IMG/VR virus record: IMGVR_UViG_3300047408_000236 | Coordinates: 1 to 61,298 of that record | Source: a virus | Length of the DNA stretch: 61,298 nt | Reading direction: 5' to 3' (one strand) | In this document: positions 1 to 61,298 of the stretch, in pieces | Layout of the letters: every line of letters begins with the position of its first letter | Position numbering within the stretch: position 1 is the first letter of the stretch | Notes under the pieces: generated by a model | Database searches by the model: none | The model's input: the letters and a program-made list of their open reading frames with translations, nothing else | Told to the model about the DNA's origin: nothing | Made by a program: the position numbers and the translations under genes

Positions 1-127
1 CCTTCAGGGTCCAACCCAGATTTGGACCCATTGCCGTGGTAGACGCTCCCTACCTGCCGTCCCACCTCAGCCCGTCGCAGCTCTCGTGTTATGCCATGTG
101 CCCAGCCATCTATCACGAGCGATATGT
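1..127. repeat. terminal direct repeat, left copy
   Basis: These 127 bases are identical to the last 127 bases of the window. The right copy completes the primase/helicase gene and starts the nuclease gene, so joining the ends gives continuous coding. 127 is a common assembler k-mer length, so this is most simply an assembly overlap of a circular (or circularly permuted) molecule rather than a biological terminal repeat. Confidence 0.9.
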
Positions 128-737
128 GCTCAAACTATTTCCACCACCTGAGCCAGAACGACTCTTCGGTATCGCCCTCCACACTGCGCTCGAAGCGCAC
201 TATCGCGGCCAGGATGACGAACTGGTCTTCCTGAAAGCATGGCGCGAATCACTCGCCACCCTCGACCAATCGCTGTACCCCATCATCGATAACCTCAAAC
301 GCCGCGGCCTGCAACTCCTGTCCGACGTGCGTGCGCTCAATCTCGCCGGCGAACCCGAGCACCGTATCACCACACTCGTGGCTGGAATCACTATCCCAAT
401 CTTCGGTTATGCCGACCTGTGGGGTGACAACCTGGTTGTCGATTTCAAGTCAACCGGCTTCGGCTGGACGCAACAGAAAGCCGACGCCCAACTCTTCCAG
501 CCAGGAATCTACAGCCACGCCTTCGCGCTCGAGCACGACGGACAACTACCGACCTTCCAGTTCATCATTCTCCCCCGTGTGGAGGCTCCCATCCAGATTC
601 TCGATGCCACGCGCGATTATCGGCAGATCACCAGCATGTGGCAGCAGGCTCGCACCATCCACCAGGCCATCGAGGCGCAGGAGTTTTCCTGCCGATGTGA
701 TGGCCGGTTCCATCTCCTCGAAAGGGAGGCCGCCTAG
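36..737 (+). CDS. PD-(D/E)XK nuclease, RecB/Cas4-like
   Basis: A 233-residue protein with the fold signature of RecB/Cas4-type nucleases: an early His (HTALEAHYRG, about residue 48), then GYADLWGDN and VVDFKSTG, giving the D...D-x-K active site. Two N-terminal cysteines (SCYAMCP) and two near the C-terminus (SCRCD) could hold an Fe-S cluster as in AddB/Cas4 relatives. It probably works in recombination or DNA-end processing. The GTG start at 36 overlaps the stop of the primase/helicase gene across the circular junction, so it belongs to the early operon. Confidence 0.8.
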   Translation: MVDAPYLPSHLSPSQLSCYAMCPAIYHERYVLKLFPPPEPERLFGIALHTALEAHYRGQDDELVFLKAWRESLATLDQSLYPIIDNLKRRGLQLLSDVRALNLAGEPEHRITTLVAGITIPIFGYADLWGDNLVVDFKSTGFGWTQQKADAQLFQPGIYSHAFALEHDGQLPTFQFIILPRVEAPIQILDATRDYRQITSMWQQARTIHQAIEAQEFSCRCDGRFHLLEREAA

Positions 738-741
738 CCCC

Positions 742-966
742 ATGACCAACCCCAGTTACATGCGGCAGCGCAGCGCGATGGTTGACGAATGCCAAGAGGT
801 CACGCTGATTTGCAACTGCGGGGCTGAAGGTTCCCACGCCGATATCACTGACCACGTTGCTCGCCATCAAGTCGAGTCGGCTCGCTGGTTCGTGGCATCG
901 GTGTTTCTGATCGGCGTAGGAGTTGGCGTAGGAATTAGCGCTTGGCTTACGGGGGCGGCGCAATGA
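742..966 (+). CDS. small Cys/His protein with C-terminal membrane segment
   Basis: A 74-residue protein not recognised by family. The first half has Cys and His residues spaced like a small zinc site (ICNCG ... DHVARH). The last third is a clear membrane helix (FVASVFLIGVGVGVGIS), so the protein is probably membrane-anchored with a metal-binding head. A GGAGG Shine-Dalgarno lies about 12 bases before the ATG. Its stop overlaps the next start (ATGA). Confidence 0.6.
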   Translation: MTNPSYMRQRSAMVDECQEVTLICNCGAEGSHADITDHVARHQVESARWFVASVFLIGVGVGVGISAWLTGAAQ

Positions 967-1352
967 CCTCCACTGACCCCCAGGAGCGCTGGGCAGAACA
1001 CGTGAGAACTTTCAACAGGTATGGAGGTATTCGAGGGTTGACGGATGAAATCGACGCCCTCCGCGCCCAACTGATCAATCAACACGACGAGATCAAGCGA
1101 CTGACCGCCGACCTCGCCAGTGCGCGGGAGCAGATCGAACGAGTCGGGATAGACATGCGGGCTTGGAAGATTCGAGCCGAGACTGCCGAACGTGAGCGCG
1201 ACCAGGCCAGGGCGCAGTGCGAGCGGATGCGGGCTTGGGCCAAGGCAGAGTCAGAACATTGGGACGGGCGGAATTCCGACCGCTACTGGCAGATGCAGCG
1301 CGTGCTGCGCGAGCTTGACAAGCAGGCCCAGCCACAGGAGGTCAGCGGTTAG
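963..1352 (+). CDS. coiled-coil protein, unknown function
   Basis: A 129-residue, charged, mostly helical protein (residues about 20-110 are Glu/Arg/Ala-rich heptad-like). The ATG at 963 overlaps the previous stop by 4 bases. No catalytic motif is visible and no function can be assigned. Confidence 0.6.
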   Translation: MTSTDPQERWAEHVRTFNRYGGIRGLTDEIDALRAQLINQHDEIKRLTADLASAREQIERVGIDMRAWKIRAETAERERDQARAQCERMRAWAKAESEHWDGRNSDRYWQMQRVLRELDKQAQPQEVSG

Positions 1353-1844
1353 GTGACCGTGGCCAGCCTCGACGAGCAGCAGCGCATCCTCGTGCTTACC
1401 GCGGCTGTCGAAGGACTCGCCCTGCTCGCCAAAGGTTTACGGCGCCGCGGGGCCAACTGCCACCTCTGCGACTACTCGCCCGACGTCGTCCGATTCCACT
1501 TCGCCCACTGGCGCGAGCTCAAGTCTGCGACCGAAGGCTGCTCGGCCTCCGGCGCCAACCCGATCGGTGGCGGCATCCGTGACCGCATGAAACTCGCCGC
1601 CATCCTGGCCGACCTCGAAGCCGCAACCGACCAGGCGCTCGAGCCGTTCATCCGCTGGTACGCCGTGTCGCGTATCTATAAACGCCAGGAGCGCTTTCTC
1701 ACTTACCTCGCCTTGCGGCGTGTCGCGCTGCTCAACCTGCACCATCCTGAGCCGTCTGCACCACTCGCCGAGGCGATCTGCCTTGAGGCCATCTCGCGTG
1801 TGCTCGGCTGGTACCCACACGACTTTTGCGAAGGGCAGGATTGA
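1353..1844 (+). CDS. hypothetical protein
   Basis: A 163-residue protein starting with GTG directly after the previous stop. It contains a CHLC pair near residue 36 and is otherwise helical. The family is not recognised. Its position before the ParB-methyltransferase and terminase genes suggests a DNA-related role, but this is only context. Confidence 0.55.
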   Translation: MTVASLDEQQRILVLTAAVEGLALLAKGLRRRGANCHLCDYSPDVVRFHFAHWRELKSATEGCSASGANPIGGGIRDRMKLAAILADLEAATDQALEPFIRWYAVSRIYKRQERFLTYLALRRVALLNLHHPEPSAPLAEAICLEAISRVLGWYPHDFCEGQD

Positions 1845-1870
1845 CAAAGTAGTGACGATGCAAGTACGGT
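1841..1870 (+). promoter_or_regulatory. candidate promoter before the ParB-methyltransferase/terminase genes
   Basis: TTGACA (1841-1846), 18 bases, then TACGGT (1865-1870). The -10 has the TAnnnT form seen at the other candidate promoters here. It lies in the 71-base gap before 1916, one of the few gaps in the long forward run, and could start the late transcript. Confidence 0.4.
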
Positions 1871-1915
1871 GCGGTCTGGCGTACCCACTGTGCCCTGCGC
1901 GGGAGGCGATTTGAG

Positions 1916-3166
1916 ATGCCACGCGTCCCGCTTTCGCAGCTCAAGCCTGCGCCTTGGAACCCGAGAACCATCTCTGACGAGCGGTTCAAGAATCTTTGCC
2001 GCTCCATTGAGGCCGACCCCGGTCTACTCGACCTCCGTCCCATCCTCGCCCGGCTCGATGGCACGATCTACGGCGGCAATCAACGTTTCCGTGCAGTTGA
2101 GCATCTCGGTTGGCAGGATGTACCCGCTGACCTGAGCGATGTCTCTGATCGGCTAGCCAAGGAGCGTGCGCTACGCGACAACGGCTCGTGGGGCGAGTGG
2201 ACTGACGATCTGACCGCACTGCTCAACGAGTTGAAGGCCGCGGACGCAGACCTCGATCTGCTGGGCTTTCCTGAACCCGACCTCGAGCGATTGCTGGCCG
2301 AGCCGAAGGTATTGAACGAGGACGATGCCGACCTCACGCCACCGACTGAGCCAATCACCAAGCCTGGCGACTTGTGGCTACTCGGTCAGCACAGGCTGCT
2401 GTGCGGCGATGCGACGAAGGCTGAGGACGTGGCGCGGCTGATGGGCGATAATCGAGCTGTGCTGTTCGCGACAGATCCTCCGTACTTGGTCGATTACGAC
2501 GGTCTGGGGCACCCCACTTCGAGGGGTGCCCCAGACAAGAATAAAGACTGGTCCGAGCGCTACGGTGTTCATTGGGATGAGTCGATGTCGGCCGATGGCG
2601 GGCTTTACACGGAGTTTTCGGCTGTAGCCAAGGCACATGCTGTACGCGAGGACGCCGCGTGGTACTGCTGGCACGGGTTTCGTCGGCAGGCTCTCTTGGA
2701 AAGTATTTGGACGTCGCTGGGCGTGCTGGTTCATCAGCAGATCATCTGGCGGAAGAATCATCCGATCCTTGCCCGAACTCTGTACATGTGGCAACACGAG
2801 AGTTGTTTTTACGGGTGGGTCAGCCCTAACAAGCCTCCGCGCGTTTCGAGTGACACGGTGACATCGGTATGGGATGTGCCGTCCGAACGGTTGCCAGGCG
2901 AGCAGACGGATCATCCGACCATGAAGCCAGTCGAGTTATTCGCCATACCAATGCGCCAGCACACGCAACTCGGAGACGTGTGTTACGAGCCGTTCAGTGG
3001 TAGCGGTAGCCAACTCGTGGCGGCCGAACAGCTCGGACGTAAGTGCTTTGCGTTAGAGATCGATCCGCGATTTGTGGACGTCGCAGTTCGTCGATGGGAG
3101 CATGTCACCGGCAGAAAGGCCGCTCTCGATGGCCAAGGGTCAGCGCGCATCCAAGCGCTCGCCTGA
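1916..3166 (+). CDS. ParB-domain DNA methyltransferase
   Basis: A 416-residue fusion. Residues 1-90 form a ParB/Sulfiredoxin-like domain (GGNQRFRAVEHLGW). The rest is an amino-methyltransferase with motif IV TDPPY (residues 186-190) before the SAM motif EPFSGSGS (about residue 363); this order suits the N4-cytosine/N6-adenine beta group. Such fusions are common next to phage terminases and probably modify phage DNA. The start has a GGGAGGCG Shine-Dalgarno. A 14-bp perfect hairpin lies inside the gene at 2502-2536. Confidence 0.85.
   Translation: MPRVPLSQLKPAPWNPRTISDERFKNLCRSIEADPGLLDLRPILARLDGTIYGGNQRFRAVEHLGWQDVPADLSDVSDRLAKERALRDNGSWGEWTDDLTALLNELKAADADLDLLGFPEPDLERLLAEPKVLNEDDADLTPPTEPITKPGDLWLLGQHRLLCGDATKAEDVARLMGDNRAVLFATDPPYLVDYDGLGHPTSRGAPDKNKDWSERYGVHWDESMSADGGLYTEFSAVAKAHAVREDAAWYCWHGFRRQALLESIWTSLGVLVHQQIIWRKNHPILARTLYMWQHESCFYGWVSPNKPPRVSSDTVTSVWDVPSERLPGEQTDHPTMKPVELFAIPMRQHTQLGDVCYEPFSGSGSQLVAAEQLGRKCFALEIDPRFVDVAVRRWEHVTGRKAALDGQGSARIQALA
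2502..2536. repeat. perfect 14-bp hairpin inside the methyltransferase gene
   Basis: GTCTGGGGCACCCC (2502-2515) pairs perfectly with GGGGTGCCCCAGAC (2523-2536) across a 7-base loop. It encodes residues just after the DPPY motif. No T-run follows, so it is not a normal terminator. Confidence 0.85.
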
Positions 3167-3620
3167 GGTCGAGAAGCGCATCCTCGATGCGATCCGACTC
3201 GGTGCAACCTACAAACTGGCTTCTCAGTACGCCTGTATCGATCCTGCGACGTTCTGGCGATGGGTCGAGAAGGACGCAAACTTTGCGACCAGGGTCAAAG
3301 AGGCCGAGGGTGCGGCTACGGTTGGCTGGCTGGCCAAGATTGAGAAGGCTGCATCGGATGGCAACTGGCAGGCCGCGGCCTGGAAACTCGAACGGCGATA
3401 TCCCGAAGACTACTCGCTGCGCCAGCGGCTCGAGCACACCGGCGCCGATGGTGGGCCCATCGAGATTGACGAACGTTTGATCCTGAGCGAGGCGGAACTT
3501 GACCAGTACGTCCTTACCATCGTTGAACGCGCAGGAGCGCGCCTTGATCAGCCTCGCACGGAACCCCAACCGCGTCTGGCTCCCCCAGAAGGGACCACAA
3601 ACGGAAGGGTATCTCAGTGA
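3129..3620 (+). CDS. terS: terminase small subunit
   Basis: A 163-residue protein with an N-terminal helix-turn-helix (LASQYACIDPATFWRWVEKD) followed by a helical body, as in phage small terminases that recognise the packaging site. It lies immediately upstream of the large subunit and overlaps both neighbours. The ATG at 3129 (MAKGQR) is chosen because the HTH begins soon after; the in-frame extension back to 3072 overlaps the methyltransferase. Confidence 0.75.
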   Translation: MAKGQRASKRSPEVEKRILDAIRLGATYKLASQYACIDPATFWRWVEKDANFATRVKEAEGAATVGWLAKIEKAASDGNWQAAAWKLERRYPEDYSLRQRLEHTGADGGPIEIDERLILSEAELDQYVLTIVERAGARLDQPRTEPQPRLAPPEGTTNGRVSQ

Positions 3621-4968
3621 TGCCGACGAGTTGTACTACGGTGGTCAGGCCGGCGGCGGCAAGACTGAACTGGTCCTCGGCCTAGGGCTGACCGCGCATC
3701 AACGATCAATTATCTTCCGCCGTAACTTCACTCAGTTCAAAGGCGGCGAGGGACTCATCCAGCGCAGTCTCGCTGTGGTCGGGAACCGCGGCCATTTCTC
3801 GTCTCGCATCAATGGCTTGCTTATGAACGACGGCCGCACCATCGAGTTCGCGGGCATCGAAGACCTGGGCGAACTGGGCAAGTGGAAGGGCCGGCCGCAC
3901 GATTTGGTCGCTTTTGACGAACTCAGCGAGTTTATGGAGCAGATGTACACGTTCTTGATGGGCTGGGTACGTACCACGAAGCCCGGTCAGAGGACGCGCG
4001 TTGTCGGCGCCGGTAATCCGCCAACTAGCGTTGAAGGCGAGTGGGTGATTCGTCGCTGGGCACCGTGGCTCGATGCGCAGCACGAACATCCTGCTCGGGC
4101 CGGCGAATTGCGCTGGTACGCACGTGTCGACGACAAGGAAACCGAGGTCGAGGACGGTACGCCGTTCGAGTTCCGCGGCGAGACGATCACCCCGAAGAGC
4201 CGTACCTTCATCCCGGCCAGCCTGAACGACAACCCCATCTTGGCTAGGACCGGATATGCGGCACAGCTCCAGGCCATGCCTGAGCCACTACGCAGCCAGT
4301 TGCTCTACGGCGACTACACGATTGGCCTGAAAGACGATCCGTGGCAGATCATTCCATCACAGTGGGTCGATATGGCCATGCGTCGCTGGCATCCCGAGAT
4401 GCGACCTGAAGGCTCGGCCACGTGCTCCGGTCTGGACGTTGCGCGCGGTGGTGCGGCAAAGACCGTGCTTGCGCAGCGCTGGAACAATTGGTTCGCACCG
4501 CTGCAGCGCTACGCCGGCAAGGAAACGCCCGATGGCCAGGAATCGCGCCGTATCGTCATGCAAGCATTGCTGAACGGTGGCTATGCGAACATTGACGTTG
4601 GTGGACCTGGTGCCGCGGTCGTCGACCTGTGCCGCGAGGTGGATGCTGACGTTGTGCCGGTCAACTTCGGTAGCGGTACGAAACACAAGGACCGCACAAA
4701 CCTGCTCCGGTTCGTGAATGTGCGCGCGTTTATGTATTGGTCGTTCCGGGAAGCGCTCGATCCGGAGAAGGGCGACAACATTATGTTGCCGCCCGATACG
4801 GAGTTGAAAGCGGATTTGTGCGCGCCGCGATGGATGATGCGCGTCTCAGGCATTCAGGTCGAGGACAAGGACGAGATCAGCAAACGGATCGGGCGATCTC
4901 CGGACGCGGGTGATGCGGTCGTGCTGGCCGCGATGCCGCCATTAGCTGCAGGGGTGGCCTTCTACTGA
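3499..4968 (+). CDS. terL: terminase large subunit
   Basis: The packaging motor: 489 residues with an ATPase Walker A-like GGQAGGGKTE (48-57), Walker B LVAFDE (136-141), and a C-terminal nuclease domain beginning near CSGLDVARGG, with later acidic residues (DVGGPG, SPDAGDAV). The start is uncertain: TTG 3499 has a GAGGCGG Shine-Dalgarno about 5 bases upstream; TTG 3523 is the alternative. It overlaps terS by about 120 bases. The stop TGA is shared with the CTG start of the next gene. Confidence 0.9.
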   Translation: MTSTSLPSLNAQERALISLARNPNRVWLPQKGPQTEGYLSDADELYYGGQAGGGKTELVLGLGLTAHQRSIIFRRNFTQFKGGEGLIQRSLAVVGNRGHFSSRINGLLMNDGRTIEFAGIEDLGELGKWKGRPHDLVAFDELSEFMEQMYTFLMGWVRTTKPGQRTRVVGAGNPPTSVEGEWVIRRWAPWLDAQHEHPARAGELRWYARVDDKETEVEDGTPFEFRGETITPKSRTFIPASLNDNPILARTGYAAQLQAMPEPLRSQLLYGDYTIGLKDDPWQIIPSQWVDMAMRRWHPEMRPEGSATCSGLDVARGGAAKTVLAQRWNNWFAPLQRYAGKETPDGQESRRIVMQALLNGGYANIDVGGPGAAVVDLCREVDADVVPVNFGSGTKHKDRTNLLRFVNVRAFMYWSFREALDPEKGDNIMLPPDTELKADLCAPRWMMRVSGIQVEDKDEISKRIGRSPDAGDAVVLAAMPPLAAGVAFY

Positions 4969-5867
4969 AAATCCTGGTCACTGGCGGCGAAGGATTTATC
5001 GGGCGTCATCTGGTTGCGCGACTGCGATCGCTTGAGCACGACGTGACGGTTTACGACCTGATGACCGGCGGCGACTTGCTAAGCCCTACAGCCGTTCTGG
5101 CGAGCATGAGGGGGCACGACATGGTCGTTCACCTCGCCGGACACGCTACGGTGCGGTTGATTGATAATCCGCGCATGCCGATCCAGTCGAACGTGATCGG
5201 TACGCAGAACGTGCTCGAGGCGATGCGGTTCGCCGGCGTGCAGCGTCTCGTGTTCAGCTCGACGAGCGCGGTATACGGTGACACAACAACGTTCCCCACG
5301 CCTGAGGACGCGCCGTTCCCGGTTCAGACCTCGCTGTACGGTGCGTCGAAGATCGCGGCCGAAGCGCTCGTGTCGGCTTACGCTCAGGCGTTTGACATGC
5401 AAGCTACGATCTTCCGGTTCGCGCCGGTCCTGGGCGAGGGCTATCACCGGGGTCACCTGTGGGACTTCTGGAACAAGCTCAAGCAGGACCAGACCAGAAT
5501 CGAGGTACAGGGCGACGGCCAGCAACGTCGGTCGTACGTCTACGTCGGCGATGTGGTCAATGCGCTTATACTTGCTACGGGCGGCGGGATTCCGGAGGTT
5601 ACTGCTGCACCGGTCGCAAACGACCCGGTCGCCGCCGCCCACATCTACAACGTTGGCCACTACCAGTCGTGCACGGTCAACGAATCGCTCGGCTGGTTGT
5701 GCGAATCGCTCCAAATCGAGCCTGAGCGGGTATACACTGGCACCAGTTGGAAGGGCGACAAAGCGCTGACGCTGCTTGACTGTACGCGGCTCATGGCGTT
5801 GGGCTGGACGCCGCAGGTGTCGATAAAGGATGCCGTACTGAGGACCGTGGCATCGTTTGACGGATAA
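4965..5867 (+). CDS. NAD-dependent sugar epimerase/dehydratase, CTG start
   Basis: A 300-residue extended SDR enzyme acting on nucleotide sugars, probably a GDP-heptose or related 4-epimerase/4,6-dehydratase. The Rossmann motif VTGGEGFIG sits at the very N-terminus and the catalytic set is SSTSAVYG plus YGASK. The frame has no ATG, GTG or TTG before 5043, which would delete the NAD site. The CTG at 4965 gives the family's usual beginning (M-KILVTGG) and forms a CTGA overlap with the terL stop. First gene of the sugar cassette. Confidence 0.8.
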   Translation: MKILVTGGEGFIGRHLVARLRSLEHDVTVYDLMTGGDLLSPTAVLASMRGHDMVVHLAGHATVRLIDNPRMPIQSNVIGTQNVLEAMRFAGVQRLVFSSTSAVYGDTTTFPTPEDAPFPVQTSLYGASKIAAEALVSAYAQAFDMQATIFRFAPVLGEGYHRGHLWDFWNKLKQDQTRIEVQGDGQQRRSYVYVGDVVNALILATGGGIPEVTAAPVANDPVAAAHIYNVGHYQSCTVNESLGWLCESLQIEPERVYTGTSWKGDKALTLLDCTRLMALGWTPQVSIKDAVLRTVASFDG

Positions 5868-6558
5868 GCGGGTCGCGCTCGTCACCGGCGGCTCGATGGG
5901 GCTGGGCAAGGCTGTTGCCGAACACTTCACCCGGACGGGAGATTATGAGGTGATTACGTGCGCCACAAAGGGCGACGTGACGTACCACCTCGATGTTGCC
6001 AACCCGGAGGGAGTCGAGCAGTGGTTCATGGGCTGTCGGCGAGTCGATGTGCTCGTGAACAATGCTGCGATCTACGGGCCGGTCGCGCAGATCGACGATA
6101 CGGACCCGCTCGAGTGGTGGGACGCGGTAGCAGTCAACCTATTTGGCCCAATGCTCATGTCGCGTGCTGTGTTGCCGCTGATGCGAGCCCAGGGCTACGG
6201 CAAGATCATCAACATCTCGGGAGCCGGCGCTCGACCACAGACCGAATGCACGGCGTACAACGCCTCGAAGGCCGGCTTGCTGCGGTTCACCGAAGCGCTC
6301 GCGGTCGACCTCGAAGGCGCCGGGATCGATGTCAACGCAGTGGCACCTGGGACGCTCGACACGCGCATGCGGTTACGGTCGGCCCTACCGGACGATCCGG
6401 CGGCCAACATGCGTAAGGCCGTCGACCTGATAGCGTGGCTGGCATCCTCAGCGAGTGACGGGATCACGGGCCGGCTGTTCAGCGCGGTATGGGACGACTG
6501 GGAGCACCTGGGCGATCTCGGCAAAGATGACTACCGCATGCGGCGAGTTGTGCCCTGA
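5857..6558 (+). CDS. short-chain dehydrogenase/reductase
   Basis: A 233-residue classical SDR: TGGSMGLGKA cofactor motif at residues 9-18, NNAA, a catalytic Ser, and YNASK. It probably oxidises or reduces a sugar intermediate made by the surrounding genes, since it is sandwiched between the epimerase and the heptose kinase set. TTG start overlapping the epimerase by 11 bases. The exact substrate cannot be told. Confidence 0.8.
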   Translation: MTDKRVALVTGGSMGLGKAVAEHFTRTGDYEVITCATKGDVTYHLDVANPEGVEQWFMGCRRVDVLVNNAAIYGPVAQIDDTDPLEWWDAVAVNLFGPMLMSRAVLPLMRAQGYGKIINISGAGARPQTECTAYNASKAGLLRFTEALAVDLEGAGIDVNAVAPGTLDTRMRLRSALPDDPAANMRKAVDLIAWLASSASDGITGRLFSAVWDDWEHLGDLGKDDYRMRRVVP

Positions 6559-7007
6559 TGGATCGTCGCACCTTTCTTCATGTACTCGCAACGGTTGGTG
6601 TGCTCACCGGCGCACCGTCATGGCTGCGCGACCCGCGCATGCTCGAACGTTTCGGGATTGTCAATCCGCCGCTCGATGATGATGTGTCCGAGTGGCTCGA
6701 ACCGACTGACCTGGCCGTTTATGGTCGGGACAAGACGTTTGACCTTATCGCTGCGAACGAGAGCAACGAGACTGGCTATGTCTACCTTGCTCGCCCCGGT
6801 GCCGACTATCAACGGCAAACGTTGTTGTCATTCACCATGCCGCCCGGCGGTTTCCTGCGTTGGAGCGCGGAGATGGGCGAGGAAATCTACGGACCAGTGC
6901 GTATCGTCGCGCCCGAGTTTTTCAAGGTCAGCGTGTATGGCACCGACAGCCGCGGTCGAATAGTCTGCGCCGACAAGAACGGCCTGATCCCATTGTCGCT
7001 AGCGTGA
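6558..7007 (+). CDS. exported protein with Tat-like signal, unknown
   Basis: A 149-residue protein. The first 23 residues (MDRRTFLHVLATVG...) match a twin-arginine signal (RRTFL), suggesting export in folded form. The mature part is beta-rich with no recognised motif. It is odd in the middle of a cytoplasmic sugar-nucleotide cassette; it may belong to the glycan's final location. TGATG coupling to the preceding gene. Confidence 0.6.
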   Translation: MDRRTFLHVLATVGVLTGAPSWLRDPRMLERFGIVNPPLDDDVSEWLEPTDLAVYGRDKTFDLIAANESNETGYVYLARPGADYQRQTLLSFTMPPGGFLRWSAEMGEEIYGPVRIVAPEFFKVSVYGTDSRGRIVCADKNGLIPLSLA

Positions 7008-7948
7008 TCATCGCTAGAGCACCACTCCGGGTCACGCTCGGTGGAGGCGGCACGGATATCCCCGCCTATTACACGAAGCACGATGGTCGATGCCTCGCGG
7101 CGGCGATCGACAAGTACGTGTACATCACCATCCACGAGACGTTCGTCGACGACCTGATCGTCAAGTACAGCAAACTCGAACGGGTCGCGTCCGCAGAGTA
7201 CGTCGAGCATCCGATTGTGCGCGAGGCATTGCGCATGCTGTGCATCAGCGGGCGCGGCCTGGAGATTTGTAGCCACGCCGATATTCCAGCCGGGACCGGT
7301 CTGGGCTCGTCGTCCAGCTTCACGGTGGCGTTACTCCAGGCGTTGCACGCGTACCGGCGCCAGACGTGCTCACGCGAGCAGCTCGCTGAGGAAGCGTGCC
7401 GTATTGAAATTGACGCGCTCGAGCAGCCAATCGGTAAGCAGGACCAGTACATCGCGGCGTTCGGCGGCGTGACAATCCTCTCGTTCTACCAGGACGGCCG
7501 CGTGAGTCCTGTGGGCCTGAACCTGCGAGCTGATACGTTCGCGGACCTCGAAGACAATCTACTGTTGTTTTTTACAGGTCACACGCGCAAGGCTGCGGAG
7601 ATTCTCGGCGCCAGCACGATGCCAGATGACGTATCGGCCTCTTGGGTGGCTGGCAATGCCGCAGATGCGCTCGAGGATGGTGATATCAAGGGATTCGCGC
7701 AGCGGATGAACGAGCAATGGCACTTCAAGAATCTGCGTACGCCGGCTGGTGACGATATTCAGCGATGGCGCGACCTCGGGCTGGCGAACGGCGCGCTCGG
7801 CGGAAAATTGGTCGGTGCTGGTGGCGGCGGGTTCCTGATGTTCTATGCAGAGGACAAGGCGCCGCTCAGGCGAGCGATGGCTGAGCAGGGGTTACGCGAG
7901 GTGCGGTTCCGGTTCGACTTCGACGGCGCGCGGGTCATGGCGTCGTGA
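7004..7948 (+). CDS. hddA: GHMP kinase, D-glycero-D-manno-heptose 7-phosphate kinase-like
   Basis: A 314-residue GHMP kinase resembling HddA, which puts phosphate on C1 of heptose 7-phosphate on the way to GDP-heptose. Motifs: IIARAPLRVTLGGGGTD at the N-terminus, PAGTGLGSSSSFTVA (ATP loop), and a late VGAGGGGFLMFY. The GTG start at 7004 (GTGA overlap) begins exactly at the family's usual first strand. The flanking isomerase and nucleotidyltransferase genes support the assignment. Confidence 0.8.
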   Translation: MIIARAPLRVTLGGGGTDIPAYYTKHDGRCLAAAIDKYVYITIHETFVDDLIVKYSKLERVASAEYVEHPIVREALRMLCISGRGLEICSHADIPAGTGLGSSSSFTVALLQALHAYRRQTCSREQLAEEACRIEIDALEQPIGKQDQYIAAFGGVTILSFYQDGRVSPVGLNLRADTFADLEDNLLLFFTGHTRKAAEILGASTMPDDVSASWVAGNAADALEDGDIKGFAQRMNEQWHFKNLRTPAGDDIQRWRDLGLANGALGGKLVGAGGGGFLMFYAEDKAPLRRAMAEQGLREVRFRFDFDGARVMAS

Positions 7949-8622
7949 GCCTGACCGTCGCGATTCTGTGCGGCGGACTTGGTACCCGATTAAAACCGCT
8001 CACCAACACGATGCCGAAGTCATTGGTTGAAGTGGCCGGCGTCCCGTTCATCAACTATCAACTTCGACACTTGGCCAGCCAGGGCATTGAACGCGCGGTG
8101 TTGTGTATCGGATACCGCGGCGGGCAAATCGCAGAGTTTGTCGGCAGCGGCCAGCGCTTCGGGCTGGACGTGGCGTACTCGTCTGATGGCGGCAAGCCGC
8201 TCGGCACGGCAGGCGCAATCAGGAAGGCACTACCGATGCTCGGCTCAGAGTTCGGGGTGCTGTACGGCGACGTATTCCCGCTCTATAGCTTGCAGGCTGT
8301 CGGTGAGTCGATTCTTGGGACAGGCGATGCTGTTATGGCGATACGTTCGCCTGGCCGCGGCAATGTCAAGTACCACGATGGTCGTGTGCTGGCTTACACG
8401 CGCGGCAGTCGATCAGCCTATGGTGATGCTGGATTCTCCGTACTTCATGCCGATGCGTTCCTGCACACGGACGTGACCGATCTGGGCGACTTGTTCAGCG
8501 ACCTTGCGATCGCCGATTCCCTCGACGGGTACGAGGTGACCGAGCCGGTGTACGAGGTTGGCTCGTTCGAAGGGCTCGCGTCATTCGAGCGCTATGTCCT
8601 TCACGACCGAATACCTGTCTGA
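7945..8622 (+). CDS. hddC: sugar-1-phosphate nucleotidyltransferase, HddC-like
   Basis: A 225-residue nucleotidyltransferase of the type that joins a sugar 1-phosphate to GTP or another NTP. The signature LCGGLGTRLKPLT is at residues 8-20, followed by PKSLVEVAGVPFINYQL; GTAGAI lies in mid-protein. The context (heptose kinase before, phosphoheptose isomerase after) points to D-glycero-alpha-D-manno-heptose 1-phosphate guanylyltransferase. The nucleotide cannot be proved from sequence. GTGA overlap at the start. Confidence 0.75.
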   Translation: MSLTVAILCGGLGTRLKPLTNTMPKSLVEVAGVPFINYQLRHLASQGIERAVLCIGYRGGQIAEFVGSGQRFGLDVAYSSDGGKPLGTAGAIRKALPMLGSEFGVLYGDVFPLYSLQAVGESILGTGDAVMAIRSPGRGNVKYHDGRVLAYTRGSRSAYGDAGFSVLHADAFLHTDVTDLGDLFSDLAIADSLDGYEVTEPVYEVGSFEGLASFERYVLHDRIPV

Positions 8623-9145
8623 AGTTGCGGCAATTGCCGCTGGTTTCGACGTTGAGCAGGTTGATGCTTGCGCCGCGCTGCTTGATGGAGCGCAGCGCGT
8701 GTTCGTCCTGGGTAATGGTGGGAGCGCGGCGAACGCGTCGCACTTCGTCAACGATCTGCGCAAGATTGCCGGCATCGAAGCCTATGCGCCGACAGACAAC
8801 GCGGCCGAGCTTACTGCGCGCACGAATGACGATGGCTGGCACACGGCGTTCGCCGGTTGGCTCAAGACCAGCCATCTCGATCTATTCGACCTCGTGTTCG
8901 TGTTGTCGGTTGGCGGCGGCTCGAGCACAACCAGTGCGAACATTGTTGCTGCGCTCGTTTATGCGCGCGAGGCTGGTGCGCAAATCGCGGGGATTGTGGG
9001 CCGAAGCGAGGGCTATACGCGCCAGGTCGCGAACGCCTGCATTGTGGTTCCAAACGTCAATGAGGAGCACGTGACGCCTCACGCTGAATCGTTCCAGAGC
9101 GTGCTGTGCCATCTGCTGGTGTGGCATCCGGCCCTGCAGTCGTGA
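8594..9145 (+). CDS. gmhA: SIS-domain phosphoheptose isomerase, GmhA-like
   Basis: A 183-residue SIS protein with the GmhA signature GNGGSAANASHF (about residues 36-47) and a second loop LSVGGGSSTTSANI. GmhA converts sedoheptulose 7-phosphate to heptose 7-phosphate. Conserved late acidic/His residues occur in EEHVTPHAES. ATG 8594 is chosen because the helix before the motif fits GmhA length (about 190 aa). Overlaps the preceding gene by 29 bases. Confidence 0.8.
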   Translation: MSFTTEYLSEVAAIAAGFDVEQVDACAALLDGAQRVFVLGNGGSAANASHFVNDLRKIAGIEAYAPTDNAAELTARTNDDGWHTAFAGWLKTSHLDLFDLVFVLSVGGGSSTTSANIVAALVYAREAGAQIAGIVGRSEGYTRQVANACIVVPNVNEEHVTPHAESFQSVLCHLLVWHPALQS

Positions 9146-9801
9146 GGCTGTTCGTCGACTCGGCCAATCTTGCGGATATTGAGGATGCGTTGCGCACGGG
9201 CGCGATCAGCGGGGTCACCACGAACCCGAGCATCCTGGCGAAAGAAGGCGTGGCGGACCGAATGCGTCGCTACCAGAAGATTGTCGGGTTGCTCGAAGGC
9301 CAATCGCTGAGCGTAGAACTGGTCGGGACGGATCCAGAGCGCATGATCTTCGAGGCATATGACCTCGCTATTGCGCTGAAGTACCCGAACCTGGCGATCA
9401 AGGTGCCGATGCGCTGGTCGTGGCTACAGGTCGTGCGCGAGTTGCGCGATCACGAGGTGCAGACCAACGTGACGGCGTGCATGACGTATGCCCAGGCGAT
9501 CGTGGGTGCGATGGTCGGCGCGACCTACGTCAGCATGTTCTGGAACCGTATTCGCGACGGTGGCGAGCAGCCGGCTGACATCGTGCGCGCTGTGCGTACA
9601 ACCTTCGACGCGCACGTCTGTAACACTCAGATCATCGTCGGCTCGATCCGCTCAACGCAGGACGTGACCGACGCCATCATGGCCGGTGCTGACATCGTGA
9701 CCGTGCCGCCGCAGTTCCTCGCACCATTGTGCGAGCATCCGAAGACCGACGAAGTGATCAGCCAGTTCCTGCGGGACGCTAAACAACCCATTCACGTCTA
9801 A
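9142..9801 (+). CDS. transaldolase / fructose-6-phosphate aldolase-like
   Basis: A 219-residue short transaldolase starting RLFVDSANLADIEDAL, with GVTTNPS and the Schiff-base lysine in NLAIKVP (K87). Transaldolases of this size make sedoheptulose 7-phosphate, the substrate of the isomerase encoded just upstream, so the phage could feed its own heptose route. GTG start in a GTGA overlap. Aldolase activity on another sugar is possible. Confidence 0.8.
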   Translation: MRLFVDSANLADIEDALRTGAISGVTTNPSILAKEGVADRMRRYQKIVGLLEGQSLSVELVGTDPERMIFEAYDLAIALKYPNLAIKVPMRWSWLQVVRELRDHEVQTNVTACMTYAQAIVGAMVGATYVSMFWNRIRDGGEQPADIVRAVRTTFDAHVCNTQIIVGSIRSTQDVTDAIMAGADIVTVPPQFLAPLCEHPKTDEVISQFLRDAKQPIHV

Positions 9802-9831
9802 CCCGTCCGCCTGGAGGTGGGACCGACAACC

Positions 9832-11331
9832 ATGCCGAACCCATTTCAGGCGATAGGGAAAGCCTTGCGCGGCGATTATCTGTCGCACAAGTTCACGCCG
9901 CTCGACGCCACAATGAACTGGCAGTACGTCAATCACCTCGTGTACACGGCGAACACGATCCCGTACTCGCAGGATTATGGCGGCGACGGCAACTCGGCCG
10001 TATTTGCCTGTTTGCGAGCGCTGGCGTACGCGAGCATTGAGGCGCCGCTTCGTGTCTGGCAACTGGACACCAAGCAGGAACGCGAGCCGCTGTTCGTCAG
10101 CCCGATCCTCGATCTGTTTGACGAGCCGCATCCCGAGCTCGACCTGAACGAGATCCGCTGGTGGTCGGCATGGGCGCGGCATATCGACGGCAACGCGTAC
10201 GTGCTCAAGGTGAGGTCGGGCAATGCGACCAGGGGAACACCGGTCGAGTTGTGGCCGATCAGCCCGACCAGGATGCGGCCACATACTGAGCGTGGCTCGA
10301 ACAACTTTATCGACTGGTACGAACTCGATCGCTACCAGGGCGGGCCGCCCCAGGAAATCCCCGTAGAAAACGTTATCCACTTCAAGCTGGGCGTTGATCC
10401 GTACGATACGCGCAAGGGTATCGCGCCGCTGAAACGGCTCGTACGCGAGATCGCCAGTGATGGCGAGGCCACGCGCTACGCCGATGCGTTGCTTAGAAAC
10501 TTCGGTACGCCAGGTCTGGTAGCCAAACTGCCGGCCGAGACGATGCTGGCGCCAAAACAGATCGAGGAACTCAAGGCGAGCATCAGCCAATCGTTTGGCA
10601 GCGAGAACCGCGGTCGAGTCGGCGTGCTGTCTGGCGGCGCGGACATGGAGCAGTTCGGGTTCTCGCCCGACCAGTTGAACCTGAAGGTGCTACACGACGT
10701 GCCCGAGACACGCATCGCCGCGGTCATGGGCGTCGACCCGCTGGTAGCAAGGCTGGGCGTTGGGCTCGAGCAGACCAGCAACTACGCGAGCGCTCGTCAG
10801 GTCCGCGAGAATTTCACTGAGCTGACCATTGTCCCGTTGTGGGTAATGGATGAGTCGAAGTGGAACCGCAAGCTCAAGACTGACTTCACCGATGATCGCA
10901 GCATCGTCATCGCCCACGACCTGAGCCAGGTTCGTAGCTTGCAGGAAGACGAGAACGCCAAGCATCTGCGATTGCGCGAAGACTTCAAGGCAGGGGTGAT
11001 CACGCGCGAGATGGCGCTCCGCGGTCTGGGCTACGACTCTGACTTGCCGCCCGAGGACACGCTCGCCGTGCCGTCAGGGCTCACGTACGTGCGCGTAGCC
11101 GACGCGGTAACTGACCCGACTGCTACCCCGGCTTTGCCGCCGCCGTTGCCTGGCGCGCCTCCTGTGCAGCCTGCGGTACCTCCGGGCGGGAAGGCGCGCG
11201 GTGACGCGTTCGCTTCGGTGGTGCAGAGCATCGTGGATCAGGCTGCCGGCGACTTCGCCGACGATCTTCAGCGGCTCCAGGACGGTCAGCAGAAGCGTGT
11301 GACGAACGGGCTCGTCAATGGTAGTCACTGA
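9832..11331 (+). CDS. HK97-family portal protein
   Basis: A 499-residue portal that forms the DNA gate of the capsid. Typical features are the early SAVFACLRALAYASIEAPLR segment, an internal VIHFKLGVDPYD...KGIAPL region and a late Pro-rich tail (about residues 440-470). GGAGG lies at 9812-9816. ATG 9832 gives a slightly long spacing, and GTG 9817 is in frame but too close. It restarts the head gene order after the sugar cassette. Confidence 0.85.
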   Translation: MPNPFQAIGKALRGDYLSHKFTPLDATMNWQYVNHLVYTANTIPYSQDYGGDGNSAVFACLRALAYASIEAPLRVWQLDTKQEREPLFVSPILDLFDEPHPELDLNEIRWWSAWARHIDGNAYVLKVRSGNATRGTPVELWPISPTRMRPHTERGSNNFIDWYELDRYQGGPPQEIPVENVIHFKLGVDPYDTRKGIAPLKRLVREIASDGEATRYADALLRNFGTPGLVAKLPAETMLAPKQIEELKASISQSFGSENRGRVGVLSGGADMEQFGFSPDQLNLKVLHDVPETRIAAVMGVDPLVARLGVGLEQTSNYASARQVRENFTELTIVPLWVMDESKWNRKLKTDFTDDRSIVIAHDLSQVRSLQEDENAKHLRLREDFKAGVITREMALRGLGYDSDLPPEDTLAVPSGLTYVRVADAVTDPTATPALPPPLPGAPPVQPAVPPGGKARGDAFASVVQSIVDQAAGDFADDLQRLQDGQQKRVTNGLVNGSH

Positions 11332-11911
11332 GCGCAAGCAAGCCGCCGACGAGCAGCACGGCTTTCGGGATGACGACCTCGAACTGGCGCTGATCACCGC
11401 GCTGTTCGTGCTCTGGTACGGCACGGCCCTGCGAGCGGTTCATACGCTGGCCTTGCGCGTGCTCAACCTGAGCACGGTCCCGCTCGACGATCCGTCCGTG
11501 CGACAGATTGCCCTGGCTGGTCGTGCTGCCGCGGTCGCGGTCGACGCCACCACGCGCCGGCTGATCGCCGAGCGCATCCATGACGGGCTGGCGCAGGGCT
11601 TGACGACGCGCGAGATCGCGTATGGTACGCCCGACTTTCCGGGTATCACCGGTCTGTTCGAGGGCACGTGGAAGAACCGGCCATTGACGATCGCGAGGAC
11701 CGAGTTACAGAAAGCGCAACTCCAGGCAACCGTGAACCGATTCCGCACAGTTGGCCGAGGTGTGGTGACGGGGCTGCTCGCGCACGATGGTGACCATGAC
11801 GCGGCCTGTGCAGCTCGAGACGGACGAATCTACCCGGTCAGCCAGCCGCCGGAACTTTTGCACCCGAACTGCCGACTCAGCCTCAGCCCAGTTATTGGAG
11901 GGATCCCGTGA
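11318..11911 (+). CDS. phage head morphogenesis / minor capsid protein
   Basis: A 197-residue protein of the SPP1 gp7 / Mu F type. The C-terminus carries the usual signature: ARTELQKAQ, then CAARDGRIYPV and ELLHPNCRLSL, a Cys/His pattern typical of this family. It follows the portal gene with a 14-base overlap, the standard location. Confidence 0.75.
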   Translation: MVVTERKQAADEQHGFRDDDLELALITALFVLWYGTALRAVHTLALRVLNLSTVPLDDPSVRQIALAGRAAAVAVDATTRRLIAERIHDGLAQGLTTREIAYGTPDFPGITGLFEGTWKNRPLTIARTELQKAQLQATVNRFRTVGRGVVTGLLAHDGDHDAACAARDGRIYPVSQPPELLHPNCRLSLSPVIGGIP

Positions 11912-12351
11912 CCACGATTGTCCGGCCCAGCGAGGCCGACCTGAGTGCAATCGCCCGACGTATTAGCGGGCCACTGTCACCTGAAGGCGCAGAAGCGTGG
12001 TACCGCAATGACAGCGCCATGTTGCTGCAAGAGATCGCCACGTTACGCCAGGAAGCCGCTACAGCGCGGCAAAGTTTCTTCAGCGACGGTGCTCAGGCCG
12101 GACCTGATGCCACGTTGTACGAATTGGCGAAGGCATGGAAGGCGACGAGTACGGGCTACTGGGAGAAGACCCAGACCAGACGGTTACGTCAGAAAGTGGC
12201 CGAGCTTACGGACGACGCAGAGAACCTGCGCGCCTCGATCCAGACGATGCGCGAGGAGTACGAACGAAACGTTCAGGTGTTGAGCGCTCAGTACGCGGCA
12301 CGTGAAGCCCAGGCCAAGGATCTCATGGCTCGCGCCGCGGAGTTGCTGTGA
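11908..12351 (+). CDS. helical/coiled-coil protein between head genes
   Basis: A 147-residue, highly helical protein (residues about 35-145 alanine/glutamate/arginine-rich). It could be a scaffold-like or minor head protein from position, but no motif supports this. GTG start in a GTGA overlap. Confidence 0.55.
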   Translation: MTTIVRPSEADLSAIARRISGPLSPEGAEAWYRNDSAMLLQEIATLRQEAATARQSFFSDGAQAGPDATLYELAKAWKATSTGYWEKTQTRRLRQKVAELTDDAENLRASIQTMREEYERNVQVLSAQYAAREAQAKDLMARAAELL

Positions 12352-12560
12352 CCAAACGGCGCGCGAAGGCGCCGGCACTCACGCCTCACGGGTTCGATCT
12401 GGCTTACGGGAAAGATTCGGCCGCGCAGCCGGGTATGGTCATGTTCAGAATCGCTAACGAGGGCGTAATCAAGTGGGAGCTGAACATGCCGCCCGAGGAG
12501 TTTCTGGTCCTGGCGCACGCGTTCGAGAACGTGGCTCGAGCCGTCGCCGCGGACGTGTAA
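12348..12560 (+). CDS. small hypothetical protein
   Basis: A 70-residue protein of unknown family with GTGA coupling to the gene before and TAATG coupling to the glycosyltransferase after. The segment IKWELNMPPEEFLVLAHAF looks like a small beta-hairpin/helix fold. No function can be assigned. Confidence 0.55.
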   Translation: MTKRRAKAPALTPHGFDLAYGKDSAAQPGMVMFRIANEGVIKWELNMPPEEFLVLAHAFENVARAVAADV

Positions 12561-13681
12561 TGCTCGGTCGCGCACCGCGCGTGCTCGCCCTGACTGGCGA
12601 TGAAACCGGCTGCAGCCTTTGGCGAATCTGGCAGCCATTCGCTGAGCTCGAACGCCGCGGCTTTATCGCCGAGTGGTCGCACAAGAATGACAGCGACAAG
12701 GTGCTGCCGCTCGTTGCGGCCGGTCGGTACGACGCGGTCATTACGCCGCGGATCGTCTGGCCGGTCGAGGGCATTGGCGAGCAGTGGGTCAACACGATTC
12801 ACAAGGCCGGCCTGGCCTGGCTGTACGAGATCGACGACGACATCTTTTCGCCCAGGATTGTCGATCGGCAGATGCGCGTCTTTCCGGCCGAGGCGGCCAA
12901 AGGTCGCGACCAGCTCGAATGGGAACGTAACGAGCGGATCAAGATGCTCACCGTGTGCGACGGCGTGACGGTGTCGAGCCGGCGACTGGCGACGATTGCG
13001 CGTCAGTACGCACCAGCAGCAACGCCTGTTTATCACATCCCCAATAGCATCGATGCGAAGTGGTTCAGGTCAACGCTCCGCGGCATCGGTCGCATCCCCG
13101 AACTTGAGGGCAAGTTGACGGTTGGCTGGGCTGGCGGCGCACGCGAAGAGGCCGACATGAAGCCGCTTGCTGAGGCATGGGCGATCATCGCTGAGCGCTA
13201 CCCCGAGGTCGAGTTCGTGATTCAGGGTCATATGAGCGACTCGCTCTACCACTCGATTCCGGATGAACGGCGGCACTCGCTGCCGTGGCTGGAATTGCAC
13301 GAGTACCCGCGGGCGCTCATCAACATCGATATTGGCTGCTGCATTGTGGCGCCGCTCGTGTTCAACACCTCGAAAACGTGCATCAAGTGGTACGAGATGA
13401 CGCTCGCTGGTGCCGTGTGCGTTGTCAGCCCGACGTTGTACGGGCGCGAGGTGACCGATGGTGAGGATGCGCTGGTCGCTGAGACGCCCGAGCAGATAGT
13501 CACGGCGCTGAGCCGACTGATTGAGTCTGAGGATCTGCGCCGGACGATCAGCCGTAATGCTCGGCGCGCGGTCATGGAGCGCCACAGCTTAGAGAACAAC
13601 TGGCATAAGTGGCCGTTGGCCTGGTCAGACGCAATTGAACGATTCCGCGCGAAGCCGAGACTGATTCTCGCTTCCGCTTAG
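12560..13681 (+). CDS. GT-B glycosyltransferase (GT4-like)
   Basis: A 373-residue glycosyltransferase. The C-terminal nucleotide-sugar half has VGWAGGAREEADM (about residue 190), then KWYEMTLAGAVCVVS and a DGEDALVAETPEQIV tail, all typical of GT4 enzymes. It lies among head genes, so it is probably expressed late and could glycosylate virion or cell-surface targets using sugars from the neighbouring cassettes. Confidence 0.75.
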   Translation: MLGRAPRVLALTGDETGCSLWRIWQPFAELERRGFIAEWSHKNDSDKVLPLVAAGRYDAVITPRIVWPVEGIGEQWVNTIHKAGLAWLYEIDDDIFSPRIVDRQMRVFPAEAAKGRDQLEWERNERIKMLTVCDGVTVSSRRLATIARQYAPAATPVYHIPNSIDAKWFRSTLRGIGRIPELEGKLTVGWAGGAREEADMKPLAEAWAIIAERYPEVEFVIQGHMSDSLYHSIPDERRHSLPWLELHEYPRALINIDIGCCIVAPLVFNTSKTCIKWYEMTLAGAVCVVSPTLYGREVTDGEDALVAETPEQIVTALSRLIESEDLRRTISRNARRAVMERHSLENNWHKWPLAWSDAIERFRAKPRLILASA

Positions 13682-13709
13682 CTTTTATTCGCCGGCGCGA
13701 GCAATCTCC

Positions 13710-13743
13710 CCGGCTCATCTTCAACGCTTCTGAAGGGAGCCGG
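13710..13743 (+). promoter_or_regulatory. hairpin covering the ribosome-binding site of the protease gene
   Basis: CCGGCTC (13710-13716) pairs with GAGCCGG (13737-13743), with further pairing inside (CTTCA/TGAAG). The GGGAG Shine-Dalgarno of the next gene lies in the 3' arm. It could limit translation of the protease/capsid genes. It sits in the only sizeable gap in the head genes. Confidence 0.35.
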
Positions 13744-13747
13744 CCCC

Positions 13748-14575
13748 TTGCTGTACATGTCTACCCCGCTGGAGTTGGTCGAGATCAAGGCCGACTCGTC
13801 AGGCGCGATGCAATTCACCGCGTACGCATCGACGTTCAACAATCGCGATCACGGCGGCGACATCATCTCCAAAGGCGCGTTCGGTGCAAGTCTTGCCGAA
13901 CGCAAGTTTCGACCGCTGCTCTGGCAGCACGACATGCGCGAGCCGATCGGCATCGAAAAATCACTCAAGGAAGACGCCCGCGGCTTGCTCGGCACGTGGG
14001 AGCTGGTCGATACCGTCCGCGGTCGGGACGCCTACAAATTGCTCAAGGCGGGCGCGGTGCGCTCCATGAGCATTGGCTACGTCCCGACGCAGTTCAAGTT
14101 CGACGACGCCGGCGATACGCGCATCCTCGAAGAAATCGACCTTTTGGAAAATTCAGTTGTCAGCATTCCGATGAACGATCAGGCGCAAGTGCAATCGGTC
14201 AAGCACGTGCATTGCGCGACGTGTATGGCGCTAATCGAAGTACCCAAGGAGGAAGAGCACAAGGAACAGCCGACGCTGGCGCAGCTCGCCAGCACGACCA
14301 GAGATGTGGTCGCGGCGTTCGGTGAACGCACTCGCGACTTGCTCGACAAATTGCAAGCAGGCGATTTCAGCCTGACGGAACAGAAACGCACAGACCTCCA
14401 GGCACTCCTTGAGACGTTCTCGGGGATCGACGCCGTGCGTCACGACGCCGAAGCGGTACTGGCTCACAAGCAGGAACAGGTACCCGACCCGACGACTAGC
14501 CAGCAGATCAGTACGACTGCCCTGGCTCTTGAACTGGCTCGTCACCGCATTCGTGCGCGTGGCTGGGAGGTCTGA
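13748..14575 (+). CDS. HK97-family prohead protease
   Basis: A 275-residue capsid maturation protease. Expected residues are visible: His in LLWQHDMREPIG (about residue 61) and Ser in ENSVVSIPMNDQA (about residue 140). The family domain fills residues 5-150. The C-terminal half is an extension with a CATC pair, helical and perhaps scaffold-like. TTG 13748 is preferred for Shine-Dalgarno spacing; ATG 13757 is the alternative. The major capsid gene follows. Confidence 0.8.
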   Translation: MLYMSTPLELVEIKADSSGAMQFTAYASTFNNRDHGGDIISKGAFGASLAERKFRPLLWQHDMREPIGIEKSLKEDARGLLGTWELVDTVRGRDAYKLLKAGAVRSMSIGYVPTQFKFDDAGDTRILEEIDLLENSVVSIPMNDQAQVQSVKHVHCATCMALIEVPKEEEHKEQPTLAQLASTTRDVVAAFGERTRDLLDKLQAGDFSLTEQKRTDLQALLETFSGIDAVRHDAEAVLAHKQEQVPDPTTSQQISTTALALELARHRIRARGWEV

Positions 14576-14582
14576 ACGAATC

Positions 14583-15908
14583 ATGTCGATGACCATTGCC
14601 GAAGCTCAGACGGAGCTCAAGGAACGGCTCGAGCAGGCCGATCTGCGCGAGAAAAAGTATCTCGACACCGAGATGCCTAACGAGGAACGCGAAGAGCAAA
14701 AGAAACTGCTCGACGAGATCGCTACTCTCGAAACGAAACTGAACGATATCGAGGATGCCGAGCAGCGGCGTGCTCGCATTATGCAGTCGTACGAGCGCGC
14801 ACGACGGCCAGCACCTGGCGCGCGCCCAACGTACGAGGGCGATGATGGAGACCTCGAGGGCAAGCGCATCTCACCAGGTCGTCAGTTCCTATCCAGCATG
14901 GATTACCGCACGGCCAAACAGCGCAAGATGTTCGATTCGAATCTGTCGCGTGTCGAGATCGGCGTCACGATGTCCGAAGGTACGTCGATGCTCGAATGGG
15001 CCCAGCAGAAAACGCTGTTGCGCGGCGGTTCGTCCACTTCTGGTGGGCCGTTCGTGCTCGAGGACCATCAGCCAGGATATCTCGACTTGCTGCAGGCGCC
15101 GCTGAACGTTATCGACATCATTATGCGGTCGCAGACGTCGAGCGACACCATCGAATATGTCCGTGAGGACACGTTCACCAACGCTGCGGCGTTCGTCGCT
15201 GAGGCAACGGGCTTCACGGCGTCGGCGCTCGCGACTGGCACGGGTACTGGCCTCAAGCCTGAGTCAGCATTGGCGTACAGCACGCAGACCGCGACGGTCA
15301 GGACGCTGGCTCACTGGATTCCGGTTACAAACCGCATGCTCAGTGATGCGCCGGCGATCCGCGGCATCATCGACGGACGGCTTCTGTTCGGCTTGCAGCA
15401 GAAACTGCAGTCGCAGATCGTGTCTGGTGACGGTACTGGTGAGAACCTTACCGGTATTTTGAACACGGCCAGCATTGGCGTCGTCGGCAAGGGCACCGAT
15501 TCGCAGATTGACGCGCTGTACAAGGGTCGAACACTGGTCAACTGGACGGGCCTGGGCCGAGTCTCCGCGTTCTGTCTCAACCCGACTGATTGGCAGACAA
15601 TCCGTCTGGCACGTGAATCGGCCTCGACGGCGACGCCTGGTTCCTACCTGTTCGGTCCGCCGAGCGGTATGGGCGCACCCACGTTGTGGGGTATTCCGGT
15701 TGTCGAAGACCCGAATATCACGGTAGGTACGGGCCTGGTCGGCGACTTCCAGCAGGGCGCCACGCTCTATGATCGCGAACAGGGCGCGGTCAGGGTCGGC
15801 ACGGTGAACGACCAGTTCGTGCGCAATATGCAGACTATTTTGGCCGAACTCCGCGTGGCCTTCGTGGTCTGGCGGCCAGCAGTTTTCGCGAAAGTCACCG
15901 GACTCTGA
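14583..15908 (+). CDS. major capsid protein, HK97 fold
   Basis: A 441-residue capsid subunit. Residues 1-75 are a coiled coil like the HK97 delta (scaffold) domain, expected to be cut off by the protease. The mature part has typical stretches: SDTIEYVREDTFTNAAAFVAE, an N-arm/spine region and a late GDFQQGATLYDREQGAVRVG loop. GGGAGG lies 13 bases before the ATG. Confidence 0.9.
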   Translation: MSMTIAEAQTELKERLEQADLREKKYLDTEMPNEEREEQKKLLDEIATLETKLNDIEDAEQRRARIMQSYERARRPAPGARPTYEGDDGDLEGKRISPGRQFLSSMDYRTAKQRKMFDSNLSRVEIGVTMSEGTSMLEWAQQKTLLRGGSSTSGGPFVLEDHQPGYLDLLQAPLNVIDIIMRSQTSSDTIEYVREDTFTNAAAFVAEATGFTASALATGTGTGLKPESALAYSTQTATVRTLAHWIPVTNRMLSDAPAIRGIIDGRLLFGLQQKLQSQIVSGDGTGENLTGILNTASIGVVGKGTDSQIDALYKGRTLVNWTGLGRVSAFCLNPTDWQTIRLARESASTATPGSYLFGPPSGMGAPTLWGIPVVEDPNITVGTGLVGDFQQGATLYDREQGAVRVGTVNDQFVRNMQTILAELRVAFVVWRPAVFAKVTGL

Positions 15909-15911
15909 TCG

Positions 15912-16109
15912 GTGGCTAATCCTGCGCCTGCAGTCATGGACGTTGTTCGCCGTCTACGGCTGCGCTTACGCAGGATGAGTGGTGACGAGCCGGCAACGGA
16001 GCATCCACCGTTGCCGGCCGTCGACCACAAACGACGACTGATCTACTTTGATAAGGCACGCTGGCCGCGGCGTGATTATGAAGACAAGGGAGTCCAGCCG
16101 CATGGCTGA
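15912..16109 (+). CDS. small basic hypothetical protein
   Basis: A 65-residue, Arg/Pro-rich protein with GTG start three bases after the capsid stop. No recognised family. Overlaps the next gene by 8 bases. Confidence 0.5.
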   Translation: MANPAPAVMDVVRRLRLRLRRMSGDEPATEHPPLPAVDHKRRLIYFDKARWPRRDYEDKGVQPHG

Positions 16110-16368
16110 TGAATACGTGGTGCAGCTATACGGCACCGGTGGCGATTACGTTACCGACGCGTTCACCGATCAAGACTTATCGCTGGCCAGTAATCGCGAG
16201 ATGGTGATAGACAGCGGCGGCAAAATCTACGTCTGGAACCAGCGCAACGCCCAATGGCGAGAATCAGCCGGTGTCATCACGCTCGGCAAGGAAATAGTCA
16301 AGCCGGCTGAACCCGAGCCCGAACCTGAGCACGAGCCCGAGCCAAAGGTGGCCGATAAGGACAAGTGA
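16102..16368 (+). CDS. small acidic protein with Glu-Pro repeats
   Basis: An 88-residue protein: a small beta-rich N-terminal domain (VVQLYGTGGDYVTDAF) and a Glu-Pro repeat tail (about residues 68-82). Position right after the capsid suggests a head accessory protein, but there is no motif to prove it. Its stop overlaps the GTG of the glycosyltransferase. Confidence 0.55.
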   Translation: MADEYVVQLYGTGGDYVTDAFTDQDLSLASNREMVIDSGGKIYVWNQRNAQWRESAGVITLGKEIVKPAEPEPEPEHEPEPKVADKDK

Positions 16369-16958
16369 AGGCGCCGTCGTTCACGTTCATTGTGCCGACG
16401 CATCGCAATGATCGGCCGATACCGCGTTGCCTCAACAGCATCGCGCCGCAGCTCGATCCGTCCGATGAGGTGATCGTGGTTGGCGACGTGCATGATGGGC
16501 CCTTGCCGAACGTCGAATCATGGGTAGCGTCTTACGGCTCGCAGTTCCGCTATGTGAGTTTGGACGCGGGCCATCACTGCTTTGGTCACTGTCAGAATAA
16601 TCTCGGCATCGAGCAGGCCAAAGGAACATACCTTCATTTCAACGACGACGATGACGTCTGGACGCCGGACGCGGTGGCGCTCATGCGAAGAAGCGTCAGC
16701 ATGTTTCCCGACATTGCGCTGCTGTTTCGGTTCCACTCGTACTTTGGCCTGGACTTCTGGGATATGGCCGGCCACTTTGAGCGCAACTACATCGGTGGCC
16801 ATTGCCTGGTCGCGCCGAACGTTCCGGACAAGATCGGATCATGGACGTGCGACTACACCGGGGATTTCGACTACGTCGAGAGCACGGTGAACAATTTCGG
16901 TGGGCCGGACAGGGCGATCTGGGTCAACGAGTTCGTAGCGCGAGCGCGACCAGGATGA
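16365..16958 (+). CDS. GT2-like glycosyltransferase
   Basis: A 197-residue GT-A protein: N-terminal FIVPTHRNDRPIPRCLNSI and the metal-binding acidic cluster HFNDDDDVW (about residue 88). It is short for the family, essentially the catalytic core only. First gene of the second glycan cassette; GTGA overlap with the preceding gene. Confidence 0.75.
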   Translation: MKAPSFTFIVPTHRNDRPIPRCLNSIAPQLDPSDEVIVVGDVHDGPLPNVESWVASYGSQFRYVSLDAGHHCFGHCQNNLGIEQAKGTYLHFNDDDDVWTPDAVALMRRSVSMFPDIALLFRFHSYFGLDFWDMAGHFERNYIGGHCLVAPNVPDKIGSWTCDYTGDFDYVESTVNNFGGPDRAIWVNEFVARARPG

Positions 16959-17794
16959 TTCCCGCACCGACCAACAACTACACGGATTACCGAGACTGCT
17001 TGCGCGAGGCGGTTGCGCAGCAGCCCGAGGAATGGACGTTCAAGTCCGATCCGCGGTACCAGCGGGTGCTCGAGCATGTTGACCATTACCAGGGCGTCAG
17101 ATTCATCGTGCAGATCAAGCAGGAGTACGCGGCGTACTGGTCGAGGGCGCTCTCGATATTGCCGGCCATCGTTGAGGAGAATGACCGTTACGGCAAGCCG
17201 ATCACTGACACGTTCCAGGAGATCGGGCTGACGTGCTCGCCGTCGAACCTGCGCTATTTGAGCCAGGCATTGCGATTGTGGACGCATGCGCTCGAGATGG
17301 GCATGGAACGCATGCACGTGGTCGAGTTGGGCGGCGGCTACGGTGGGCTGGCACTGTACGTCCATCGGCTCGCATCGTTGTTCCCGAGCGTAGAGCTCGC
17401 TTGGTACACGATCGTCGACTTGCCGGAAGCCGCGGACATTCAGGAGATGGTGTTTGCTGAATGGGGCGTGCCGGCCATGACGGTGAATGGACTGGACGAG
17501 GTTGCGCTCGAATGGTGTCTCGACCATGCCGATGAGACGCAGGCGCCGCGGTTTCTGTTCTCAGCTTATGCCTTCAGCGAGTTCGATGAGGAAACGCGCG
17601 ACTACTACGCCGAGCGTGTTGCGAAGCATTGCGAGCATGGCGTGCTGATCTGGAACTTTACCAACGGTCCGCACGAGAAACTAGCGGAACGGCCGGTCGG
17701 TGGGCCGGTCTATCAGTTCATCAATAAGCCGTTACGCACCAATCTAGATCAACCGGCCATGTATCCGGAACCCATCCAGCTCGTGAGGTTCTAG
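16955..17794 (+). CDS. putative sugar O-methyltransferase
   Basis: A 279-residue SAM-dependent enzyme with VELGGGYGGLALYVHRL (about residues 120-136) as motif I and YTIVDLPEAADIQ as the following acidic strand, a pattern seen in putative sugar O-methyltransferases of glycan clusters. ATG 16955 is in an ATGA overlap; longer in-frame starts lie inside the glycosyltransferase. Confidence 0.65.
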   Translation: MIPAPTNNYTDYRDCLREAVAQQPEEWTFKSDPRYQRVLEHVDHYQGVRFIVQIKQEYAAYWSRALSILPAIVEENDRYGKPITDTFQEIGLTCSPSNLRYLSQALRLWTHALEMGMERMHVVELGGGYGGLALYVHRLASLFPSVELAWYTIVDLPEAADIQEMVFAEWGVPAMTVNGLDEVALEWCLDHADETQAPRFLFSAYAFSEFDEETRDYYAERVAKHCEHGVLIWNFTNGPHEKLAERPVGGPVYQFINKPLRTNLDQPAMYPEPIQLVRF

Positions 17795-18927
17795 TGGTTT
17801 CGGCCCCGGTCAAACGCTACCCGCTCGCGCACGTGACGTACGGCGACGAGGAGATGGCCGCGGTCATGATGACGTTGAGGGCTGGCCAGACCACGTGCGG
17901 GCCTCAGGTGAAAGAGTTTGAGCGGTCCTTTGCCGAGTATGTCGGTCGCGAACATGCCATCATGGTCAACTCGGGCTCGAGCGCTGACTTGCTGTGCGCG
18001 TTCGGGCTGGGACCGGCTGAGCCTGGCGACGAGGTGCTGGTGCCCGCGGTGACGTGGCCGACACAGATCTGGTCGTGCACGATGGCTGGCTACACGGTGC
18101 GGCTCGTCGACGTCGACCCGACTACGTTGCAGATGGACCTTGCCGACTTGAAGCGCAAGGTCAACATCCATACGCGTTGTGTGTTCCTGACGCACGTGCT
18201 CGGCAACGTCGGCAACCTCGACGACTTGGACGATGTTGATATTCCAATTCTCGAGGACTGCTGCGAGGCGATGGGTGCTCGCTGGCGCGGCAAGCATGTC
18301 GGGACGTTCGGTTCGGCCGCGGCGTTCTCGTTTTTCTTCAGCCACCTCCTCAACACGATGGAGGGCGGGATGGTGGTGACGGACTCGCCGATCGATGAGC
18401 GCGACTACCGGCTATGGCGTTCACACGGCTGGGAGCCGAAGGTCGATTTTCCGTTCTGGTTCCCGACGTGGGGTTTGAACGTGCGGCCGACCGAGATCCA
18501 GGGCGCGTTCGGTAATGTCCAGATGACGCGGCTCGAAGGTTTTCGGAAAGCTCGAGCACGCAATTTCGACCGACTCATGGCCGCCATCCCGTGGGACTGG
18601 CTGAACGGCATAGCCGTATTGCCTGAATGTGAACCGGCATGGCATGGCTTCCCGGTGATGGTTGTCGAGGATGCACCGTTCTGCAAAACCGACTTGTGCC
18701 GGTACCTCGATGCGCATGGCGTCGAGACGCGGCCGATTGTGGCAGGTAACTTTGCCGAGCAGCCCGTAGCGCAGGGCCACCCACAGATCATCGCTGAGCA
18801 TCTGCCGGGCGCGGAACACATCCATACGCACGGGTTCTATATCGGGATCTCATCGTTTGATGATGAGGACGGCGCGGCTTACGTCGGCGAGGTTGTGCGC
18901 GACTTCCTACGAGACACTAAGTGCTGA
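17794..18927 (+). CDS. DegT-family PLP enzyme with His in place of the PLP lysine (sugar 3-dehydratase type)
   Basis: A 377-residue DegT/DnrJ/EryC1/StrS protein. Family aminotransferases bind PLP through a lysine before the TxxGGG loop; here the equivalent segment reads [15 protein letters not shown], with His184 at that place. The same Lys-to-His change is known in ColD and RfbH/E1-type sugar 3-dehydratases, so removal of a C3 hydroxyl (a 3-deoxy sugar) is predicted rather than amination. Other PLP-site residues are present (EDCCEAMG). GTG start shares a base with the preceding TAG. Confidence 0.75.
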
Positions 18928-19559
18928 TCGCCATGCGCGACCTTGTCGAGCGCTACGACGTGACACCGAAAGCGGTCCTACACGTCGGCGCCCATCTTGG
19001 CGAAGAGGCTCCTGATTATCAGGCCGTGGGTGTTGAGCGCGTCTTGTGGATTGAGGCGAACAGAGCGCTGATGCCGGCGCTACAGGCGCACGTAGCGGGA
19101 TTCGCTGGTCAGCGAGCGTTGCAGGCTACGGTGAGCGACGTCAATGACGAGCCGGTGACGCTGCGACTGACGACCTTCTCGATGGCGTCTTCGATCCTGC
19201 CGCTCAAGGAGCACCTCAGGTTCTACCCGTCGATGCCCGAGGTCGGTGGGCAACTGGATATGAGCACCACAGTCGATATGTTGCTCGAGCAGCACGGCGA
19301 GTCGCCCGCGTTCGATATGGCCAACCTCGATGTGGAGGGCGCCGAGTTGTACGTGCTACGCGGCATGGCATCGGTCATGCCAAGTTTGAAGTGGGTCTAT
19401 ACCGAGGTCAATCACGAGGAGATGTACGAGGGCTGCGTCCTGGTGTCGCACATGGACGACTATCTTGGCGGCTTCGGGTTCAAGCGAGTAGCTATTCAGG
19501 ACGCGTATATCGGCAGTCAGATGATGGGCTTCGCGGATGCGCTCTATGCCCGAATCTAG
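18921..19559 (+). CDS. FkbM-family methyltransferase
   Basis: A 212-residue methyltransferase: AVLHVGAHLGEEAPDYQ (SAM motif, about residues 19-35), a strand VLWIEANRAL, and the FkbM hallmark NLDVEGAELYVLRGM (about residues 134-148). It probably methylates a sugar hydroxyl. GTG 18921 or ATG 18933 could be the start. Overlaps both neighbours. Confidence 0.75.
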   Translation: MLIAMRDLVERYDVTPKAVLHVGAHLGEEAPDYQAVGVERVLWIEANRALMPALQAHVAGFAGQRALQATVSDVNDEPVTLRLTTFSMASSILPLKEHLRFYPSMPEVGGQLDMSTTVDMLLEQHGESPAFDMANLDVEGAELYVLRGMASVMPSLKWVYTEVNHEEMYEGCVLVSHMDDYLGGFGFKRVAIQDAYIGSQMMGFADALYARI

Positions 19560-20331
19560 CCTGCAAGTCATCTGCTTTAGCAAAGACCGGCCGCTGCAGC
19601 TTCACGGGTACCTGACCTCGTTCTACCGGCACTGCGAGCAGAACGCGGACGTGAAAGTGCTGGTGCAGTCGCAGCCTCAGTGGTTCGCTGATGCGTACGG
19701 TCAAGTCGAATCCGAATTTCCTCAGGTCGAGTTCTGCCACGAGACAGACTTTCGAACGGACCTCGAATCGCTGATTGGCGATACCGAGTACACCATGTTC
19801 GGCTGCGACGACGTCGTGTTCACACGCTCGTTCGAGATACGGTTCGACGAGGGCGTCATTGGGGTATCGCTGCGACTCGGGAACCACATCACGCGCGATA
19901 TGTTCGGCGCCCCGCTGTCACAGCCGACCATGTTTCGTCGGGGTAATCAGTGGCCGGTGGTTGAGGGCGTGGGCGATTGGGGCTATCCGTGGGAAGTGCT
20001 GGGCACGATCTACCGAACCGACTTCGTCAAACGCATGGCGGCGCGCGTGCAGGCCAACTCGCCCAGCCAGCTCGAAGAACGCGGCTCGCGCTGTTGGGCC
20101 GAGGAAACGGACGCGCGCCTGCTGGCATCGTGGGCCCTGTCGCGGCTTGTGGTGCCGACAGTGAACCTCGTGCAGCAGGAGTTCCCGAACGGGATCTGCG
20201 GCAACGTGCCGCTCGATGTCGGCTTCCTGCTCGACTGCTGGAACCACGGTATGCGATTGGACGTGGACCGATACGCGAACATGGCGCCCGAGTCGTGGCG
20301 TATCCCTGATTTCTTCTTGAGGCGGGCATGA
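19537..20331 (+). CDS. putative glycosyltransferase (GT-A-like)
   Basis: A 264-residue protein starting VICFSKDRPLQLHGYLTSF, the beginning typical of GT-A-like sugar transferases, with an acidic pair in YTMFGCDDVVF (about residue 89) where the metal site is expected. It overlaps FkbM and the next glycosyltransferase. ATG 19537 or 19546 is the start. No closer family recognised. Confidence 0.6.
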   Translation: MRSMPESSLQVICFSKDRPLQLHGYLTSFYRHCEQNADVKVLVQSQPQWFADAYGQVESEFPQVEFCHETDFRTDLESLIGDTEYTMFGCDDVVFTRSFEIRFDEGVIGVSLRLGNHITRDMFGAPLSQPTMFRRGNQWPVVEGVGDWGYPWEVLGTIYRTDFVKRMAARVQANSPSQLEERGSRCWAEETDARLLASWALSRLVVPTVNLVQQEFPNGICGNVPLDVGFLLDCWNHGMRLDVDRYANMAPESWRIPDFFLRRA

Positions 20332-21053
20332 CGGCCTGGGCGTTCACGCTCGCGTACAACGAGGCGCCGCTGATCCGGTATTGGGTTCGAGCCTATCGAG
20401 ATTTCTGCGACAAGGTCATCGTCTACGTTGACATTGGCTCAGATGACGGGACGGCTACGCTCGCGCGGCGTGAGGGCGCTGAGGTGCGGCCTTACGGACC
20501 AAGTGATCTGGACGACGTTGCCTTCGTTGCCTTCGCTCAGGAGCACTACAGAGAGGCGCGCGGCCATGCCGATTGGGTGATCTGGGTCGACGCCGACGAG
20601 ATTCTGTACCACCCGCACATCGAGCAGCGACTTGTCGAACTGCGCGCTCAGGGGGTGAACTTTCCGACCGTCGCGGGCTACAGCATGATGGCCGATCACC
20701 CGCCGACCGGACTGGATCAGATCTACGACCAGATCCAGACAGGTTTTCCTTCACGAGCGTACGGCAAGGTTTGCATCTTCGACCCGATGCTTGACGTTCA
20801 GTGGGCAACCGGCAAGCACACCGCGACTGCCGTCGGCGCCGTGTCTGATGATGGCTCAGACCCGTTGAAGTTGCTGCACTACCGCTGGCTGGGCGAGGAC
20901 TACTTTATGCAACGCAACTGGCGGAACTTCAGACGAGTGAACGCACTCAACAAGGCCATGCAGCACGGCAAGGAGATTTATCCCGGTTATCAAGGGGAGT
21001 ACAGCCCGCAGTGGTACGCCGAACGCCGCAGCATGGTCGAGGTTTGCGTATGA
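20328..21053 (+). CDS. GT2/GT92-like glycosyltransferase
   Basis: A 241-residue enzyme: AFTLAYNEAPLIRYWVRAY at the N-terminus, YVDIGSDDGTATLA, and the catalytic WVDADEIL (about residues 85-92). Starts in an ATGA overlap. Third transferase of this cassette, so the product is probably an oligosaccharide, not a single sugar. Confidence 0.75.
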   Translation: MTAWAFTLAYNEAPLIRYWVRAYRDFCDKVIVYVDIGSDDGTATLARREGAEVRPYGPSDLDDVAFVAFAQEHYREARGHADWVIWVDADEILYHPHIEQRLVELRAQGVNFPTVAGYSMMADHPPTGLDQIYDQIQTGFPSRAYGKVCIFDPMLDVQWATGKHTATAVGAVSDDGSDPLKLLHYRWLGEDYFMQRNWRNFRRVNALNKAMQHGKEIYPGYQGEYSPQWYAERRSMVEVCV

Positions 21054-21451
21054 CTACGGGCGTGGCGTTCGCGGTTCAGGCATACGTCGAGGAACAGGCC
21101 CAGGATGTGGTGTCACTGCTCAAGGCGTGCGGCTGGCAGGATAACGCGATCCCGACGTACGAGGTTCTGGCTGAGGCTTCGATGACCGGCTGCGCGTTTG
21201 TCGCGGTCAGGGACGGTCACGTGGTCGGGTTCATTAGGGTGATCAGTGATGGCGAGGTGGTGTCGTACGTGACGGAGGTGGCCGTGGATGCAGGGGCAAG
21301 ATTCCAGGGGATCGGGCGAGCGCTGATTGACGCTGTGGCTGCCGAGTTCCCGAAGGCGCGCATCGATCTGCTGTCGACGTCGAGTGCGCAGGAGTTCTAC
21401 GACACTCTCTGCTTTACGCGGAAGTCTGGTTATCGGAGATGGCCGCAGTGA
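21050..21451 (+). CDS. GNAT-family N-acetyltransferase
   Basis: A 133-residue acetyltransferase with the acetyl-CoA loop ARFQGIGRALIDA (about residues 83-95) after the strand VVSYVTEVAVD. The following gene is a lysine-containing sugar aminotransferase, so the likely job is acetylating an amino sugar. ATGA overlap with the preceding gene. Confidence 0.75.
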   Translation: MTTGVAFAVQAYVEEQAQDVVSLLKACGWQDNAIPTYEVLAEASMTGCAFVAVRDGHVVGFIRVISDGEVVSYVTEVAVDAGARFQGIGRALIDAVAAEFPKARIDLLSTSSAQEFYDTLCFTRKSGYRRWPQ

Positions 21452-22539
21452 TCCCCCTTTTCAAAGTGTTCATGGCTCCCGATGCCAAGGATCGAGCCGG
21501 GGTAACGCTCGATTCTGGGTACGTCGGCGAGGGTCCGCGCGTACAGGAGTTCGAGCAAGCGTTTGCTGAGTTGGTGGGTTTCTCTTCTCGCCCACCGCTC
21601 GCGCTCAACTCCTGTACGTCGGCGCTCGACCTGGCCTGTCACCTGACCGGTGTCGGGCTGGGCGACGAGGTCATCACTACGCCGATGACGTGTACGGCCA
21701 CAAACGGCGTGCTGGTGAATCGCGGCGCAAGGATTGTGTGGGCTGACGTGGACCCGCTGACCGGTCTGATTGATCCCGCGGATGTGGCTCGGAAAATCAC
21801 GCGGCGTACGCGCGCCATTATGGCCGTTGATTGGGCTGGTCGGTCATGCGATTACCGGGCGCTGCGCTTTTTTGGTCAGCCAGTTATTCAGGATGCAGCG
21901 CACAATCTGTTCATCGATCCTGAGAACTGCGGTCACTACGTGGCCTGGTCGTTCCAGGCCATCAAACACCTGACCACTGGTGATGGTGGTGCGTTGCTCG
22001 TACCAGCGGGGCAATATAACCGCGGCCGTCTGCTCCGTTGGTACGGGCTCGATCGCACGTCATCTGCCGACTTCCGATGCTCGCAGGACATCAAAGAGGC
22101 TGGCTTCAAGTACCACATGAACGACATCGCCGCCAGCATTGGGTTGGCCAACCTGCCCCATGTCGCAGAACTCGTGGCTCACCACCGCGAGAATGCGGCG
22201 TGGTTCTCCCAGAGCCTCCAGGGCGTGCCGGGCATCACACTACCTCCTGCTGATCCCGGCTCGTCCTGGTGGCTGTATTGCCTGCTGGCCGATGACCGAG
22301 CGTCCTTGATCGATCATCTGGCCAGCCGCGGCATAAGTGCAAGTCCCGTGCACCGACGTAACGATACCCACCCGGCTTTCTACTACCCAAACGGTCCGCT
22401 ACCCGGCGTCGACCACTTCGCCGATCACGAGGTTGCCATCCCTGTGGGCTGGTGGATCTCTGAGAATGATCGGGGGCGGATCGTGGCGGCCGTACTCGAG
22501 TGGTCGCACTCGCGTCAATTGGTTGGAGCTGCGGCATGA
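21439..22539 (+). CDS. DegT/DnrJ sugar aminotransferase
   Basis: A 366-residue PLP aminotransferase. Unlike its relative at 17794, it keeps the PLP lysine (AWSFQAIKHLTTGDGG, K176) and has QDAAHNLF for the pyridine-nitrogen contact. It should convert a keto-sugar nucleotide to an amino sugar, which the adjacent GNAT could acetylate. Last enzyme of the second glycan cassette. Confidence 0.8.
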   Translation: MAAVIPLFKVFMAPDAKDRAGVTLDSGYVGEGPRVQEFEQAFAELVGFSSRPPLALNSCTSALDLACHLTGVGLGDEVITTPMTCTATNGVLVNRGARIVWADVDPLTGLIDPADVARKITRRTRAIMAVDWAGRSCDYRALRFFGQPVIQDAAHNLFIDPENCGHYVAWSFQAIKHLTTGDGGALLVPAGQYNRGRLLRWYGLDRTSSADFRCSQDIKEAGFKYHMNDIAASIGLANLPHVAELVAHHRENAAWFSQSLQGVPGITLPPADPGSSWWLYCLLADDRASLIDHLASRGISASPVHRRNDTHPAFYYPNGPLPGVDHFADHEVAIPVGWWISENDRGRIVAAVLEWSHSRQLVGAAA

Positions 22540-22628
22540 CGCTCGTCCGATTTCCGACGCGACCTGATCGCGCCAAGCCGCCCATGAAGCCTAAGCCCAA
22601 GCCGAAGCCACCGAAGCGACCCTACTGA
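22536..22628 (+). CDS. 30-residue Lys/Pro-rich peptide
   Basis: A short frame with ATGA overlap to the aminotransferase and TGATG coupling to the connector gene, so it fits the translational chain at both ends. The C-terminal part is a (Lys-Pro)n-like tail ending KPPKRPY. Function unknown. Confidence 0.5.
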   Translation: MTLVRFPTRPDRAKPPMKPKPKPKPPKRPY

Positions 22629-23263
22629 TGAGCGCTAACCTCTACGCGTCTGTCTCCGAACTCAGGGACCGTCTTGGCCTGACGGATACCGACCAGGACT
22701 TCATGCTCGACCACGCCCTGCAGTCGGCTTCACGGTGGATCGACAAGACTCTTGGCCGAAGGTTCTTCACGACGGCCGCGGATGAGATCCGCTACTTCAC
22801 GGCGTGTAATGCGTACTGGTATCTCGAAACAGGCGATCTTCTGAGTGTGACCACGCTCGCCACAGACGCGAACGGCGATGGCATCTTTGAGACAACGTGG
22901 ACGGTTACCACCGACTACTGGCTCGGGCCGCGGAACGCGCCGCTTGACAGTGAGCCGTATACCTGCATCAACAAGAACTGGACATCAGGACGGTATACGT
23001 TCCCTGCCTGGCAGGATGCCGTACAGATCACCGGCAAGTTTGGTTATTGCACGCTGGCTAACGTGCCGCCGCAGATTCGCGAGCTGACCCTGTCACTTGC
23101 CGAAACCGGCACAGGCTCGGTCGGAGGTGGTGACCTCGCTATCCCCGGCGTGCAGAGTTACAAGATCGGGACCGAATTGTCGGTGACAATGGGCAGCACC
23201 AAACTCGCCGACTCGAATCTGTCGGTCCTCACCCAGTTCCGGCGTGGCGGCTTCGTCACCTAG
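22628..23263 (+). CDS. head-tail connector protein (gp6-like)
   Basis: A 211-residue protein beginning LYASVSELRDRLGLTDTDQD, the usual start of gp6-like head-tail adaptors, followed by helices (LQSASRWIDKTLGRRF) and a beta-rich middle. It resumes the structural gene order after the glycan cassette. Confidence 0.7.
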   Translation: MSANLYASVSELRDRLGLTDTDQDFMLDHALQSASRWIDKTLGRRFFTTAADEIRYFTACNAYWYLETGDLLSVTTLATDANGDGIFETTWTVTTDYWLGPRNAPLDSEPYTCINKNWTSGRYTFPAWQDAVQITGKFGYCTLANVPPQIRELTLSLAETGTGSVGGGDLAIPGVQSYKIGTELSVTMGSTKLADSNLSVLTQFRRGGFVT

Positions 23264-23626
23264 ATGGCGATTCCCGGTCTGGCTGGCCAGGCTCGTCTGA
23301 AAGCAGCCCTGGCTCGGACGTTCAATGCGAGCGCAACCATCATGCGTAAGGCGCAGGTTGCCGACAACACTGGCGGCTACACCGATACCTACGTCGTCGA
23401 GGCGACACATCCGTGCTCGTTCTCGCGGTCGCAGATTACACCGGTCGAACGGGAAAACGCCGTCCAGGTGCGGGCGATATCGTTTTGGACATTCGTATTT
23501 GCGGCCGGGACCGACATCTTGACCACGGATCGCATTGTGGTCGGCAGCCGAACCTTCGAGGTTGTCTCATCAGCAACCGGCAGTCTCGAACTCGCAACCC
23601 GCGTCGTCTGCCAGGAAATCACCTAG
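23264..23626 (+). CDS. head-closure / head-tail joining protein
   Basis: A 120-residue beta-rich protein that starts directly after the connector stop. Length, place and the central TDTYVVEATHPCSF segment fit SPP1 gp16-like stoppers. The assignment rests mainly on gene order. Confidence 0.6.
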   Translation: MAIPGLAGQARLKAALARTFNASATIMRKAQVADNTGGYTDTYVVEATHPCSFSRSQITPVERENAVQVRAISFWTFVFAAGTDILTTDRIVVGSRTFEVVSSATGSLELATRVVCQEIT

Positions 23627-23716
23627 TTACAGTCCGCCGCTCACGCGGTAGCTTGGCACGCGCCAGTTCTCTGGCTCCTGACAAGAACCTAGCAGAAGGA
23701 GTCAGGACACACCGTT

Positions 23717-24076
23717 ATGGCCCGTTCACTTCTCACCCCGACTACTACCGCCGCGACGGGCGTCGTGCTCGCATCTGCTGTTGCAGTTGATTCGGGCAAC
23801 GGCAACGAATGGACGAATACCGGCCGGTCGCTCATCGAGATTTTCAATAACTCGGCATCCGCAATCACCGCGACATTCGTCACGAACGGCACCTACAGCG
23901 TCGGCACCACGGCCTACGCCATCGCAGATGACGTAGTAGTGGTGGCGGCGAGCGCGACGATGGCGGCTGGCCCGTTCGATACCGCGCTCTACAACTCGAC
24001 CACGTCGACGGTTCAGGTGAACTGGTCAAGCGGCACGAGCATCACCGCGCGCGTGATCCTGCTCGGCGCCTCCTGA
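23717..24076 (+). CDS. beta-rich structural protein, possible decoration protein
   Basis: A 119-residue Thr/Ser/Ala-rich protein without charged helices, of the kind often found on virion surfaces. A strong Shine-Dalgarno (AGAAGGAG, 23694-23701) and a small inverted repeat (TCCTGAC/GTCAGGA, 23676-23707) precede it in a 90-base gap, hinting at high expression. Similar in composition to the protein at 34346. Role inferred. Confidence 0.5.
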   Translation: MARSLLTPTTTAATGVVLASAVAVDSGNGNEWTNTGRSLIEIFNNSASAITATFVTNGTYSVGTTAYAIADDVVVVAASATMAAGPFDTALYNSTTSTVQVNWSSGTSITARVILLGAS

Positions 24077-24080
24077 TCCA

Positions 24081-24539
24081 ATGCCAGCCGGTTCGATAAC
24101 GGCCAGCATTGTTGTGCGGTCTAACCATATTGGCACGTTGGTCACACACCTCGAACAGCGGATGCACGAGATTGTCGACGAGGCGGCCGGGCAGGTTCAA
24201 ACTCGTGCTAGTCAGATCGCACCCGTCGATACCGGCGCGCTCCGAAACAGTATCTACGTCAACAATGGCGATGCCAGCGACTACAGCCAGCGTGTCGGTA
24301 CGGCCCAATCACTCAATCCTGACATGGTGGCGCTCGAGGAGATCACCCCCGAGTTTGTTATCTCCGTATCCACGTCACCTGGTGACGAGTCATACCTTTC
24401 GGTTGTTGGCGTGGCGGCTGATTACGGACTCTTCCAGGAGCTGGGTACCAGTCGGAACCGTGCACAGCCGTTCATGCTGCCGTCGGCGCTCGGAGCGCAG
24501 GGTGATTTCGAAACGGCTATGACGCACATAGCAGAGTGA
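24081..24539 (+). CDS. HK97 gp10-like tail-completion protein
   Basis: A 152-residue protein with the gp10 signatures APVDTGALRNSIY (about residues 49-61) and YGLFQELGTSRNRAQPFMLP near the C-terminus. It joins head and tail. Position between head closure and tail terminator is standard. Confidence 0.85.
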   Translation: MPAGSITASIVVRSNHIGTLVTHLEQRMHEIVDEAAGQVQTRASQIAPVDTGALRNSIYVNNGDASDYSQRVGTAQSLNPDMVALEEITPEFVISVSTSPGDESYLSVVGVAADYGLFQELGTSRNRAQPFMLPSALGAQGDFETAMTHIAE

Positions 24540-24543
24540 GTTC

Positions 24544-24981
24544 GTGAGCGCAGATATCTCGCGCATCGATCAGTGGATTTACGGCATTTTGGGCGGCGAT
24601 GTCACGTTGTCCACTGCGGTCAGCAATCGGGTATACGGCGATATGGCGCCACAGGGCGCCTCGATGCCGCTGGTGTTGTTCTCCTACCTGGGTGGTGCAG
24701 ATAAGGTGCTGACGCTGCGTACGCGGCTGACGAACGCGATCTATCTGATTCGAGCCGTGGCTACTGGCTCGTCGTACAACACGGTCGAGTCGATCGCGGA
24801 CCGCATGGACTTGCTGCTCACCACAGCGTTGCCTGATCTCGGCGTTGTGGTGCGTGACATTCGGGTGTCGTCCTGTACGCGCGAGCAGCCGCACCAGCGG
24901 AAGGATATGGAGAACGGCGTCCCGACCGTATACCTGGGCGGGTTCTACCGCATTCGGTACCAGCCACTCGTGGTCGTATGA
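24544..24981 (+). CDS. tail terminator (DUF3168-like)
   Basis: A 145-residue protein with the pattern RVYGDMAPQGASMPLVLFS and a late helix/strand arrangement typical of DUF3168/gp11-type tail terminators, which cap the tail tube. GTG start five bases after the gp10-like gene. Confidence 0.7.
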   Translation: MSADISRIDQWIYGILGGDVTLSTAVSNRVYGDMAPQGASMPLVLFSYLGGADKVLTLRTRLTNAIYLIRAVATGSSYNTVESIADRMDLLLTTALPDLGVVVRDIRVSSCTREQPHQRKDMENGVPTVYLGGFYRIRYQPLVVV

Positions 24982-25241
24982 CCGATGAGCGCGAGTTCTG
25001 GATTCAGGTACGGCGCGGATTGTCCATTGTCACGCACGCGATTGATGAGGAGCGTGCTCAAGATCAATTCTGGGCGACCATACTCCGCGGTTTGAACATT
25101 GTCGTCAGAGCGATTGAAGTCCGCTGGCGGTTACCGCACAGCAGCATTCGCACCATAGGTCAAATTCCCGAGCCACCGGCTGAACCGCTCGCTCGATCTG
25201 AAGAAAGGATCGGGCAATCGGATGCCATTCAGCTCAGGTAA
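24978..25241 (+). CDS. small hypothetical protein in the tail cluster
   Basis: An 87-residue protein with two similar helical segments (VRRGLSIVTHAIDEE and ILRGLNIVVRAIEVR), which look like an internal duplication of about 30 residues. ATGA overlap with the tail terminator. Function unknown. Confidence 0.5.
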   Translation: MTDEREFWIQVRRGLSIVTHAIDEERAQDQFWATILRGLNIVVRAIEVRWRLPHSSIRTIGQIPEPPAEPLARSEERIGQSDAIQLR

Positions 25242-25617
25242 TATCGCAACCTTCTCGCTCGGCGGCAATGATCTCAGCGCGTACACGACGAGCGTCACGC
25301 TGCACCTCGAACGCAACATCAGCGATATCAACCCTATCGGCGGCAACGCCATCAGCAAGCTGGTCGGACCCTACGGCGGCACGATCAGTCTTGAGGGTGG
25401 CTACGATCCGGTAGTCGACGCCATCCTGTCGGCGTACATGCTGGCTGCTACCCCGGCGTCGTTGGCGTTCGTCTATCGACCAGCAGGTTCAGGAGGTGGC
25501 ACTCGGGCAGTTGGGGGGAACTGCTATATGTCCACGTATGAAACGGCAACGCCGGGGGATGACACGGCCACGTGGACGGCGGAACTGGCAATCAATGGGA
25601 CTGTAACTAACGCGTAG
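25222..25617 (+). CDS. major tail (tube) protein
   Basis: A 131-residue beta-rich protein: SSGNIATFSLGGNDLSAYT at the start, an ISDINPIGG loop, and a central GGTISLEGGYDP hairpin, as in small siphovirus tube proteins. GAAAGGA precedes the ATG. Lies between the tail terminator and the chaperone/tape-measure genes, the expected place. Confidence 0.7.
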   Translation: MPFSSGNIATFSLGGNDLSAYTTSVTLHLERNISDINPIGGNAISKLVGPYGGTISLEGGYDPVVDAILSAYMLAATPASLAFVYRPAGSGGGTRAVGGNCYMSTYETATPGDDTATWTAELAINGTVTNA

Positions 25618-25995
25618 TCAGCGTACGTGCTCGAAGGCTATCCAGCCGGCCTTGCCGTACTGGGGGCCTTCCATCACGCGCACTTTCATGGCGTACCAGC
25701 CCTGCTCGAGCACGAGCAATCGTGTTCCGTTGGCTACGGGGAAGATGCGCTCCTGGCGTATCAACTCCCGTAGGCCAATCTCATCCTTAGCCGCTACTGC
25801 CTTGGCGTACGCATCCTGGCTCACCGCGGTTTCGGATAGATACCACTCGTTGCCTTGCCTCGCCCAGAGCCGGGCTTCCTGGCCAACGGCCAGACGCGCC
25901 GGCTCTGGGGTGCTCGTAGGTCGCGGGGGCGAACCAGGCGTGGCTGAGCAGGCGGTTATCCCAACGAGCAGGATGCCGCACAGCCACAGGCGCAT
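25618..25995 (-). CDS. lipoprotein 'moron', possible superinfection-exclusion protein
   Basis: A 125-residue reverse-strand gene inserted among forward tail genes. It has a signal peptide with lipobox (VGITAC), a Pro/Thr/Ser linker (PPRPTSTPEP) and a compact beta-rich domain that may be SH3-like (VGQEARLWARQG..., GKAGWIAFEHVR). Surface lipoproteins carried by temperate phages often block entry of related phages. It ends one base from the tube gene and has its own promoter, so it can be expressed when late genes are silent. Function is inferred. Confidence 0.7.
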   Translation of the reverse strand: MRLWLCGILLVGITACSATPGSPPRPTSTPEPARLAVGQEARLWARQGNEWYLSETAVSQDAYAKAVAAKDEIGLRELIRQERIFPVANGTRLLVLEQGWYAMKVRVMEGPQYGKAGWIAFEHVR

Positions 25996-26004
25996 AGCCG
26001 GCGC

Positions 26005-26033
26005 AGCGTACGGGACGACGGTCGACCTGTCAA
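26005..26033 (-). promoter_or_regulatory. promoter of the lipoprotein gene
   Basis: On the reverse strand: TTGACA (26033-26028), 17 bases, TACGCT (26010-26005). The start codon is at 25995, so the mRNA leader would be only about 3 bases. No Shine-Dalgarno is present, consistent with a leaderless message. Confidence 0.6.
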
Positions 26034-26062
26034 CTTGAACCATTCCCCCTTGAGGAGGGCGC

Positions 26063-26503
26063 ATGAGTTTCGATACCCAACCACCACACATGCTGACGAT
26101 CGACGAGATCTGGGCCGCCAAGGACATCGAGGAGCGGGTTGTGCCCGTTCCACAGTGGGGTGGCGCCGTCAAGATTCGAACGCTGAGCCAGAAGCAATCG
26201 GCCGATCTACGTCGGAAGGCCCAGCGCATCAACCCAGTGACCAAGCAGTCCGAACTCGATAACGAGGCGCTCGAGCAATTGCTATTCATCGAGGGCGTGA
26301 TCGAGCCGCAGTTCAGCATCACGGACTATGGACGGCTTAGCGAAAAGTCGATGGCGGCCGTGACGACCGTGCTCAAGGCGATCATGGACGCTTCCGGCTT
26401 CAGTGGGGAGAGTGTAAACGAGGCAACTAAAAGCCCTGTTGAGGGATCCCTCGCTGCGGTTCGAGTACACACTGGCGAAGATGCTGGGGATGACGAGGGC
26501 TGA
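26063..26503 (+). CDS. tail assembly chaperone (gpG-like)
   Basis: A 146-residue acidic/helical protein in the usual chaperone place before the tape measure. The final ~35 residues (after NEATK) look unlike the rest, and a second frame overlapping this end encodes the usual chaperone extension, so a frameshifted longer product is likely. The start has GAGGAGGG upstream. Confidence 0.7.
   Translation: MSFDTQPPHMLTIDEIWAAKDIEERVVPVPQWGGAVKIRTLSQKQSADLRRKAQRINPVTKQSELDNEALEQLLFIEGVIEPQFSITDYGRLSEKSMAAVTTVLKAIMDASGFSGESVNEATKSPVEGSLAAVRVHTGEDAGDDEG
26429..26435 (+). promoter_or_regulatory. candidate +1 ribosomal frameshift site
   Basis: The chaperone frame reads ACT-AAA-AGC. A Lys-tRNA on AAA (26429-26431) can slip one base on the AAAA run (26429-26432) and continue GCC-CTG-TTG, joining NEATK to ALLRDPSLRFEYTLAK in the overlapping frame. 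The downstream frame has a stop at 26415-26417, so the shift must occur after it. Confidence 0.45.
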
Positions 26504-26648
26504 ATTGGTGACTCGGATGAGCGGCTCAGAGTTCGCTCACTGGGTGGCGTACCACATCCTCGAGCGTCGAGACGAAGAGCGTGCTATGCGTCAGGCCAGG
26601 AACAAGCAGCAGGCGCAACGGCTGAGTAAACAGGTGAATCGGGGTTAG
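26439..26648 (+). CDS. tail assembly chaperone extension (gpT/DUF4035-like)
   Basis: A 69-residue frame overlapping the chaperone gene. LRFEYTLAKMLGMTRAELV and MSGSEFAHWVAYHILER strongly resemble DUF4035-type tail chaperone tails that are normally made by ribosomal frameshifting. It could also start at TTG 26439. The C-terminus is basic and Gln-rich. Confidence 0.7.
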   Translation: MRDPSLRFEYTLAKMLGMTRAELVTRMSGSEFAHWVAYHILERRDEERAMRQARNKQQAQRLSKQVNRG

Positions 26649-26651
26649 CCG

Positions 26652-28829
26652 ATGCCTGTGCCAATTGCCGAGCTCTTCGTATCGGTGGGCGCCGATATCT
26701 CTGGTGCCACTCGCGGTCTGAGCCAACTGAACTCGCAACTTAACAATATTGGTAGTAATGCCGGAGCGGGGTTCAGTCTTGCGAACGTCGGCAAGAACCT
26801 CAGGACTATTGGGAGTCAGGCCAAGACCACGGGGTTCAACCTGACGCAAGACCTGACCGCGCCGATCCTGGGTATAAGTGCAGCGGTGTTCGGCGCAGGC
26901 TCAGATTTCGAGCACGCGTTTACCGAAGTCAAGCGTACGGTCACCGGTCTGGACGACACGCAACTCCAGGACTTGCGAAAAGATCTACTGGATATGAGCA
27001 AGACTCCCGCCGGCGGTCTGAAGACTGCTTCAGAACTGGCAGAGATTGCTGCGGTTGGCGGTCAACTCGGGCTCGCCGGCGGCGATATCAAGCAGTTCAC
27101 TTCGTTAGTAGCACGCCTTAGTTTGGCTACTAACCTGCCTTTTGCTCAGGTTGCTGACGATGTTGGCCGTGCGATCAACGTTCTCGGGTTGGCAAGTAGC
27201 GACTTCGAGCGGTTTGGGTCTGTCATTACTAAACTAGGAAATGACTTCGGCGGAACTGAAGCCGACATTCTGGAATTCAGCCGAAGGTTGGGCGGCACAC
27301 TGTCCTCACTCGGAGTGAAGCCGGCACAGATTGAGGCAATCGGCGCTGCCTTATCGGCGGCAGGGGTGCTTCCAGAGGCAGGCGCTACAGCGGTCAACCA
27401 GTTCTTCGTCGACATGGTCAATAGCCTGAATGAGACGAGTGGCGCATCTGAGGAGACGAAGCAGAAGCTCCAGAATTTGAAGGACACGATTTCTGATCTG
27501 AGCAGCAACCTCGAAGTAGCCTCGCTTCGTCAGAAAGAGTTTGGACGTAATACCCCGGCGTCAGTTGTCAAGGCCAATCAACTTGCGATACAGAAGTATC
27601 AGCGTGACCTTGGTCAGGCCAATACGAAGTTGGATGCGTTCTCGCAGACGTCGGCCGAAGGAACGCTGAATATCGGTGGCATGGCTAAGGTTGCCGGAGT
27701 CACTGATGAAGAATTCCGCAACCTTATCAAGACCGACCCAGCACGTGCCTTCGCGAGTTTCGTGGATGGATTACGTCGGATTCAACACTCCGCTGGCGGG
27801 CCAGCAGCGGTTACCAAGACGCTCGAAGAACTGGGTATCACAGGTGACCGACAGCGGGAAACGTTCCTCAACCTGGCCAACGCTCAACAAGATGTCACGT
27901 CGGCACTGAACATAGCCGAGCCTGCATGGAACAAGCAGACTGCGCTATCAGACGAAGTCGCTACCGCTATGGAGGACATGAAGAATCAGATCAAACTGGC
28001 TGCCAATGTCTTTCAAACATCACTGATCGATGCGTTCGACAAGCAAAGGCCAGCGATCCAGGCGCTCGTTGACCAGATCAATACCGACCTGATCCCAGCC
28101 TTCAAGAATCTAGTCGATTCGATTCCTGTATTGTCACCTGATGCGCTCAAAGCCCTTGGTGCATTGGCAGCGCTCGGTCCGGCGATTATTGCATTAGGTG
28201 CAGCGCTGTCGATCGTAGGTGCCATCATCCTTGTCCTGAGCGCTCCGTTAACACTGCCCATCATCGCCGTGCTCGCTGGCTTGGCGTTGGTGTTCGGGTT
28301 GGTCGCTGCAAATAAAGATACGATCAATAACGCCTTCGATAACATCGTCGCTGGAGCCAAGACGTGGGGCACCGATTTCAATAACGCGCTGCAGGCAGCA
28401 ATCCTTGGAGCGGGCTCGATCTTCTCGGCGTTCGGCACGTTCCTGGACGGCTTCTTCAATACAGTCATCTTGCCGATTTTCCAGCGATTCCCGGCCTGGA
28501 TTTTGGAACACGTGCTCGGCCCAGTCATTGGGCTACTCGAATTCTTACAAACTCTCGGGATCACCAGTATTCCCGGTGTAACCGCTGATCTCGGGGCAAC
28601 GATCGCCGATCTGAAGGCAAAGCAGACCGCTGCGGCGGCTACGGCCGGTGGTGCCCAAAACGCTATCAACGTGACGATCAATAACCCGATGGTCACGAGT
28701 CAGAATCTACTTGACCAGCTCGCGACCAATGTATCGAACGCAGTCACGACCGCGCTTATCACAGCTGAGAAGAGCGTGATCATCGCGCCACAGCCGTTGC
28801 CTGGCCATGTTCCGGGTACGCCGTTCTAA
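26652..28829 (+). CDS. tail tape measure protein
   Basis: A 725-residue protein, the longest in the tail cluster after the repeat protein at 37442. It has the TP901-type core (ELAEIAAVGGQLGLAGGDI, FAQVADDVGRAINVLGL), coiled coils around residues 260-330, and hydrophobic membrane-like segments at about 490-550. The C-terminal TINNPMVTSQNLL region is typical. By tape-measure scaling the tail should be near 110 nm, a siphovirus. Confidence 0.9.
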   Translation: MPVPIAELFVSVGADISGATRGLSQLNSQLNNIGSNAGAGFSLANVGKNLRTIGSQAKTTGFNLTQDLTAPILGISAAVFGAGSDFEHAFTEVKRTVTGLDDTQLQDLRKDLLDMSKTPAGGLKTASELAEIAAVGGQLGLAGGDIKQFTSLVARLSLATNLPFAQVADDVGRAINVLGLASSDFERFGSVITKLGNDFGGTEADILEFSRRLGGTLSSLGVKPAQIEAIGAALSAAGVLPEAGATAVNQFFVDMVNSLNETSGASEETKQKLQNLKDTISDLSSNLEVASLRQKEFGRNTPASVVKANQLAIQKYQRDLGQANTKLDAFSQTSAEGTLNIGGMAKVAGVTDEEFRNLIKTDPARAFASFVDGLRRIQHSAGGPAAVTKTLEELGITGDRQRETFLNLANAQQDVTSALNIAEPAWNKQTALSDEVATAMEDMKNQIKLAANVFQTSLIDAFDKQRPAIQALVDQINTDLIPAFKNLVDSIPVLSPDALKALGALAALGPAIIALGAALSIVGAIILVLSAPLTLPIIAVLAGLALVFGLVAANKDTINNAFDNIVAGAKTWGTDFNNALQAAILGAGSIFSAFGTFLDGFFNTVILPIFQRFPAWILEHVLGPVIGLLEFLQTLGITSIPGVTADLGATIADLKAKQTAAAATAGGAQNAINVTINNPMVTSQNLLDQLATNVSNAVTTALITAEKSVIIAPQPLPGHVPGTPF

Positions 28830-29170
28830 TGTCGTCATTCAGCAGCGGCTCCGTAAACGTGACGTTCACGGTTGACCGAGAGAGTTTCAGCGAGCAGCGG
28901 GATGCGCGAGTAGCAACTCAGGAGATCCCTGGCGGTAACGAGTTCACGGTCGACCTCGCTGGCCGCCAACCGCACAAGATCTCCGTGAAAGCCATCCTGC
29001 CGAACGAGACATCATGGGGTGCCATGAACTCGGCGCTAGGCACGACCGGCTCGTTGCAGATCGACACTTTGAATACACACGACGTGGTAGTCATGAGCGT
29101 GAGTCGGGATGCGCCGTATATTGACGGGCAGATATCGGCCAGCATTGCGTTTCTCGTCACCGACGACTGA
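28829..29170 (+). CDS. tail protein after tape measure (distal-tail place)
   Basis: A 113-residue beta-rich protein coupled to the tape measure by TAATG and to the next gene by TGATG. Position suggests a distal-tail or hub component. No family signature recognised. Confidence 0.5.
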   Translation: MSSFSSGSVNVTFTVDRESFSEQRDARVATQEIPGGNEFTVDLAGRQPHKISVKAILPNETSWGAMNSALGTTGSLQIDTLNTHDVVVMSVSRDAPYIDGQISASIAFLVTDD

Positions 29171-30273
29171 TGCCCACGGTTCGCACGCTACAGCACTCAG
29201 TCACATTCAATGGCTCGACGCTCGACAACGTTCTGTCGTTCCGGTACGCGCTGGGCTTCGACGAGCCGGTCGGGAGCGCTCAGATCACATTAGGCGGCTG
29301 GACCTCGCCCGGCGTGCTCATGCAGACCTCAAGTCTCGGCACCTATTTCGACGAGGTGTCGATCCGAGTAGACAATATCGTGCGCTGGTCGGGCATCTTC
29401 CTCCAGTGGGATTTCTCGCTGTTCCCGCGGCAGGTAACCATGCAGTGCAAGGGCCGGCTCGAGTATGCCAATCGGTACAAACTCCCGATCGAAGCCGTGC
29501 GCGTCGAGGATAAGGGCTTGCTGCTCGAGGATTTTGTATCTGGCGACACTACAGACGAGAACATCGTGTCGGCTGTTCTGAGTTACATCAGTCTCAGTAC
29601 GCGTGGCGGCGCCATCGATGGTACGGGTCGTATCTACGGCACGATCGCGAACCAGGAGTTCGTGTGGGCCGTCAACGAGTCTGCGCTGAGCTACATTCAG
29701 AAGATCGATGGCGTGAGCGCCGGCTACCGCACGTTCGAAAGCGCAGACGGCCAGATTTACCGGGCGTCCGTTACGTCGCGGCCATCAGGCTCGCCAGAGT
29801 TGACCTTTACGGAGGGCGTCGATATCAAGGAGGCATCCGCGAGTCGAACGGTGCAGAACGCGTGCAACGGGGTCAGGATCGGTGGCTATTCGGTTGGTGA
29901 CTATGCCGACCCGCGGGTATGGCTCCAGATCGACGGTAATGACTTCATGGACGCCAGTAACCCGCAGATCTACTCGTACGACAACTCGATGATCGAACGC
30001 CGCGCGGAAGCGAGCTCGGGCACGGGTATGAGTTGCGAGCGCATGGCTGAGTTCTGGTTAGGCGAGTTGAACCGCGAGGTAGTCACGGTGCAGATGACGA
30101 CGCCTCGCTCGGATCTGATCGGGCCAGCTCAAATTCATCTGGTTCAGGGGCCGGGCGGCCAGGCGTACCGTATTGGTGTGGGTGAGCCGTTGTGGGTTCA
30201 GCGGGTCGAGGGCACATTGGATGCGAGCGGCGCCTTCTCGCAGACCATGACGTATATCGGGGGCGGAATTTGA
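29170..30273 (+). CDS. tail tip / baseplate hub-like protein
   Basis: A 367-residue protein. Its architecture (an N-terminal beta domain, a central FVWAVNESALSYIQKIDGV segment, C-terminal AYRIGVGEPLWVQRVEGTL) resembles gpD/hub-like tail proteins that follow the tape measure. No peptidase motif seen. Assignment by shape and order. Confidence 0.55.
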   Translation: MPTVRTLQHSVTFNGSTLDNVLSFRYALGFDEPVGSAQITLGGWTSPGVLMQTSSLGTYFDEVSIRVDNIVRWSGIFLQWDFSLFPRQVTMQCKGRLEYANRYKLPIEAVRVEDKGLLLEDFVSGDTTDENIVSAVLSYISLSTRGGAIDGTGRIYGTIANQEFVWAVNESALSYIQKIDGVSAGYRTFESADGQIYRASVTSRPSGSPELTFTEGVDIKEASASRTVQNACNGVRIGGYSVGDYADPRVWLQIDGNDFMDASNPQIYSYDNSMIERRAEASSGTGMSCERMAEFWLGELNREVVTVQMTTPRSDLIGPAQIHLVQGPGGQAYRIGVGEPLWVQRVEGTLDASGAFSQTMTYIGGGI

Positions 30274-30884
30274 CGTTCGAAGCGCCGGCCAACGATACGC
30301 CGTTCAACAATCCGAGCGCGCAGCCGGCCCTGGTCGAGATGTGGCGTTCGGCCATCAAGAAAGCGCACCAGGAGATCCCGCCCGCACCGGTTCTACCGTC
30401 GGTGATCCTGGCGAACTTCGATGGGGTAGGACTGCCTTTGACCGTTGGCATGGCTGCGTTTGCCGAGGTGACGTTCCCGTGCAAGCTATTGAGTTGTCAT
30501 ATCTACGCAGGCGTGGCGAACGTTACAACGGGTATCCAGCCGGTCAACTGCTCGGCGAGTGTGGAGCTGCGCATTGCGGCTCAGGGCCAGTGGTCGTCTG
30601 GAAGTAGGACGGTCTATTCAGGAACGCGGCCAACCCTCACTGGCGCAGCCGAAGCGGACGTTAACATCACTGGCTGGGTTACATCGTTTCAACCGGGCGA
30701 TGTGCTGACGTACGTGCTCTCATCGTTCACTGGTGCGGCCACGGTGCTGACCATCAGTTTGCCAGTACGACGGCTTGACGTGGTGGGCGTGGGATCACAG
30801 GCACTCAGGGATGGGGCGGGGTCAGTGATTCTCGGTACTGAGTTCACCACGTCCGGTGGTGACCCGTTCGTGCTCAGGAGTTAG
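30270..30884 (+). CDS. tail-tip structural protein
   Basis: A 204-residue beta-rich protein starting TTG (TTGA overlap). The middle (ASVELRIAAQGQWSSGSRTVYSG) looks like a beta-sandwich of the kind seen in phage fibres and tail tips. No recognised family. Confidence 0.5.
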   Translation: MTFEAPANDTPFNNPSAQPALVEMWRSAIKKAHQEIPPAPVLPSVILANFDGVGLPLTVGMAAFAEVTFPCKLLSCHIYAGVANVTTGIQPVNCSASVELRIAAQGQWSSGSRTVYSGTRPTLTGAAEADVNITGWVTSFQPGDVLTYVLSSFTGAATVLTISLPVRRLDVVGVGSQALRDGAGSVILGTEFTTSGGDPFVLRS

Positions 30885-30893
30885 TCACAGCCG

Positions 30894-31862
30894 ATGCCGT
30901 TACATGCGAATGCCGCAGGGCTCGACCTCCACGAATCCAAGCGCATGAAAGAGCCTGTCCGCGCTGCATCCACGGCAACAGTAACGTTGGCATCTCCTGG
31001 CGCGACAATCGATGGCGTCACGCTTGTAGCAGGCGATCGTGTTTTGCTCAAGAACCAGGCGTCGACATTCGAGAACGGCATCCATACATGGTCTGGCGCC
31101 GCTGTGGCGCTTGTACGTACGGCGGATGCTGATTCAGCCGCGGACTTTACTTACGGCTTCTTCGTGTTCGTGCGCGAGGGTACGGCGAACGCTGCGACGT
31201 ATTGGGTTATGACGCAGACCGCGGCCATTACCCTCGAGACGACGTCGATCACGTTCGTCAAGGTTGATTCTGGCACGTTCGCCGGCGAGGTCACGGGAAC
31301 CGACTTCAAGCCGACTGGGCTTACTGGTGCGACATCGGTTAGTCGATATGTCGGTGCTACAGCAAGCCTCGCACCCACCACTGGAACGTTCGCTGCAGGT
31401 GACTGGGTTATTGACCTGGTCGGCAAAACGTGGATATGTACGGTCGGCGGTTCGCCTGGGACATGGATCCAGCTCAACGCGTCGATCTCGGGTGGCGCGA
31501 ATGGGCAGGCACTCAACTTCCTGGCGCTCACCGAATTGACGACCATCGCGGCAGCAGCCACCACTACGACAACCATTCAGATTCCAGCCGCATGTATCTT
31601 GCTAGCGGTCAGTGTTCGTGTGACCGTAGTCATTCCGACTGCGGCGACCTTCACGGTCATCGGCAACACATCGACGACGGTCTACAACACCGCGGCTGTG
31701 TCCACTGCTGCGAACACAACCGATGCTGGCACTGCTGCAGGAGCCGTATTCAACGGTACGGCACAGACGGTACGCATCACGCCGAACCTGACACCAGCTA
31801 ATAACTCTGGACGTGTGCGCGTGACGATCTTCTATATGACGAGCACGCCACCAACAAGCTGA
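30894..31862 (+). CDS. tail fibre / structural protein
   Basis: A 322-residue protein. Residues about 18-125 carry a well-known phage fibre pattern: PVRAASTATVTLASPG, TIDGVTLVAGDRVLLKNQ, ENGIHTW, and VREGTANAATYWVMT. The rest is Thr/Ala-rich beta structure. It is probably part of the adsorption apparatus. Confidence 0.75.
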   Translation: MPLHANAAGLDLHESKRMKEPVRAASTATVTLASPGATIDGVTLVAGDRVLLKNQASTFENGIHTWSGAAVALVRTADADSAADFTYGFFVFVREGTANAATYWVMTQTAAITLETTSITFVKVDSGTFAGEVTGTDFKPTGLTGATSVSRYVGATASLAPTTGTFAAGDWVIDLVGKTWICTVGGSPGTWIQLNASISGGANGQALNFLALTELTTIAAAATTTTTIQIPAACILLAVSVRVTVVIPTAATFTVIGNTSTTVYNTAAVSTAANTTDAGTAAGAVFNGTAQTVRITPNLTPANNSGRVRVTIFYMTSTPPTS

Positions 31863-31863
31863 C

Positions 31864-33687
31864 GTGCCTACTACGGCGACGTTTGGTTATGGCTGGGGTA
31901 ATCGGCAGTCGGCGTTTGGTGTCGGGCTTTATAAAGGAGCGCTGAGCGTCGGTGACCAGTTAGACCACACGACCCCGTTAGATCTAAGCGGCGTAGGTCG
32001 ATACAACATCGCCAAGATCGCAACCAGCGGCCTGACGACGATGCTTCTGACAACGAGCGGCGGGCTAGTGGTGGCTGGCTCCAATGAGCATGGCGAGTTC
32101 GGCAATGGGACAAGCGACACCTTGAGCCACACGTCGCTTATAAGCACAGGCATCGCCAGCGTGACCGACGTGAGTGTGGGTGGGTACGCCGGCGCAGTCA
32201 ACGGCAGCGATGTACTCGCGCTGTTTAGCAATGGTCACGTGGAAGGTTGGGGCTCAAACTTCTACGGCTCGCTTGGCTTTGGAGACACCACTGAACGACA
32301 CACACACGCTACGACCTGGCTGCCAGCCAGCCGTGGCGGACTGACCATTACGCAAGTCGAGTGTGGCTCGAATCACTGCGCGCTGCTGGACTCCAACGGA
32401 GAGGTATGGACTGCCGGCTCCAACAGTAACGGCCAGTTAGGTCGCGGAACTATCGGTGTCTCCGATCTGAGCTGGGGCAAAGCTACAGGCTTGACCGGGT
32501 TGGTGGTGACGCAGATTTCGTGTGGGCACGAAACGACTTTGTTTGTGCTTTCGACTGGCGCGGTGTGGGCGTGTGGAAATGGCCTCGACAACCGGCTCGG
32601 CCGGACGATTCGTCTCTTGCCTGGGTCACATACGGCTACGCCGACGCAGATCCCCGCGGTTGCCAACGCAGTTGAGGCACGCCAGGTAGGCGCGGTGTCG
32701 TGGTATCGAACCCTTACTGGCAGGCTGTTCTGGAATGGTGCGCCGGGAACAGACGGGGCGATAGATGTGGTGGGGAGTGGATCATTCGAGAGCGACTTCG
32801 GGTTGAATTTTCCCTTCGAGACAACCGCGCCAGGCTCGGGGGTGACGTATGCCAGGCTTGCCTACACTAGCGGCTATATAGACTTGTTGGGTGGCGAAAC
32901 CGGGATGATGGCCATTGGCTCGAATGGCAGGCTCTACACCCAGGGATCAGGCTTCTATTACGGTCCCGGCGACAACACCCAAACAAACCACTCTGTATTC
33001 ACTGAGTCGGCAGGTTTGGGTGCGGGGATTACGGCAGCGACCTTTGGCGGGGCACTGTATTGGGGAGTTACTGTCAACAATGTTGACAGTACTCTGGTGG
33101 CAACCTTTGCAGGCCAGGGGAAGGCGTTTCGATGGGTGCCTGGCGATCCTGCGGTTTCGGGTACCTGGATGAATCCTGGATTTGACGATAGCACGTGGGT
33201 TGCGCCGGTGAACGCAGCCTCTGGTACGAGCCCGGCGCCACCGTCGCCGCCGTACAGCGGTGACCTACTGTGGCCTCTTGCTATTGAGACGAACCAGAAC
33301 GCGTTCATGTACTACCGGTTCCACTTGAACGTGCCGGCTGGCACGTTGATCAGGACGGCGAGTATAAACGCACCGGCAGTCGATGGAACGTTTGCGACGG
33401 AGGCGGGCTTCCTGTCCGCTCCACCATTCGGCCCCATGCCATTCGACTCGTTCGTCAACGGAAATGGAGCAGCCCTTGGTTTAGTTGCCGGGACGTTTGA
33501 GACCCTGCTTGCCGTTGGTGCAGACAACCTGATCGCGGTCCTGGTTCCTGATATCTATGCGGCTCCTGTGCCGATTGCGACTGGCCGGTGGGCGTCGTTC
33601 GTGTTCCATCTGGCTTACAAAGGAGCAGCGGTGACTGGCGTTGTTGCAACGTCTATTGGTCGCAGTTCAGCCCAGATCATTGGGTGA
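31864..33687 (+). CDS. RCC1-like beta-propeller tail protein, likely receptor-binding
   Basis: A 607-residue protein. Residues about 10-390 hold at least five RCC1-type blades (GSNEHGEFGNGTSDT, GSNFYGSLGFGDTTE, GSNSNGQLGRGT, ACGNGLDNRLGR, GSNGRLYTQGSG). RCC1 propellers bind proteins or glycans; in a tail cluster this points to a receptor-binding tip. The C-terminal ~200 residues look like a galactose-binding-like sandwich. GTG start. An 11-bp palindrome lies at 33069-33091. Confidence 0.75.
   Translation: MPTTATFGYGWGNRQSAFGVGLYKGALSVGDQLDHTTPLDLSGVGRYNIAKIATSGLTTMLLTTSGGLVVAGSNEHGEFGNGTSDTLSHTSLISTGIASVTDVSVGGYAGAVNGSDVLALFSNGHVEGWGSNFYGSLGFGDTTERHTHATTWLPASRGGLTITQVECGSNHCALLDSNGEVWTAGSNSNGQLGRGTIGVSDLSWGKATGLTGLVVTQISCGHETTLFVLSTGAVWACGNGLDNRLGRTIRLLPGSHTATPTQIPAVANAVEARQVGAVSWYRTLTGRLFWNGAPGTDGAIDVVGSGSFESDFGLNFPFETTAPGSGVTYARLAYTSGYIDLLGGETGMMAIGSNGRLYTQGSGFYYGPGDNTQTNHSVFTESAGLGAGITAATFGGALYWGVTVNNVDSTLVATFAGQGKAFRWVPGDPAVSGTWMNPGFDDSTWVAPVNAASGTSPAPPSPPYSGDLLWPLAIETNQNAFMYYRFHLNVPAGTLIRTASINAPAVDGTFATEAGFLSAPPFGPMPFDSFVNGNGAALGLVAGTFETLLAVGADNLIAVLVPDIYAAPVPIATGRWASFVFHLAYKGAAVTGVVATSIGRSSAQIIG
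33069..33091. repeat. perfect 23-base palindrome inside the RCC1-like gene
   Basis: TACTGTCAACA and TGTTGACAGTA are separated by one base, a perfect 11-bp inverted repeat. The size and symmetry are like a regulator-binding site or a very short hairpin. No second copy was noticed. Confidence 0.8.
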
Positions 33688-33721
33688 ACACTAAAAGGAA
33701 GGAGGACGGCACAGACGCGCT

Positions 33722-34072
33722 GTGACTAGCAAAATTGGAGGGCACAAGGGCTACCTGATTATTGACCACAGCAACTCGCCCGGTATCCCTGACGATCTGG
33801 CGCCGCGGATAGCCGCGGCTGGTGGCGTGCCAGTACCCGGTAATACGGTGGCTGAGATCGACACGTGGACGTGCTCGCATTGCAATGCGATTGTTCTCAA
33901 GAACCCAGATCGAACTCGGCCGCGGGAGGTCTGCCGCAAGTGCATGCACGTGGTATGCGACCGGTGCTCGCTCTGGTGTGAGCCGTTCGCACAACTGGCT
34001 GATGCCATTCAAGAGGGCAAGTTCCACGCCTTGCCGAGCAGCCCGCTCCTGGTCCCTGGTAAACCGCTATGA
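33722..34072 (+). CDS. zinc-ribbon protein
   Basis: A 116-residue protein with four Cys pairs: CSHC, CRKC, CDRC and a final WC, consistent with two zinc sites. The wording CSHCNAIVLKNPDR...CRKCMHVVCD resembles small phage zinc proteins of unknown role found near structural genes. GGAAGGAGG lies 17 bases before the GTG. Confidence 0.6.
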   Translation: MTSKIGGHKGYLIIDHSNSPGIPDDLAPRIAAAGGVPVPGNTVAEIDTWTCSHCNAIVLKNPDRTRPREVCRKCMHVVCDRCSLWCEPFAQLADAIQEGKFHALPSSPLLVPGKPL

Positions 34073-34335
34073 CCGGCCTGACAGTAGAACAGCGAACACT
34101 GCTCGAGCAGCGCTACTGCGAGGCTGGCCATCAATCCGATGGCATAAACTACCCCACGCCAGAGGGCGTCTGTCCACTATGCGCCTGGCCTGAGCTACAA
34201 GAACAGATCGATCGTTACTATCGGTTGGTCGGGGAGCAAACGACCCAACCACGCGAGCCGCTCCACCCATCAGTTGCGCAGCTCGAACAGTCCATGTCGC
34301 CGTCGCTTACGGCACTTTCTCACACCGAAAGGTAG
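34069..34335 (+). CDS. small hypothetical protein with Cys pair
   Basis: An 88-residue protein coupled by ATGA to the zinc-ribbon gene. It has YCEAGH and CPLCAWPE, a possible single zinc site, followed by a helix. Function unknown. Confidence 0.55.
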   Translation: MTGLTVEQRTLLEQRYCEAGHQSDGINYPTPEGVCPLCAWPELQEQIDRYYRLVGEQTTQPREPLHPSVAQLEQSMSPSLTALSHTER

Positions 34336-34345
34336 GACTCGTCGA

Positions 34346-34849
34346 GTGGCCAAGTTCAGTTATTCCTTCACCACGTTTACCCCCACCGCAACGGCTGATG
34401 CCGCGACTGCGCTCGCTAACGGTTCGTACATGGGCGTCCAGGGTGGTAACGCGACCCAACGTCTCACCTTCATCGAGGTCTACTTGGGTGGTCAGGCCGG
34501 CGCCAGCTCGCCGACGTTCATGCTGCTGTCGCGCGATTCGACGGTGGGCGTCACGCTGTCCTCCACGTCGGGCGCGATGCAGGCTGCGCTTGACGGTACG
34601 CATTCGGTGCTGTCGGTCGTGCCGATTGGGTTTACCATCGCTGGTACCAACCCCCAGCGCTCCACCACGTTGCACTTGCTCAATCTGAGCTACAACGCGT
34701 TCGGCGGTATCGTGCGTTGGGTTGCTGCTCCGGGCGAGGAGCCGTCGACCATCGGTAATACCGCGTCGTTGGGCGAGGTGTCGCTCAGCGCGTTCACCGG
34801 CGGTACCGCGGGCCTGACGGGCGCCCACATCATCTACGAGCCCGCGTAG
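34346..34849 (+). CDS. beta-rich structural protein
   Basis: A 167-residue Thr/Ser/Gly-rich protein with GTG start (FSYSFTTFTPTATADAATAL). It looks like an extended beta virion protein, similar in composition to the one at 23717. No catalytic residues. Role inferred from location. Confidence 0.5.
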   Translation: MAKFSYSFTTFTPTATADAATALANGSYMGVQGGNATQRLTFIEVYLGGQAGASSPTFMLLSRDSTVGVTLSSTSGAMQAALDGTHSVLSVVPIGFTIAGTNPQRSTTLHLLNLSYNAFGGIVRWVAAPGEEPSTIGNTASLGEVSLSAFTGGTAGLTGAHIIYEPA

Positions 34850-34866
34850 GTCGGTCTGATTCTCAT

Positions 34867-35586
34867 ATGTCCGATTCGCTCGGTACCACGCTGATCCTGT
34901 GTGCCTACCGGTCGGTGAGCCTACCTACGCACGGCTGCATCATGGAGCTGTTCAAGACACCGAGTCACAACCGGTGGCGCGAGCAGCGCGGAGGTGAAGC
35001 GGGCATTGCTCGTGCCCGCTCCATCCAGGCATCCAAATGGTTCCGCGAGACAACCGAAGACGTCTTCCTGATGCTTGACGACGATATCGTCTTCGATCCG
35101 GAGGACGCCAACAGTATTGTCGATCGCTGCCGTGCTGGGTACGATGTGATCGCAGCAGCGTACCCGACCGGCGACGCTAGCCACCTCGCTATCCGCACGC
35201 TGGGCGAGTCGCTGCTGCGCTTCGGCCCAGATATGGAGCCGCTCGAGATGCGGCACGTCGCCACGGGCTTTTTCGCTGTCCACCGGCGCGTGATCGCGGC
35301 CATGGTCGACGTGTTGCCAGAGTGCAATACAAACGCGTCCTGGCGCTTCTGGCCATTGTTCGGGTTCGCGACCGAGGCTGACGCTGAGGCGGGTGGCACG
35401 AACAACCTCAGTGAGGACTACTACTTCTGCAATCGTGCAAGAGCGCTCGGGTTCAAGGTCTATCTGGATATGTCCATTGCAGTCGGCCATGACGTGTTGT
35501 CGCGGCTGAACGTGGTCAACATGGAAGCGGTGTACCAGGCGTTGCGCTACGGCAGCCAGGCAACCAACGGGGCACTAGTCAGGTGA
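34867..35586 (+). CDS. glycosyltransferase-like protein among fibre genes
   Basis: A 239-residue GT-A-like protein. LILCAYRSVSLPTHGC opens it, FLMLDDDIVFDPEDA holds the metal-binding DDD (about residues 64-66), and a late NLSEDYYFCNRARALGFKVYLD segment fits the acceptor side of GT2/Anp1-like enzymes. Placed between fibre genes, it could glycosylate a tail protein. Confidence 0.65.
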   Translation: MSDSLGTTLILCAYRSVSLPTHGCIMELFKTPSHNRWREQRGGEAGIARARSIQASKWFRETTEDVFLMLDDDIVFDPEDANSIVDRCRAGYDVIAAAYPTGDASHLAIRTLGESLLRFGPDMEPLEMRHVATGFFAVHRRVIAAMVDVLPECNTNASWRFWPLFGFATEADAEAGGTNNLSEDYYFCNRARALGFKVYLDMSIAVGHDVLSRLNVVNMEAVYQALRYGSQATNGALVR

Positions 35587-35777
35587 GTAAGCCGGCGGCT
35601 ACGTACGAAAAGCCAGTGGCGTGGAATATGGTGCGCTGTACGTGTTTGCTCTGCGGTAAGACGTTCTATCGTCAGCACCGGCCGCGGTTTGGTCAGGCGT
35701 TCTGCTCGGAGGCCCACTACTGGCGTGAGCGGCGGACCATCCAGCGGCTAGCTCTACCGATGGCTAAGGAAGTCTGA
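35583..35777 (+). CDS. small zinc-finger protein
   Basis: A 64-residue protein with CTCLLCGKTFYRQ and a later FCSEAHYWRERR, forming a C-x2-C...C...H-type zinc site. Such FYxxx...FCS domains are common in phages; function unknown. GTG start in a GTGA overlap, TGATG at its end. Confidence 0.6.
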   Translation: MSKPAATYEKPVAWNMVRCTCLLCGKTFYRQHRPRFGQAFCSEAHYWRERRTIQRLALPMAKEV

Positions 35778-36433
35778 TGCCGACGTTCACGGTGTCGGCT
35801 TCGGCCGACGATGCCCATATGCCGAGTATCGCTAACGATAGCGGGCGTGCCCCCACGGGATCTGGCGCCGGAAATATTACCAGCACGTTACTGAGTCCAG
35901 GTTCACATGGTAGTAATGATGAATGGAGCGTGGGTGCCCGGTTTACCGGCGTATCGGTCGCGAATGGCGCGACGATCTCATCAGCCTCGTTCTCGATGAA
36001 GGCACAAGCGACGTATTCATCGCCTGGCACCATTAGCTATCTGGTTTCCGGACACGCCTCCGATAACTCGACCGCATTTACAGTCTCGGGTGGTTTGTTG
36101 AACACGACCAACCGGCCACGGACGACGGCTGTCTCGGCTGCGTGGGATAAGACAGTCACCGTCTCAGGTACGCGCTACTCGATTGACGTGACTTCAGTCG
36201 TGCAGGAACTCGTAAATCGTGCTGGGTGGGCGAGTGGCAATGCGATGTCGATGCTCGTGGATACCAACACGACGACAACGCTCGGTGAGTGGACTGACTT
36301 CTACGCATGGGACGACACCACTGATCGCACCAACAATCCGCCGCAACTGGTGATAACCACTGGCGGCGGCGGTGCCCCATTTGACAGCATGGACCCCGGA
36401 ATGCAATCCGCTCTTGTCTCGATGATGCGCTGA
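35777..36433 (+). CDS. beta-sandwich fibre-like protein
   Basis: A 218-residue protein built like a DNRLRE/CBM-like sandwich: ISSASFSMKAQATYSSPG, a middle LVSGHASDNSTAF, then VVQELVNRAGWASGNAMSM and PPQLVITT. These domains occur in surface-binding proteins. Likely an accessory fibre. Confidence 0.6.
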   Translation: MPTFTVSASADDAHMPSIANDSGRAPTGSGAGNITSTLLSPGSHGSNDEWSVGARFTGVSVANGATISSASFSMKAQATYSSPGTISYLVSGHASDNSTAFTVSGGLLNTTNRPRTTAVSAAWDKTVTVSGTRYSIDVTSVVQELVNRAGWASGNAMSMLVDTNTTTTLGEWTDFYAWDDTTDRTNNPPQLVITTGGGGAPFDSMDPGMQSALVSMMR

Positions 36434-36738
36434 TGGCGATTCAATCGCGGGTTCAATGGGACAACGGCAGACCAGACCGACCGGCCACGGTGACCATCTT
36501 CTGGGATGACGTATCGCTTCTGCTTACGTCAGTGGTGGTCAACAACACGAACGGCATTTACCCGCTGATGTGCGCGGCCGTGGTCGATGCTCAGCCGAAC
36601 AGGAACTTCAACGTGACAGTGCAACCAGGCTCTACGTTCCAACAGAATGTCCCTACGAATCAAGCCAACCGCTTCGAGTTGTTCATGGACCCGATTCATG
36701 GGGTTACTGGCATTAGCTGGAATATCGGCGGCGGTTAG
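36433..36738 (+). CDS. small beta-rich protein in fibre cluster
   Basis: A 101-residue protein sharing one base with the previous stop (TGATG). Beta-rich, no recognised family. Probably a structural accessory. Confidence 0.5.
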   Translation: MAIQSRVQWDNGRPDRPATVTIFWDDVSLLLTSVVVNNTNGIYPLMCAAVVDAQPNRNFNVTVQPGSTFQQNVPTNQANRFELFMDPIHGVTGISWNIGGG

Positions 36739-36741
36739 CCA

Positions 36742-37428
36742 GTGGCCTCCCCCGTCTTTCGGTCCAAGTCGAACGGTGGAGGATCGCCTGCCGCCGACGT
36801 GACGGTCAATGCACCCTCCGGTACGGCATCTGGCGACATTCTCATTGCTCTCTTGACCAAGGATGACACCAACGCAGTGACGTGGCCGGCGGGTGGCACT
36901 CCGTGGACAATGCTTGAGGAAAACACCGCTAACGGGTTCTACATGGGGGTAGGTTGGCGGCGCGCAACCTTTTCCGATGTTGCGAGCTACACATGGACGT
37001 TCACGAGCACCTGGCGAGATTGTGTGGTCCTTGCCTACACCGGTGGTATCGGCACCGGCAATCCGCTGGACCCTGACAACCCAGCGTCGTTCAACTCAGG
37101 CACGGTGGCAACAGGCACCCAAACGTGGGTAGTCAACGATCTAATTACCTTCAGTGTTGACACCACGGTGATGGCGCTTGCTGGCTACATTGGAACCTCT
37201 AGCTGGGGAGCAACGCCCGGTGGCGGCTGGGTGGCTCGTCAGAATTCTGCCGGCAACGAGAACTACGCCATCGAACTCGCGGTTGCGGCGACAGGAACGA
37301 CTACTGGTCCGACCATCAACCTGGCCGGCTCGGGGGGCGCGGTAAAGAGCTTCATCTTGGCGATTCAATCGGTAGCGGTTGCCGCTGCTGTTGATGCCTT
37401 TTTCCCTGCCGCACGCGGTAGCGGGTAA
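36742..37428 (+). CDS. beta-sandwich structural protein
   Basis: A 228-residue protein with a concanavalin/lectin-like look: VTVNAPSGTASGDILIALLTKD, WRRATFSDVASYTWTFTST and LAYTGG...GNPLDPD. This pattern is common in phage fibre and metagenomic surface proteins. GTG start three bases after the previous stop. Confidence 0.6.
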   Translation: MASPVFRSKSNGGGSPAADVTVNAPSGTASGDILIALLTKDDTNAVTWPAGGTPWTMLEENTANGFYMGVGWRRATFSDVASYTWTFTSTWRDCVVLAYTGGIGTGNPLDPDNPASFNSGTVATGTQTWVVNDLITFSVDTTVMALAGYIGTSSWGATPGGGWVARQNSAGNENYAIELAVAATGTTTGPTINLAGSGGAVKSFILAIQSVAVAAAVDAFFPAARGSG

Positions 37429-37441
37429 CCAGGCGTAGGCA

Positions 37442-40147
37442 ATGGCCTACTGGCGCGGGTCGCAATACGACCGACAGCAGGCCGTTGCGCAGACTAGTCA
37501 GAACTACGATCAGGTCCATGCGACCCCGCTGATCCTGCAAGGCCAGGACAAACTCAATCCTGGCAAACAGACATTCGAGACGACACGTCCGAATGCGTTC
37601 TTACTCAGGTCGCAGCGCTTCTTTGCGCTGATCGCCAATAACTTCGATCAGGTCCATGCGACGCCGCGGCCACTGCAGGGTCGGGACGCGATGGCCGTCG
37701 GTGGATCGACGCTGGACACGCGTCGGCCGGTTGCTTATCTAGTTCGACAGACACGGCTGGCGATGACCAGCCAGCAATACGACCAGGTTCATGGCACTCC
37801 GAACCCGCTGCTAGGCAAGGATGCGCTACCAGTTGGTGGGTCGACCATTGATACACGGCGACCGACCGCATATCTGGCCAGGGCCTATCGCTACCCGGTT
37901 TACGACGGCAATTCGGGCACGGCGTTCCTGCCCGAGCAACCGACCGGTGTACCGCTCCCGCCAGGGCAATCGTCACTTGACACGCGGCGTCCGTCCGCAT
38001 TTCTGGCTCGTGCTTACAGATACCCGGTCTACGATGCCAACTCGGGGAATGGGTTCCTTCCCGAGCCGGGTGGGTCTTCGGTTGCTGGTGCTTCGCATCT
38101 GCTGCTGCCGGCCGCCCATCTTGGTCGGTTCCGATATGCGACGTATGACACGAACTCGGGCAATGCGTTCCTGCCCGAAGAGCCGGTCTCTGGACTTCCG
38201 CCAGGACAGGCGACGCTGGATACCAGGCAACCCGGTGTTGCGCGGTATCGGCTGGCGACATACGACGCGAATGCTGGCAACACGCTCCTGCCCGAGCTCG
38301 TCGGGCAAGACGCGATGGATGTCGGCGCACAGTCGTTCGACCTCCCGCCAAAGACCGCGGCGCGGTCGGTTGACCTTCTTACCTTCGTCGATCCCAGCGA
38401 AAACTGGCTATTTGGGACAGATGCACTAAACGCGGGCGAGCAGTCGTTCGATCTGCCGCCGATAGCGGTATCTCGAGCACGTGACTACTCCTGGTCGCAG
38501 GATCTCACCCCGAACCTGATCGGCCAGGATTCGATGGCTGCGGGTGCGCAGTCATATGCGCTGCCGCCGATCGGGCCGGTCCGTGCTCGCGATTACTCGT
38601 GGGTACCACCAGTCAGTCTCAGCCTGACGGCAGCCCCCGCTGGCGCACAGCTCACGGATTCGCTGCCGCCACGGGCCGCAGCTAGAGCGCGAGACTACAC
38701 CTATACCGCTGGTCTGATCCCGAATCTCGTGGGTCAGGATGCGGTCACTGCTGGCAAGGAGTTTTTCGACCTTCCGCCAGTCGGGCCGCTCCGAGCGCGA
38801 GATTACACGTTCGCGCCACCGATCAATCTCTGCTGCCTGACGACGGTCGTCCAGCCGATTCCATACGGCCAGCAGAGCACCGATTCGCTACCTGCACACT
38901 CGGCACTGCGGGCGCGAGACTACTCGTGGTCGCAAGAACTGATCCCGACTCTGATCGGGCAGGATTCGCTCAACGCAGGTAAGCAGTTATTCGACCTGGC
39001 GCCTGCACCGGCACCACTGCGAGCCAGGGACTACTCGATCAGTGAGTCGTTCCCGCTTACGCTGATCAGCCAGGACGCGGTAACCGTTGGCGAGCAGTTC
39101 ACAGCACTGCCGCCAATCGGTGCGCCGCGAGCACGTGACTACTCGTTTGTCCCGCCGGTTAACCTGCCGGCGCTGACGACCGTTGTTCAGCAGATCCCGT
39201 ACGGCCAGCAGGTTACCGACTCGCTGCCGCCACGGGCAGCCGCTCGAGCCAGAGACTACTCGATCGTCGAGTGGTTCCCGCTCACGCTCAATGGGCAGGA
39301 CGCACTCCCCGCTGGCGAGCAGCGGACCGATCTCGCACCAATAGCCGCTCTGAGGGCGCGGGACTACTCGTTTACCCCGCCGGCCTCCCTCGCGTGTCTG
39401 ACGCAGGTCGTCTTCCCGTGCGGTCAGCAGTCGACCGATTCGCTGCCACCTCGCGCGTACCCGCGACTCCGCGATTACACATGGATTCAAGAACTGATCC
39501 CAGACCTGATCGGTCAGGATCAGATGAATGCGGGCGAGCAATCGTTCGACCTCGCACCATCGCCTGCGCCACTCAGGGCGCGCGACTATTCGATCACGGC
39601 AGCATTCCCGCTCACGTTGATTGGGCGGGACGCGATGACGGCTGGCGACAGCACGCTCGCCAGCGAGAACCCGCCCAGGGCCGCGGCTCGAGCACGTGAT
39701 TACACGTGGCTGCAGACGCTGCCACTGCTCACGACGCAGATCCTGCCGGCGGGCGAGTCGAGCCAGCAAACCGAAGGCCCGCCACGTGGCCCGCTGCGCG
39801 CTCGCGATTACACGCATCTCGACCTGACCAAACGAAACCTGATCGGTCAGGACTCGATGATCGTCGGCGAGTCGACCTTCATCAGCGACCTTCCGCCGAG
39901 GCCGTATCCACGGGCGCAGGTTCTTCGCGTCCCGGACACGAACAACATGATCGGGTTGCTATCGGCGCCCGTACGCGACCTGGCGTACACGTTCAGCCTG
40001 GCCGGTGGTCACTGGGAATCCGATCTTGGCGGGAGTCACTGGGCATCCGATCTAGCCGGGAGCCGTTGGGGATCTGACGTGACTGGTAGTCATTGGGAAT
40101 CCGACCTGGCTGGTAGCCATTGGGACTTCGGTCCGTCTCAGGAGTAG
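37442..40147 (+). CDS. 901-residue multi-repeat structural protein
   Basis: The largest protein here, built almost wholly of degenerate repeats. Residues about 18-260 hold repeats with YDQVHATP, GQDAMxVG, and TRRPxAYL; then at least 13 copies of a ~40-50-residue unit with GQDxMxAGEQ, LPP and RARDYS/T; the last ~45 residues are a 9-residue repeat (HWESDLAGS-like, five turns). No catalytic motif is seen. It is probably an extended fibre or sheath-like protein on the virion. Confidence 0.6.
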   Translation: MAYWRGSQYDRQQAVAQTSQNYDQVHATPLILQGQDKLNPGKQTFETTRPNAFLLRSQRFFALIANNFDQVHATPRPLQGRDAMAVGGSTLDTRRPVAYLVRQTRLAMTSQQYDQVHGTPNPLLGKDALPVGGSTIDTRRPTAYLARAYRYPVYDGNSGTAFLPEQPTGVPLPPGQSSLDTRRPSAFLARAYRYPVYDANSGNGFLPEPGGSSVAGASHLLLPAAHLGRFRYATYDTNSGNAFLPEEPVSGLPPGQATLDTRQPGVARYRLATYDANAGNTLLPELVGQDAMDVGAQSFDLPPKTAARSVDLLTFVDPSENWLFGTDALNAGEQSFDLPPIAVSRARDYSWSQDLTPNLIGQDSMAAGAQSYALPPIGPVRARDYSWVPPVSLSLTAAPAGAQLTDSLPPRAAARARDYTYTAGLIPNLVGQDAVTAGKEFFDLPPVGPLRARDYTFAPPINLCCLTTVVQPIPYGQQSTDSLPAHSALRARDYSWSQELIPTLIGQDSLNAGKQLFDLAPAPAPLRARDYSISESFPLTLISQDAVTVGEQFTALPPIGAPRARDYSFVPPVNLPALTTVVQQIPYGQQVTDSLPPRAAARARDYSIVEWFPLTLNGQDALPAGEQRTDLAPIAALRARDYSFTPPASLACLTQVVFPCGQQSTDSLPPRAYPRLRDYTWIQELIPDLIGQDQMNAGEQSFDLAPSPAPLRARDYSITAAFPLTLIGRDAMTAGDSTLASENPPRAAARARDYTWLQTLPLLTTQILPAGESSQQTEGPPRGPLRARDYTHLDLTKRNLIGQDSMIVGESTFISDLPPRPYPRAQVLRVPDTNNMIGLLSAPVRDLAYTFSLAGGHWESDLGGSHWASDLAGSRWGSDVTGSHWESDLAGSHWDFGPSQE

Positions 40148-40151
40148 GAAC

Positions 40152-40484
40152 ATGGAAGACCGACCCGCTCAATCCAAGGAATACGTACGCGTTAGCGTCC
40201 TCGCCGTCAACGAGAACGGGGCAGCAGTCAACCCAACGGTTGATTCAGTAGCGCTCGCCTTCATTGCCGAGGGTGATCCGGTCGTTGCCTCGTCCACGTT
40301 CATCGCTGGTACCTGGGAAACCGACGTATCTGATGCGGCCAGCCCGATCTACTACGGTCGCGTCCTGGCTGGACCAGGTGCTGCGTATATACCCGTGGCT
40401 GGCACGAACGTGGATGTGTATATCAAGGTCAGCGACAACCCTGAAGTGCCGATCGTGAAGGCCGGCACGATGCGGTTCACGTGA
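40152..40484 (+). CDS. small beta-rich protein
   Basis: A 110-residue protein after the repeat protein, preceded by GGA. Sequence VSVLAVNENGAAVNPTVDSVALAFI and YYGRVLAGPGAAYI suggests an Ig-like beta sandwich. Function unknown. Confidence 0.5.
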   Translation: MEDRPAQSKEYVRVSVLAVNENGAAVNPTVDSVALAFIAEGDPVVASSTFIAGTWETDVSDAASPIYYGRVLAGPGAAYIPVAGTNVDVYIKVSDNPEVPIVKAGTMRFT

Positions 40485-41257
40485 CCTCTCAGCCACCACC
40501 TCCGATTCCTCCACCACAGGCACCGTTGTACGGGGGAGCCGGCAGCACGCCGATCCCGGATCCTACGGTTCTGACGAACCAAGCTGTAGCGCAGGCTACG
40601 GACACGCTTCGCCGCGAGCTGATGGCTGCTGTGGCACTGCTGGACGCGAAGTTGGAAGGTCAGCATGACGTGATCGAAACACGTCTGGCCGGCATGGACG
40701 AGGCAGTGAGGCTGATTGCCGAATGGCGCAAGCAACTGCCAAAGGAAATCAAGGACGAGGTCAACCAACTCGAACGGCTTGGGCTTGAGCGTTTCGGGAC
40801 GATACAGGAGCGTTTCCACGGCCTGGATCGCGTAATCCAGGCCGTGGAAACGGGACTGGCCCTTCGGTTCAAGGAACTTGAGACGCGCAGTGAACGCGAG
40901 GCCCGTGACAACAAGGTGGCCGTGGACGCTGCATTCGCCGCTCAGAAGGAAGCGGCCAGTGAGCAGAACAAGTCGAACACGCTGGCCATCTCGAAGAGTG
41001 AAGCGGCGACCTCAGAAACGCTGAACAAGCAAGCCGACCTGTTCAAATCAACGACAGATGCGCTGGGCGCGCGGATCGAGGATTCCAAGCAATTGCTAAG
41101 TCGGATAGACACTCGTCTGACGGCTATCGAGAGTCGTGGCGTGCAAGTGCGCGAGACGCAGGGTCAGAGCAATTGGGTTATCGGGGCGGGGATGAGTGTC
41201 CTTGCACTGTTGATCTCACTGGCCGGGTTGATCGTGGTGCTGGTGAAACTCGGATAG
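40481..41257 (+). CDS. coiled-coil protein with C-terminal membrane helix
   Basis: A 258-residue protein: Pro-rich start, long coiled coil (about residues 40-225) and a single membrane helix near the end (IGAGMSVLALLISLAGLIVVL). Such proteins are frequent just upstream of holin/endolysin genes and may act in membrane association during lysis. GTG start. An 18-bp perfect hairpin lies within it at 40811-40852. Confidence 0.6.
   Translation: MTSQPPPPIPPPQAPLYGGAGSTPIPDPTVLTNQAVAQATDTLRRELMAAVALLDAKLEGQHDVIETRLAGMDEAVRLIAEWRKQLPKEIKDEVNQLERLGLERFGTIQERFHGLDRVIQAVETGLALRFKELETRSEREARDNKVAVDAAFAAQKEAASEQNKSNTLAISKSEAATSETLNKQADLFKSTTDALGARIEDSKQLLSRIDTRLTAIESRGVQVRETQGQSNWVIGAGMSVLALLISLAGLIVVLVKLG
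40811..40852. repeat. perfect 18-bp hairpin inside the coiled-coil gene
   Basis: CGTTTCCACGGCCTGGAT (40811-40828) pairs perfectly with ATCCAGGCCGTGGAAACG (40835-40852) across six bases. It is the longest perfect inverted repeat noticed in the window. No T-run follows. Confidence 0.9.
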
Positions 41258-41259
41258 CC

Positions 41260-41385
41260 ATGGATGACCCGCCGAGTGCGCTCGATCAGAACTTCTACAT
41301 CTTCGTATCGGCAGGGGCTGGCGTCATCCTGGCGATTGTTGGACTCGTGATTGCGTACCTCAGGAATCGCCGCCACGCGAAATAA
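41260..41385 (+). CDS. small single-span membrane protein, holin candidate
   Basis: A 41-residue protein: short polar N-terminus, one membrane helix (FVSAGAGVILAIVGLVIAYL) and a basic tail (RNRRHAK). This is the shape of a one-span holin or lysis regulator. It starts two bases after the coiled-coil gene. Confidence 0.55.
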   Translation: MDDPPSALDQNFYIFVSAGAGVILAIVGLVIAYLRNRRHAK

Positions 41386-41413
41386 ACGTTCGGACCCAAG
41401 GAGGTTTTCCGGT

Positions 41414-41521
41414 GTGATTCGTCGACCCTTTCAACCTACACACGGTGGACCCTTCTTGTGGTTGCTCAACCTGTTTTTCACGGTACCACTGACGAATCGA
41501 CTGCTCTGGTCAATGCCATAG
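41414..41521 (+). CDS. 35-residue hydrophobic peptide with strong ribosome-binding site
   Basis: AAGGAGG (41398-41404) lies 9 bases before GTG 41414, one of the best Shine-Dalgarnos in the window. The peptide has a hydrophobic core (GPFLWLLNLFFTVPL). It overlaps the 73-residue frame at 41458 in another phase, so only one may be real; the ribosome-binding site favours this one. Confidence 0.4.
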   Translation: MIRRPFQPTHGGPFLWLLNLFFTVPLTNRLLWSMP

Positions 41522-41679
41522 CGCGCAACTGTGGCTGCCAGTACGCATTGACGGGCGCACGCTCAACGACCTGCGCACCGCATCAAATGCTGATCGAGGA
41601 TCAAAGGGCGCTCGACGGCCTCGTGTTTATGCGACGTCGGGTCGAGCACTTGCGCCGCGGAGAATTCGGCGCGAAGTAA
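41458..41679 (+). CDS. small Cys-containing hypothetical protein
   Basis: A 73-residue frame with NCGCQYALTG and CAPHQML, suggesting a small metal site, and a basic C-terminal helix. Its start has only weak GGTGG upstream. It overlaps the 35-residue frame at 41414. Confidence 0.45.
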   Translation: MVAQPVFHGTTDESTALVNAIARNCGCQYALTGARSTTCAPHQMLIEDQRALDGLVFMRRRVEHLRRGEFGAK

Positions 41680-41691
41680 GGAGCACCACTC

Positions 41692-41886
41692 ATGCCAGCA
41701 ACCGTAGGCCCAGGCATCAAGGCGCAGATGGACGCCGCGGGCGACATCCCGATCACGAATGAATGGACCGAGCCGAGTGGGGGCGCCAAGGTCGTCAAGG
41801 CGTGGGGCAAAAAGGGTTTGTACGTCGCATCTGACGACAGTGGGAACTGGGTCACTGTTGGCCCTTTCGGGGCAGCGGAAGCGTAG
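41692..41886 (+). CDS. small hypothetical protein of the lysis region
   Basis: A 64-residue protein with a good Shine-Dalgarno (AAGGAG) and a Gly/Lys/Ser-rich composition (KAWGKKGLYVASDDSGNWVTVG), perhaps an SH3-like or wall-binding fold. No firm assignment. Confidence 0.5.
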   Translation: MPATVGPGIKAQMDAAGDIPITNEWTEPSGGAKVVKAWGKKGLYVASDDSGNWVTVGPFGAAEA

Positions 41887-41945
41887 CGCCTGAACCGATT
41901 CCGCCGCCGTACATCGTCAGGCGCAGCCCGAACACTAGCGGCAAG

Positions 41946-42377
41946 ATGCTCAAGTACACGGGGGTCGTGATCCACGGAACGCGCAGCGGCGTGTTCGGCA
42001 ACCCGGCCGAGGGCATCGGGACGGTGGTCTACTGCACCACGCCAGGGACCACGTCCTACAACTGGATCATTGATTACGACGGCACGATCTACGAGCTCGT
42101 CGATATCAAGAACTCGGCCTGGCATGCCACGTACTTGAATCGAAACCATCTCGGGGTCGGGCTCGCGCAGCCAACCGTCGATGACCCGATTCGTGATGCG
42201 CAGCATGCCAGCCTGAAATGGCTACTACAGAAGATCAACCACGAAAAGGGCGTGCCGCTCGTGCACGTGTTGGACGAGGATCAGCCGGGGTTGATCGAGC
42301 ACCGCGAGTCACAGCAAGGCCAGCAGTACGGGAAAAGCGATGTTGGCTACCAACTCGATTGGGCCACGATCTTGTGA
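41946..42377 (+). CDS. N-acetylmuramoyl-L-alanine amidase (endolysin)
   Basis: A 143-residue Amidase_2 enzyme that cuts the peptide from muramic acid. Zinc and catalytic residues are visible: His in GVVIHGTRSG, His in AWHATYLN, and EHRESQQGQQYGKSDVG near the end. The open frame continues upstream without ATG/GTG/TTG and encodes PPPYIVRRSPNTSGK, which looks like part of the protein, so a rare start (for example ATT 41898) is possible. A holin follows. Confidence 0.8.
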   Translation: MLKYTGVVIHGTRSGVFGNPAEGIGTVVYCTTPGTTSYNWIIDYDGTIYELVDIKNSAWHATYLNRNHLGVGLAQPTVDDPIRDAQHASLKWLLQKINHEKGVPLVHVLDEDQPGLIEHRESQQGQQYGKSDVGYQLDWATIL

Positions 42378-42389
42378 AGGAGACACACG

Positions 42390-42566
42390 ATGCCTAACTG
42401 GTTACTCTTAGTTATCGTTGGCATAGTGCTTTACGGCGCCTCGTTAGCGCCACCGATACCGCCGACGTGGAAGCCATTCCTACAATGGATTGGCGGGGCA
42501 CTCGTGTTGATCGGCATCGTGCTGCTCGTACTGCTCGTACTGCACGTGTCGTTGCCTGGCACCTGA
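42390..42566 (+). CDS. holin, two-span
   Basis: A 58-residue protein with two membrane helices (WLLLVIVGIVLYGASLA and GGALVLIGIVLLVLLVL) separated by a Pro/Trp turn. AAGGAG precedes the ATG. Directly after the amidase, it is the best holin candidate. Confidence 0.7.
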   Translation: MPNWLLLVIVGIVLYGASLAPPIPPTWKPFLQWIGGALVLIGIVLLVLLVLHVSLPGT

Positions 42567-42575
42567 CGCTAACCC

Positions 42576-44207
42576 GTGCGCCCGCTCATCACCGCACTGG
42601 TTGCGATCCTCGCGCTCGGCGTCGTGCTGGTCCCAGGATTGGTAGGCATGGCACAGACGGCGCCGCCAGTTACCTTCCTCGAAACGTTCGACTTCGAGCC
42701 AGGTGCGCCCGTGCACTACGTGCCGCCGGGCTGGGATGTGTCGGTGGTTGCGCACGAGAACGAAACCATCGAGCCGATGTGGGCAAACCACGGCCCGAAC
42801 TGCGAGCCGCCGGATGATACGTGGCCGGGCGGTACGCCGAACGGCGTACACAATCACTTCATCTCACTGGAGCCGCAGACAACTTTCGACTGCTCGAACC
42901 ACATCATGACCAGCATGAACGCAGGCTACGGCGCGGTCTATCTGACGCCGCCGGCCATGCTCGATTTCCGCAATGGCACGGCCACGCTCGAGTGGGACAT
43001 GTCGACCGAACGCACCAGCTCACGTGACTGGGTCGACATCATGATCTTGCCGTTCGACAACCTGATGGCGCTCAACATGGTCGACTTTCATACACCCACG
43101 GACGGCATTCAGGTCGAGCTGCAGGGCGGCGGCAATGTGTTCGCGGCACATACGTTTCTGCCCGCGTTCTCGTCTGCCTGCGGCCCGCTGAGTTACGCCA
43201 AGTCAGCGTCGATCTATTACTGCGGACTGCCCTTTGATGGTTATCACCAATGGGACATGATTCAGCAGTTGTACGGCTTGCATACGTCGGCCGCGCGCAG
43301 GGATCACTTCATCATCGAGCTTTCCAAGACCCATCTGCGCATGGGCTTTCGGCCAGCGAGCGCAGTCGGCTCTCCGTTCCATCCGTACTTCTACTGGATC
43401 GATTCAGACATTCCGGGCGGGCTTCGGTTCGACGAGGGTGTCGTGCAGCTCAACCAACGGGCGTACAACCCGCTCAAGCCGTGTGGTCCTGGCGTCGGTG
43501 ACGCGGGCGCGTCCACAGTCGGCTGGCAGGGGTCGTGCAGAGCAGCCACGTGGCACTGGGACAACGTGGCGATCAGTCCCGCTACGCCGTTCACCATCAT
43601 CCCTGGCGCGCGCAAGGTGCAGTCTGGTGGCAGTGTGACGTTCCCGCTGCCGGCGCCCGCGAACTCGTTCCTGAAAGCGGCCGGCTCGCGCGGGACCGAA
43701 TATTCGTTGAACGGTACGGCGTGGCAGCGGTTGCCGGTGGTCGGGCCTGAGGGACCGGTCGAGGCTGGTGATTCATTCTGGACGGCCGTGCCCGCGGGTA
43801 CTCAGACGGTGCGGTTCCGTAACGGCTCGGTCCAGGATGTGTATCTCTATAGCCGCACACCGCGGGATGCCATCCCGATTCCGACGCCATTGCCGGCTAC
43901 GGCTACTGCCATTGCTACACGAACGCCGGTGAGCACACCAACGGCTACCCCGACCGCGTTCGTGCCGCCTACGGCGACATCAACGCTTCCGCCAGCAACG
44001 GCAACGGCTGTTGCCGCGGCGACCGCGACGGCAGTAGTGGCTGCCACCGATACGCCGACACCAACGCCTGAACCACCGGTAGACAAGCCACTCACGCCTA
44101 CGGTGATGCCGACAACGTTCGAGTGTTATGCGCGTGCCGTCGAACGGCAGGATGGCGTCGATACCGAAATCCTGGTGTTGCAGCCCAGTACGTACTGCCG
44201 GCCGTAA
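42576..44207 (+). CDS. large secreted protein with Thr/Pro/Ala linker
   Basis: A 543-residue protein with a signal peptide (ITALVAILALGVVLVPGLVGM), a body of ~400 residues that looks lectin/LamG-like (TFLETFDFEPG, NGTATLEWDMS, RTSSRDWVDIM), and a long PTATPT-type linker (about 430-515) before a short Cys-containing end. Such linkers are typical of Chloroflexota extracellular proteins. It closes the late operon; it may act on or bind the cell surface. No catalytic site recognised. Confidence 0.6.
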   Translation: MRPLITALVAILALGVVLVPGLVGMAQTAPPVTFLETFDFEPGAPVHYVPPGWDVSVVAHENETIEPMWANHGPNCEPPDDTWPGGTPNGVHNHFISLEPQTTFDCSNHIMTSMNAGYGAVYLTPPAMLDFRNGTATLEWDMSTERTSSRDWVDIMILPFDNLMALNMVDFHTPTDGIQVELQGGGNVFAAHTFLPAFSSACGPLSYAKSASIYYCGLPFDGYHQWDMIQQLYGLHTSAARRDHFIIELSKTHLRMGFRPASAVGSPFHPYFYWIDSDIPGGLRFDEGVVQLNQRAYNPLKPCGPGVGDAGASTVGWQGSCRAATWHWDNVAISPATPFTIIPGARKVQSGGSVTFPLPAPANSFLKAAGSRGTEYSLNGTAWQRLPVVGPEGPVEAGDSFWTAVPAGTQTVRFRNGSVQDVYLYSRTPRDAIPIPTPLPATATAIATRTPVSTPTATPTAFVPPTATSTLPPATATAVAAATATAVVAATDTPTPTPEPPVDKPLTPTVMPTTFECYARAVERQDGVDTEILVLQPSTYCRP

Positions 44208-44228
44208 CCATCTTCCTCCCCCCACGAG

Positions 44229-44280
44229 ACAGCCCCTGTCTGGTCCTCTACGGACTGGGCAGGGGCTGTTTTCGTTTTTA
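44229..44280 (+). terminator. strong intrinsic terminator of the late operon
   Basis: ACAGCCCCTG (44229-44238) pairs with CAGGGGCTGT (44260-44269); an inner GTCC/GGAC helps the stem. TTTTCGTTTTTA follows. It separates the late forward operon from the convergent reverse operon. Confidence 0.85.
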
Positions 44281-44284
44281 TGGG

Positions 44285-45892
44285 CTAGTCGGCCGTCGCG
44301 TGGCCGCGCGTACGGTGCATGCGCTGGATGTTGACCTTCTTGGTGACCGGCTCGCCGTGGTACGGGTTGACGCAGTGCCGCGGACACGATCGTCTGTGAT
44401 CCCACTCGCCCACCGGGAACCAGCGGCCATTGGCGATCTCCCACACGACCTGATGGGCCGGCCGGTTGTTCTTCGGGCGGCCGTCAGGATACGCCCAGCG
44501 CTGGACGCCGTAGCCGTCCTTGTCGATCGAGCCTGTCCACAGCCAGCAGTCGCCTTGCGATCGGTCAATCTTGCCCAGCACCTCGCGCACCTCGATCGGC
44601 GGTAAAGGCAGCGCCGGTCGCTCAGGCTCGGGTGCCCGCCCTATCTGCTCGATGACCACCCTACGCCCGTAGGGAGGCTCTGTAGGAATAGGCGTAGGGG
44701 GTGGAACGTAGGAAGATTTGGGCGGCTTGGGGAACTTGACGAGGCGACGGATCCTGCCGTGGGCGATGTAGGCAGTGAAGTCCTGCATATTGGCGGGGTC
44801 GAGGTCGCGGTAGTCGAGGCCGAGCCGGTCAGCGGCTATTTTCTGGAGTGGCTTGAGTTCCTGGGCGAAGTAGACGCGGGTGCTGATATTGGCACTGATG
44901 CCGTCGTTGAGATCCGATTCGGCCTGGGTGAGGTCGTCGACTGCGATTTTGCGGCGGCGGCCGGCCCGGTGGAATGGTTCTGCGAGGTCGATGCGTTCGC
45001 CGAGTTGGCCGGCTTCTTCGAAGATCAAGCGAAAGCCGCCGGGTACGAGTGACGCGCAGCGTTTGGCTTCGGCCAGACCGAGTGCAACAACGTCGCCGCC
45101 GAGTGATGGGTGATCGAAGGAATCGTTGTCGAGCAGGACGCTGATGCCGCGGTTCAGGAGGTCGGCAATGTCGACGCCGTCGGGGCCGATGCTAGTACCG
45201 AACTGGTCGGCCAGGTCGAGGAATCTGGCCACCCAACCGGCACAGACGGTGCGCAGCTCGCGGTCCGACTTGACGGTCTGCTCGAGCCGCTCGCCAATCA
45301 AGCGTAGGGTCCGTTCTTCTCCGCGGGCGTCCAGTTGACGGATCACGTCGGCGGTGGCACGGCGGGCAGCCCGTTTCCAGGCGCCTACGCCACCCGAGCG
45401 GAATACTTCGGTGAGTCGTTCGGCTACTTCGGTTGGTGAGCCAATCAGAAAGTTGACCGGGTTGGTGCTGACGCACGCGGTCCAGCGGAAGCCGTGCAGG
45501 CGCACTACGGCGTCGACCAGTGGGTCAGACAGATCAGGTGTGGCTACCAGTGCCACTCGTTTGCCGTCGAGCCTGACGGTTGCAACGGATGCGCTCTTGC
45601 CGGCTCCAGTTGGCCCGAGCCAGGCGCAGTGTGGCTTTCTTGTCCGATCGATGACCAGCCCATCGACCTTCATCAGATCGTGTGGCGGGCGAAGGCTCCA
45701 CCACCAGCGGCGGAACAGCGGCGTATTGGTTGGACGTCGGACTATGACGTCCTTGGCGGAACCGTTGTCAATCTTGCCACGATCATTGCCAGGCATGATG
45801 ACAAACAAAAGCCCTGCTACTCCGAGAAGCAGCAGGGCTGTACGCGTCTGATCGTTCTGTTGGAGAAACTCAGCCAGTGATGTCGGGTTCAC
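44285..45892 (-). CDS. VirD4/TraG-like ATPase fused to an HNH nuclease
   Basis: A 535-residue protein. An N-terminal membrane helix (ALLLLGVAGLLFVIM) precedes a T4 coupling-protein-like ATPase with Walker A GPTGAGKS (93-100) and a Walker B-like LIFEEAG. The C-terminus from residue 449 is an HNH domain: CWLWTGSIDKDGYG, AHQVVWE, then DH (498-499), N509 and H512. Coupling proteins bring DNA to a secretion channel; a fused nuclease is not a standard arrangement. ATGA overlap with the VirB4 gene. Confidence 0.75.
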   Translation of the reverse strand: MNPTSLAEFLQQNDQTRTALLLLGVAGLLFVIMPGNDRGKIDNGSAKDVIVRRPTNTPLFRRWWWSLRPPHDLMKVDGLVIDRTRKPHCAWLGPTGAGKSASVATVRLDGKRVALVATPDLSDPLVDAVVRLHGFRWTACVSTNPVNFLIGSPTEVAERLTEVFRSGGVGAWKRAARRATADVIRQLDARGEERTLRLIGERLEQTVKSDRELRTVCAGWVARFLDLADQFGTSIGPDGVDIADLLNRGISVLLDNDSFDHPSLGGDVVALGLAEAKRCASLVPGGFRLIFEEAGQLGERIDLAEPFHRAGRRRKIAVDDLTQAESDLNDGISANISTRVYFAQELKPLQKIAADRLGLDYRDLDPANMQDFTAYIAHGRIRRLVKFPKPPKSSYVPPPTPIPTEPPYGRRVVIEQIGRAPEPERPALPLPPIEVREVLGKIDRSQGDCWLWTGSIDKDGYGVQRWAYPDGRPKNNRPAHQVVWEIANGRWFPVGEWDHRRSCPRHCVNPYHGEPVTKKVNIQRMHRTRGHATAD

Positions 45893-47550
45893 TGATGAGC
45901 ATTAGCCACAGCAGCATCCCCGCTGCCGCGAACACGGCCACCCACCATCCCAGGAACGCTACCGCTCCAACCAGAAGCCCGATCTTCGCTAGTCGCATTG
46001 CCCACGCCATGACGGACCTCCCTCGGGTCAGTGGTTATTTTCTGATGCTCTTCCTTTGACGCCTGAATGTCAACTGGTACGACCATGCCGCTCACGTCCA
46101 GTAGTGCCTGGCCGCGAGCTGCGCTGCGCAGGAACCGGCGCGCCTCATCGCTCAGTCGGACCTTCTCGGCCAGCAAGTCGCCGTCTGGCCCGTTTTGCTT
46201 CAGATACACCTTGATGGCCGAGTTGTTCAGGACAGCGAGCCCCTGGTCGCTCGTCAACAATTCCTGTACCTGCTGCGATGCTATCCAGAGACTCAGATAG
46301 TGGTGGCGTCCGATGCGCGCTATTTCCTCGATGAGACTGGCCAGGGCTGGATCACGCAGGAGTGACCACAGCTCGTCAAGAATAAGAAGTCGTGGCCGAG
46401 GATCACGCTTTGCCGTGTCCCACAACTCGGACACAAACGCTCGCAAGCGGTCTGCACGTTCGCTATAGGGTACGTCTGCCAGGTTGAAGGTTTGGGCGTG
46501 GGCGACACCGGCGTATTCCGCGGGACTTCGTTGCTCAACAATCAGCACCTCTACATCTTTGAGCCGGCCAGCCAGTAGCTTGAGAAAGTAACTCTTCCCG
46601 GCGCCGACCTTGGCCAGCACAATGCCGCCGAAGCTTTCTAGACTCGGGTCGAACGGATCGAGCCGGACCTCCATTGAGCCAGTATGCGTCGTACCCAGCG
46701 GCGCGCCATTCGTGTGGCGCACCGTGGCTGGTTGGAACGGCCATGTTGACGCAACCGAAGTACAGTCGAGCGTGTGCCATGCACCGAGCAGACGACATAC
46801 GCCTGTGGCGCTAGTAGCCTCAAGGCCACGATCGTGCTCCCATGTGGCGGGCCGGACATCCCCGAGTGCTAGCCCGATCTCGTGTTGCAACGTCGCTACT
46901 CGGCTCATCAGTAGCGTGCGCTCGTGAGCTCGTACGGTGAACGCAATCGCCACTTTTACTGGCCGATCCTTGTGCGCGATCAGGTCTTCGCGGACCCGGC
47001 GCGAGTCGCGTGTGGTGAGCATGTCGCCCGCATCATTCGAGTCCTGATGCCGTTTCTGTTGGAGTTTGAGCTTACGCGCGATCCAGGCCGAGTCTTGCGC
47101 CTCGATGTGAATGCCGACGTCAACCGGTAAGTCACCGGCGAGCGCATTGCCGAGCCAGCCTGGCGCTACCTCCCGCGGCCAGCGGCGCAGGACGAGTGAC
47201 GCGCAGTAGTCATCGCCCGCAAATACACAGTCGGACCAGGTGAGTGTTGCTGGTTCGATATCCGCGGTGGCGATATAGCATCGAAGCCCTACCCCTTCGA
47301 GTGTGCGCGCGAGTGTACGGGTGCGCCACCCACTCTCGTCATCATCAAGGACTGCCAGCCAACGACGCTCAAGCTGTGGTGGCTGAGGCCACGTCGGATG
47401 TGTCTCGATGGTCCTTGCCTGTCCGATGAGCTGGATCGGATGGCTCAGGCCCATGAGTGCGCGTGCGAACGCTTCCATTTGATCGGACCTGGCGCTCTGC
47501 GACTCGAGCGCGTAGTTTGTCGTTGGTTGCAACGCGAGTACGCTGCGCAT
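45889..47550 (-). CDS. VirB4/TraC-like secretion ATPase
   Basis: A 553-residue ATPase. Walker A KVGAGKS (314-320), Walker B LLILDELWSL (388-397) and SLWIASQQVQELL afterwards are the VirB4 pattern. The N-terminal part (SVLALQPTTNYALESQ) also fits but begins about 20-30 residues late, so the true start is doubtful. The stop of the PrgI-like gene sits in the same frame directly before its ATG. VirB4 powers assembly of type IV systems. Confidence 0.8.
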   Translation of the reverse strand: MRSVLALQPTTNYALESQSARSDQMEAFARALMGLSHPIQLIGQARTIETHPTWPQPPQLERRWLAVLDDDESGWRTRTLARTLEGVGLRCYIATADIEPATLTWSDCVFAGDDYCASLVLRRWPREVAPGWLGNALAGDLPVDVGIHIEAQDSAWIARKLKLQQKRHQDSNDAGDMLTTRDSRRVREDLIAHKDRPVKVAIAFTVRAHERTLLMSRVATLQHEIGLALGDVRPATWEHDRGLEATSATGVCRLLGAWHTLDCTSVASTWPFQPATVRHTNGAPLGTTHTGSMEVRLDPFDPSLESFGGIVLAKVGAGKSYFLKLLAGRLKDVEVLIVEQRSPAEYAGVAHAQTFNLADVPYSERADRLRAFVSELWDTAKRDPRPRLLILDELWSLLRDPALASLIEEIARIGRHHYLSLWIASQQVQELLTSDQGLAVLNNSAIKVYLKQNGPDGDLLAEKVRLSDEARRFLRSAARGQALLDVSGMVVPVDIQASKEEHQKITTDPREVRHGVGNATSEDRASGWSGSVPGMVGGRVRGSGDAAVANAHQ

Positions 47551-47671
47551 TCAGGGCTTGCTCCAGAAGTGCCGAAGCCTGCTGCTCCAGTGAACGCCAC
47601 TCGCGCGCGGCAATCTCGGACAACGTGTCAGTGTCCGTACCATCACGGACCGTAACCTTGAGTTCTGCCAT
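47369..47671 (-). CDS. overlapping frame, possible small protein or VirB4 N-terminus
   Basis: A 100-residue reverse frame whose first ~60 residues (LKVTVRDGTDTDTLSEIAA, REWRSLEQQASALLEQAL) look like normal helical protein, while the last 40 are low-complexity and overlap the real VirB4 frame. It may be a separate small gene, or hold the missing VirB4 N-terminus joined by a frameshift. Confidence 0.35.
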   Translation of the reverse strand: MAELKVTVRDGTDTDTLSEIAAREWRSLEQQASALLEQALNAQRTRVATNDKLRARVAERQVRSNGSVRTRTHGPEPSDPAHRTGKDHRDTSDVASATTA

Positions 47672-47991
47672 TGCTCCCGCCATCGTGGCCAGATGACCAC
47701 GTGAAAGTAGTGCCCAGCGGCTGCTAGCCACTCGTGTATGCGGCGCATGCCGAGCTTGCTGCGTAACCCGCTAGCGATCGCACCAACGCCTGACACGTCG
47801 CACGCCGGCTCACCGGTCAGGGTCCACGCGCCAACGCATAGCACGATGGGTACGGCCCACCACCACGAGTAACCGTTGTTGATCAGGTACCAGATGCTCG
47901 CTACCCCGAGCGCGAGCATCACGAAGTCCCAGAACGGGGTACGCCGGTCCAGTTCGGTCGGAACAATGATGACTGGTGAGCGTTCGTCCAC
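47551..47991 (-). CDS. PrgI/VirB3-like membrane protein
   Basis: A 146-residue protein with two membrane helices (FVMLALGVASIWYLI and WWAVPIVLCVGAWTL) and a cytoplasmic C-terminus. The place directly upstream of VirB4 and the two-helix form fit PrgI/VirB3 partners of T4SS. Its last ~40 residues overlap another plausible frame. GTG start directly after the pilin stop. Confidence 0.65.
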   Translation of the reverse strand: MDERSPVIIVPTELDRRTPFWDFVMLALGVASIWYLINNGYSWWWAVPIVLCVGAWTLTGEPACDVSGVGAIASGLRSKLGMRRIHEWLAAAGHYFHVVIWPRWREQWQNSRLRSVMVRTLTRCPRLPRASGVHWSSRLRHFWSKP

Positions 47992-48216
47992 TCAGGCGTG
48001 TGGTGCCGCGCCGGTGACCAGTGCAGCGATAGTCTGCGCGCCGAGCACGATCGCGGCGCCAATCAAGCCGCCAGTGATCCAGTCTTTCGCTGCTTTCTTA
48101 TCGCCGATGAGCCACTGGTAGCCACCAACAGAGATGGCTAGTAGCAGGACGGCGGGCAGGATGAACTGCTGCGCGCTCGTCAATGCTGTTCGGATAGTTG
48201 CGCCGACTGTTTCCAC
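47992..48216 (-). CDS. VirB2/TrbC-like pilin or membrane subunit
   Basis: A 74-residue protein with two hydrophobic helices (FILPAVLLLAISVGGYQWL and GLIGAAIVLGAQTIAALV) joined by a polar loop (GDKKAAKD), the VirB2 pattern. GTG start with GGGAAGAG upstream. Lies between the NlpC and PrgI-like genes, as in Gram-positive T4SS operons. Confidence 0.7.
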   Translation of the reverse strand: METVGATIRTALTSAQQFILPAVLLLAISVGGYQWLIGDKKAAKDWITGGLIGAAIVLGAQTIAALVTGAAPHA

Positions 48217-48227
48217 TCTTCCCTCGT

Positions 48228-48329
48228 TTACTTGAGGAACGTGGCATGGGCAATCACGAGGATGCTCATGCCACAGGCGATGATCATGGAAAGCGCTAGT
48301 GTCCAGCCGATGAAGTACCTCCTAGCCAT
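48228..48329 (-). CDS. 33-residue membrane peptide in the T4SS operon
   Basis: Short frame with one membrane helix (TLALSMIIACGMSILVIAHA). It overlaps the end of the NlpC gene by 8 bases (ATGGCTAG), in keeping with the operon's coupling, and precedes the pilin. Too short to name. Confidence 0.5.
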   Translation of the reverse strand: MARRYFIGWTLALSMIIACGMSILVIAHATFLK

Positions 48330-48864
48330 GACGGACCCGGCCGAACCCGACGAGGTGTGCGCGCCAGAACGGGTCCGTATAGGACTGGCGGCCAACAACA
48401 GGCTCAATCGCGCTGACCATCCAACCCGGCGCGACGACTATCCCCACATGGGTTATTCGATCGGGGGAGCTGTAGGTTCGCTGGAAGAAGACCAGGTCGC
48501 CAACGTCGGGGGTAGTGACGAGCGGTACGTCGTTGTACTGAGTTTGTGCGGTACGCGGCAGTGAGTAGCCGAGTGTGCGGAACACCGCTACCGTGAGGCC
48601 CGAGCAGTCGATGCCGCGTCGGTCATTGCCACCGAAAACGTAGGGCACGCCCATGTATGGCTGAATAGCGGCCATAAGTGCTGATGTGTCGCTGAGTAGC
48701 GGTCCTGCTGGTGCGACTTGCGCGGGTGCGGGCACGGTGCCCGCTGGCTGCAGGTTCGAGCCGGCGAACCAAAACGTCGACCAGGCTTGTGAATGCAAGC
48801 CGACTGCTGGTGCGAGGATGAACATGGCGAACACGGCGAGGCCGACACCGATCCAGCGCATCAT
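48322..48864 (-). CDS. NlpC/P60 peptidoglycan hydrolase of the T4SS
   Basis: A 180-residue, membrane-anchored enzyme: N-terminal helix (IGVGLAVFAMFILAPAVG), Pro/Ala linker, and an NlpC/P60 domain with catalytic Cys87 (IDCSGLTVAVF), His139 (ITHVGIVV) and VGDLVFF. Such enzymes open peptidoglycan for monoderm type IV machines, like VirB1. ATG 48864 is chosen because it starts at the signal anchor and gives an ATGA overlap with the VirB6-like gene. Confidence 0.8.
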   Translation of the reverse strand: MMRWIGVGLAVFAMFILAPAVGLHSQAWSTFWFAGSNLQPAGTVPAPAQVAPAGPLLSDTSALMAAIQPYMGVPYVFGGNDRRGIDCSGLTVAVFRTLGYSLPRTAQTQYNDVPLVTTPDVGDLVFFQRTYSSPDRITHVGIVVAPGWMVSAIEPVVGRQSYTDPFWRAHLVGFGRVRHG

Positions 48865-49802
48865 GCGCGAAACAACAATCTCCGCAGGATCAGGAACTTG
48901 CCAATACCGCCACCACCTCCACCGCTGTGGTGGCTCGCACCGAACATGCTCGGCATCTTGCGCGCCAGCAGCAGCACCGCGATGCCGAGCACGGTGCCCA
49001 CAAAGCCTGTGCCAATCCCACCGAGCACCGGCGCCAGCCGAAGACAGATAACGATCGCGATCTGGCTGAACAGCGTGCCCGCAGCCAGCGAGGTGTAGCG
49101 GCTCGCCCACGAGTCGGTCTGCTCGAGCGACTTGGTCACGAGCGCGAGTGGGCCGACGATGATCAAAATGTCAATCAGCGCAAGCCTGAATACCACGGAG
49201 AACACCAGCATCAAGGCCACGACCGCATAGACGATCACGAGCACCGACGGCCCGAAGGCTTCGACGGGATTGCTCGTGAGTGTGGGTACTGTCATGTGTG
49301 GTCGGACGATGCTGGCCAGGGACGGCGCGGCAATGGCGGCACAGATGCCGTTGTTCAGGCTGATGCCGATCTCCCACCACATCAGGTTGAGCCCACTCAC
49401 GACCGCGCCATAGGCAAGGCGGCCGTAGGAGGCGCCCTGATGGAGCATGTGGCCGAACGCCGCGGCAACGACGAACAGGACGACCAATGACATTGCTACA
49501 GCAGTAGCGGTCGTGGCTAACGACCGGACGGTGTCATTACGGAACGTCCACTCGGGTGGGGTGGTCGTGAAAATGTCGGCCATGTTGATGGCATCGTTGG
49601 CCCACTGCACGAGCGTGGGTGCGACGAGCTGCACAACGATGGCATTCGAGCTCTCTACAGATGCATCGGCTATGGCTTCAGGGTCTGGCGGTGGCGCCTC
49701 GACGGTCACATGGTTCTGAATGACCTGGATTGGCTGAGGCTGCGGTTGTGGCAGGGGCGGGCCGATCTGCAGGAAGAGGACGGCGAGTATCGCCAGTATC
49801 AC
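48861..49802 (-). CDS. VirB6/TrbL-like polytopic membrane protein
   Basis: A 313-residue protein: signal-like N-terminus, Pro/Gln-rich segment, then about six membrane helices (for example VAMSLVVLFVVAAAFGHML and VLVIVYAVVALMLVFSVVF) and a Gly-rich C-terminal region. This is the TrbL/VirB6 shape; VirB6 lines the channel. First gene of the reverse operon, GTG start. Confidence 0.7.
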   Translation of the reverse strand: MILAILAVLFLQIGPPLPQPQPQPIQVIQNHVTVEAPPPDPEAIADASVESSNAIVVQLVAPTLVQWANDAINMADIFTTTPPEWTFRNDTVRSLATTATAVAMSLVVLFVVAAAFGHMLHQGASYGRLAYGAVVSGLNLMWWEIGISLNNGICAAIAAPSLASIVRPHMTVPTLTSNPVEAFGPSVLVIVYAVVALMLVFSVVFRLALIDILIIVGPLALVTKSLEQTDSWASRYTSLAAGTLFSQIAIVICLRLAPVLGGIGTGFVGTVLGIAVLLLARKMPSMFGASHHSGGGGGGIGKFLILRRLLFRA

Positions 49803-49829
49803 GCGACTCTAGACATTCCCTTGTCTCTT

Positions 49830-49859
49830 ACCTTACACTGGCTGGACAAGGACTGACAA
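49830..49859 (-). promoter_or_regulatory. candidate promoter of the T4SS operon
   Basis: Reverse strand: TTGTCA (49859-49854), 18 bases, TAAGGT (49835-49830), with the TAnnnT -10 seen elsewhere here. The divergent gap also has the inverted repeats CCTTGTC/GACAAGG and CCTGTA (49869-49874)/TACAGG (49884-49889), possible operators of the adjacent HTH regulator. Confidence 0.35.
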
Positions 49860-49891
49860 GAGAGGGCTCCTGTATCGTTTACGTACAGGGA

Positions 49892-50092
49892 ATGCGACTG
49901 ACGCGTCTAAAGGACCGGCGCGAGCGGGCCCTGCTGACTCAACATGAGTTGGCTGAACGCGCCGGTGTCAGTCGCGCCACGATCGCGGCAATCGAGGCTC
50001 AGAAGGCCGAGCCGCAGTTTTCCACAATCCGCAAACTTGCGGAGGCACTGAAGTGCGAACCAGCCGACCTGATGGAACCCGAACAGACCTAA
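49892..50092 (+). CDS. XRE-family HTH regulator
   Basis: A 66-residue, single-domain regulator: LTQHELAERAGVSRATIAAIE is a clear helix-turn-helix, followed by the usual FSTIRKLAEALKCEPADLM. It is transcribed away from the T4SS operon and may control it and/or its own operon. ATG 49892 is chosen to begin at the domain; an inverted repeat sits just upstream. Confidence 0.8.
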   Translation: MRLTRLKDRRERALLTQHELAERAGVSRATIAAIEAQKAEPQFSTIRKLAEALKCEPADLMEPEQT

Positions 50093-50106
50093 TGGTGCTT
50101 AGATCT
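50085..50106. repeat. palindromic element, copy 1
   Basis: Half-sites AGACCTAA and TTAGATCT around the six bases TGGTGC. The stop codon of the XRE gene and the start of the next gene lie inside it. Shares GATCTRGCAAGC on its right with copy 3. Confidence 0.75.
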
Positions 50107-50346
50107 AGCAAGCCCTGCGAGCACAGCGATCGAGTTCGGCCTGTCGTCTGGCAACTCATCGGACTCGAAGAAGTGCCGCAGACCGTCGTCTGCGAGCAGT
50201 GCATGCGGCCAGTCAATGCTCAGGCCGTCGGTCACACGGCCTATCACGAAGCAGACGATGGCTGGTATGTGCCGATTCAGCCCCAAGGTCCTGACGACCA
50301 CGAAGAACGCTGCTACCTCGCTGGCTATGGCGAAGACGACCAATGA
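50092..50346 (+). CDS. small zinc-finger-like protein
   Basis: An 84-residue protein with VVCEQCMRPVNAQ and a later CYLAGY plus two His, a possible zinc site. TAATG coupling to the XRE gene. Function unknown. Confidence 0.5.
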   Translation: MVLRSSKPCEHSDRVRPVVWQLIGLEEVPQTVVCEQCMRPVNAQAVGHTAYHEADDGWYVPIQPQGPDDHEERCYLAGYGEDDQ

Positions 50347-50362
50347 CCCACTTCTGCGGAGC

Positions 50363-50725
50363 ATGACTGACAAAGGAACCACCGACCAGATTGCACAGCG
50401 GTACATCGAAGTCTGCGCCGAGCGCGACGCCCTGCGCGCCAAGGTTGAGCGGCACGAGCGACGATTTCGAGAGGCTGAGGCTGAGTGGGTCGAACGGTTC
50501 GAGCGCCTGGAGGCCGAGAACGAGCGGCTGAAGAAGGCATACGACGTTGAAGTGCGAGCCGAGAAGCGCGAGCGTGATGCCCTTACCGCAGAGGTAGAGC
50601 AGCTACACCAGGAACTGGCCGATGCCCACTCAGCACATGCGACCGTGGCTGACCTCTTGCGCGAAGCCAACAAGCCGCAGCCAGACGCTCTGGACAGCCA
50701 CGAGATGGAGACGATGCCGTTTTGA
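50363..50725 (+). CDS. coiled-coil protein
   Basis: A 120-residue protein that is nearly one long coiled coil (about residues 20-105, Glu/Arg/Ala heptads). Start ATG 50363 or 50327. No function visible. TTGA overlap with the next short gene. Confidence 0.5.
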   Translation: MTDKGTTDQIAQRYIEVCAERDALRAKVERHERRFREAEAEWVERFERLEAENERLKKAYDVEVRAEKRERDALTAEVEQLHQELADAHSAHATVADLLREANKPQPDALDSHEMETMPF

Positions 50726-50892
50726 CCGCCGAGCAGTTTGAGCGAGTCGCACAGCTGGTCGTGGAGATCGCGAGCGATGATCCATCCGGCGATGACCTCG
50801 TGACCCTCTGCCTTGCGGCTATGTACATGCTGCCTGAGAGCGTCCGCAGTCGCGAGAGTCGCGAGCGCCTTGGCAGACCTAATTGTTGTTAG
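50722..50892 (+). CDS. 56-residue hypothetical protein
   Basis: TTG start in a TTGA overlap; helical, acidic (FERVAQLVVEIASDD) and ending in NCC at the edge of palindrome copy 2. Unknown family. Confidence 0.45.
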   Translation: MTAEQFERVAQLVVEIASDDPSGDDLVTLCLAAMYMLPESVRSRESRERLGRPNCC

Positions 50893-50896
50893 AGGT
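50875..50896. repeat. palindromic element, copy 2
   Basis: Half-sites AGACCTAA and TTAGAGGT around TTGTTG. The stop of the preceding gene and the start of the next fall inside it. Shares the central six bases with copy 3. Confidence 0.75.
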
Positions 50897-51101
50897 GACC
50901 AAAATCGAACCGACTGAAGCCCACATCGACATCGAGGGCGTGCGGCTTAGTGAAGGCCAGTCAATGGCCGTGCGCGTGGCAATCGAGATGTATATGTTCG
51001 ATCTTGAGCGAGAACTGGCGAAGGGCATGGGGCAGGTCGGGCAGAACTACTTGGCCCGGTTGCGCGAGGTGCGACGGCTGATATCGGAGGGAGCCATTTG
51101 A
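50883..51101 (+). CDS. small helical protein
   Basis: A 72-residue protein (TTG 50883 or GTG 50895 start). VRLSEGQSMAVRVAIEMYMF suggests a small alpha/beta fold. Lies between palindrome copies 2 and 3. Unknown. Confidence 0.45.
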   Translation: MLLEVTKIEPTEAHIDIEGVRLSEGQSMAVRVAIEMYMFDLERELAKGMGQVGQNYLARLREVRRLISEGAI

Positions 51102-51109
51102 TTTTGTCA

Positions 51110-51131
51110 GAGGCTAGTTGTTGTTGGATCT
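51110..51131. repeat. palindromic element, copy 3
   Basis: Half-sites GAGGCTAG (weaker) and TTGGATCT around TTGTTG; TTTTGTCA precedes. It lies in the 65-base gap before the methyltransferase gene. Confidence 0.6.
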
Positions 51132-51166
51132 GGCAAGCGTGGCATGTTTAAATTCCGTCAAGCCGC

Positions 51167-51799
51167 GTGCGCCCCTACTACGAGCAGGACGGAATCACGA
51201 TCTATCACGGCGACTGCCGCGAACTCGTGCCTAGCCTGGCGTTTGACGTAGTGATTACTGACCCGCCATACGGTAGCGCTGTTGCTTATGACATATATCC
51301 GGATACCCCCGCTAACTGGCAGTCGATCATGGCCTGGCTGCTCGCCTTGCCGCAGCCGATGGCATTCACGCTGAGCCACAGTCGGCTCTTTGATCTGGGT
51401 CGCAGACCCCAATGGGTTGGCTGCTGGGACAAAGTCAACACGGGCGGCATTGTTCATATCGGTGCCAGCCCTTCGTGGGAGCCGATCTGCTTCTACAACC
51501 TGCCTCGTGGTGATTCTGGCATCGCTAGATGGAATGACGTGTTCCGATATGCTGCCACTGGCTTCGCCAATGAGGTGCAAATCGGTCGCCCTCATCCGTG
51601 TACTAAGCCTGTACTCCTTTACCAGCGACTGATAGCAGTAATGCCCTCGGGCATCGTCCTCGATCCGATGATGGGCAGCGGCACCACGCTACGAGCAGCT
51701 AAGAACCTCGGGCACCGTGCGATCGGCATCGACGTGTCTGAGCGCTACTGCGATCTGGCTGCCCGGCGTCTCGCGCAAGGCGTCCTGTTCGCGACTTGA
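51167..51799 (+). CDS. DNA N4/N6 methyltransferase
   Basis: A 210-residue stand-alone methyltransferase: ITDPPYGSAVAY (motif IV, about residue 40) and LDPMMGSGTTLRAAKNLG (SAM motif, about residue 165), the beta-group order. It could protect the genome from restriction or be an orphan regulator. GTG start. Flanked by palindrome copies 3 and 4. Confidence 0.8.
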   Translation: MRPYYEQDGITIYHGDCRELVPSLAFDVVITDPPYGSAVAYDIYPDTPANWQSIMAWLLALPQPMAFTLSHSRLFDLGRRPQWVGCWDKVNTGGIVHIGASPSWEPICFYNLPRGDSGIARWNDVFRYAATGFANEVQIGRPHPCTKPVLLYQRLIAVMPSGIVLDPMMGSGTTLRAAKNLGHRAIGIDVSERYCDLAARRLAQGVLFAT

Positions 51800-51800
51800 T

Positions 51801-51822
51801 AGACCTAAAGATGGTTAGGGTT
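51801..51822. repeat. palindromic element, copy 4
   Basis: Half-sites AGACCTAA and TTAGGGTT around AGATGG, starting one base after the methyltransferase stop and four bases before the next ATG. Confidence 0.7.
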
Positions 51823-51825
51823 GAT

Positions 51826-51912
51826 ATGCCACCACTGGATGCAGTGCTGCTGATGCTGGGCGCTCTGGCCGTCGGCTGGGTACTCGGGTGGCTGTCGTCA
51901 AAATTGGTCTGA
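51826..51912 (+). CDS. 28-residue membrane peptide
   Basis: Short frame with one hydrophobic helix (VLLMLGALAVGWVLGWLSS). Placed between palindrome copies 4 and 5. Too short to name, but context supports it. Confidence 0.4.
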   Translation: MPPLDAVLLMLGALAVGWVLGWLSSKLV

Positions 51913-51924
51913 CTGAGGCTTGTC

Positions 51925-51946
51925 AGATCTATGTGCCGTTATGTCG
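51925..51946. repeat. palindromic element, copy 5
   Basis: Half-sites AGATCTAT and TTATGTCG around GTGCCG; TTGTCAG precedes as in copies 3 and 6. Contains the start codon of the next gene. Confidence 0.55.
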
Positions 51947-52180
51947 GATGAGCCGTGGTGTGACAACGAGTGCCCAGCGCAGGCTCAGTTCGTCTGGTTT
52001 GGCCGCTACCTCTGCGAGCCGTGCGCCCACCGCGAGCACGCGCGCGGCGCCTTTCGCATGTGTCCCTGGCATGGGCGCTACTGCTCAGTCTGGCGTGGCG
52101 AGCACCGAGAAACTGACCACGAGCGCAGGAGCAAACCCCCCGAGGCAACGGCCCAGCCGCCGCTGTTTTGTCAGATCTAA
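51941..52180 (+). CDS. Cys/His-rich small protein
   Basis: A 79-residue protein with many possible zinc ligands (WCDNECPAQ, CEPCAHREH, MCPWHGRYC). ATG 51941 chosen by frame. Its stop TAA is inside palindrome copy 6. Unknown function. Confidence 0.5.
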   Translation: MSDEPWCDNECPAQAQFVWFGRYLCEPCAHREHARGAFRMCPWHGRYCSVWRGEHRETDHERRSKPPEATAQPPLFCQI

Positions 52181-52194
52181 CTGTCCTAAGTTCT
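52173..52194. repeat. palindromic element, copy 6, next to the integrase gene
   Basis: Half-sites AGATCTAA and TAAGTTCT around CTGTCC; extended by three bases each side it becomes GTCAGATCTAA ... TAAGTTCTGAC, an 11-6-11 arrangement. It lies between convergent genes, 8 bases from the integrase stop. Confidence 0.7.
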
Positions 52195-52202
52195 GACAAG
52201 AT

Positions 52203-53129
52203 TTAGAGGTTCCAGCGAGCCGACAGTGATGCGGTGTCGGCGATCTCGTTGACCGTGCGGTCACTCAGCGTAATGTAATCGCTTAAAACGTCCCGACTCA
52301 TCTGGCCGAGTCTCGAGCGGAGCTGGATCTCGGCGCCCGGTCGCTGCGCCAGGAACTCCGTCGCAGCAGAATGCCGCGTCCGATGCGGGTGAGCGTTCGG
52401 TACGCGAGCAGCCGTGCCCATCTCCGTGAAAATCTCGCGAACCCGGCGTGGCGAGAGCGGTAAGCGCTCACGTGTGGTGAATAGCGCATCGATGCCGGCG
52501 CGCGCCTCGCGCACCTTCAGCCAGTTTCGAAGCGCCGACAGGCTTGGGCCGCCATCACGCCGAGCCTGGACGCGAAAAATCACTTTGCGCGGATGGCCGT
52601 TCTTCGTGCGGCGAAACAGGATCGAGCCCTCGACCAGGTCGACGTCGGCGACGCTTGCGCTACAGAGCTCGCCCACGCGACAGCCGGTATCGAACAGCAT
52701 CAACAGCACCGCTCGATCGCGAATCGGATTGGCGCCACATGCCGCCGCTTGTACCAACCGGCGCGCTTCGTCTTCGGTGAACGGCTTGCGATGAATCTTC
52801 TGGACGCGTGGCACCTTGAGCCGAGCCAGCGGATCGAACGGGTAGACGTCGTTTTCCCACAGGAACCGCGCCCAGGTCTTGAGCGTGGTCACTCCCTGCT
52901 TTTCGGTGACCAGCCCACCACGGCGACCGTGGGACCGGCCGCGGAGCCAGGCCTGCCACTCGCGCACGAACTGCGGGTTGAGTGCGTCGAGCGTGGGCTC
53001 GACCTCGTGCTCGACCAGGAACGCCAGGAAACTGTCCTGGTAAATGCGGTACAGGCGCAGCGTCATCGGGCTGCGGTTCAATCGCTCCAAGCTACGCCGG
53101 TGAAACTCAGCGGCTTCGATGAGGTCCAC
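52203..53129 (-). CDS. tyrosine recombinase / integrase
   Basis: A 308-residue site-specific recombinase. The N-terminal SAM-like arm domain (TLRLYRIYQDSFLAFLVE) is followed by the catalytic set: R151 (GCRVGEL), H249-x-x-R252 (HRTRH) and Y285 (LSDYITLSD). The usual second His of the LGH motif is Gln (LGQM). GTG 53129 is chosen because GGAGGG lies 6 bases upstream; the frame runs back to TTG 53177. It should integrate the phage or resolve circles. Confidence 0.85.
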   Translation of the reverse strand: MDLIEAAEFHRRSLERLNRSPMTLRLYRIYQDSFLAFLVEHEVEPTLDALNPQFVREWQAWLRGRSHGRRGGLVTEKQGVTTLKTWARFLWENDVYPFDPLARLKVPRVQKIHRKPFTEDEARRLVQAAACGANPIRDRAVLLMLFDTGCRVGELCSASVADVDLVEGSILFRRTKNGHPRKVIFRVQARRDGGPSLSALRNWLKVREARAGIDALFTTRERLPLSPRRVREIFTEMGTAARVPNAHPHRTRHSAATEFLAQRPGAEIQLRSRLGQMSRDVLSDYITLSDRTVNEIADTASLSARWNL

Positions 53130-53163
53130 AGGAAGCCCTCCAGCACCCCTTTTGATCCCGCGT

Positions 53164-53192
53164 AATGTAGAACGCAAGTTCTAGGCTTTCAA
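53164..53192 (-). promoter_or_regulatory. integrase promoter with internal palindrome
   Basis: Reverse strand: TTGAAA (53192-53187), 17 bases, TACATT (53169-53164). TAGAAC-GCAA-GTTCTA (53168-53183) overlaps the spacer and the -10 edge, a likely operator. Expected start about 53157, giving a short leader with GGAGGG before GTG 53129. Confidence 0.55.
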
Positions 53193-53261
53193 GGGGCTGG
53201 GGTTGGTTAGACGGTGAACTGGTGCGATAACAACGGTTGGGCGGCCGGGCACGGGCGGCAG

Positions 53262-53795
53262 TTAGAGCGCGGCGGCGGCAGTTACGTTGAAACGGTGGCC
53301 ACCCAACGGCCGGCCAATCGGGAATTGACGTGGCCTTAACGTGCTACCCGAGTCGCCCCGCTTGGGGCGCGTACGAGTCTTTCGGCCACTAACGGCGGCA
53401 TTAACGGCGGCCTGGGCACCCTCATTAACGGCGGTCCCCACCTGGTGGATCAGGTCGACCACCGAATCGCCCTGGGCCTTTAATGCTTCCCAGAAGTAAT
53501 CTTCGTGTTCCGGCCCAACGGCCGCTAGCCAACGGTCGAGCTGATCGCGCACGAGCTGGCGGCGGGCGTCGATCTGCTCGTGGGAATCGCCCTTGCCGAT
53601 CACGCCGGCCAGTCCGGCCGGGGTCATATCAAAGGCAGCGGCGATATTCTCGAAGGTTTCCATCTCGACGTTGTCATCGCCGTTGATGATGGCGTACGCC
53701 TTGGATGCGCTGATGTTGGAACGTCTGGCGATCTCTCGGACAGACCAACCGCGACGCAGCCGCTCGGCCTCGAAAAAGTGTTGAAGCGCGGCCAC
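53262..53795 (-). CDS. XRE-family repressor candidate
   Basis: A 177-residue protein with an N-terminal helix-turn-helix (SVREIARRSNISASKAYAI, about residues 18-36) and a helical C-terminal part ending in a basic, Gly/Pro-rich tail. Divergent from the next operon over a shared operator region, it occupies the cI-like place. GTG 53795 coincides with the predicted transcript start, so it is probably leaderless. No peptidase domain. Confidence 0.75.
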   Translation of the reverse strand: MAALQHFFEAERLRRGWSVREIARRSNISASKAYAIINGDDNVEMETFENIAAAFDMTPAGLAGVIGKGDSHEQIDARRQLVRDQLDRWLAAVGPEHEDYFWEALKAQGDSVVDLIHQVGTAVNEGAQAAVNAAVSGRKTRTRPKRGDSGSTLRPRQFPIGRPLGGHRFNVTAAAAL

Positions 53796-53801
53796 GTTCC
53801 T

Positions 53802-53888
53802 ATCCTACGCGCATGTCCAGCATTCTGCAAGTATTGCCCACTAATCTAGGAACGGGTATTGCAGAATTCTGGACAGATGGTGTAGAGT
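53802..53888. promoter_or_regulatory. divergent promoters with paired operators (lysogeny switch)
   Basis: TTGCAG boxes at 53830-53825 (reverse) and 53859-53864 (forward) each start a 17-base near-palindrome (left 53814-53830, right 53859-53875) with core CAGAATTCTG. The -10s are TAGGAT (53807-53802, 17 bp spacing) and TAGAGT (53883-53888, 18 bp). Both transcripts should start at or beside the first codon (53795 and 53896). Confidence 0.7.
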
Positions 53889-53895
53889 AGAGGAC

Positions 53896-54189
53896 ATGAA
53901 CCGCACCGCCACCCGCACCGACAAGGTACGCGCCGCACTTCAGCAAAGCGGCCAGTGGCTCAAGGTCCGCGACCAGAACGGACGCGCCCTCGCTTACGGC
54001 GTGCCATCCGCGACCACCCCGCTGCTCTACCACTTCGCCAACTCGACTCAGTGCACGTGCCCCGCTGGCCAGCACGGCCAGCGCTGCTGGCATACCGCTG
54101 CTGTTGGCTTGCACGTCGCGGCCGTTCGCACCCAGCAGCGCACGGCGACTCTGGCTGCTGACTATGATCGGATCTTCGGCAAGCTGTGA
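53896..54189 (+). CDS. SWIM zinc-finger protein
   Basis: A 97-residue protein with QCTCPAGQHGQRCWH, a C-x-C...C-x-H SWIM finger (about residues 53-67), a fold used to bind nucleic acid or proteins. First gene right of the repressor, so probably early. ATG 53896 lies at the expected transcript start (leaderless). Confidence 0.7.
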   Translation: MNRTATRTDKVRAALQQSGQWLKVRDQNGRALAYGVPSATTPLLYHFANSTQCTCPAGQHGQRCWHTAAVGLHVAAVRTQQRTATLAADYDRIFGKL

Positions 54190-54196
54190 TTGCCGA

Positions 54197-54226
54197 TTGC
54201 ACTATTCTGAACACCATGCCTAGAAT
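54197..54226 (+). promoter_or_regulatory. third operator-promoter, before the Cro-like gene
   Basis: TTGCAC (54197-54202), 18 bases, TAGAAT (54221-54226). The box begins TTGCACTATTCTGAACA, matching the switch operator at 14 of 17 positions, so the same repressor probably binds here. Confidence 0.6.
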
Positions 54227-54239
54227 GGTGGACGTGCCG

Positions 54240-54491
54240 ATGAAGACCACTGCCGTGGAAGCCGCAGTCGCGCGTGGCTGGTCGAGAGGCGAGCTGGCGA
54301 AGCGCACCGGCCTGAGCCGCAGCACCATCCACAACCTGGAAACCGGCGAGTACGACACCATCAGCGGCAAAGCCATCAGCGCGATCATGCGCGCTTTCCC
54401 CGACTTGCCGTACGAGCGTCTCTTTGTTGTGACTTCCGATTCCAGTAAAAAGAACGTCTCGTCCAGTCCACAAGAACCCGTAGCCGCATAG
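54240..54491 (+). CDS. small HTH regulator, Cro-like
   Basis: An 83-residue protein with WSRGELAKRTGLSRSTIHNLE as helix-turn-helix and the usual FPDLPYERLF ending. It lies downstream of the switch with its own operator-promoter. Predicted transcript start is about 54233, so GTG 54234 or ATG 54240 is the start, not the longer frame from 54186. It probably opposes the repressor. Confidence 0.7.
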   Translation: MKTTAVEAAVARGWSRGELAKRTGLSRSTIHNLETGEYDTISGKAISAIMRAFPDLPYERLFVVTSDSSKKNVSSSPQEPVAA

Positions 54492-54500
54492 GCCGCGCTC

Positions 54501-54519
54501 GCCCGTCGCGCTGACGGGC
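54501..54519 (+). promoter_or_regulatory. hairpin between Cro-like gene and early operon
   Basis: GCCCGTC (54501-54507) pairs with GACGGGC (54513-54519); a second weaker GCCAC/GTGGC stem follows. No T-run, so an attenuator or processing site rather than a simple terminator. Confidence 0.35.
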
Positions 54520-54571
54520 AACAAGAAGCCACCCGCGTCAACGAGTGGCCTAGTCCCGAAAGGCACCTGAG

Positions 54572-54808
54572 ATGCCGAACGAAACCACCGCCATTCTAGA
54601 CCAGCCGCTGATGACGCCAGAGATTCAGCGTGCCAAGCAGCGCGATCAAGACATCGAACTGCTCAAGGCCGTCCGTCAGGCCACGCTGGATATTCGGGCC
54701 CAGTGCCACCGCTACGACACCTCGCTGGCATACGCGTTCGCCGAGCCGTTGCAAAAGGTAGAGGAAGCCCTGGCATGGCTGCTGTTGGCGAGGGAACTCG
54801 GGTCATGA
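54572..54808 (+). CDS. small helical early protein
   Basis: A 78-residue, mostly helical protein (IQRAKQRDQDIELLKAVRQ). It starts the early operon; an AAAGG lies before the ATG. Unknown family. Confidence 0.5.
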   Translation: MPNETTAILDQPLMTPEIQRAKQRDQDIELLKAVRQATLDIRAQCHRYDTSLAYAFAEPLQKVEEALAWLLLARELGS

Positions 54809-55029
54809 CCGACGCCAACGTCCTGAGCGTGACCGACTTGCAGCACCTGATGTGGTTTCGGCTGCGCATGGAAGCAAAAGAGCACCTCGCCTTGACGCAG
54901 CAAACCGTCACCGGTATGGAAGCGAAACGGCTCGCCTTCGCCAGTTATCTCGTCACCAGCCAACGCCTGACCGAGCACACCATCCGTCAGACCGCCCAAT
55001 CGTCGCAGGGGCCGTGGAGTTTCGCATGA
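54805..55029 (+). CDS. small early protein
   Basis: A 74-residue helical protein with ATGA overlap at both ends (previous stop, next start). Unknown family. Confidence 0.5.
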   Translation: MTDANVLSVTDLQHLMWFRLRMEAKEHLALTQQTVTGMEAKRLAFASYLVTSQRLTEHTIRQTAQSSQGPWSFA

Positions 55030-55571
55030 CTGATCTGCTCGTGGCGAGCAAGGACTTTATGCGCGCCAGCGACCGGCTCAGCACGCTCTGGCAATTGACC
55101 GAGGATTTCGAAGCGTTGGTAGCGCTGCTCGAGGATCCGGATGCCGATCCCGATGCCATCGATGCCGAGATGCAACGCGTGGCCGGCGACATCAAGACCA
55201 AGGCGTTCGGTGTGGCATCCGTCATCAATGCCCTCGAAGGGCTCGCAGCGTTCCAGAAGATGAACGCTGACCGACTGGCCGTCAAGGCTAAGGCCAACCA
55301 GGCGCACGCTGACCGACTGCGTTCGTACGCCCACGCGTGTATGCGCGCTATCGGTGTGGATCGACTCGAAACCGGGCAGTACACGTTGGCGATCAGGACC
55401 AATCCGCCGAGCGTGGTTGTGCAGGACGCCGCGGCCATACCGAACGAGTTCAACCGGACCAAGATCACGGTCGAACCGGACAAGACAGCGATAAAGGATC
55501 ACTGGAAGCAGACCGGCGAGCTGGTTCCGGGCGTTGACATCGTGCGTACGGAAAGCCTGCGAATTTCATGA
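55026..55571 (+). CDS. Siphovirus Gp157-like protein
   Basis: A 181-residue protein: N-terminal helix/coiled coil (LSTLWQLTEDFEALVALLED), DIKTKAFGVASVINAL, then the conserved IRTNPPSVVV...IPNEFNRTK end. This is the Gp157 family of siphovirus early regions, often beside SSB and recombination genes; its exact role is not settled. ATGA overlaps on both sides. Confidence 0.8.
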   Translation: MTDLLVASKDFMRASDRLSTLWQLTEDFEALVALLEDPDADPDAIDAEMQRVAGDIKTKAFGVASVINALEGLAAFQKMNADRLAVKAKANQAHADRLRSYAHACMRAIGVDRLETGQYTLAIRTNPPSVVVQDAAAIPNEFNRTKITVEPDKTAIKDHWKQTGELVPGVDIVRTESLRIS

Positions 55572-56116
55572 TCTGGCTTGCCCTTTATGTCGCGACGATT
55601 TTCGGAGCTAACTGGGCGATCACCACGTTCGGTCTGGTACCAGTTGGCTTCGGACTGATGGCACCAGCAGGCGTGTACTTCGCCGGGCTCGCATTCACTT
55701 TTCGCGATCTGACGCAGGACTCACTTGGCCGACGCTGGACCTTCGTTGCCATCCTACTGGGCGCGGGACTCTCCGGGTTCCTGAGTGGCCCGCTAGCGCT
55801 CGCGTCAGGCATTGCCTTCCTGGTGTCCGAGACATGCGACCTCGTCGTGTACACACCGCTGCGCGAGCGCCATTGGCTATCTGCTGTGGCGTTATCGAAC
55901 ACGGTCGGGCTGGTCGTCGACTCCGCTTTGTTCCTGATGCTCGCGTTCGGCTCGCTCGAGTTCCTCGCCGGGCAAATCGTCGGCAAGTTCGAGATGACCG
56001 TGCTCGCGGTCGTGCTGTTGTGGGGGTGGCGTCGCTTTGCTCTATCTCAGCGGAGTCATCAACCCACTGGTATCGCGCACGGCGCCGCCGTGGGTGGGCT
56101 GGATGTTGAGTCCTAA
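55568..56116 (+). CDS. VUT/YhhQ-family queuosine-precursor transporter
   Basis: A 182-residue membrane protein with about five or six helices. APAGVYFAGLAFTFRDLTQD, LASGIAFLVSETCDLVVYTPL and VVDSALFLMLAFGSL are VUT/YhhQ signatures; members import preQ0/preQ1. The next gene is DpdA-like, so imported 7-deazaguanine is probably put into phage DNA. Confidence 0.75.
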   Translation: MIWLALYVATIFGANWAITTFGLVPVGFGLMAPAGVYFAGLAFTFRDLTQDSLGRRWTFVAILLGAGLSGFLSGPLALASGIAFLVSETCDLVVYTPLRERHWLSAVALSNTVGLVVDSALFLMLAFGSLEFLAGQIVGKFEMTVLAVVLLWGWRRFALSQRSHQPTGIAHGAAVGGLDVES

Positions 56117-56636
56117 TATGGGCAACCGCATCCCGCTCGACGGGCGACCGGTTGCACTCGATAACGGGTGCTTCGGCGACCGGTTCTCCCCACGTCGTTG
56201 GCGCCGCTTCCTGCTCAAGCATTGGGCGGACCGCGACCGCGTGCTGTTCGTGGTTGTGCCCGATGTGGTGGGCGACGCTGACGCGACGCTCAAGCGCTGG
56301 CACGAGTACTCGGCTACAGCTCGCCGGTACGAGATGCCGTTGGCTTTCGCAGCACAGGACGGCCTCCGCGTAGATGCTATCGAATGGGACGAGTTCGATT
56401 GTCTGTTCATCGGTGGCAGTGATGCGTGGAAGTGGCCCGATGGTCATCTCACTCGCGACGTGCGCGCGATTGTCGATCAGGCAACACAGCGCGGTAAGTG
56501 GGTCCACGCTGGACGCGTCAACAGTGCCAAGCGCTTCGCGATGTGCTCAGACGCTGGGATCGATAGCGCAGACGGTACGTACCTTCGCCGTGCACCCGAT
56601 GTAAACCTGCCGCGTCTTATTGGATGGGTCGCATGA
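56037..56636 (+). CDS. dpdA: DpdA-like DNA 7-deazaguanine transglycosylase
   Basis: A 199-residue member of the tRNA-guanine transglycosylase-like DpdA group that swaps guanine for a 7-deazaguanine in DNA. Seen: ALDNGCFGDRFSPRRW (about residue 40), VVPDVVGDADATLKRW with the catalytic-type Asp, FAAQDG, CLFIGGSDAWKW, and AGRVNSAKRF...DSADGTYL. Shorter than bacterial DpdA but typical of phage forms. TTG start overlaps the transporter by 80 bases. Confidence 0.75.
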   Translation: MLYLSGVINPLVSRTAPPWVGWMLSPNMGNRIPLDGRPVALDNGCFGDRFSPRRWRRFLLKHWADRDRVLFVVVPDVVGDADATLKRWHEYSATARRYEMPLAFAAQDGLRVDAIEWDEFDCLFIGGSDAWKWPDGHLTRDVRAIVDQATQRGKWVHAGRVNSAKRFAMCSDAGIDSADGTYLRRAPDVNLPRLIGWVA

Positions 56637-57028
56637 CCACCGCACTGACCGGCGCCACCTTGCTCGTGCATCTCATCGTTAGCGGCGAGCCGATCCCCAA
56701 GGCGCGACCTCGCTTAGCCCCAAGGGGCCACACGTACACGCCGCGCCGGACCGTGGAACAGGAAGCCAAGGTGCTGGCCTACCTGAAGGTCCAGTACCCG
56801 CGTCTGGTGCCCGTTGAGGGCGCGCTCAGCGTGTCCACGGATTTCTACCTGAGTACCACGCGCACGGTGGACCTCGACAATTTGCAGAAACTGATCTGGG
56901 ATGCGCTCCAAGGGGTGGTGTTCCGGAACGACTCGCAGATTGTGGAGTCGTACGCGCGCAAGCATCTGAGCGGTATCCCTCGTACCGAGATCAGCGTTCA
57001 CGTGCTCGGCGGGAATGGAGCTGCATGA
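56633..57028 (+). CDS. RusA-like Holliday junction resolvase
   Basis: A 131-residue RusA nuclease: SGEPIPKARPRLAP near the start, and DLDNLQKLIWDALQGVVFRNDSQI (from about residue 81), with the acidic catalytic residues of the family. It resolves branched DNA before packaging. ATGA overlaps on both sides. Confidence 0.85.
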   Translation: MTTALTGATLLVHLIVSGEPIPKARPRLAPRGHTYTPRRTVEQEAKVLAYLKVQYPRLVPVEGALSVSTDFYLSTTRTVDLDNLQKLIWDALQGVVFRNDSQIVESYARKHLSGIPRTEISVHVLGGNGAA

Positions 57029-57387
57029 TGGCATTGAGTCGGCGCGAGGTGTGGTGCCTGACGTGTCTGCTCTGCGCTCTGCTCTGCGCCTTCACTTTGA
57101 TCTGGCTCGCCGCGCCGGCGCATGCCGAGGAAGAAGATGTACAGGTCTCGCCGTACTCCGCGCGTGCCGATTGCATCGTGTCGTACGAGTCGCACTGGAA
57201 TGCGTACGCGGTCAACCCGCGCAGTGGCGCCAGTGGACTCGGGCAGTTTCTTCGATCAACGTGGATGACCACACCGTACGCCGGACACTCGGTCTTCGAC
57301 GCATACGCCAATCATGCCGCGGTGTGCTGGATGCTGAGTGTCGGTCGCGCACGGGAGTTCGACGTTGTTCGGCTGGGGTGGTGCTAA
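57025..57387 (+). CDS. secreted lytic transglycosylase-like protein
   Basis: A 120-residue protein with a signal peptide (LLCALLCAFTLIWLAAPAHA) and a small SLT/RPF-like domain: VSYESHWNAYAVNPRSG with the likely catalytic Glu, then GLGQFLRSTW. It would cut peptidoglycan outside the membrane. It sits in the early operon, far from the lysis genes, so it may serve entry, the T4SS (VirB1-like) or the lysogen. Confidence 0.7.
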   Translation: MMALSRREVWCLTCLLCALLCAFTLIWLAAPAHAEEEDVQVSPYSARADCIVSYESHWNAYAVNPRSGASGLGQFLRSTWMTTPYAGHSVFDAYANHAAVCWMLSVGRAREFDVVRLGWC

Positions 57388-57554
57388 TGCCGCTATCCAA
57401 CCACCCGCGCAGTGGGCTGTATCTGGACCCGTGCGCGCCGCATATGCGCGTACGGCTGGGGATGCTGATAGCAGGGCTGGTCAGCCTGGTGTTGTGGTTC
57501 ATCCTGATCTTCGCGGCCGTGGCCGTGTACCGCTACCTGCGAGGCGAAGTCTGA
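57387..57554 (+). CDS. 55-residue membrane protein
   Basis: One strong membrane helix (MLIAGLVSLVLWFILIFAAVAVY). TAATG and TGATG couple it to both neighbours. Its place right after the secreted transglycosylase suggests a partner. Confidence 0.55.
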   Translation: MPLSNHPRSGLYLDPCAPHMRVRLGMLIAGLVSLVLWFILIFAAVAVYRYLRGEV

Positions 57555-57826
57555 TGGGGAGACGGTGCTCTACATCCGACTGCCATACGCGTGTCGGCCC
57601 GCCGCAGCACTTCTGTTTGCCGTGCCGATTGAGTATGGGCGAACTCCCGAAAATGCGCCTACGTCGGGCAAACCTAGCGGTCTATGCCGGCCAGCACCTA
57701 CTGACGTGCTCGAATGGCCACCCGCATATCGTGGGACTCGCTCAGATCAACGTCATCGCAGGTACACGCTGCCCGTGGTGTCCGGCACTTATCGGGGCTG
57801 CGACGCGGAATGGAGCTGCGGCATGA
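57554..57826 (+). CDS. zinc-finger protein
   Basis: A 90-residue protein with CSTSDCHTRVGP...HFCLPCRL and CSNGH...CPWCPA, probably two zinc sites. TGATG start. Unknown function. Confidence 0.55.
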   Translation: MGRRCSTSDCHTRVGPPQHFCLPCRLSMGELPKMRLRRANLAVYAGQHLLTCSNGHPHIVGLAQINVIAGTRCPWCPALIGAATRNGAAA

Positions 57827-57996
57827 GGGAGTGTGTGGAGTGCGGTCTGAGAAAGCCGCGCAGTGACTTTTATCGGTCCAACACCTTCTGGTATCGGCGC
57901 CGGTGTCGTGAATGCTTGCTGTCACACCGCAGGGAGATGGCCGCGCTCGCCCTGGCTCGATTCTGGGCCGACCAGGAACGACGGGCGGCAGCATGA
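57823..57996 (+). CDS. small zinc-finger protein
   Basis: A 57-residue protein with CVECGLRKPRSDFY...RRCREC, the common phage Cys4 finger also found at the start of the next gene. ATGA overlaps on both sides. Unknown function. Confidence 0.55.
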   Translation: MRECVECGLRKPRSDFYRSNTFWYRRRCRECLLSHRREMAALALARFWADQERRAAA

Positions 57997-58484
57997 GGCT
58001 CGCGGCTGAGCGCACAACATTGACATGTCGATCGTGCAACCAAAAGAAGCCTGTCGACTTGTTTCCACCAAAGCGCCGACGCTGTCGCGCATGCGCTGCA
58101 CAAGTCACAGCAGAATGGCGCCAGAAGCATCCGGAGCGTCACAAGGCTAACGTCGAACGGTGGCGCGTCAACAACCCGGAGCGACGACTTGAATTGCAAA
58201 GGAGGTGGTTGAAAAGTAATCGAAAGATTGCTACCGAGAATGGTCGACGATGGAAGCAATTGAACCCCGAACGCGCACACGTAATGGAGGTAGCGGCAAC
58301 ACGCGTCCGATCTGCAATCAGGAAGGGAGTACTAAGTCGTCCAGCATGCTGTGAGCAATGCGGTACGACAGGGGCAATTGAAGCCGCCCACTACGACTAC
58401 ACACGACCACTAGACGTCAGATGGTTATGCAGACGTTGCCATCGAGCATGGGATCAAGCAGAACCAAAGACAAGGAGTACATAA
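57993..58484 (+). CDS. HNH endonuclease with N-terminal zinc finger
   Basis: A 163-residue protein: CRSCNQKKPVDLF...RRCRAC, a basic helical middle (KHPERHKANVERWRVNNPERR), and an HNH-like end (CCEQCGTTGAIEAAHYDY, LCRRCHRAWD) with His and Cys4 structure. Base composition is visibly more A/T-rich than its neighbours, a hint of recent arrival, perhaps as a homing-type nuclease. Confidence 0.75.
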   Translation: MRLAAERTTLTCRSCNQKKPVDLFPPKRRRCRACAAQVTAEWRQKHPERHKANVERWRVNNPERRLELQRRWLKSNRKIATENGRRWKQLNPERAHVMEVAATRVRSAIRKGVLSRPACCEQCGTTGAIEAAHYDYTRPLDVRWLCRRCHRAWDQAEPKTRST

Positions 58485-58485
58485 G

Positions 58486-59043
58486 GTGTTTCAAGCTCCA
58501 GCCAAAGGCACAACGTATGTGGCACCTCTCGAGCCCATCGATCTGGATAGGCGTTACCTATTTAAGTTGATCCACCTCGAAGATCAGGGAGTTAGCAAGT
58601 TCGCCGACCCGGCCAAGAACGAAACCTTCCACAACATTCAGTGGACGTTCCACGTCGCCGACCAGGAAACCAAGGAGGTCGTGTTCAACATCGACAAGGA
58701 TCCGTGGGAGCACATCGAGTACACCACGTCCAAGACCGGCAAGAATCCGAAAAACGGCATGATCGCCAAGGCGCGATTGTGGATCGAAGCGCTGCTCGGC
58801 CACACGGTTGAGGACGAAGAGATCACCGCGGACCTCCCCAGCATGATCCTGAACAAGTACGGCTCCGGGTTCTTCGAGGAGAAGGAAGTCGAAGCCCAGG
58901 ACGGCTCGATGTACACCAAGCTCAAAATCCTGAAGCTGAGCCCGTACCGCGCCGGCGCCAAGGCCGAACCGAAACCCGAACCCAAGCCGGAACCGAAACC
59001 GGTTGCGGCGGCAGCAGCAGGCGATTCCTCGCTCCCTTTCTGA
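58486..59043 (+). CDS. SSB-like / DNA-binding replication protein
   Basis: A 185-residue protein: beta-rich body (NIQWTFHVADQETKEVVFNID), then a Lys/Glu/Pro repeat linker and a final GDSSLPF that mimics the acidic Phe-ended tail of SSB proteins. Position before the primase supports a role in replication. GTG start. Stop is shared with the next gene's CTG start. Confidence 0.6.
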   Translation: MFQAPAKGTTYVAPLEPIDLDRRYLFKLIHLEDQGVSKFADPAKNETFHNIQWTFHVADQETKEVVFNIDKDPWEHIEYTTSKTGKNPKNGMIAKARLWIEALLGHTVEDEEITADLPSMILNKYGSGFFEEKEVEAQDGSMYTKLKILKLSPYRAGAKAEPKPEPKPEPKPVAAAAAGDSSLPF

Positions 59044-59192
59044 CATGTCGCTCATGTGGTGCGTTGGTGGCTTGGGGCTTGACGGTCAACAACAAGCGCT
59101 GCCCATACGACGTGGTCGACGGCCAGATAACCGACGTGTCGCACTTCGCCACATGCCCGCAAGCATCCTCCTGGTCAAAGAGAGGTAAGTGA
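59040..59192 (+). CDS. 50-residue zinc protein with CTG start
   Basis: The frame beginning CTG 59040 (CTGA overlap with the SSB-like stop) encodes TCRSCGALVAWGLTVNNKRC and SHFATCPQASSW, the usual form of small phage zinc proteins, and ends in a GTGA overlap with the primase. Both ends fit the genome's coupling rule. The other forward frame here (59045-59188) has no such features. Confidence 0.6.
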   Translation: MTCRSCGALVAWGLTVNNKRCPYDVVDGQITDVSHFATCPQASSWSKRGK

Positions 59193-61213
59193 ACGTAGTG
59201 GCACCGGCAGAGCTCGCCAGGCGACCCCAGTGGGTGGCTTGGAAACTCGTACCGCGAGCTGGCGAGCCCAAGCCGACCAAGGTGCCGTTCGATGCACATA
59301 CCGGCCGCCACGCCTCGACAACGGACCCAACCACGTGGTCGTCCTTTGAAGAGGCCGCGGCCTTCTGTGCCGCACACGATTGGGCGTCTGGCGTCGGCTA
59401 CGTGCTGTCCGCCGACGACCCGTATACCGGCGTGGATCTCGACGGTTGTCGGGATCCACACTCCGGCCGCATCGAGCCGTGGGCCAAAGCCATCATCCGC
59501 CGGCTCAACTCGTACACCGAGATCAGCCCGTCTGGTACCGGCCTGCGAATCTTCATCCGCGGCGAGTTGCCGCCATACGGCCGACGTAAAGGCCACATCG
59601 AGATCTACTCGCATGCTCGCTTCCTGACCATCACCGGCGATCGCTACCTGGCTGCACCAGACAGCATTCAGGAACGCGCAGTCGAATTGCTCGAATGGCA
59701 CCACGAGGTCTTCGGCGACCCGCCAGGACCGCGCCAGAACGGCCACGCGCGCTCACCCGTCCAGCTCGCGGATGCCGATTTGTTGCTCAAGGCGCGTGAT
59801 GCTGCGAACGGACAGAAGTTCTGGGCGCTATGGAACGGCGACTACTCAGCCTACAACTCGCCGTCGGAGGCCGACGAAGCACTCGTTAGCCTCCTCGCCT
59901 TCTGGTGCGGGCCTGACCCGGGCAGAATCGATCAACTCTTCCGATCGAGCGGACTCATGCGCGACAAGTGGGATCGGCAGGACTATCGCGATCGCACTAT
60001 CAACACGGTACTCGACGGCAAGACCGAGTACTACCGCGGCAAAAGCGCTAGCCCAGCGCTCGTCGTGCCAGAGCATATCGACCCTGTGACCGGCGAGGTC
60101 ATCTACGAACGGCGATTCCGATTCCTGACCGCGGACGAGCTCAAACACCGCCCCGATCCCGAATTCATCATCGACCATATCCTGCAGAAAAATACTCTTG
60201 CATTGATCGTCGGCGCCCAGGAATCGTACAAAACCTTTCTCGGTCTAGACATGGCCATGGCCGTCTCTGACGGCGGTGAATGGCAGGATCGGCCCGTTCA
60301 GCAGGGTACCGTCGCGTACATCAGTGCCGAGGGCGGCTCGGGTATCAAACTGCGTATCGAAGCATGGGAAACCGAGCACGAGCAACGCGTCGACCATTGC
60401 TACTTCCTGGCCGACCAGGCACCGCAATTCCTCGACCGCGGCAAGGGTGGCGACGTCGAAGAACTGCTGCTATCGCTCGGCGATCTACCAGCTACACCAA
60501 CGCTCATCTTCGTCGACACACTGGCTCGAACCATGGTCGGCGGTGACGAGAACTCGGCTCAGGATATGGGCCTGTTCATTGCATCGGCCGAGCAGATCAG
60601 ACAGGCTACCGGCGCTACCGTGGTGATGATCCACCACAACAACAAGGAGGGCTCAGCTCGCGGTAGCACCGCGCTCCTGGGCGCCGTCCATACCATCATC
60701 GAATGTTCGCGCGAACAGGGCCGAGATAACGTCATCGTAAAATGCGGCAAACAGAAGGATACCGACCATTTTGACACGATGCTGCTCTCGAGCAGTGTCA
60801 TCCAATTGGAAGGCGAAGAACGAGCCTCGCTCGTTCTTCGCATGCGCCAACGCGCTAACCTGCTGTTCAATCCGATCAGTAACCAGGCGATCCTGGCATT
60901 GGACACACTGGCAGAACTTGATAACCCTGCCTTCGCCGAATGGCGGGATGCCACAAATATCTCTAAGTCGGGATTCCAGCGGGCAAGAGTCGACCTTCTA
61001 AAAGGAGGGTACGTGGACCATAACGCCGACCGATATAGCGTTTCTTCTCTAGGACATACGTTCAGGTCCAACAGGGTCCAGACAGGGTCCATGGACCCTA
61101 TGGACCTTAGGGTCCAAAAAGGCCCCGTAAGGGAGGGGCCTTTGGACCCAGCCATCCCCGATGGACCCACCCCTTCAGGGTCCAACCCAGATTTGGACCC
61201 ATTGCCGTGGTAG
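59189..61213 (+). CDS. primase-polymerase / RepA-like helicase
   Basis: A 674-residue replication protein. Residues 1-175 are a prim-pol domain (GVDLDG at 81-86, SPSGTGLRIFIRG, HIEIYSHARFLTITGD). A linker domain (about 195-280) is NrS-1-like. From 318 it has a RecA-like ATPase: GAQESYKT (342-349; SYK replaces the usual GxGK) and LIFVDTLART (439-448). The last ~60 residues encode a run of GGGTCCA-type repeats. The gene runs across the circular junction. Confidence 0.85.
   Translation: MNVVAPAELARRPQWVAWKLVPRAGEPKPTKVPFDAHTGRHASTTDPTTWSSFEEAAAFCAAHDWASGVGYVLSADDPYTGVDLDGCRDPHSGRIEPWAKAIIRRLNSYTEISPSGTGLRIFIRGELPPYGRRKGHIEIYSHARFLTITGDRYLAAPDSIQERAVELLEWHHEVFGDPPGPRQNGHARSPVQLADADLLLKARDAANGQKFWALWNGDYSAYNSPSEADEALVSLLAFWCGPDPGRIDQLFRSSGLMRDKWDRQDYRDRTINTVLDGKTEYYRGKSASPALVVPEHIDPVTGEVIYERRFRFLTADELKHRPDPEFIIDHILQKNTLALIVGAQESYKTFLGLDMAMAVSDGGEWQDRPVQQGTVAYISAEGGSGIKLRIEAWETEHEQRVDHCYFLADQAPQFLDRGKGGDVEELLLSLGDLPATPTLIFVDTLARTMVGGDENSAQDMGLFIASAEQIRQATGATVVMIHHNNKEGSARGSTALLGAVHTIIECSREQGRDNVIVKCGKQKDTDHFDTMLLSSSVIQLEGEERASLVLRMRQRANLLFNPISNQAILALDTLAELDNPAFAEWRDATNISKSGFQRARVDLLKGGYVDHNADRYSVSSLGHTFRSNRVQTGSMDPMDLRVQKGPVREGPLDPAIPDGPTPSGSNPDLDPLPW
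61064..61200. repeat. iteron-like cluster and cruciform, candidate replication origin
   Basis: Ten copies of GGGTCCA/TGGACCC (eight exact) in both orientations at about 61064, 61074, 61085, 61092, 61101, 61110, 61143, 61162, 61178 and 61194. GGGTCCATGGACCC (61085-61098) is a perfect palindrome. GGTCCAAAAAGGCCCC and GGGGCCTTTGGACC (61111-61148) form a large stem. All within the 3' end of the helicase gene. Confidence 0.7.
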
Positions 61214-61298
61214 ACGCTCCCTACCTGCCGTCCCACCTCAGCCCGTCGCAGCTCTCGTGTTATGCCATGTGCCCAGCCATCTATCACGAGCGATATGT
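61172..61298. repeat. terminal direct repeat, right copy
   Basis: Identical to 1-127. Contains the end of the primase/helicase gene and the beginning of the nuclease gene again. Treat as duplicate when circularising. Confidence 0.9.

What the first reader, a model, noticed from the sequence alone, without database searches (positions are those of the whole stretch)
4965..9801. A nearly complete GDP-heptose pathway inserted between terminase and portal
Transaldolase (sedoheptulose 7-P), GmhA-like isomerase, HddA-like kinase and HddC-like guanylyltransferase are consecutive, with an epimerase and an SDR to modify the product. Only the heptose bisphosphate phosphatase step (GmhB) is not seen and could come from the host. 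The genes are coupled by NTGA overlaps into the late structural operon, so the sugar is made during particle assembly. Virion glycosylation or host-surface change are possible uses.
Basis: partly seen in the sequence, partly recalled or inferred. Interest (0 to 1): 0.88.

Follow-up and report, generated by a model that had tools for sequence, protein, structure and literature searches.

The report
Phage cassette for activated heptose sugar
A bacterial virus carries, inside the block of genes that builds its head, a set of sugar-making genes that very probably produces an activated seven-carbon sugar, with one step left to the host; similar gene sets were known from a few viruses, but not in this arrangement in the papers searched here.

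Summary
Between TerL and portal lie seven tightly packed ORFs: epimerase, SDR, a lone ORF, GHMP kinase, nucleotidyltransferase (NT), SIS isomerase and transaldolase. GmhB is absent. A heptose pathway is well supported. In 80 bacterial/archaeal loci the kinase's relatives sit with NT (71), SIS (67), transaldolase (60) and GmhB (59); 52 have all four. GmhB and transaldolase are fused in one viral and two bacterial loci. The SIS model matches solved GmhA structures best, and the transaldolase keeps its active site. Two corrections: the NT is not an HddC but falls in a third clade beside HddC and MurU, so the nucleotide is unknown; the kinase is HddA-like but outside the canonical HddA group. The terL-portal junction is a cargo site: 7 of 18 related loci carry cassette genes, 10 lack them. 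A glycosyltransferase in the head block remains in relatives without the cassette. Best reading: a trimmed bacterial nucleotide-heptose cluster, with GmhB supplied by the host, feeding phage glycosyltransferases late in infection. Virion versus host surface is undecided. Heptose genes in phages are already in print (PMC7378029).

The parts
3499..4968 (+). TerL, left border of the cassette
   Evidence: phrog_979 terminase large subunit 8.9e-32
4965..5867 (+). NAD-dependent epimerase/dehydratase, GalE-1-like; CTG start inferred from the TGA overlap and the Rossmann motif
   Evidence: Pfam PF01370 4.1e-46; best solved chain 3ehe GalE-1 188 bits; HldD model TIGR02197 only 54 bits; frame read
5857..6558 (+). 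short-chain dehydrogenase/reductase (FabG-like), TTG start; sugar-modifying step by position in the bacterial cluster
   Evidence: PF00106 1.9e-37; same position in the bacterial clusters
6558..7007 (+). lone ORF of 149 aa with an RR-containing N-terminus; not shared by the related cassettes
   Evidence: no family; no relative in viral contigs; absent from L002-L006
7004..7948 (+). GHMP sugar kinase, HddA-like: proposed heptose 7-phosphate kinase (makes the 1,7-bisphosphate)
   Evidence: NCBIfam HddA 131 bits, next family 66, cut-off 600; solved HddA chains 4usm, 3k85, 4n3o best; tree
7945..8622 (+). sugar-1-phosphate nucleotidyltransferase of a third clade, neither HddC nor MurU; nucleotide unknown
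   Evidence: MurU 107, HddC 73.5 bits; tree of 56 rows
8594..9145 (+). SIS isomerase, GmhA-like: proposed sedoheptulose 7-phosphate isomerase with metal-site residues H50, D54, E165, H173
   Evidence: columns; model, pLDDT 89.9; the 23 best Foldseek rows all GmhA/phosphoheptose isomerase
9142..9801 (+). TalC-type transaldolase: proposed supply of sedoheptulose 7-phosphate
   Evidence: TIGR00875 168 bits; 3r8r TAL 151 bits versus FSA about 70; active site and tree
9817..11331 (+). portal protein, right border (ATG at 9832 likelier)
   Evidence: PF04860 7.7e-44
12560..13681 (+). glycosyltransferase between head-morphogenesis and protease genes, GT-B/GT4-like; candidate user of the sugar
   Evidence: PF13524 3e-10; phrog_7162; kept in relatives without the cassette; model of low to middling confidence
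16365..22539 (+). second sugar module: GT2 16365-16958, sugar O-methyltransferase-like 16802-17794, DegT aminotransferase 17794-18927, FkbM methyltransferase 18921-19559, unknown 19537-20331, GT2 20328-21053, GNAT 21011-21451, DegT aminotransferase 21439-22539
   Evidence: also in L146 and L159

Best explanation
The cassette is a phage-trimmed bacterial cluster for a nucleotide-activated heptose. Inferred flow: transaldolase makes sedoheptulose 7-phosphate; [quoted passage not shown] the kinase adds the 1-phosphate; a host phosphatase (GmhB or another) removes the 7-phosphate; the NT makes NDP-heptose; epimerase and SDR modify it, perhaps together with the aminotransferase, acetyltransferase and methyltransferase module after the head genes. 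Being in the late head operon, the donor is made during particle assembly and used by phage glycosyltransferases on a glycan of the virion or the host surface. Shown here: gene content, order, purifying selection, family and fold, conserved active sites, linkage of these families to GmhB and transaldolase. Inferred: each reaction, the nucleotide, the phosphatase's source and the acceptor.
For: The families co-occur in 80 bacterial/archaeal loci (52 with NT, SIS, GmhB and transaldolase), often in the order kinase-NT-SIS-GmhB-transaldolase (23 of 54 loci with ample flanks); control loci centred on HddC-like genes had transaldolase in 0 of 12. Single open frames join GmhB to transaldolase in L007 (virus), L037 and L051, and NT to GmhB in 12 bacterial loci. 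Kinase nearest to solved HddA chains. SIS fold GmhA; H, D, E, H invariant in 13 of 13 viral and 66 of 66 bacterial rows against H, E, Q, H in four canonical rows. Transaldolase keeps D6, N28, E59, K87, N109, T111, S131, F133; E59 and F133 are the transaldolase, not F6P-aldolase, state (residue meanings recalled). Its TalC-type enzyme replaced the cluster's own type in the same slot, which argues that the activity matters there. pN/pS 0.11-0.56.
Against: No GmhB in the record, and in only 15 of 80 viral kinase loci. No NCBIfam cut-off is reached by any cassette enzyme. NT and kinase fall outside the canonical HddC and HddA groups. SIS metal site differs at two of four positions. The host is unknown, so host GmhB is unproved. 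No acceptor is shown.
Confidence: 0.75

Rival explanations
1. The sugar goes to the host surface (superinfection exclusion or lysogenic conversion) and not to the virion.
For: The phage looks temperate: integrase 52203-53177 and a Cro/C1-type regulator 53262-53795. Phage LPS-type genes are usually read this way (PMC7029224, section read).
Against: The cassette is inside the head block and not beside the repressor; a glycosyltransferase is kept in the head block of relatives without the cassette.
Confidence: 0.4
2. The enzymes make another activated sugar: SIS, kinase and NT have moved to a non-heptose substrate.
For: All are divergent from characterised enzymes; the SIS metal site is changed at two positions.
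Against: GmhB-type phosphatase and transaldolase are tied to the same families by neighbourhood and fusion; SIS structure matches GmhA best.
Confidence: 0.15
3. The transaldolase is an ordinary phage talC that shifts host pentose phosphate flow and is only next to sugar genes.
For: It lies with TalC-type enzymes and 502 phage records hold a relative, mostly cyanophages.
Against: Same slot is filled by a transaldolase of another type in the bacterial clusters, and by GmhB-transaldolase fusions; it is kept in the related cassette phages.
Confidence: 0.1
4. The sugar modifies phage DNA.
For: Phage-made activated pentose is put on DNA in Shewanella phage Thanatos (PMC12838424; start of abstract seen).
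Against: No base-hydroxylating or hypermodification gene among the proteins scanned (not all ORFs were scanned).
Confidence: 0.04

Closest known systems
[quoted passage not shown] PMC10680097, passages seen)
   Same: Same four core steps from sedoheptulose 7-phosphate; GmhB also lies outside the capsule cluster there.
   Different: No transaldolase in the 12 HddC-centred control loci; NT and kinase of the phage are outside the HddC and HddA groups; SIS metal site altered.
Unnamed bacterial/archaeal cluster epimerase - UDP-glucose-dehydrogenase-like - SDR - Gfo/Idh - kinase - NT - SIS - GmhB - transaldolase (for example L055)
   Same: Gene order and clades of kinase and NT; SIS residue signature.
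   Different: The phage lacks the dehydrogenase, Gfo/Idh and GmhB and has a TalC-type transaldolase.
Heptose genes of Synechococcus phage SynMITS9220M01 (PMC7378029, passage)
   Same: Phage-borne talC, heptose kinase, phosphoheptose isomerase, epimerase, plus NTs and phosphatases.
   Different: Myovirus-type genome of 190 kb, genes in a glycan region; kinase 32% identical over part.
Caulobacter phage Cr30 heptose genes
   Same: Epimerase, GT2, heptose kinase and phosphoheptose isomerase in a row.
   Different: No NT, GmhB or transaldolase found in the stretch; not among head genes in the stretch shown.
Viral contig L007 (IMGVR_UViG_3300033061_002769)
   Same: Epimerase, kinase, NT, SIS.
   Different: Has GmhB, fused to a cluster-type transaldolase, and Gfo/Idh.

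Membership tests
Canonical GDP-heptose pathway (GmhA-HddA-GmhB-HddC) | GmhA-type SIS fold | tested here: met
   Foldseek ranks 1-23 all phosphoheptose isomerase/GmhA, TM 0.74-0.81 by query
Canonical GDP-heptose pathway (GmhA-HddA-GmhB-HddC) | GmhA zinc ligands H61, E65, Q175, H183 (PMC5387315 passage) | tested here: not met
   H, D, E, H in the window and all 79 cluster-type rows; conservative, still metal-capable
Canonical GDP-heptose pathway (GmhA-HddA-GmhB-HddC) | HddA-family kinase | tested here: inconclusive
   best family and best solved chains HddA, but 131 bits against a cut-off of 600 and outside the canonical group (support 88-89)
Canonical GDP-heptose pathway (GmhA-HddA-GmhB-HddC) | HddC guanylyltransferase | tested here: not met
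   third clade, 100/99 branch apart from 14 HddC-like and 10 MurU-like rows
Canonical GDP-heptose pathway (GmhA-HddA-GmhB-HddC) | GmhB phosphatase | tested here: not met
   absent from the record; record may be incomplete
Canonical GDP-heptose pathway (GmhA-HddA-GmhB-HddC) | guanosine nucleotide used | not testable with these tools
   needs enzyme assay
Transaldolase-linked bacterial heptose cluster (unnamed) | kinase and NT in its clades | tested here: met
Transaldolase-linked bacterial heptose cluster (unnamed) | cluster-type transaldolase | tested here: not met
   window group lies with TalC chains 3r8r and 3s0c
Transaldolase-linked bacterial heptose cluster (unnamed) | GmhB, dehydrogenase and Gfo/Idh genes | tested here: not met
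Phage-borne heptose genes (Cr30, SynMITS9220M01) | heptose kinase-like plus phosphoheptose-isomerase-like genes in a phage genome | tested here: met
Transaldolase (TalC type) | Schiff-base lysine and transaldolase-state residues | tested here: met
   residue equivalences to TalB and FSA are recalled

The most novel reading that the evidence does not exclude
The phage builds its own unusual activated heptose, turned by the second module into an amino-, acetyl- or methyl-heptose, and puts it on its capsid with a head-operon glycosyltransferase: a self-supplied virion glycan assembled from two sugar modules on either side of the head genes. The two modules go together where whole-size records can be judged (both in G000 and G003, neither in G576 and G580), which is only four records.
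Probability: 0.3. Interest if true: 0.75.

Novelty: new variant of a known kind. Interest (0 to 1): 0.55.

Why it matters
It links three things that are usually seen apart: a transaldolase that can supply the seven-carbon precursor, an uncharacterised but widespread bacterial/archaeal heptose cluster with its own NT clade and SIS signature, and phage head assembly. If the product is heptose on virions, it gives a direct test of what virion glycosylation is for; if it is on the cell, it is a new kind of lysogenic or late surface change. The NT clade and the H/D/E/H isomerase are good targets for finding a new activated sugar.

Tried and rejected
Assembly error or bacterial carry-over: rejected, because five other viral contigs, L002-L006 from five data sets by their names, keep the cassette order on the portal side; L003/L004 and L005/L006 give identical or near-identical scores and are probably near copies, so the independent phages are fewer.

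Lone ORF 6558-7007 as the missing phosphatase: no family and no HAD-type motif seen by eye; no relative found, so nothing more could be learned.

MurU-type recycling: rejected as a reading of the NT, because the NT lies outside the MurU clade and the neighbours are heptose-type.

Epimerase as ADP-heptose epimerase HldD: 54 bits against 111 for dTDP-glucose dehydratase and 98 for GalE; not supported.

Host search: T/P-rich proteins in L149, L154 and L156 suggested Chloroflexota (own knowledge); 4 of 301 genomes of the phylum of G025 had a portal relative at 1e-20, only 32-35% identical. No host is claimed.

Glycosyltransferase donor: no solved relative by sequence; model mean pLDDT 67.8 with residues 246-306 below 50; Foldseek gives many GT-B enzymes at 9-15% identity. 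Donor not inferable.

Papers: eight searches. None of the listings showed a paper on a transaldolase-SIS-kinase-NT cassette in a phage head operon; only listings and the passages named were seen, so this is not proof of absence.
Full report
What is there. The window is one whole IMG/VR virus record of 61,298 bases. Between TerL (3499-4968) and portal (9817-11331) lie seven same-strand ORFs with overlaps of 1 to 29 bases: epimerase, SDR, a lone ORF, GHMP kinase, nucleotidyltransferase (NT), SIS isomerase and transaldolase. Four of the seven junctions are NTGA overlaps. Terminase genes lie before it and portal, head morphogenesis, protease and major head protein after it, so the cassette is inside the head block. 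G+C is even across the record. All six named genes are under purifying selection against L002, L004 or L005 (pN/pS 0.11-0.56; TerL and portal 0.08-0.28); the transaldolase changes fastest.

Family scores. Best NCBIfam models are HddA for the kinase (131 bits, cut-off 600), MurU then mannose-1-phosphate guanylyltransferase then HddC for the NT (107, 82.5, 73.5), GmhA for the SIS protein (47, cut-off 209) and FSA/TalC for the transaldolase (168, cut-off 246). None reaches its cut-off, so by score alone the pathway would be a guess. The following tests carry the case.

Neighbourhood. Within 8 kb of the kinase, NT is found in 71, SIS in 67, epimerase in 63, transaldolase in 60, GmhB in 59 and SDR in 46 of 80; 52 have NT, SIS, GmhB and transaldolase together. 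Of 54 loci with at least 6 kb left and 5 kb right of the kinase, 43 have all four and 23 keep the order kinase-NT-SIS-GmhB-transaldolase. In L055 (Chloroflexi) the line is epimerase, UDP-glucose-dehydrogenase-like gene, SDR, Gfo/Idh-like gene, kinase, NT, SIS, GmhB, transaldolase (the two added names are my reading of the sequences). As a control, 12 loci centred on HddC-like genes had a kinase in 8, SIS in 4, GmhB in 2 and transaldolase in 0; their flanks are shorter, so this is a rough control. Two of them, L140 and L142, show canonical kinase-GmhA-HddC-GmhB clusters.

Fusions. GmhB and transaldolase share one open frame in L007 (virus), L037 and L051; NT and GmhB share one in 12 bacterial loci and two viral ones. 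These tie the transaldolase and the phosphatase to the same pathway.

Active sites and fold. The SIS model (14-row alignment, pLDDT 89.9) matches phosphoheptose isomerases in all of the 23 best Foldseek rows, ahead of DiaA, YckF and hexuloisomerase. The zinc ligands of GmhA (H61, E65, H183, Q175; PMC5387315, passages) correspond to H50, D54, H173 and E165, invariant in 13 of 13 viral and 66 of 66 bacterial-cluster rows, against H, E, H, Q in four canonical-type rows. The solved GmhA mutant Q175E (5ltz) shows that a glutamate has been placed there before. The transaldolase keeps all eight residues checked; E59 and F133 are the transaldolase state (meanings recalled).

Trees. NT (56 rows): window, L002, L004 and L005 group with 24 bacterial-cluster rows and L007 across a 100/99 branch, away from 14 HddC-like rows (99/97) and 10 MurU-like rows (100/99). 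Only every third bacterial row was used. Kinase (59 rows, quick method): five canonical HddA rows, three of them solved chains, stand apart from the cluster and viral rows (supports 88-89, not starred). Transaldolase (38 rows, quick): the window group lies with the solved TalC chains 3r8r and 3s0c, apart (100) from the bacterial-cluster type. So the window's phage group put a transaldolase of another origin in the same slot.

The missing step. GmhB is not in the record; one of 22 records searched had it (L007). In 80 viral kinase loci (best of at least 332) SIS is found in 72, epimerase in 61, transaldolase in 35, NT in 31, SDR in 16 and GmhB in 15; 9 have NT, SIS, GmhB and transaldolase. IMG/VR contigs can include misjudged bacterial pieces, so these are counts of contigs. 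In C. jejuni GmhB also lies outside the capsule cluster (PMC10680097, passages).

The site. A portal scan gave 18 loci. Cassette genes lie just before portal in 7 (L002, L003, L144, L145, L146, L147, L148; in L145 only the transaldolase and in L148 only SIS and transaldolase are in view). Ten (L149-L158) show none; nine of these show a related TerL, with about 0.4 to 2.7 kb to the portal, and L158 an unrelated-looking one. L159 has 998 bases before portal and no cassette gene in them. L149 and L156 carry other ORFs there. The junction is therefore a cargo site. The two long records without it, G576 (78 kb) and G580 (50.5 kb), lack the kinase altogether.

Use. The glycosyltransferase at 12560-13681 stays at its place in relatives with and without the cassette (65-90% identical in 7 others). 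A second sugar module follows the major head protein; its aminotransferase is in G000, G003 and G583 but not in G576 or G580. I read this as glycosylation being old in this phage group and the heptose cassette being an added donor supply. Whether the glycan is on the virion or the cell is not decided: the phage looks temperate.

Known or new. Heptose genes in phages are in print: SynMITS9220M01 has talC, heptose kinase, phosphoheptose isomerase and an epimerase (PMC7378029, passage), and Cr30 has kinase and isomerase. Among 50,697 phage records the window's kinase finds 13 relatives, all under 60% identical, and its SIS protein none at 1e-5. So this is a new variant of a known kind. Sugar and nucleotide should be written 'NDP-heptose (proposed)' until assayed.

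Noticed in passing
window 16365-22539: A second sugar module after the major head protein with two DegT aminotransferases, two GT2 enzymes, FkbM and NanM-like methyltransferases and a GNAT acetyltransferase.
   Followed up: partly
L028-L107: A widespread bacterial and archaeal cluster (Methanoperedens, Methanospirillum, Legionella, Lachnospiraceae, Verrucomicrobia, Acidobacteria, Chloroflexi) with heptose-type kinase, NT, SIS, GmhB and transaldolase; its product is unknown to me.
   Followed up: partly
L007 12271-13530: GmhB and transaldolase in a single ORF of 419 aa in a viral contig.
   Followed up: yes
L149 7723-9798 and L156 1961-3427: Secreted-looking ORFs between terL and portal where the window has the cassette; L156 carries long T/P-rich repeats.
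   Followed up: partly
window 45889-47550, minus strand: A second terminase-like ORF (phrog_2666, 61 bits) beside an HNH protein of 535 aa, far from the terminase used by the head block.
   Followed up: no
window 52203-53795, minus strand: Integrase and a Cro/C1-type regulator: the phage looks temperate.
   Followed up: no
window 1916-3166: ParB-like domain fused to an N6/N4 DNA methylase just before the terminase genes.
   Followed up: no
window 31864-33687: RCC1-like repeat protein in the tail region.
   Followed up: no
L008 10923-11531 and beyond: A viral contig with terminase on the opposite strand beside a similar cassette; its NT reads as two pieces in different frames.
   Followed up: partly

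Follow-up and report, generated by a model that had tools for sequence, protein, structure and literature searches.

A candidate virion-glycosylation cassette of nucleotide-sugar enzymes and glycosyltransferases within the head operon of a temperate tailed phage

Why should a tailed phage keep enzymes of sugar metabolism among the genes that build its head? Sugar genes of phages are usually classed as auxiliary or filler. The DNA examined here (the window, 61,298 nucleotides, IMG/VR record IMGVR_UViG_3300047408_000236) belongs to a bacterial virus recorded solely in metagenomes, a tailed phage that is temperate to judge by its integrase gene. Capsid searches found no close relative in bacterial genomes and no near match in the phage collection. 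At 16365-22539, eight intact open reading frames lie on one strand between a small capsid-side gene and the head-tail adaptor gene (Table 1). They encode three GT-A glycosyltransferases, a NanM-like sugar O-methyltransferase, an FkbM methyltransferase, a ColD-type 3-dehydratase, a GNAT and a Lys-containing sugar aminotransferase. Start and stop bases are common to successive genes, reading GTGA at 16365 and ATGA at 16955, 20328 and 21050, and overlaps of this kind continue from the small gene as far as a 30-codon ORF, which in turn shares bases with the start of the adaptor gene at 22628. From this arrangement we predict that the eight genes are translationally coupled. Between 14500 and 23500 a pattern scan, which is a weak test, found nothing resembling a sigma-70 promoter.

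Table 1. Features of the window considered in this study, in order of position.
Feature	Coordinates	Strand	Basis or remark
A1, GalE-type SDR	4965..5867	+	apparent CTG start overlaps terminase stop; TSAVYG motif
A2, classical SDR (FabG-like) oxidoreductase	5857..6558	+	PF00106 E 2e-37
ORF	7004..7948	+	NF049969 E 7e-38, under 600-bit cutoff; 3k85 E 2e-33
A5, sugar-1-phosphate nucleotidyltransferase, MurU/HddC-like	7945..8622	+	MurU model 107 bits vs HddC 73 bits
A6, GmhA-like sedoheptulose 7-phosphate isomerase (SIS)	8594..9145	+	TIGR00441 E 3e-12, under its cutoff
A7, TalC-type transaldolase/fructose-6-P aldolase	9106..9801	+	TIGR00875 E 1e-48; KVP Lys conserved
GT1/GT4-type glycosyltransferase between MuF and protease	12560..13681	+	PF13524 E 2.5e-10
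Head maturation protease	13748..14575	+	phrog_80 E 9e-48
HK97 major capsid protein	14583..15908	+	phrog_10 E 2e-65
Small head-region gene, 3' of major capsid protein	16102..16368	+	position matches Maja gp7
B1, GT2-family glycosyltransferase (GT-A), first gene of cassette	16365..16958	+	PF00535 47.9 bits (cutoff 23.3), E 1.9e-12
B2, putative sugar O-methyltransferase, NanM-like	16955..17794	+	TIGR04371 E 6e-8, under model cutoff
B3, ColD-type PLP/PMP-dependent nucleotide-sugar 3-dehydratase	17794..18927	+	PF01041 (DegT) 237 bits; ColD 2gms E 4e-58
B4, FkbM-family methyltransferase	18921..19559	+	PF05050 36.1 bits (cutoff 22.7)
B5, GT-A fold glycosyltransferase, no named family	19546..20331	+	AlphaFold model and structure match
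B6, GT2-family glycosyltransferase	20328..21053	+	GT2_4 PF13704 47.4 bits, E 2.8e-12
B7, GNAT N-acyltransferase	21050..21451	+	PF13508 43.2 bits, E 5e-11
B8, DegT sugar aminotransferase, last gene of cassette	21439..22539	+	DegT 214 bits; 4zwv E 3e-76; 4zas CalS13 E 6e-63
30-codon Pro/Lys-rich ORF bridging B8 and adaptor gene	22536..22628	+	ATGA overlap at each end
Head-tail adaptor	22628..23263	+	phrog_442 E 6e-19
Probable GT2-like protein, tail region	34867..35586	+	PF00535 20.5 bits, under cutoff

The initial annotation had placed three transferase-like proteins, two methyltransferases, a 3-dehydratase-type DegT, a GNAT and an aminotransferase inside the head gene order; both the coordinates and the set of enzymes were confirmed. 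The DDDD motif of B1 is kept in 10 close homologues and the DAD motif of B6 is invariant. B5 gave no sequence family match. Its AlphaFold (AF2) model (pLDDT 84.7) matches GT-A glycosyltransferases, best of all the wall-teichoic-acid enzyme TarP (Z 13.3, rmsd 3.3 over 188), and a CDD motif is conserved in an alignment. In B2 a SAM-type motif, GGGYGGL, is invariant across 7 homologues. Among cassettes with this gene order, B4 is confined to the window and to L004/L053 and L018/L054.

The two DegT proteins fall into different classes. The best solved relative of B3 is ColD (2gms, matched over residues 8-368), and His184 of B3 sits where aminotransferases have the PLP-binding lysine, aligned with the catalytic histidine of ColD (which reads as Asn in entry 3b8x) and invariant in 10 phage homologues. 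By family and by the His-for-Lys exchange, B3 is predicted to be a ColD-type GDP-4-keto-6-deoxy sugar 3-dehydratase, in keeping with its earlier designation. The closest sequence relatives of B8 are AtmS13/CalS13-type enzymes and the catalytic (Schiff-base) lysine within SFQAIKHLTT is conserved, so that B8 is predicted to be a sugar 4-aminotransferase of that type. Each of the 11 distinct loci open to assessment pairs the aminotransferase with a GNAT, and this holds also for loci whose GNAT is a different one.

At least five sugar transferases had been proposed for the structural operon. Four are firm (B1, B5, B6 and the protein at 12560); the fifth, at 34867, is likely and weakly supported, with DDD and SED motifs conserved in 4 homologues. 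An attempt to assign a GT fold to it was abandoned, as the AlphaFold model (pLDDT 47.8) is too poor to use. The gene at 12560 lies 5' of the capsid gene in 29 of the 31 loci from relatives, and it is found also where the capsid-adaptor slot is empty (L023, L024, L036 and L038, as well as L025 and L035, whose upstream sequence is shorter). By this distribution it is a core head-operon gene of the phage clade. The claim that the head gene order holds working enzymes which make, decorate and transfer several sugars is supported.

Whether these enzymes are maintained was read from their divergence. Relative to L018, at dS of about 1, dN/dS across the cassette is 0.08-0.22 (0.10 for B1), and it is 0.08 for the glycosyltransferase at 12560; the values for the capsid, portal and adaptor genes are 0.07, 0.09 and 0.07. 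Purifying selection on the cassette is the same as that on the head genes, and the enzymes are actively maintained. The initial annotation had named scattered host fragments with broken active sites as the finding that would overturn it. We reject that reading, given purifying selection and active-site motifs that are conserved in homologues. The same measurements make it scarcely credible that the genes are host cargo, acquired passively and filling packaging space, even though the content of the slot is variable and in L055 the cassette is placed 3' of the adaptor.

A further cassette lies between the terminase and portal genes, at 4965-9801, with GmhA-, HddA- and HddC-like enzymes and a transaldolase; by family membership it would provide most of a GDP-heptose pathway. 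The initial annotation had not connected the genes at 16365-22539 with it. The top PDB matches of A5 include HddC (6jq8/5xhw), and all PDB matches of A6 are phosphoheptose isomerases (E 4e-10). The true start of A7 may be up to about 36 bases downstream of 9106. A GmhB-type phosphatase (TIGR01656) had no match in the window, G005 or G001. A search of the window for a 4,6-dehydratase had A1 as its only responder, rejected for this role on its TSAVYG motif without the Asp-Glu pair. L180-L184 carry the GDP-heptose genes in this slot and in unchanged order, and unrelated phage contigs carry HddA with GmhA and/or HddC.

We consider it probable that modified GDP-sugars are made in the cytosol and transferred to a virion protein, with the capsid-adaptor slot acting as an exchangeable glycan locus. 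The eight genes would form a working cassette for sugar modification and transfer, expressed within the late head operon. Sedoheptulose-7-phosphate, which the phage's own transaldolase can provide, would be turned into GDP-heptose by the GmhA-, HddA- and HddC-like enzymes, and the missing GmhB phosphatase would come from the host. Going by enzyme class, B3 would strip the C3 hydroxyl from a GDP-4-keto sugar, B8 would aminate a 4-keto sugar for acylation by the GNAT, and the two methyltransferases would cap hydroxyls; the substrates, and the order of the B3, B8 and GNAT steps, are our suggestion. The host is the probable source of the 4-keto precursor, since no 4,6-dehydratase turned up in the window. 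The predicted end sugars are a heptose and a 3-deoxy and/or N-acyl-amino sugar. Soluble, cytosolic B1, B5 and B6, together with the core enzyme at 12560, would then glycosylate a particle protein, most likely a head protein; we infer this from gene position, from conservation, from the absence of predicted membrane spans in the cassette proteins and from the lack of a PF02397-type lipid-carrier transferase.

Among relatives the capsid-adaptor interval ranges from 0.1 to 8.9 kb and from empty to several enzyme sets, so that closely related phages would bear different glycans on their particles. That relatives have a different cassette or none at the same spot suggests phages that coat their own particles with sugar and swap the recipe.

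The main rival, which the initial annotation had left open beside a glycosylated virion, is late remodelling of the host surface. Here the enzymes would alter the host's polysaccharide or its teichoic acid, either towards the end of infection or during lysogeny, and so block superinfection or the sticking of progeny to debris. The temperate lifestyle allows such a surface change and counts against a virion target, the best fold match of B5 is to a teichoic-acid enzyme, and cyanophages have large LPS-type clusters, of which it is stated to be unknown whether they are working or stuffer DNA (PMC3037559). The genes, however, lie within the head operon and not in a lysogeny region, and the conservation of the glycosyltransferase at 12560 equals that of the head genes. 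The cassette proteins contain no hydrophobic 19-mer of the kind expected for a membrane span, and the polyprenyl-phosphate initiating transferase PF02397 had no match in the window or four relatives. These two results and the presence of the 12560 gene in nearly all relatives' loci shift weight toward the virion, and do not settle the question; we regard a host target as unlikely. Decoration of modified bases in phage DNA is very improbable. Phage glycosyltransferases that act on DNA exist (cited in PMC12619734), but a search of the window and four relatives for a thymidylate-synthase homologue (PF00303) gave no match, although its positive control matched. Several sugar-modifying enzymes and O-methyltransferases fit a glycan better, and the genes have a late head location.

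Compatible with virion glycosylation, and a possibility that we take seriously while holding it the less probable arrangement, is that the heptose and capsid-adaptor cassettes are two separate systems with different acceptors, for example tail and head. The nearest relative of B3 is a GDP-sugar enzyme and those of B8 are TDP-sugar enzymes, so B8 and B3 may act on different sugars. The record L020/G006, 36 kb long and possibly incomplete, contains the ColD module and neither HddA nor a 4,6-dehydratase; this uncouples the ColD step from heptose, and a strict linkage of the two was rejected. Against separation, both cassettes occur together in one operon in the window and in L018/G005. A fuller version of the virion reading is tentative, and we would call it doubtful as it stands: phage-made GDP-heptose would pass through the ColD-type 3-dehydratase, aminotransferase and GNAT to an N-acylated 3-deoxy-4-amino sugar, which the clade-wide core glycosyltransferase would add to the capsid, the swapping of finishing enzymes at one slot making this a virion serotype locus. 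To our knowledge, such a sugar has not been described on any virus.

Virion glycosylation by phage enzymes is already known from mycobacteriophages; what is new here is a nucleotide-sugar cassette in the head operon. Capsid and tail-tube subunits are reported as glycosylated in mycobacteriophages (Che8, Freeman et al. 2023, as cited in PMC12619734 and PMC11256854). The likeness is that of tailed phages encoding glycosyltransferases; in Maravista, of the same F1 cluster as Che8, these genes lie near the 3' genome end, outside the head operon (PMC11256854), whereas ours are inside it, a difference that weighs against the virion reading. In mimivirus, an aminotransferase, an N-acetyltransferase and a glycosyltransferase serve virion viosamine (PMC9614988). 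Giant viruses share with the window a virus-coded PLP aminotransferase, N-acetyltransferase, glycosyltransferase and predicted methyltransferase, which there serve an N-acyl-4-amino sugar on the virion, but they are eukaryotic viruses using UDP-viosamine, and the available portion of that paper describes no ColD-type step or head-operon location. The GDP-3,6-dideoxyheptose pathway of Campylobacter jejuni HS:5 combines GDP-heptose with a subsequent ColD-family PLP C3-dehydratase (PMC10440746), as may be the case in the phage. That pathway serves a bacterial capsule and has its own 4,6-dehydratase, C5-epimerase and C4-reductase, whereas the phage cassettes include an aminotransferase and a GNAT but no 4,6-dehydratase.

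Searches of open-licence papers, whose silence is weak evidence, found no phage GDP-heptose cassette or head-operon glycan cassette described. The locus combines head-operon location, capsid-like selection, a core glycosyltransferase and a variable slot that offers empty, partial and full versions for comparison within one clade; particle glycosylation in environmental phages, and its variation, is therefore directly testable. Enzymes for rare deoxy, amino and heptose sugars can also be drawn from the cassettes. Arthrobacter phage Maja (MK279899.1) has the same order of portal-MuF, protease, capsid, small gene and adaptor, with a capsid 43% identical to that of the window over part of its length, but it is without the glycosyltransferase at the MuF-protease junction and without the cassette. 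An analogous cassette occupies the same slot, from MCP to phage stabilization protein, in Podoviridae sp. ctQWt234 (MW202801.1). That phage differs in being a podovirus with other enzymes, ColD/DegT not being annotated; the order in its slot is oxidoreductase, glycosyltransferase, dioxygenase, methyltransferase, NodB-like protein and glycosyltransferase.

All eight sugar-enzyme genes (B1-B8, cassette B) that the initial annotation had described between the capsid and connector genes proved to be real and intact. Start and stop codons of successive genes overlap from the small gene after the capsid through to the adaptor. The tyrosine integrase and NlpC/P60 protein listed below point to a temperate phage.

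Late-region and associated features of the 61,298-base IMG/VR virus record
Feature	Coordinates	Remark
ParB-N fused with N6/N4 DNA methylase	1916-3166	upstream of terminase
Terminase	3499-4968	from position and sequence; without Pfam or NCBIfam match
Cassette A	4965-9801	
Portal	9817-11331	
MuF-type protein	11318-11911	
Gene between MuF-type protein and glycosyltransferase	11908-12351	
Glycosyltransferase (GT 12560)	12560-13681	
Protease	13748-14575	
Major capsid protein	14583-15908	
Small gene after capsid	16102-16368	
Cassette B	16365-22539	
Head-tail adaptor	22628-23263	more connector genes after
NlpC/P60 protein	48325-49110	minus strand
Tyrosine integrase	52206-53177	

B1 and B6 are family-2 glycosyltransferases whose DDDD and DAD motifs, respectively, are kept among relatives; in L007 and L014, whose B1 homologues are more diverged, only the central DD of DDDD is retained. 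No family match for B5 was found in Pfam, PHROGs or NCBIfam. An AlphaFold2 model of B5 built from eight relatives (mean pLDDT 84.7) matched GT-A glycosyltransferases best (Foldseek E about 1e-6) and aligned with TarP at Z 13.3 and rmsd 3.3 over 188 residues. B2 resembles NanM putative sugar O-methyltransferases with a score below the curated cutoff, and its Gly-rich SAM-type motif is retained in seven relatives. B4 is an FkbM methyltransferase and B7 a GNAT. B3 is related to ColD (E 4e-58) and has His in place of the PLP-binding Lys of DegT aminotransferases; this His aligns with the ColD His (Asn in entry 3b8x) and was invariant in 10 of 10 phage homologues. B8 retains the Lys and is nearest to AtmS13/CalS13-type sugar aminotransferases; its top PDB entries, labelled "putative aminotransferase", are presumably AtmS13.

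Selection was estimated by the Nei-Gojobori method between the window and relative L018. The dN/dS ratios of B1-B8 were, in order, 0.10, 0.18, 0.09, 0.08, 0.10, 0.12, 0.22 and 0.10, compared to 0.07 for capsid, 0.09 for portal, 0.08 for GT 12560 and 0.07 for adaptor, all being approximate because dS (about 1 to 1.7) is near saturation.

We retrieved 51 relatives via the capsid, plus others via ColD, GT, DegT and HddA searches, and measured capsid-to-adaptor gaps with profile searches.

Capsid-adaptor gaps in the window and relatives
Gap	Loci	Remark
111-622 bases	L023, L024, L025, L035, L036, L037, L038, L048, L050	
218 bases	L040	adaptor match weak
1.4-1.9 kb	L007, L008, L014, L016	
3.1-5.1 kb	L005, L006, L010-L012, L027, L030, L032-L034, L113	
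6.2-8.9 kb	window, L015, L018, L019, L004	

Full cassettes begin with B1 and end with B8, while the order of the intervening genes varies. Of the 31 loci whose upstream sequence exceeds 3.2 kb, some of them near-identical, 29 carry GT 12560 upstream of the capsid gene, several loci with an empty slot among them. A GNAT accompanies the aminotransferase in all 11 distinct judgeable loci, with one ORF between them in L055; for the GNATs of L006, L010, L012, L015 and L019, tblastn detected no relation to B7. Window B3 and B5 are 89 and 91% identical to those of L053 versus 82 and 77% to those of L018, whereas the capsid is 93% identical to that of L018 and 81% to that of L053, suggesting from sequence that genes have been exchanged inside the locus. 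The cassette is known from two slots, before the adaptor and, in L055, behind it (capsid, 326 bases, adaptor, cassette). L018 carries an HNH endonuclease gene (11366-12274) that separates the capsid gene from the small gene at the cassette's left edge, and the cassette of L004 contains an N6/N4 DNA methylase (7266-7991); either could be linked to locus mobility.

In cassette A, the only PDB matches of A6 were phosphoheptose isomerases, A4 matched HddA kinases, A5 is a sugar-1-phosphate nucleotidyltransferase with matches of both MurU and HddC type, and A7 is a TalC-type transaldolase. The SDR gene A1 has an apparent CTG start at 4965 within the terminase stop (TACTGA), which makes its Rossmann GGxGFIG motif intact again. 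Neither a GmhB-type phosphatase nor a 4,6-dehydratase was found when looked for, and A1 has TSAVYG instead of the Asp-Glu pair. The A4-A7 genes precede the portal in the same order in L180-L184, and unrelated phage contigs (e.g. L185, L186, L190, L192, L198, L201) carry an HddA homologue near GmhA- and/or HddC-like genes. Cassette A also encodes a small protein (6558-7007) beginning MDRRTFLHVLATVGVLTG, with a Tat-like signal; no homologue was detected at the corresponding place in L003 or L018. In a different 66-kb phage (G019, locus L060), a GDP-mannose-dehydratase-like gene adjoins a ColD-like one, and an HddA-like gene is nearby. The cluster (8961-15672) comprises GMD-like, ColD-like, cytidylyltransferase-like, two transketolase/E1-like, SDR, HddA-like and SDR genes.

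We propose that cassette A would make GDP-heptose and that B3, like ColD, would remove the C3 hydroxyl from a GDP-4-keto sugar; a C. jejuni enzyme removes that of GDP-6-deoxy-4-keto-heptose (PMC10440746). B8 and B7 would yield an N-acylated amino sugar, the same logic as in the mimivirus viosamine route (PMC9614988). B2 and B4 would methylate, and B1, B5, B6 and GT 12560 would transfer the sugars. The cassette proteins are all predicted to be soluble and a search for a PF02397 initiating transferase found none, consistent with a cytosolic protein being glycosylated directly; gene position makes assembling virion proteins natural acceptor candidates. The data establish the enzyme classes, the intactness of the genes, the selection on them, their place in the operon and their variability, whereas substrates, reaction order, acceptor and benefit are inferred.

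Virion glycosylation has been reported for mycobacteriophages, according to citing passages in PMC12619734 and PMC11256854. What appears to be new is that a core head-operon glycosyltransferase, an exchangeable sugar locus between capsid and adaptor, a GDP-heptose set carried by a phage and a ColD-type step occur in combination. In Arthrobacter phage Maja the head genes follow the same order as in the window, but the cassette is lacking. An analogous set of enzyme genes occupies the same slot in the podovirus record MW202801.1; in this locus (L091, 14575-33198), oxidoreductase, GT, PhyH, methyltransferase, NodB-like and GT genes lie between the capsid and phage stabilization genes.

What the first reader, a model, noticed from the sequence alone, without database searches (positions are those of the whole stretch)
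44285..49802. A compact type IV secretion/conjugation-like operon in a tailed-phage genome
Seven or eight reverse-strand genes read as VirB6/TrbL, NlpC/P60, small membrane peptide, VirB2-like, PrgI/VirB3-like, VirB4 and VirD4-like proteins. Order and coupling match monoderm T4SS cores, and there are no VirB7/9/10 homologues. No relaxase was seen. It sits in a genome with full head, tail and lysis genes, on its own transcript beside the regulator and integrase, so it may be expressed in the lysogen. It could move DNA, deliver effectors, form a surface structure, or block other elements.
Basis: partly seen in the sequence, partly recalled or inferred. Interest (0 to 1): 0.92.

Follow-up and report, generated by a model that had tools for sequence, protein, structure and literature searches.

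The report
Secretion-machine operon inside temperate soil phages
A virus of bacteria carries, beside its own head, tail and lysis genes, a compact set of genes for a type IV (conjugation-type) cell-to-cell transfer machine; at least four other environmental phage contigs carry the same set and giant phage G has a parallel one, so some phages may have a second way to reach neighbouring cells.

Summary
Real, and very unlikely a chimera. The record is circular (exact 127-b terminal repeat) with tailed-phage head, tail and lysis genes. On the minus strand at 44285-49802 lie VirB6/TrbL, an NlpC/P60 wall hydrolase, a tiny membrane peptide, a VirB2-like pilin, a PrgI/VirB3-like protein, VirB4, and a VirD4-like ATPase. 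The operon recurs in four other IMG/VR contigs (one also circular), near integrase, regulator or lysis genes. It is under purifying selection, and absent from four contigs with nearly the same integrase: an accessory cassette. The wall-hydrolase slot is filled by different hydrolases; VirB4 comes from two lineages; the VirD4-HNH fusion is kept wherever complete (4/4). Phage G has a parallel operon followed by an HNH gene, with a Replic_Relax gene nearby. No relaxase or VirB8 was found in the carriers. Best reading: a minimal monoderm-type T4SS apparatus, probably made in lysogens, most likely moving DNA processed by the HNH domain (inferred). Protein delivery, superinfection exclusion and DNA import remain open. 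Our literature searches found no T4SS operon described in a tailed phage.

The parts
48861..49802 (-). VirB6/TrbL-like polytopic membrane protein, first gene of the operon (313 aa, GTG start)
   Evidence: Pfam TrbL_4 E=8e-4; 46%/38%/29% to G008/G007/G006 homologues and 20% to phage G gp153 (TrbL_4 E=2e-11); several TM segments
48322..48864 (-). NlpC/P60 wall hydrolase with N-terminal TM, in the VirB1 place (180 aa)
   Evidence: Pfam NLPC_P60 E=4e-20; same slot holds SLT_3 in G007/G008, a C39-like protein in G006 (by eye, no Pfam hit), NlpC in L038
48228..48329 (-). 33-aa single-TM peptide
   Evidence: ORF with one TM; a 34-aa TM peptide sits at the same place in G007
47992..48216 (-). VirB2/TrbC-like pilin with two TM helices (74 aa)
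   Evidence: Pfam TrbC E=6.5e-5, T4SS_pilin E=5e-4, both below the curated cut-off; 40% to the L038 homologue
47551..47991 (-). PrgI/VirB3-like membrane protein directly upstream of VirB4 (146 aa)
   Evidence: 48% to g8_24 over its full length; N-terminal VPTEL-type motif also in G007, G008 and L038, and a PrgI-like N-terminus is fused to VirB4 in G006; homology to known PrgI not statistically shown
45889..47550 (-). VirB4 ATPase (553 aa)
   Evidence: NCBIfam conju_CD1110 E=3e-19, TraC 2e-15, VirB4_CagE 1e-11; PDB 4ag5 VirB4 E=2e-13; phage G gp155 E=1e-38 over 93%
45870..46010 (-). 46-aa two-TM ORF overlapping the VirB4 3' end, good Shine-Dalgarno
   Evidence: ORF and upstream GAGGGAGG; L038 has a 47-aa TM gene right after VirB4
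44285..45892 (-). VirD4-like coupling ATPase with one N-terminal TM and a C-terminal HNH nuclease domain (about residues 440-530)
   Evidence: Walker A GPTGAGKS and Walker B LIFEEA conserved in four homologues; low-confidence model whose non-noise fold matches are HerA, DndH, TrwB and Cag-beta; HNH PHROG 826 E=6e-20
49892..50092 (+). Small XRE-type regulator divergent from the operon
   Evidence: divergent XRE regulator also in G006 and G007; a 51% homologue in L044, which lacks the operon
49869..49889 (.). Inverted repeat CCTGTA-N9-TACAGG between regulator and operon, possible operator
   Evidence: not conserved in sequence in relatives, so function is a guess
44227..44271 (+). Strong terminator-like hairpin between the converging late genes and the T4SS operon
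   Evidence: 20-pair stem and T-rich tail
52203..53129 (-). Tyrosine integrase
   Evidence: Pfam Phage_integrase E=3e-24; 76-80% to G008 and G006 integrases

Best explanation
The operon encodes a minimal envelope-spanning translocation apparatus of the monoderm type IV secretion kind, carried as an accessory cassette by temperate tailed phages. Shown by sequence: a VirB4 motor, a VirB6-like pore protein, a VirB2-like pilin, a wall hydrolase, and a HerA/T4CP-type ATPase fused to an HNH domain, kept together in related viral contigs. Inferred: the apparatus is made in the lysogen from the promoter region next to the XRE regulator; VirB6, VirB2 and PrgI/VirB3 form the membrane channel; the hydrolase opens the wall; VirB4 powers assembly; the VirD4-HNH protein brings a substrate to the channel. 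Because a nuclease is fused to the coupling ATPase and no relaxase is found, the most likely substrate is DNA that the HNH domain nicks or cuts, for example the excised or integrated prophage, sent to a neighbouring cell. That would be a particle-free second route of spread. My confidence that this is a phage-borne T4SS-like apparatus is about 0.9; the figure below is for the whole chain including DNA export.
For: Gene set and order; VirB4 match to solved VirB4; TM topology as expected. Same set in G006, G007, G008 and L038 beside lysis, regulator or integrase genes; purifying selection, pN/pS 0.38-0.64 at high dS. Wall-hydrolase slot conserved in role but filled by different families. G006 VirB4 belongs to another lineage while its VirD4-HNH is 63% identical to the window's, so parts were exchanged yet the whole kept. 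HNH fused in all four complete VirD4 proteins with C449, H480, H499, C507, H512 and N521 invariant; in phage G an HNH gene follows the T4CP-like gene. Phage G also has a Replic_Relax gene near its operon. No significant relaxase-family hit in the carriers. Relaxase-less DNA transfer has a precedent in archaeal Ced/Ted (PMC9905601).
Against: No transfer, expression or DNA cutting has been shown. No relaxase and no oriT found; no VirB8. The VirD4-like protein is assigned from motifs, position and a low-confidence fold (pLDDT 47), not by a significant family hit. The HNH domain resembles common phage homing-type HNHs, so it may ride on the gene rather than serve it; its HNH Asn is present only in the window copy. 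The XRE regulator also occurs without the operon (L044). The fifth carrier (L038) is cut before the VirD4 C-terminus and its VirD4 start looks different, so the HNH fusion is untested there.
Confidence: 0.45

Rival explanations
1. The apparatus delivers a protein effector from the lysogen into rival or kin cells, as some T4SSs do; the HNH domain acts on substrates or is part of an effector.
For: T4SSs without relaxase occur and are thought to be co-opted for other functions (Patescibacteria, PMC12102498); nucleases are common interbacterial toxins (general knowledge).
Against: No separate effector or immunity gene pair was recognised beside the operon; the HNH is on the coupling ATPase, which should stay in the donor; phage G keeps a Replic_Relax gene near its operon.
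Confidence: 0.2
2. It is a superinfection-exclusion or anti-plasmid device: an envelope complex plus nuclease that blocks or cuts incoming DNA.
For: Accessory, lysogen-side position; membrane complex plus nuclease; weak similarity of VirB4 to HerA-type and mad8 defence ATPases.
Against: Pilin, wall hydrolase and pore protein are more than exclusion needs; the defence matches are generic to the ATPase superfamily, and VirB4 families match far better.
Confidence: 0.15
3. It imports DNA, like the archaeal Ced/Ted systems, giving the lysogen or phage new DNA or repair templates.
For: Core VirB2/VirB4/VirB6 without relaxase resembles Ced/Ted (PMC9905601); weak CedB hit of VirB4.
Against: A VirD4-type coupling ATPase and wall hydrolase are not part of the Ced/Ted core; VirB4 scores far better with bacterial conjugation families.
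Confidence: 0.1
4. Assembly chimera or a decaying captured conjugative element with no present function.
For: Read mapping not possible; the sister genome's contig breaks on both sides of this stretch.
Against: Circular record, same GC, five contigs with different IMG/VR sample numbers, intact frames and purifying selection.
Confidence: 0.04

Closest known systems
MPF_FATA-class T4SS of monoderm conjugative elements (pCF10, pIP501, CD1110-type; Embleya/Streptomyces plasmid loci)
   Same: VirB4, T4CP-like ATPase, VirB6-like, PrgI/VirB3-like and a wall hydrolase; no VirB7/9/10 seen in the operon; VirB4 best matches the CD1110 family
   Different: On a tailed phage; much smaller genes; no VirB8 (PF12642) and no relaxase found; T4CP fused to HNH; VirB2-like pilin present
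Bacillus phage G gp150-gp157 (JN638751)
   Same: Pilin, small TM proteins, TrbL/VirB6, small VirB3-place protein, VirB4 (24% over 93%), T4CP-like, HNH gene, in one run
   Different: Jumbo phage; gene order differs; HNH separate; has Replic_Relax gp146; only gp155 is annotated as VirB-like in the record
Patescibacteria T4SS (PMC12102498)
   Same: Monoderm VirB4/VirB6/VirB3/VirB2 core, mostly without relaxase
   Different: Cellular genomes, no HNH-fused coupling protein met in the passages read, not on phages
Archaeal Ced/Ted DNA-import systems (PMC9905601)
   Same: VirB2/VirB4/VirB6 core without relaxase
   Different: No VirD4-like protein or wall hydrolase in the core; archaeal chromosomal genes
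Streptococcal 'conjugative prophage' Phi1207.3 (PMC4260502)
   Same: Tailed prophage reported to move by a route fitting the operational definition of conjugation
   Different: The paper mentions no relaxase and no T4SS; its mechanism is called unknown

Membership tests
Monoderm T4SS (MPF_FATA-like) | VirB4 ATPase | tested here: met
   NCBIfam CD1110 E=3e-19, PDB 4ag5 E=2e-13; NCBIfam scores are below the full-length equivalog cut-offs
Monoderm T4SS (MPF_FATA-like) | VirB6-like polytopic pore protein | tested here: met
   TrbL_4 E=8e-4 below cut-off, alignable to phage G gp153, which passes the cut-off (E=2e-11)
Monoderm T4SS (MPF_FATA-like) | VirB3/PrgI protein | tested here: inconclusive
   Position, TM, motif and fusion to VirB4 in G006 fit; no significant profile match
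Monoderm T4SS (MPF_FATA-like) | VirB1-type wall hydrolase | tested here: met
   NlpC/P60 E=4e-20; SLT_3 in G007 and G008
Monoderm T4SS (MPF_FATA-like) | VirB8-like protein | tested here: not met
   No NTF2-like single-TM protein seen in the operon; PF12642 absent, control positive; VirB8 is also elusive in Patescibacteria
Monoderm T4SS (MPF_FATA-like) | Coupling protein (T4CP) | tested here: inconclusive
   Walker motifs, N-terminal TM and a helical insert between Walker A and B; fold hits TrwB and Cag-beta but at pLDDT 47; no significant family hit
Conjugative element (ICE or plasmid) | Relaxase | tested here: not met
   PF03432, PF08751, PF02486 absent with positive controls; PF13814 absent and found in phage G; PF01076 absent but its control did not ring
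Conjugative element (ICE or plasmid) | oriT and shown transfer | not testable with these tools
   Needs mating assays
Tailed temperate phage | Terminase, portal, capsid, tail and integrase genes | tested here: met
   PHROGs and Pfam hits

The most novel reading that the evidence does not exclude
Temperate tailed phages carry a relaxase-free, HNH-driven conjugation machine, so one element spreads both as virions and by direct cell-to-cell DNA transfer.
Probability: 0.35. Interest if true: 0.96.

Novelty: new variant of a known kind. Interest (0 to 1): 0.86.

Why it matters
Phages and conjugative elements are treated as separate transfer modes. A conserved T4SS-type cassette in circular tailed-phage genomes, seen with different head and tail modules and paralleled in phage G, says that phages recruit this machine repeatedly. 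It opens the questions of whether prophages can spread without particles, whether lysogens inject neighbours, and whether an HNH domain can stand in for a relaxase. It also bears on how viral contigs are separated from conjugative elements in metagenomes, since VirB4 is often taken as a mark of the latter (general knowledge).

Tried and rejected
Single-protein scans with VirB4 in viral and genome contigs found nothing; the VirD4-HNH alignment found no GTDB genome relative, so the host stays unknown. The sister genome ends on both sides of this stretch, so it is neither for nor against. The AlphaFold model of VirD4-HNH was poor; its fold hits are only supportive. PrgI homology by hhalign was not significant. 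A ribbon-helix-helix-like reading in ORF 47369-47731 was set aside: the overlapping PrgI and VirB4 frames are confirmed by relatives. The PHROG label 'terminase large subunit' for VirB4 (phrog_2666) is rejected: a separate TerL exists (3544-4968) and VirB4 matches VirB4 families. PADLOC hits on VirB4 are generic ATPase matches. Phage VirB4s as one clade is not supported: four form a 100/100 clade, G006 and phage G fall elsewhere with weak support. The VirD4 ATPase part had no match among plasmids. Ten full-text literature searches found no paper describing a T4SS operon in a tailed phage; the library is open-access only, and the T4SS review PMC12857230 has no occurrence of a word beginning 'phage'.

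Full report
WHAT IS THERE. The window is a whole IMG/VR virus record with an exact 127-base direct terminal repeat, i.e. a circular assembly of 61,171 bp. It has a tailed-phage gene set: TerL 3544-4968, portal 9832-11331, head protease 13748-14575, major capsid 14583-15908, tail tube 25222-25617, tape measure 26652-28829, primase-helicase 59198-61213 and a tyrosine integrase 52203-53129. On the minus strand at 44285-49802, between the last late-side gene (42576-44207) and the regulator/integrase region, lies a tightly coupled operon: VirB6/TrbL, NlpC/P60, 33-aa TM peptide, VirB2/TrbC, PrgI-like, VirB4, a 46-aa TM ORF, and a VirD4-like ATPase with a C-terminal HNH domain. GC and GC3 of the operon lie within the range of the phage genes.

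IDENTITY OF THE PARTS. VirB4 matches CD1110-family VirB4 (E=3e-19), TraC (2e-15) and VirB4_CagE (1e-11), and a profile of three phage VirB4s hits the solved VirB4 4ag5 at 2e-13. The pilin and VirB6 hits are weak alone (6.5e-5 and 8e-4, below curated cut-offs) but their homologues in relatives and in phage G agree. The PrgI-like protein has no significant profile match; it is inferred from position, TM, an N-terminal VPTEL-type motif shared with G007, G008 and L038, and a PrgI-like N-terminus fused to VirB4 in G006. The VirD4-like protein has conserved Walker motifs, a helical insert between them, and an N-terminal TM; the low-confidence model's best fold matches are HerA, DndH, TrwB and Cag-beta. 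Its last ~90 residues are an HNH domain (PHROG 826 E=6e-20; Pfam HNH_3 passes its cut-off in G007 and G008).

OTHER CARRIERS. Scans with VirD4 and VirB4 found four more viral contigs: G007 (IMGVR_UViG_3300036772_000211, 64,960 b, also with a 127-b terminal repeat), G006 (3300015190_000002, 54,757 b), G008 (3300006028_000013, 58,419 b) and L038 (3300044742_000087, 26,231-b fragment). In all, the operon lies next to lysis, XRE-regulator or integrase genes. In the window, G006 and G007 it is divergent from a small XRE regulator. Identity to the window: VirB4 65, 56, 61 and 24% (G008, G007, L038, G006); VirD4-HNH 45, 56 and 63% (G008, G007, G006). The wall-hydrolase slot is filled by NlpC/P60 (window, L038), SLT_3 (G007, G008) and a C39-like protein (G006, by eye; no Pfam hit). 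pN/pS is 0.38-0.64 at high dS, comparable to TerL (0.50). Four contigs with 78-82% identical integrases (L040, L041, L043, L044) have no VirB4 match anywhere in the record, and in each the fetched stretch runs from integrase to lysis or tail genes without the operon; they are fragments of 31-40 kb. So the operon is an accessory cassette.

MODULE EXCHANGE. In a VirB4 tree the window, G008, G007 and L038 form a 100/100 clade; the G006 VirB4 falls elsewhere, weakly beside a Chloroflexota plasmid protein (82/84), although its VirD4-HNH is close to the window's. Parts have been exchanged while the set is kept, which argues for a working machine.

PHAGE G. tblastn with VirB4 finds gp155 of Bacillus phage G over 93% of its length (E=1e-38). 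Its neighbours are gp150 (T4SS_pilin, passes the cut-off), gp151-152 (small), gp153 (TrbL_4, 2e-11), gp154, gp156 (weak T4CP-like) and gp157 (HNH), and gp146, four genes before the pilin, is Replic_Relax (4.8e-26). The GenBank record itself notes only gp155 as VirB-like.

WHAT IS MISSING. PF03432, PF08751, PF13814 and PF02486 relaxase-type families and the VirB8-type PF12642 give no hit in the window, G001, G006, G007 or G008. PF01076 was also negative but its control did not ring. Ten early-region proteins scanned with Pfam show no relaxase.

MECHANISM. Shown: the gene set, its conservation and its accessory nature. Inferred: expression in the lysogen (position, own strand, regulator, strong hairpin towards the late genes); assembly of a membrane channel with wall opening; substrate docking by VirD4-HNH. 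I rate DNA export with HNH-made nicks or cuts as most likely (0.45 for the whole chain) because a nuclease is fused to the coupling ATPase in all four complete homologues and an HNH gene follows it in phage G. Six ligand- or catalysis-type residues of the HNH domain are invariant, but the central Asn is present only in the window copy, and such HNHs are common phage enzymes, so a passenger role is possible.

KNOWN OR NEW. Monoderm T4SSs, Patescibacteria T4SSs without relaxase (PMC12102498) and archaeal Ced/Ted (PMC9905601) are the nearest systems; a streptococcal prophage with conjugation-like transfer but unknown mechanism is recorded (PMC4260502). Ten literature searches found no T4SS operon in a tailed phage, and the 2025 T4SS review has no word beginning 'phage'. 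It is a new variant of a known kind: it works like a minimal T4SS, but it is not filed as a conjugative element because the relaxase test was not met.

Noticed in passing
L002 5845-6669 and 7757-14624 (phage G, JN638751 85059-93838): Phage G carries a parallel T4SS-like run gp150-gp157 plus a Replic_Relax gene gp146; only gp155 is annotated as VirB-like.
   Followed up: partly
window 5121-9801: Sugar-nucleotide genes between TerL and portal: epimerase, SDR, GHMP kinase, nucleotidyltransferase, SIS isomerase, transaldolase; looks like a heptose-type glycan pathway.
   Followed up: partly
window 12560-13681 and 16365-22539: Glycosyltransferases and DegT-type aminotransferases among the head genes; conserved in the sister genome G001.
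   Followed up: partly
window 31864-33687: RCC1-like repeat protein in the tail region.
   Followed up: no
window 55568-56116: Vut_1 family transporter (vitamin-uptake type) in the early region.
   Followed up: no
L012 start and L014 end (G001, IMGVR_UViG_3300005618_000021): The sister genome's contig ends on both sides of exactly the T4SS stretch, one end inside the XRE regulator; a second contig of the same phage (G002) ends there too.
   Followed up: partly
L024 2618-4945: G006 VirB4 is fused to a PrgI-like N-terminus and comes from another VirB4 lineage than the other carriers.
   Followed up: yes
window 45889-47550 (phrog_2666 hit): PHROG family annotated 'terminase large subunit' matches VirB4; the label looks wrong or mixed for this branch.
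   Followed up: no
L023 19692-20000 with L024 1-627 (G006 19692-20627): ParB-like gene between the integrase and the T4SS operon in G006.
   Followed up: no
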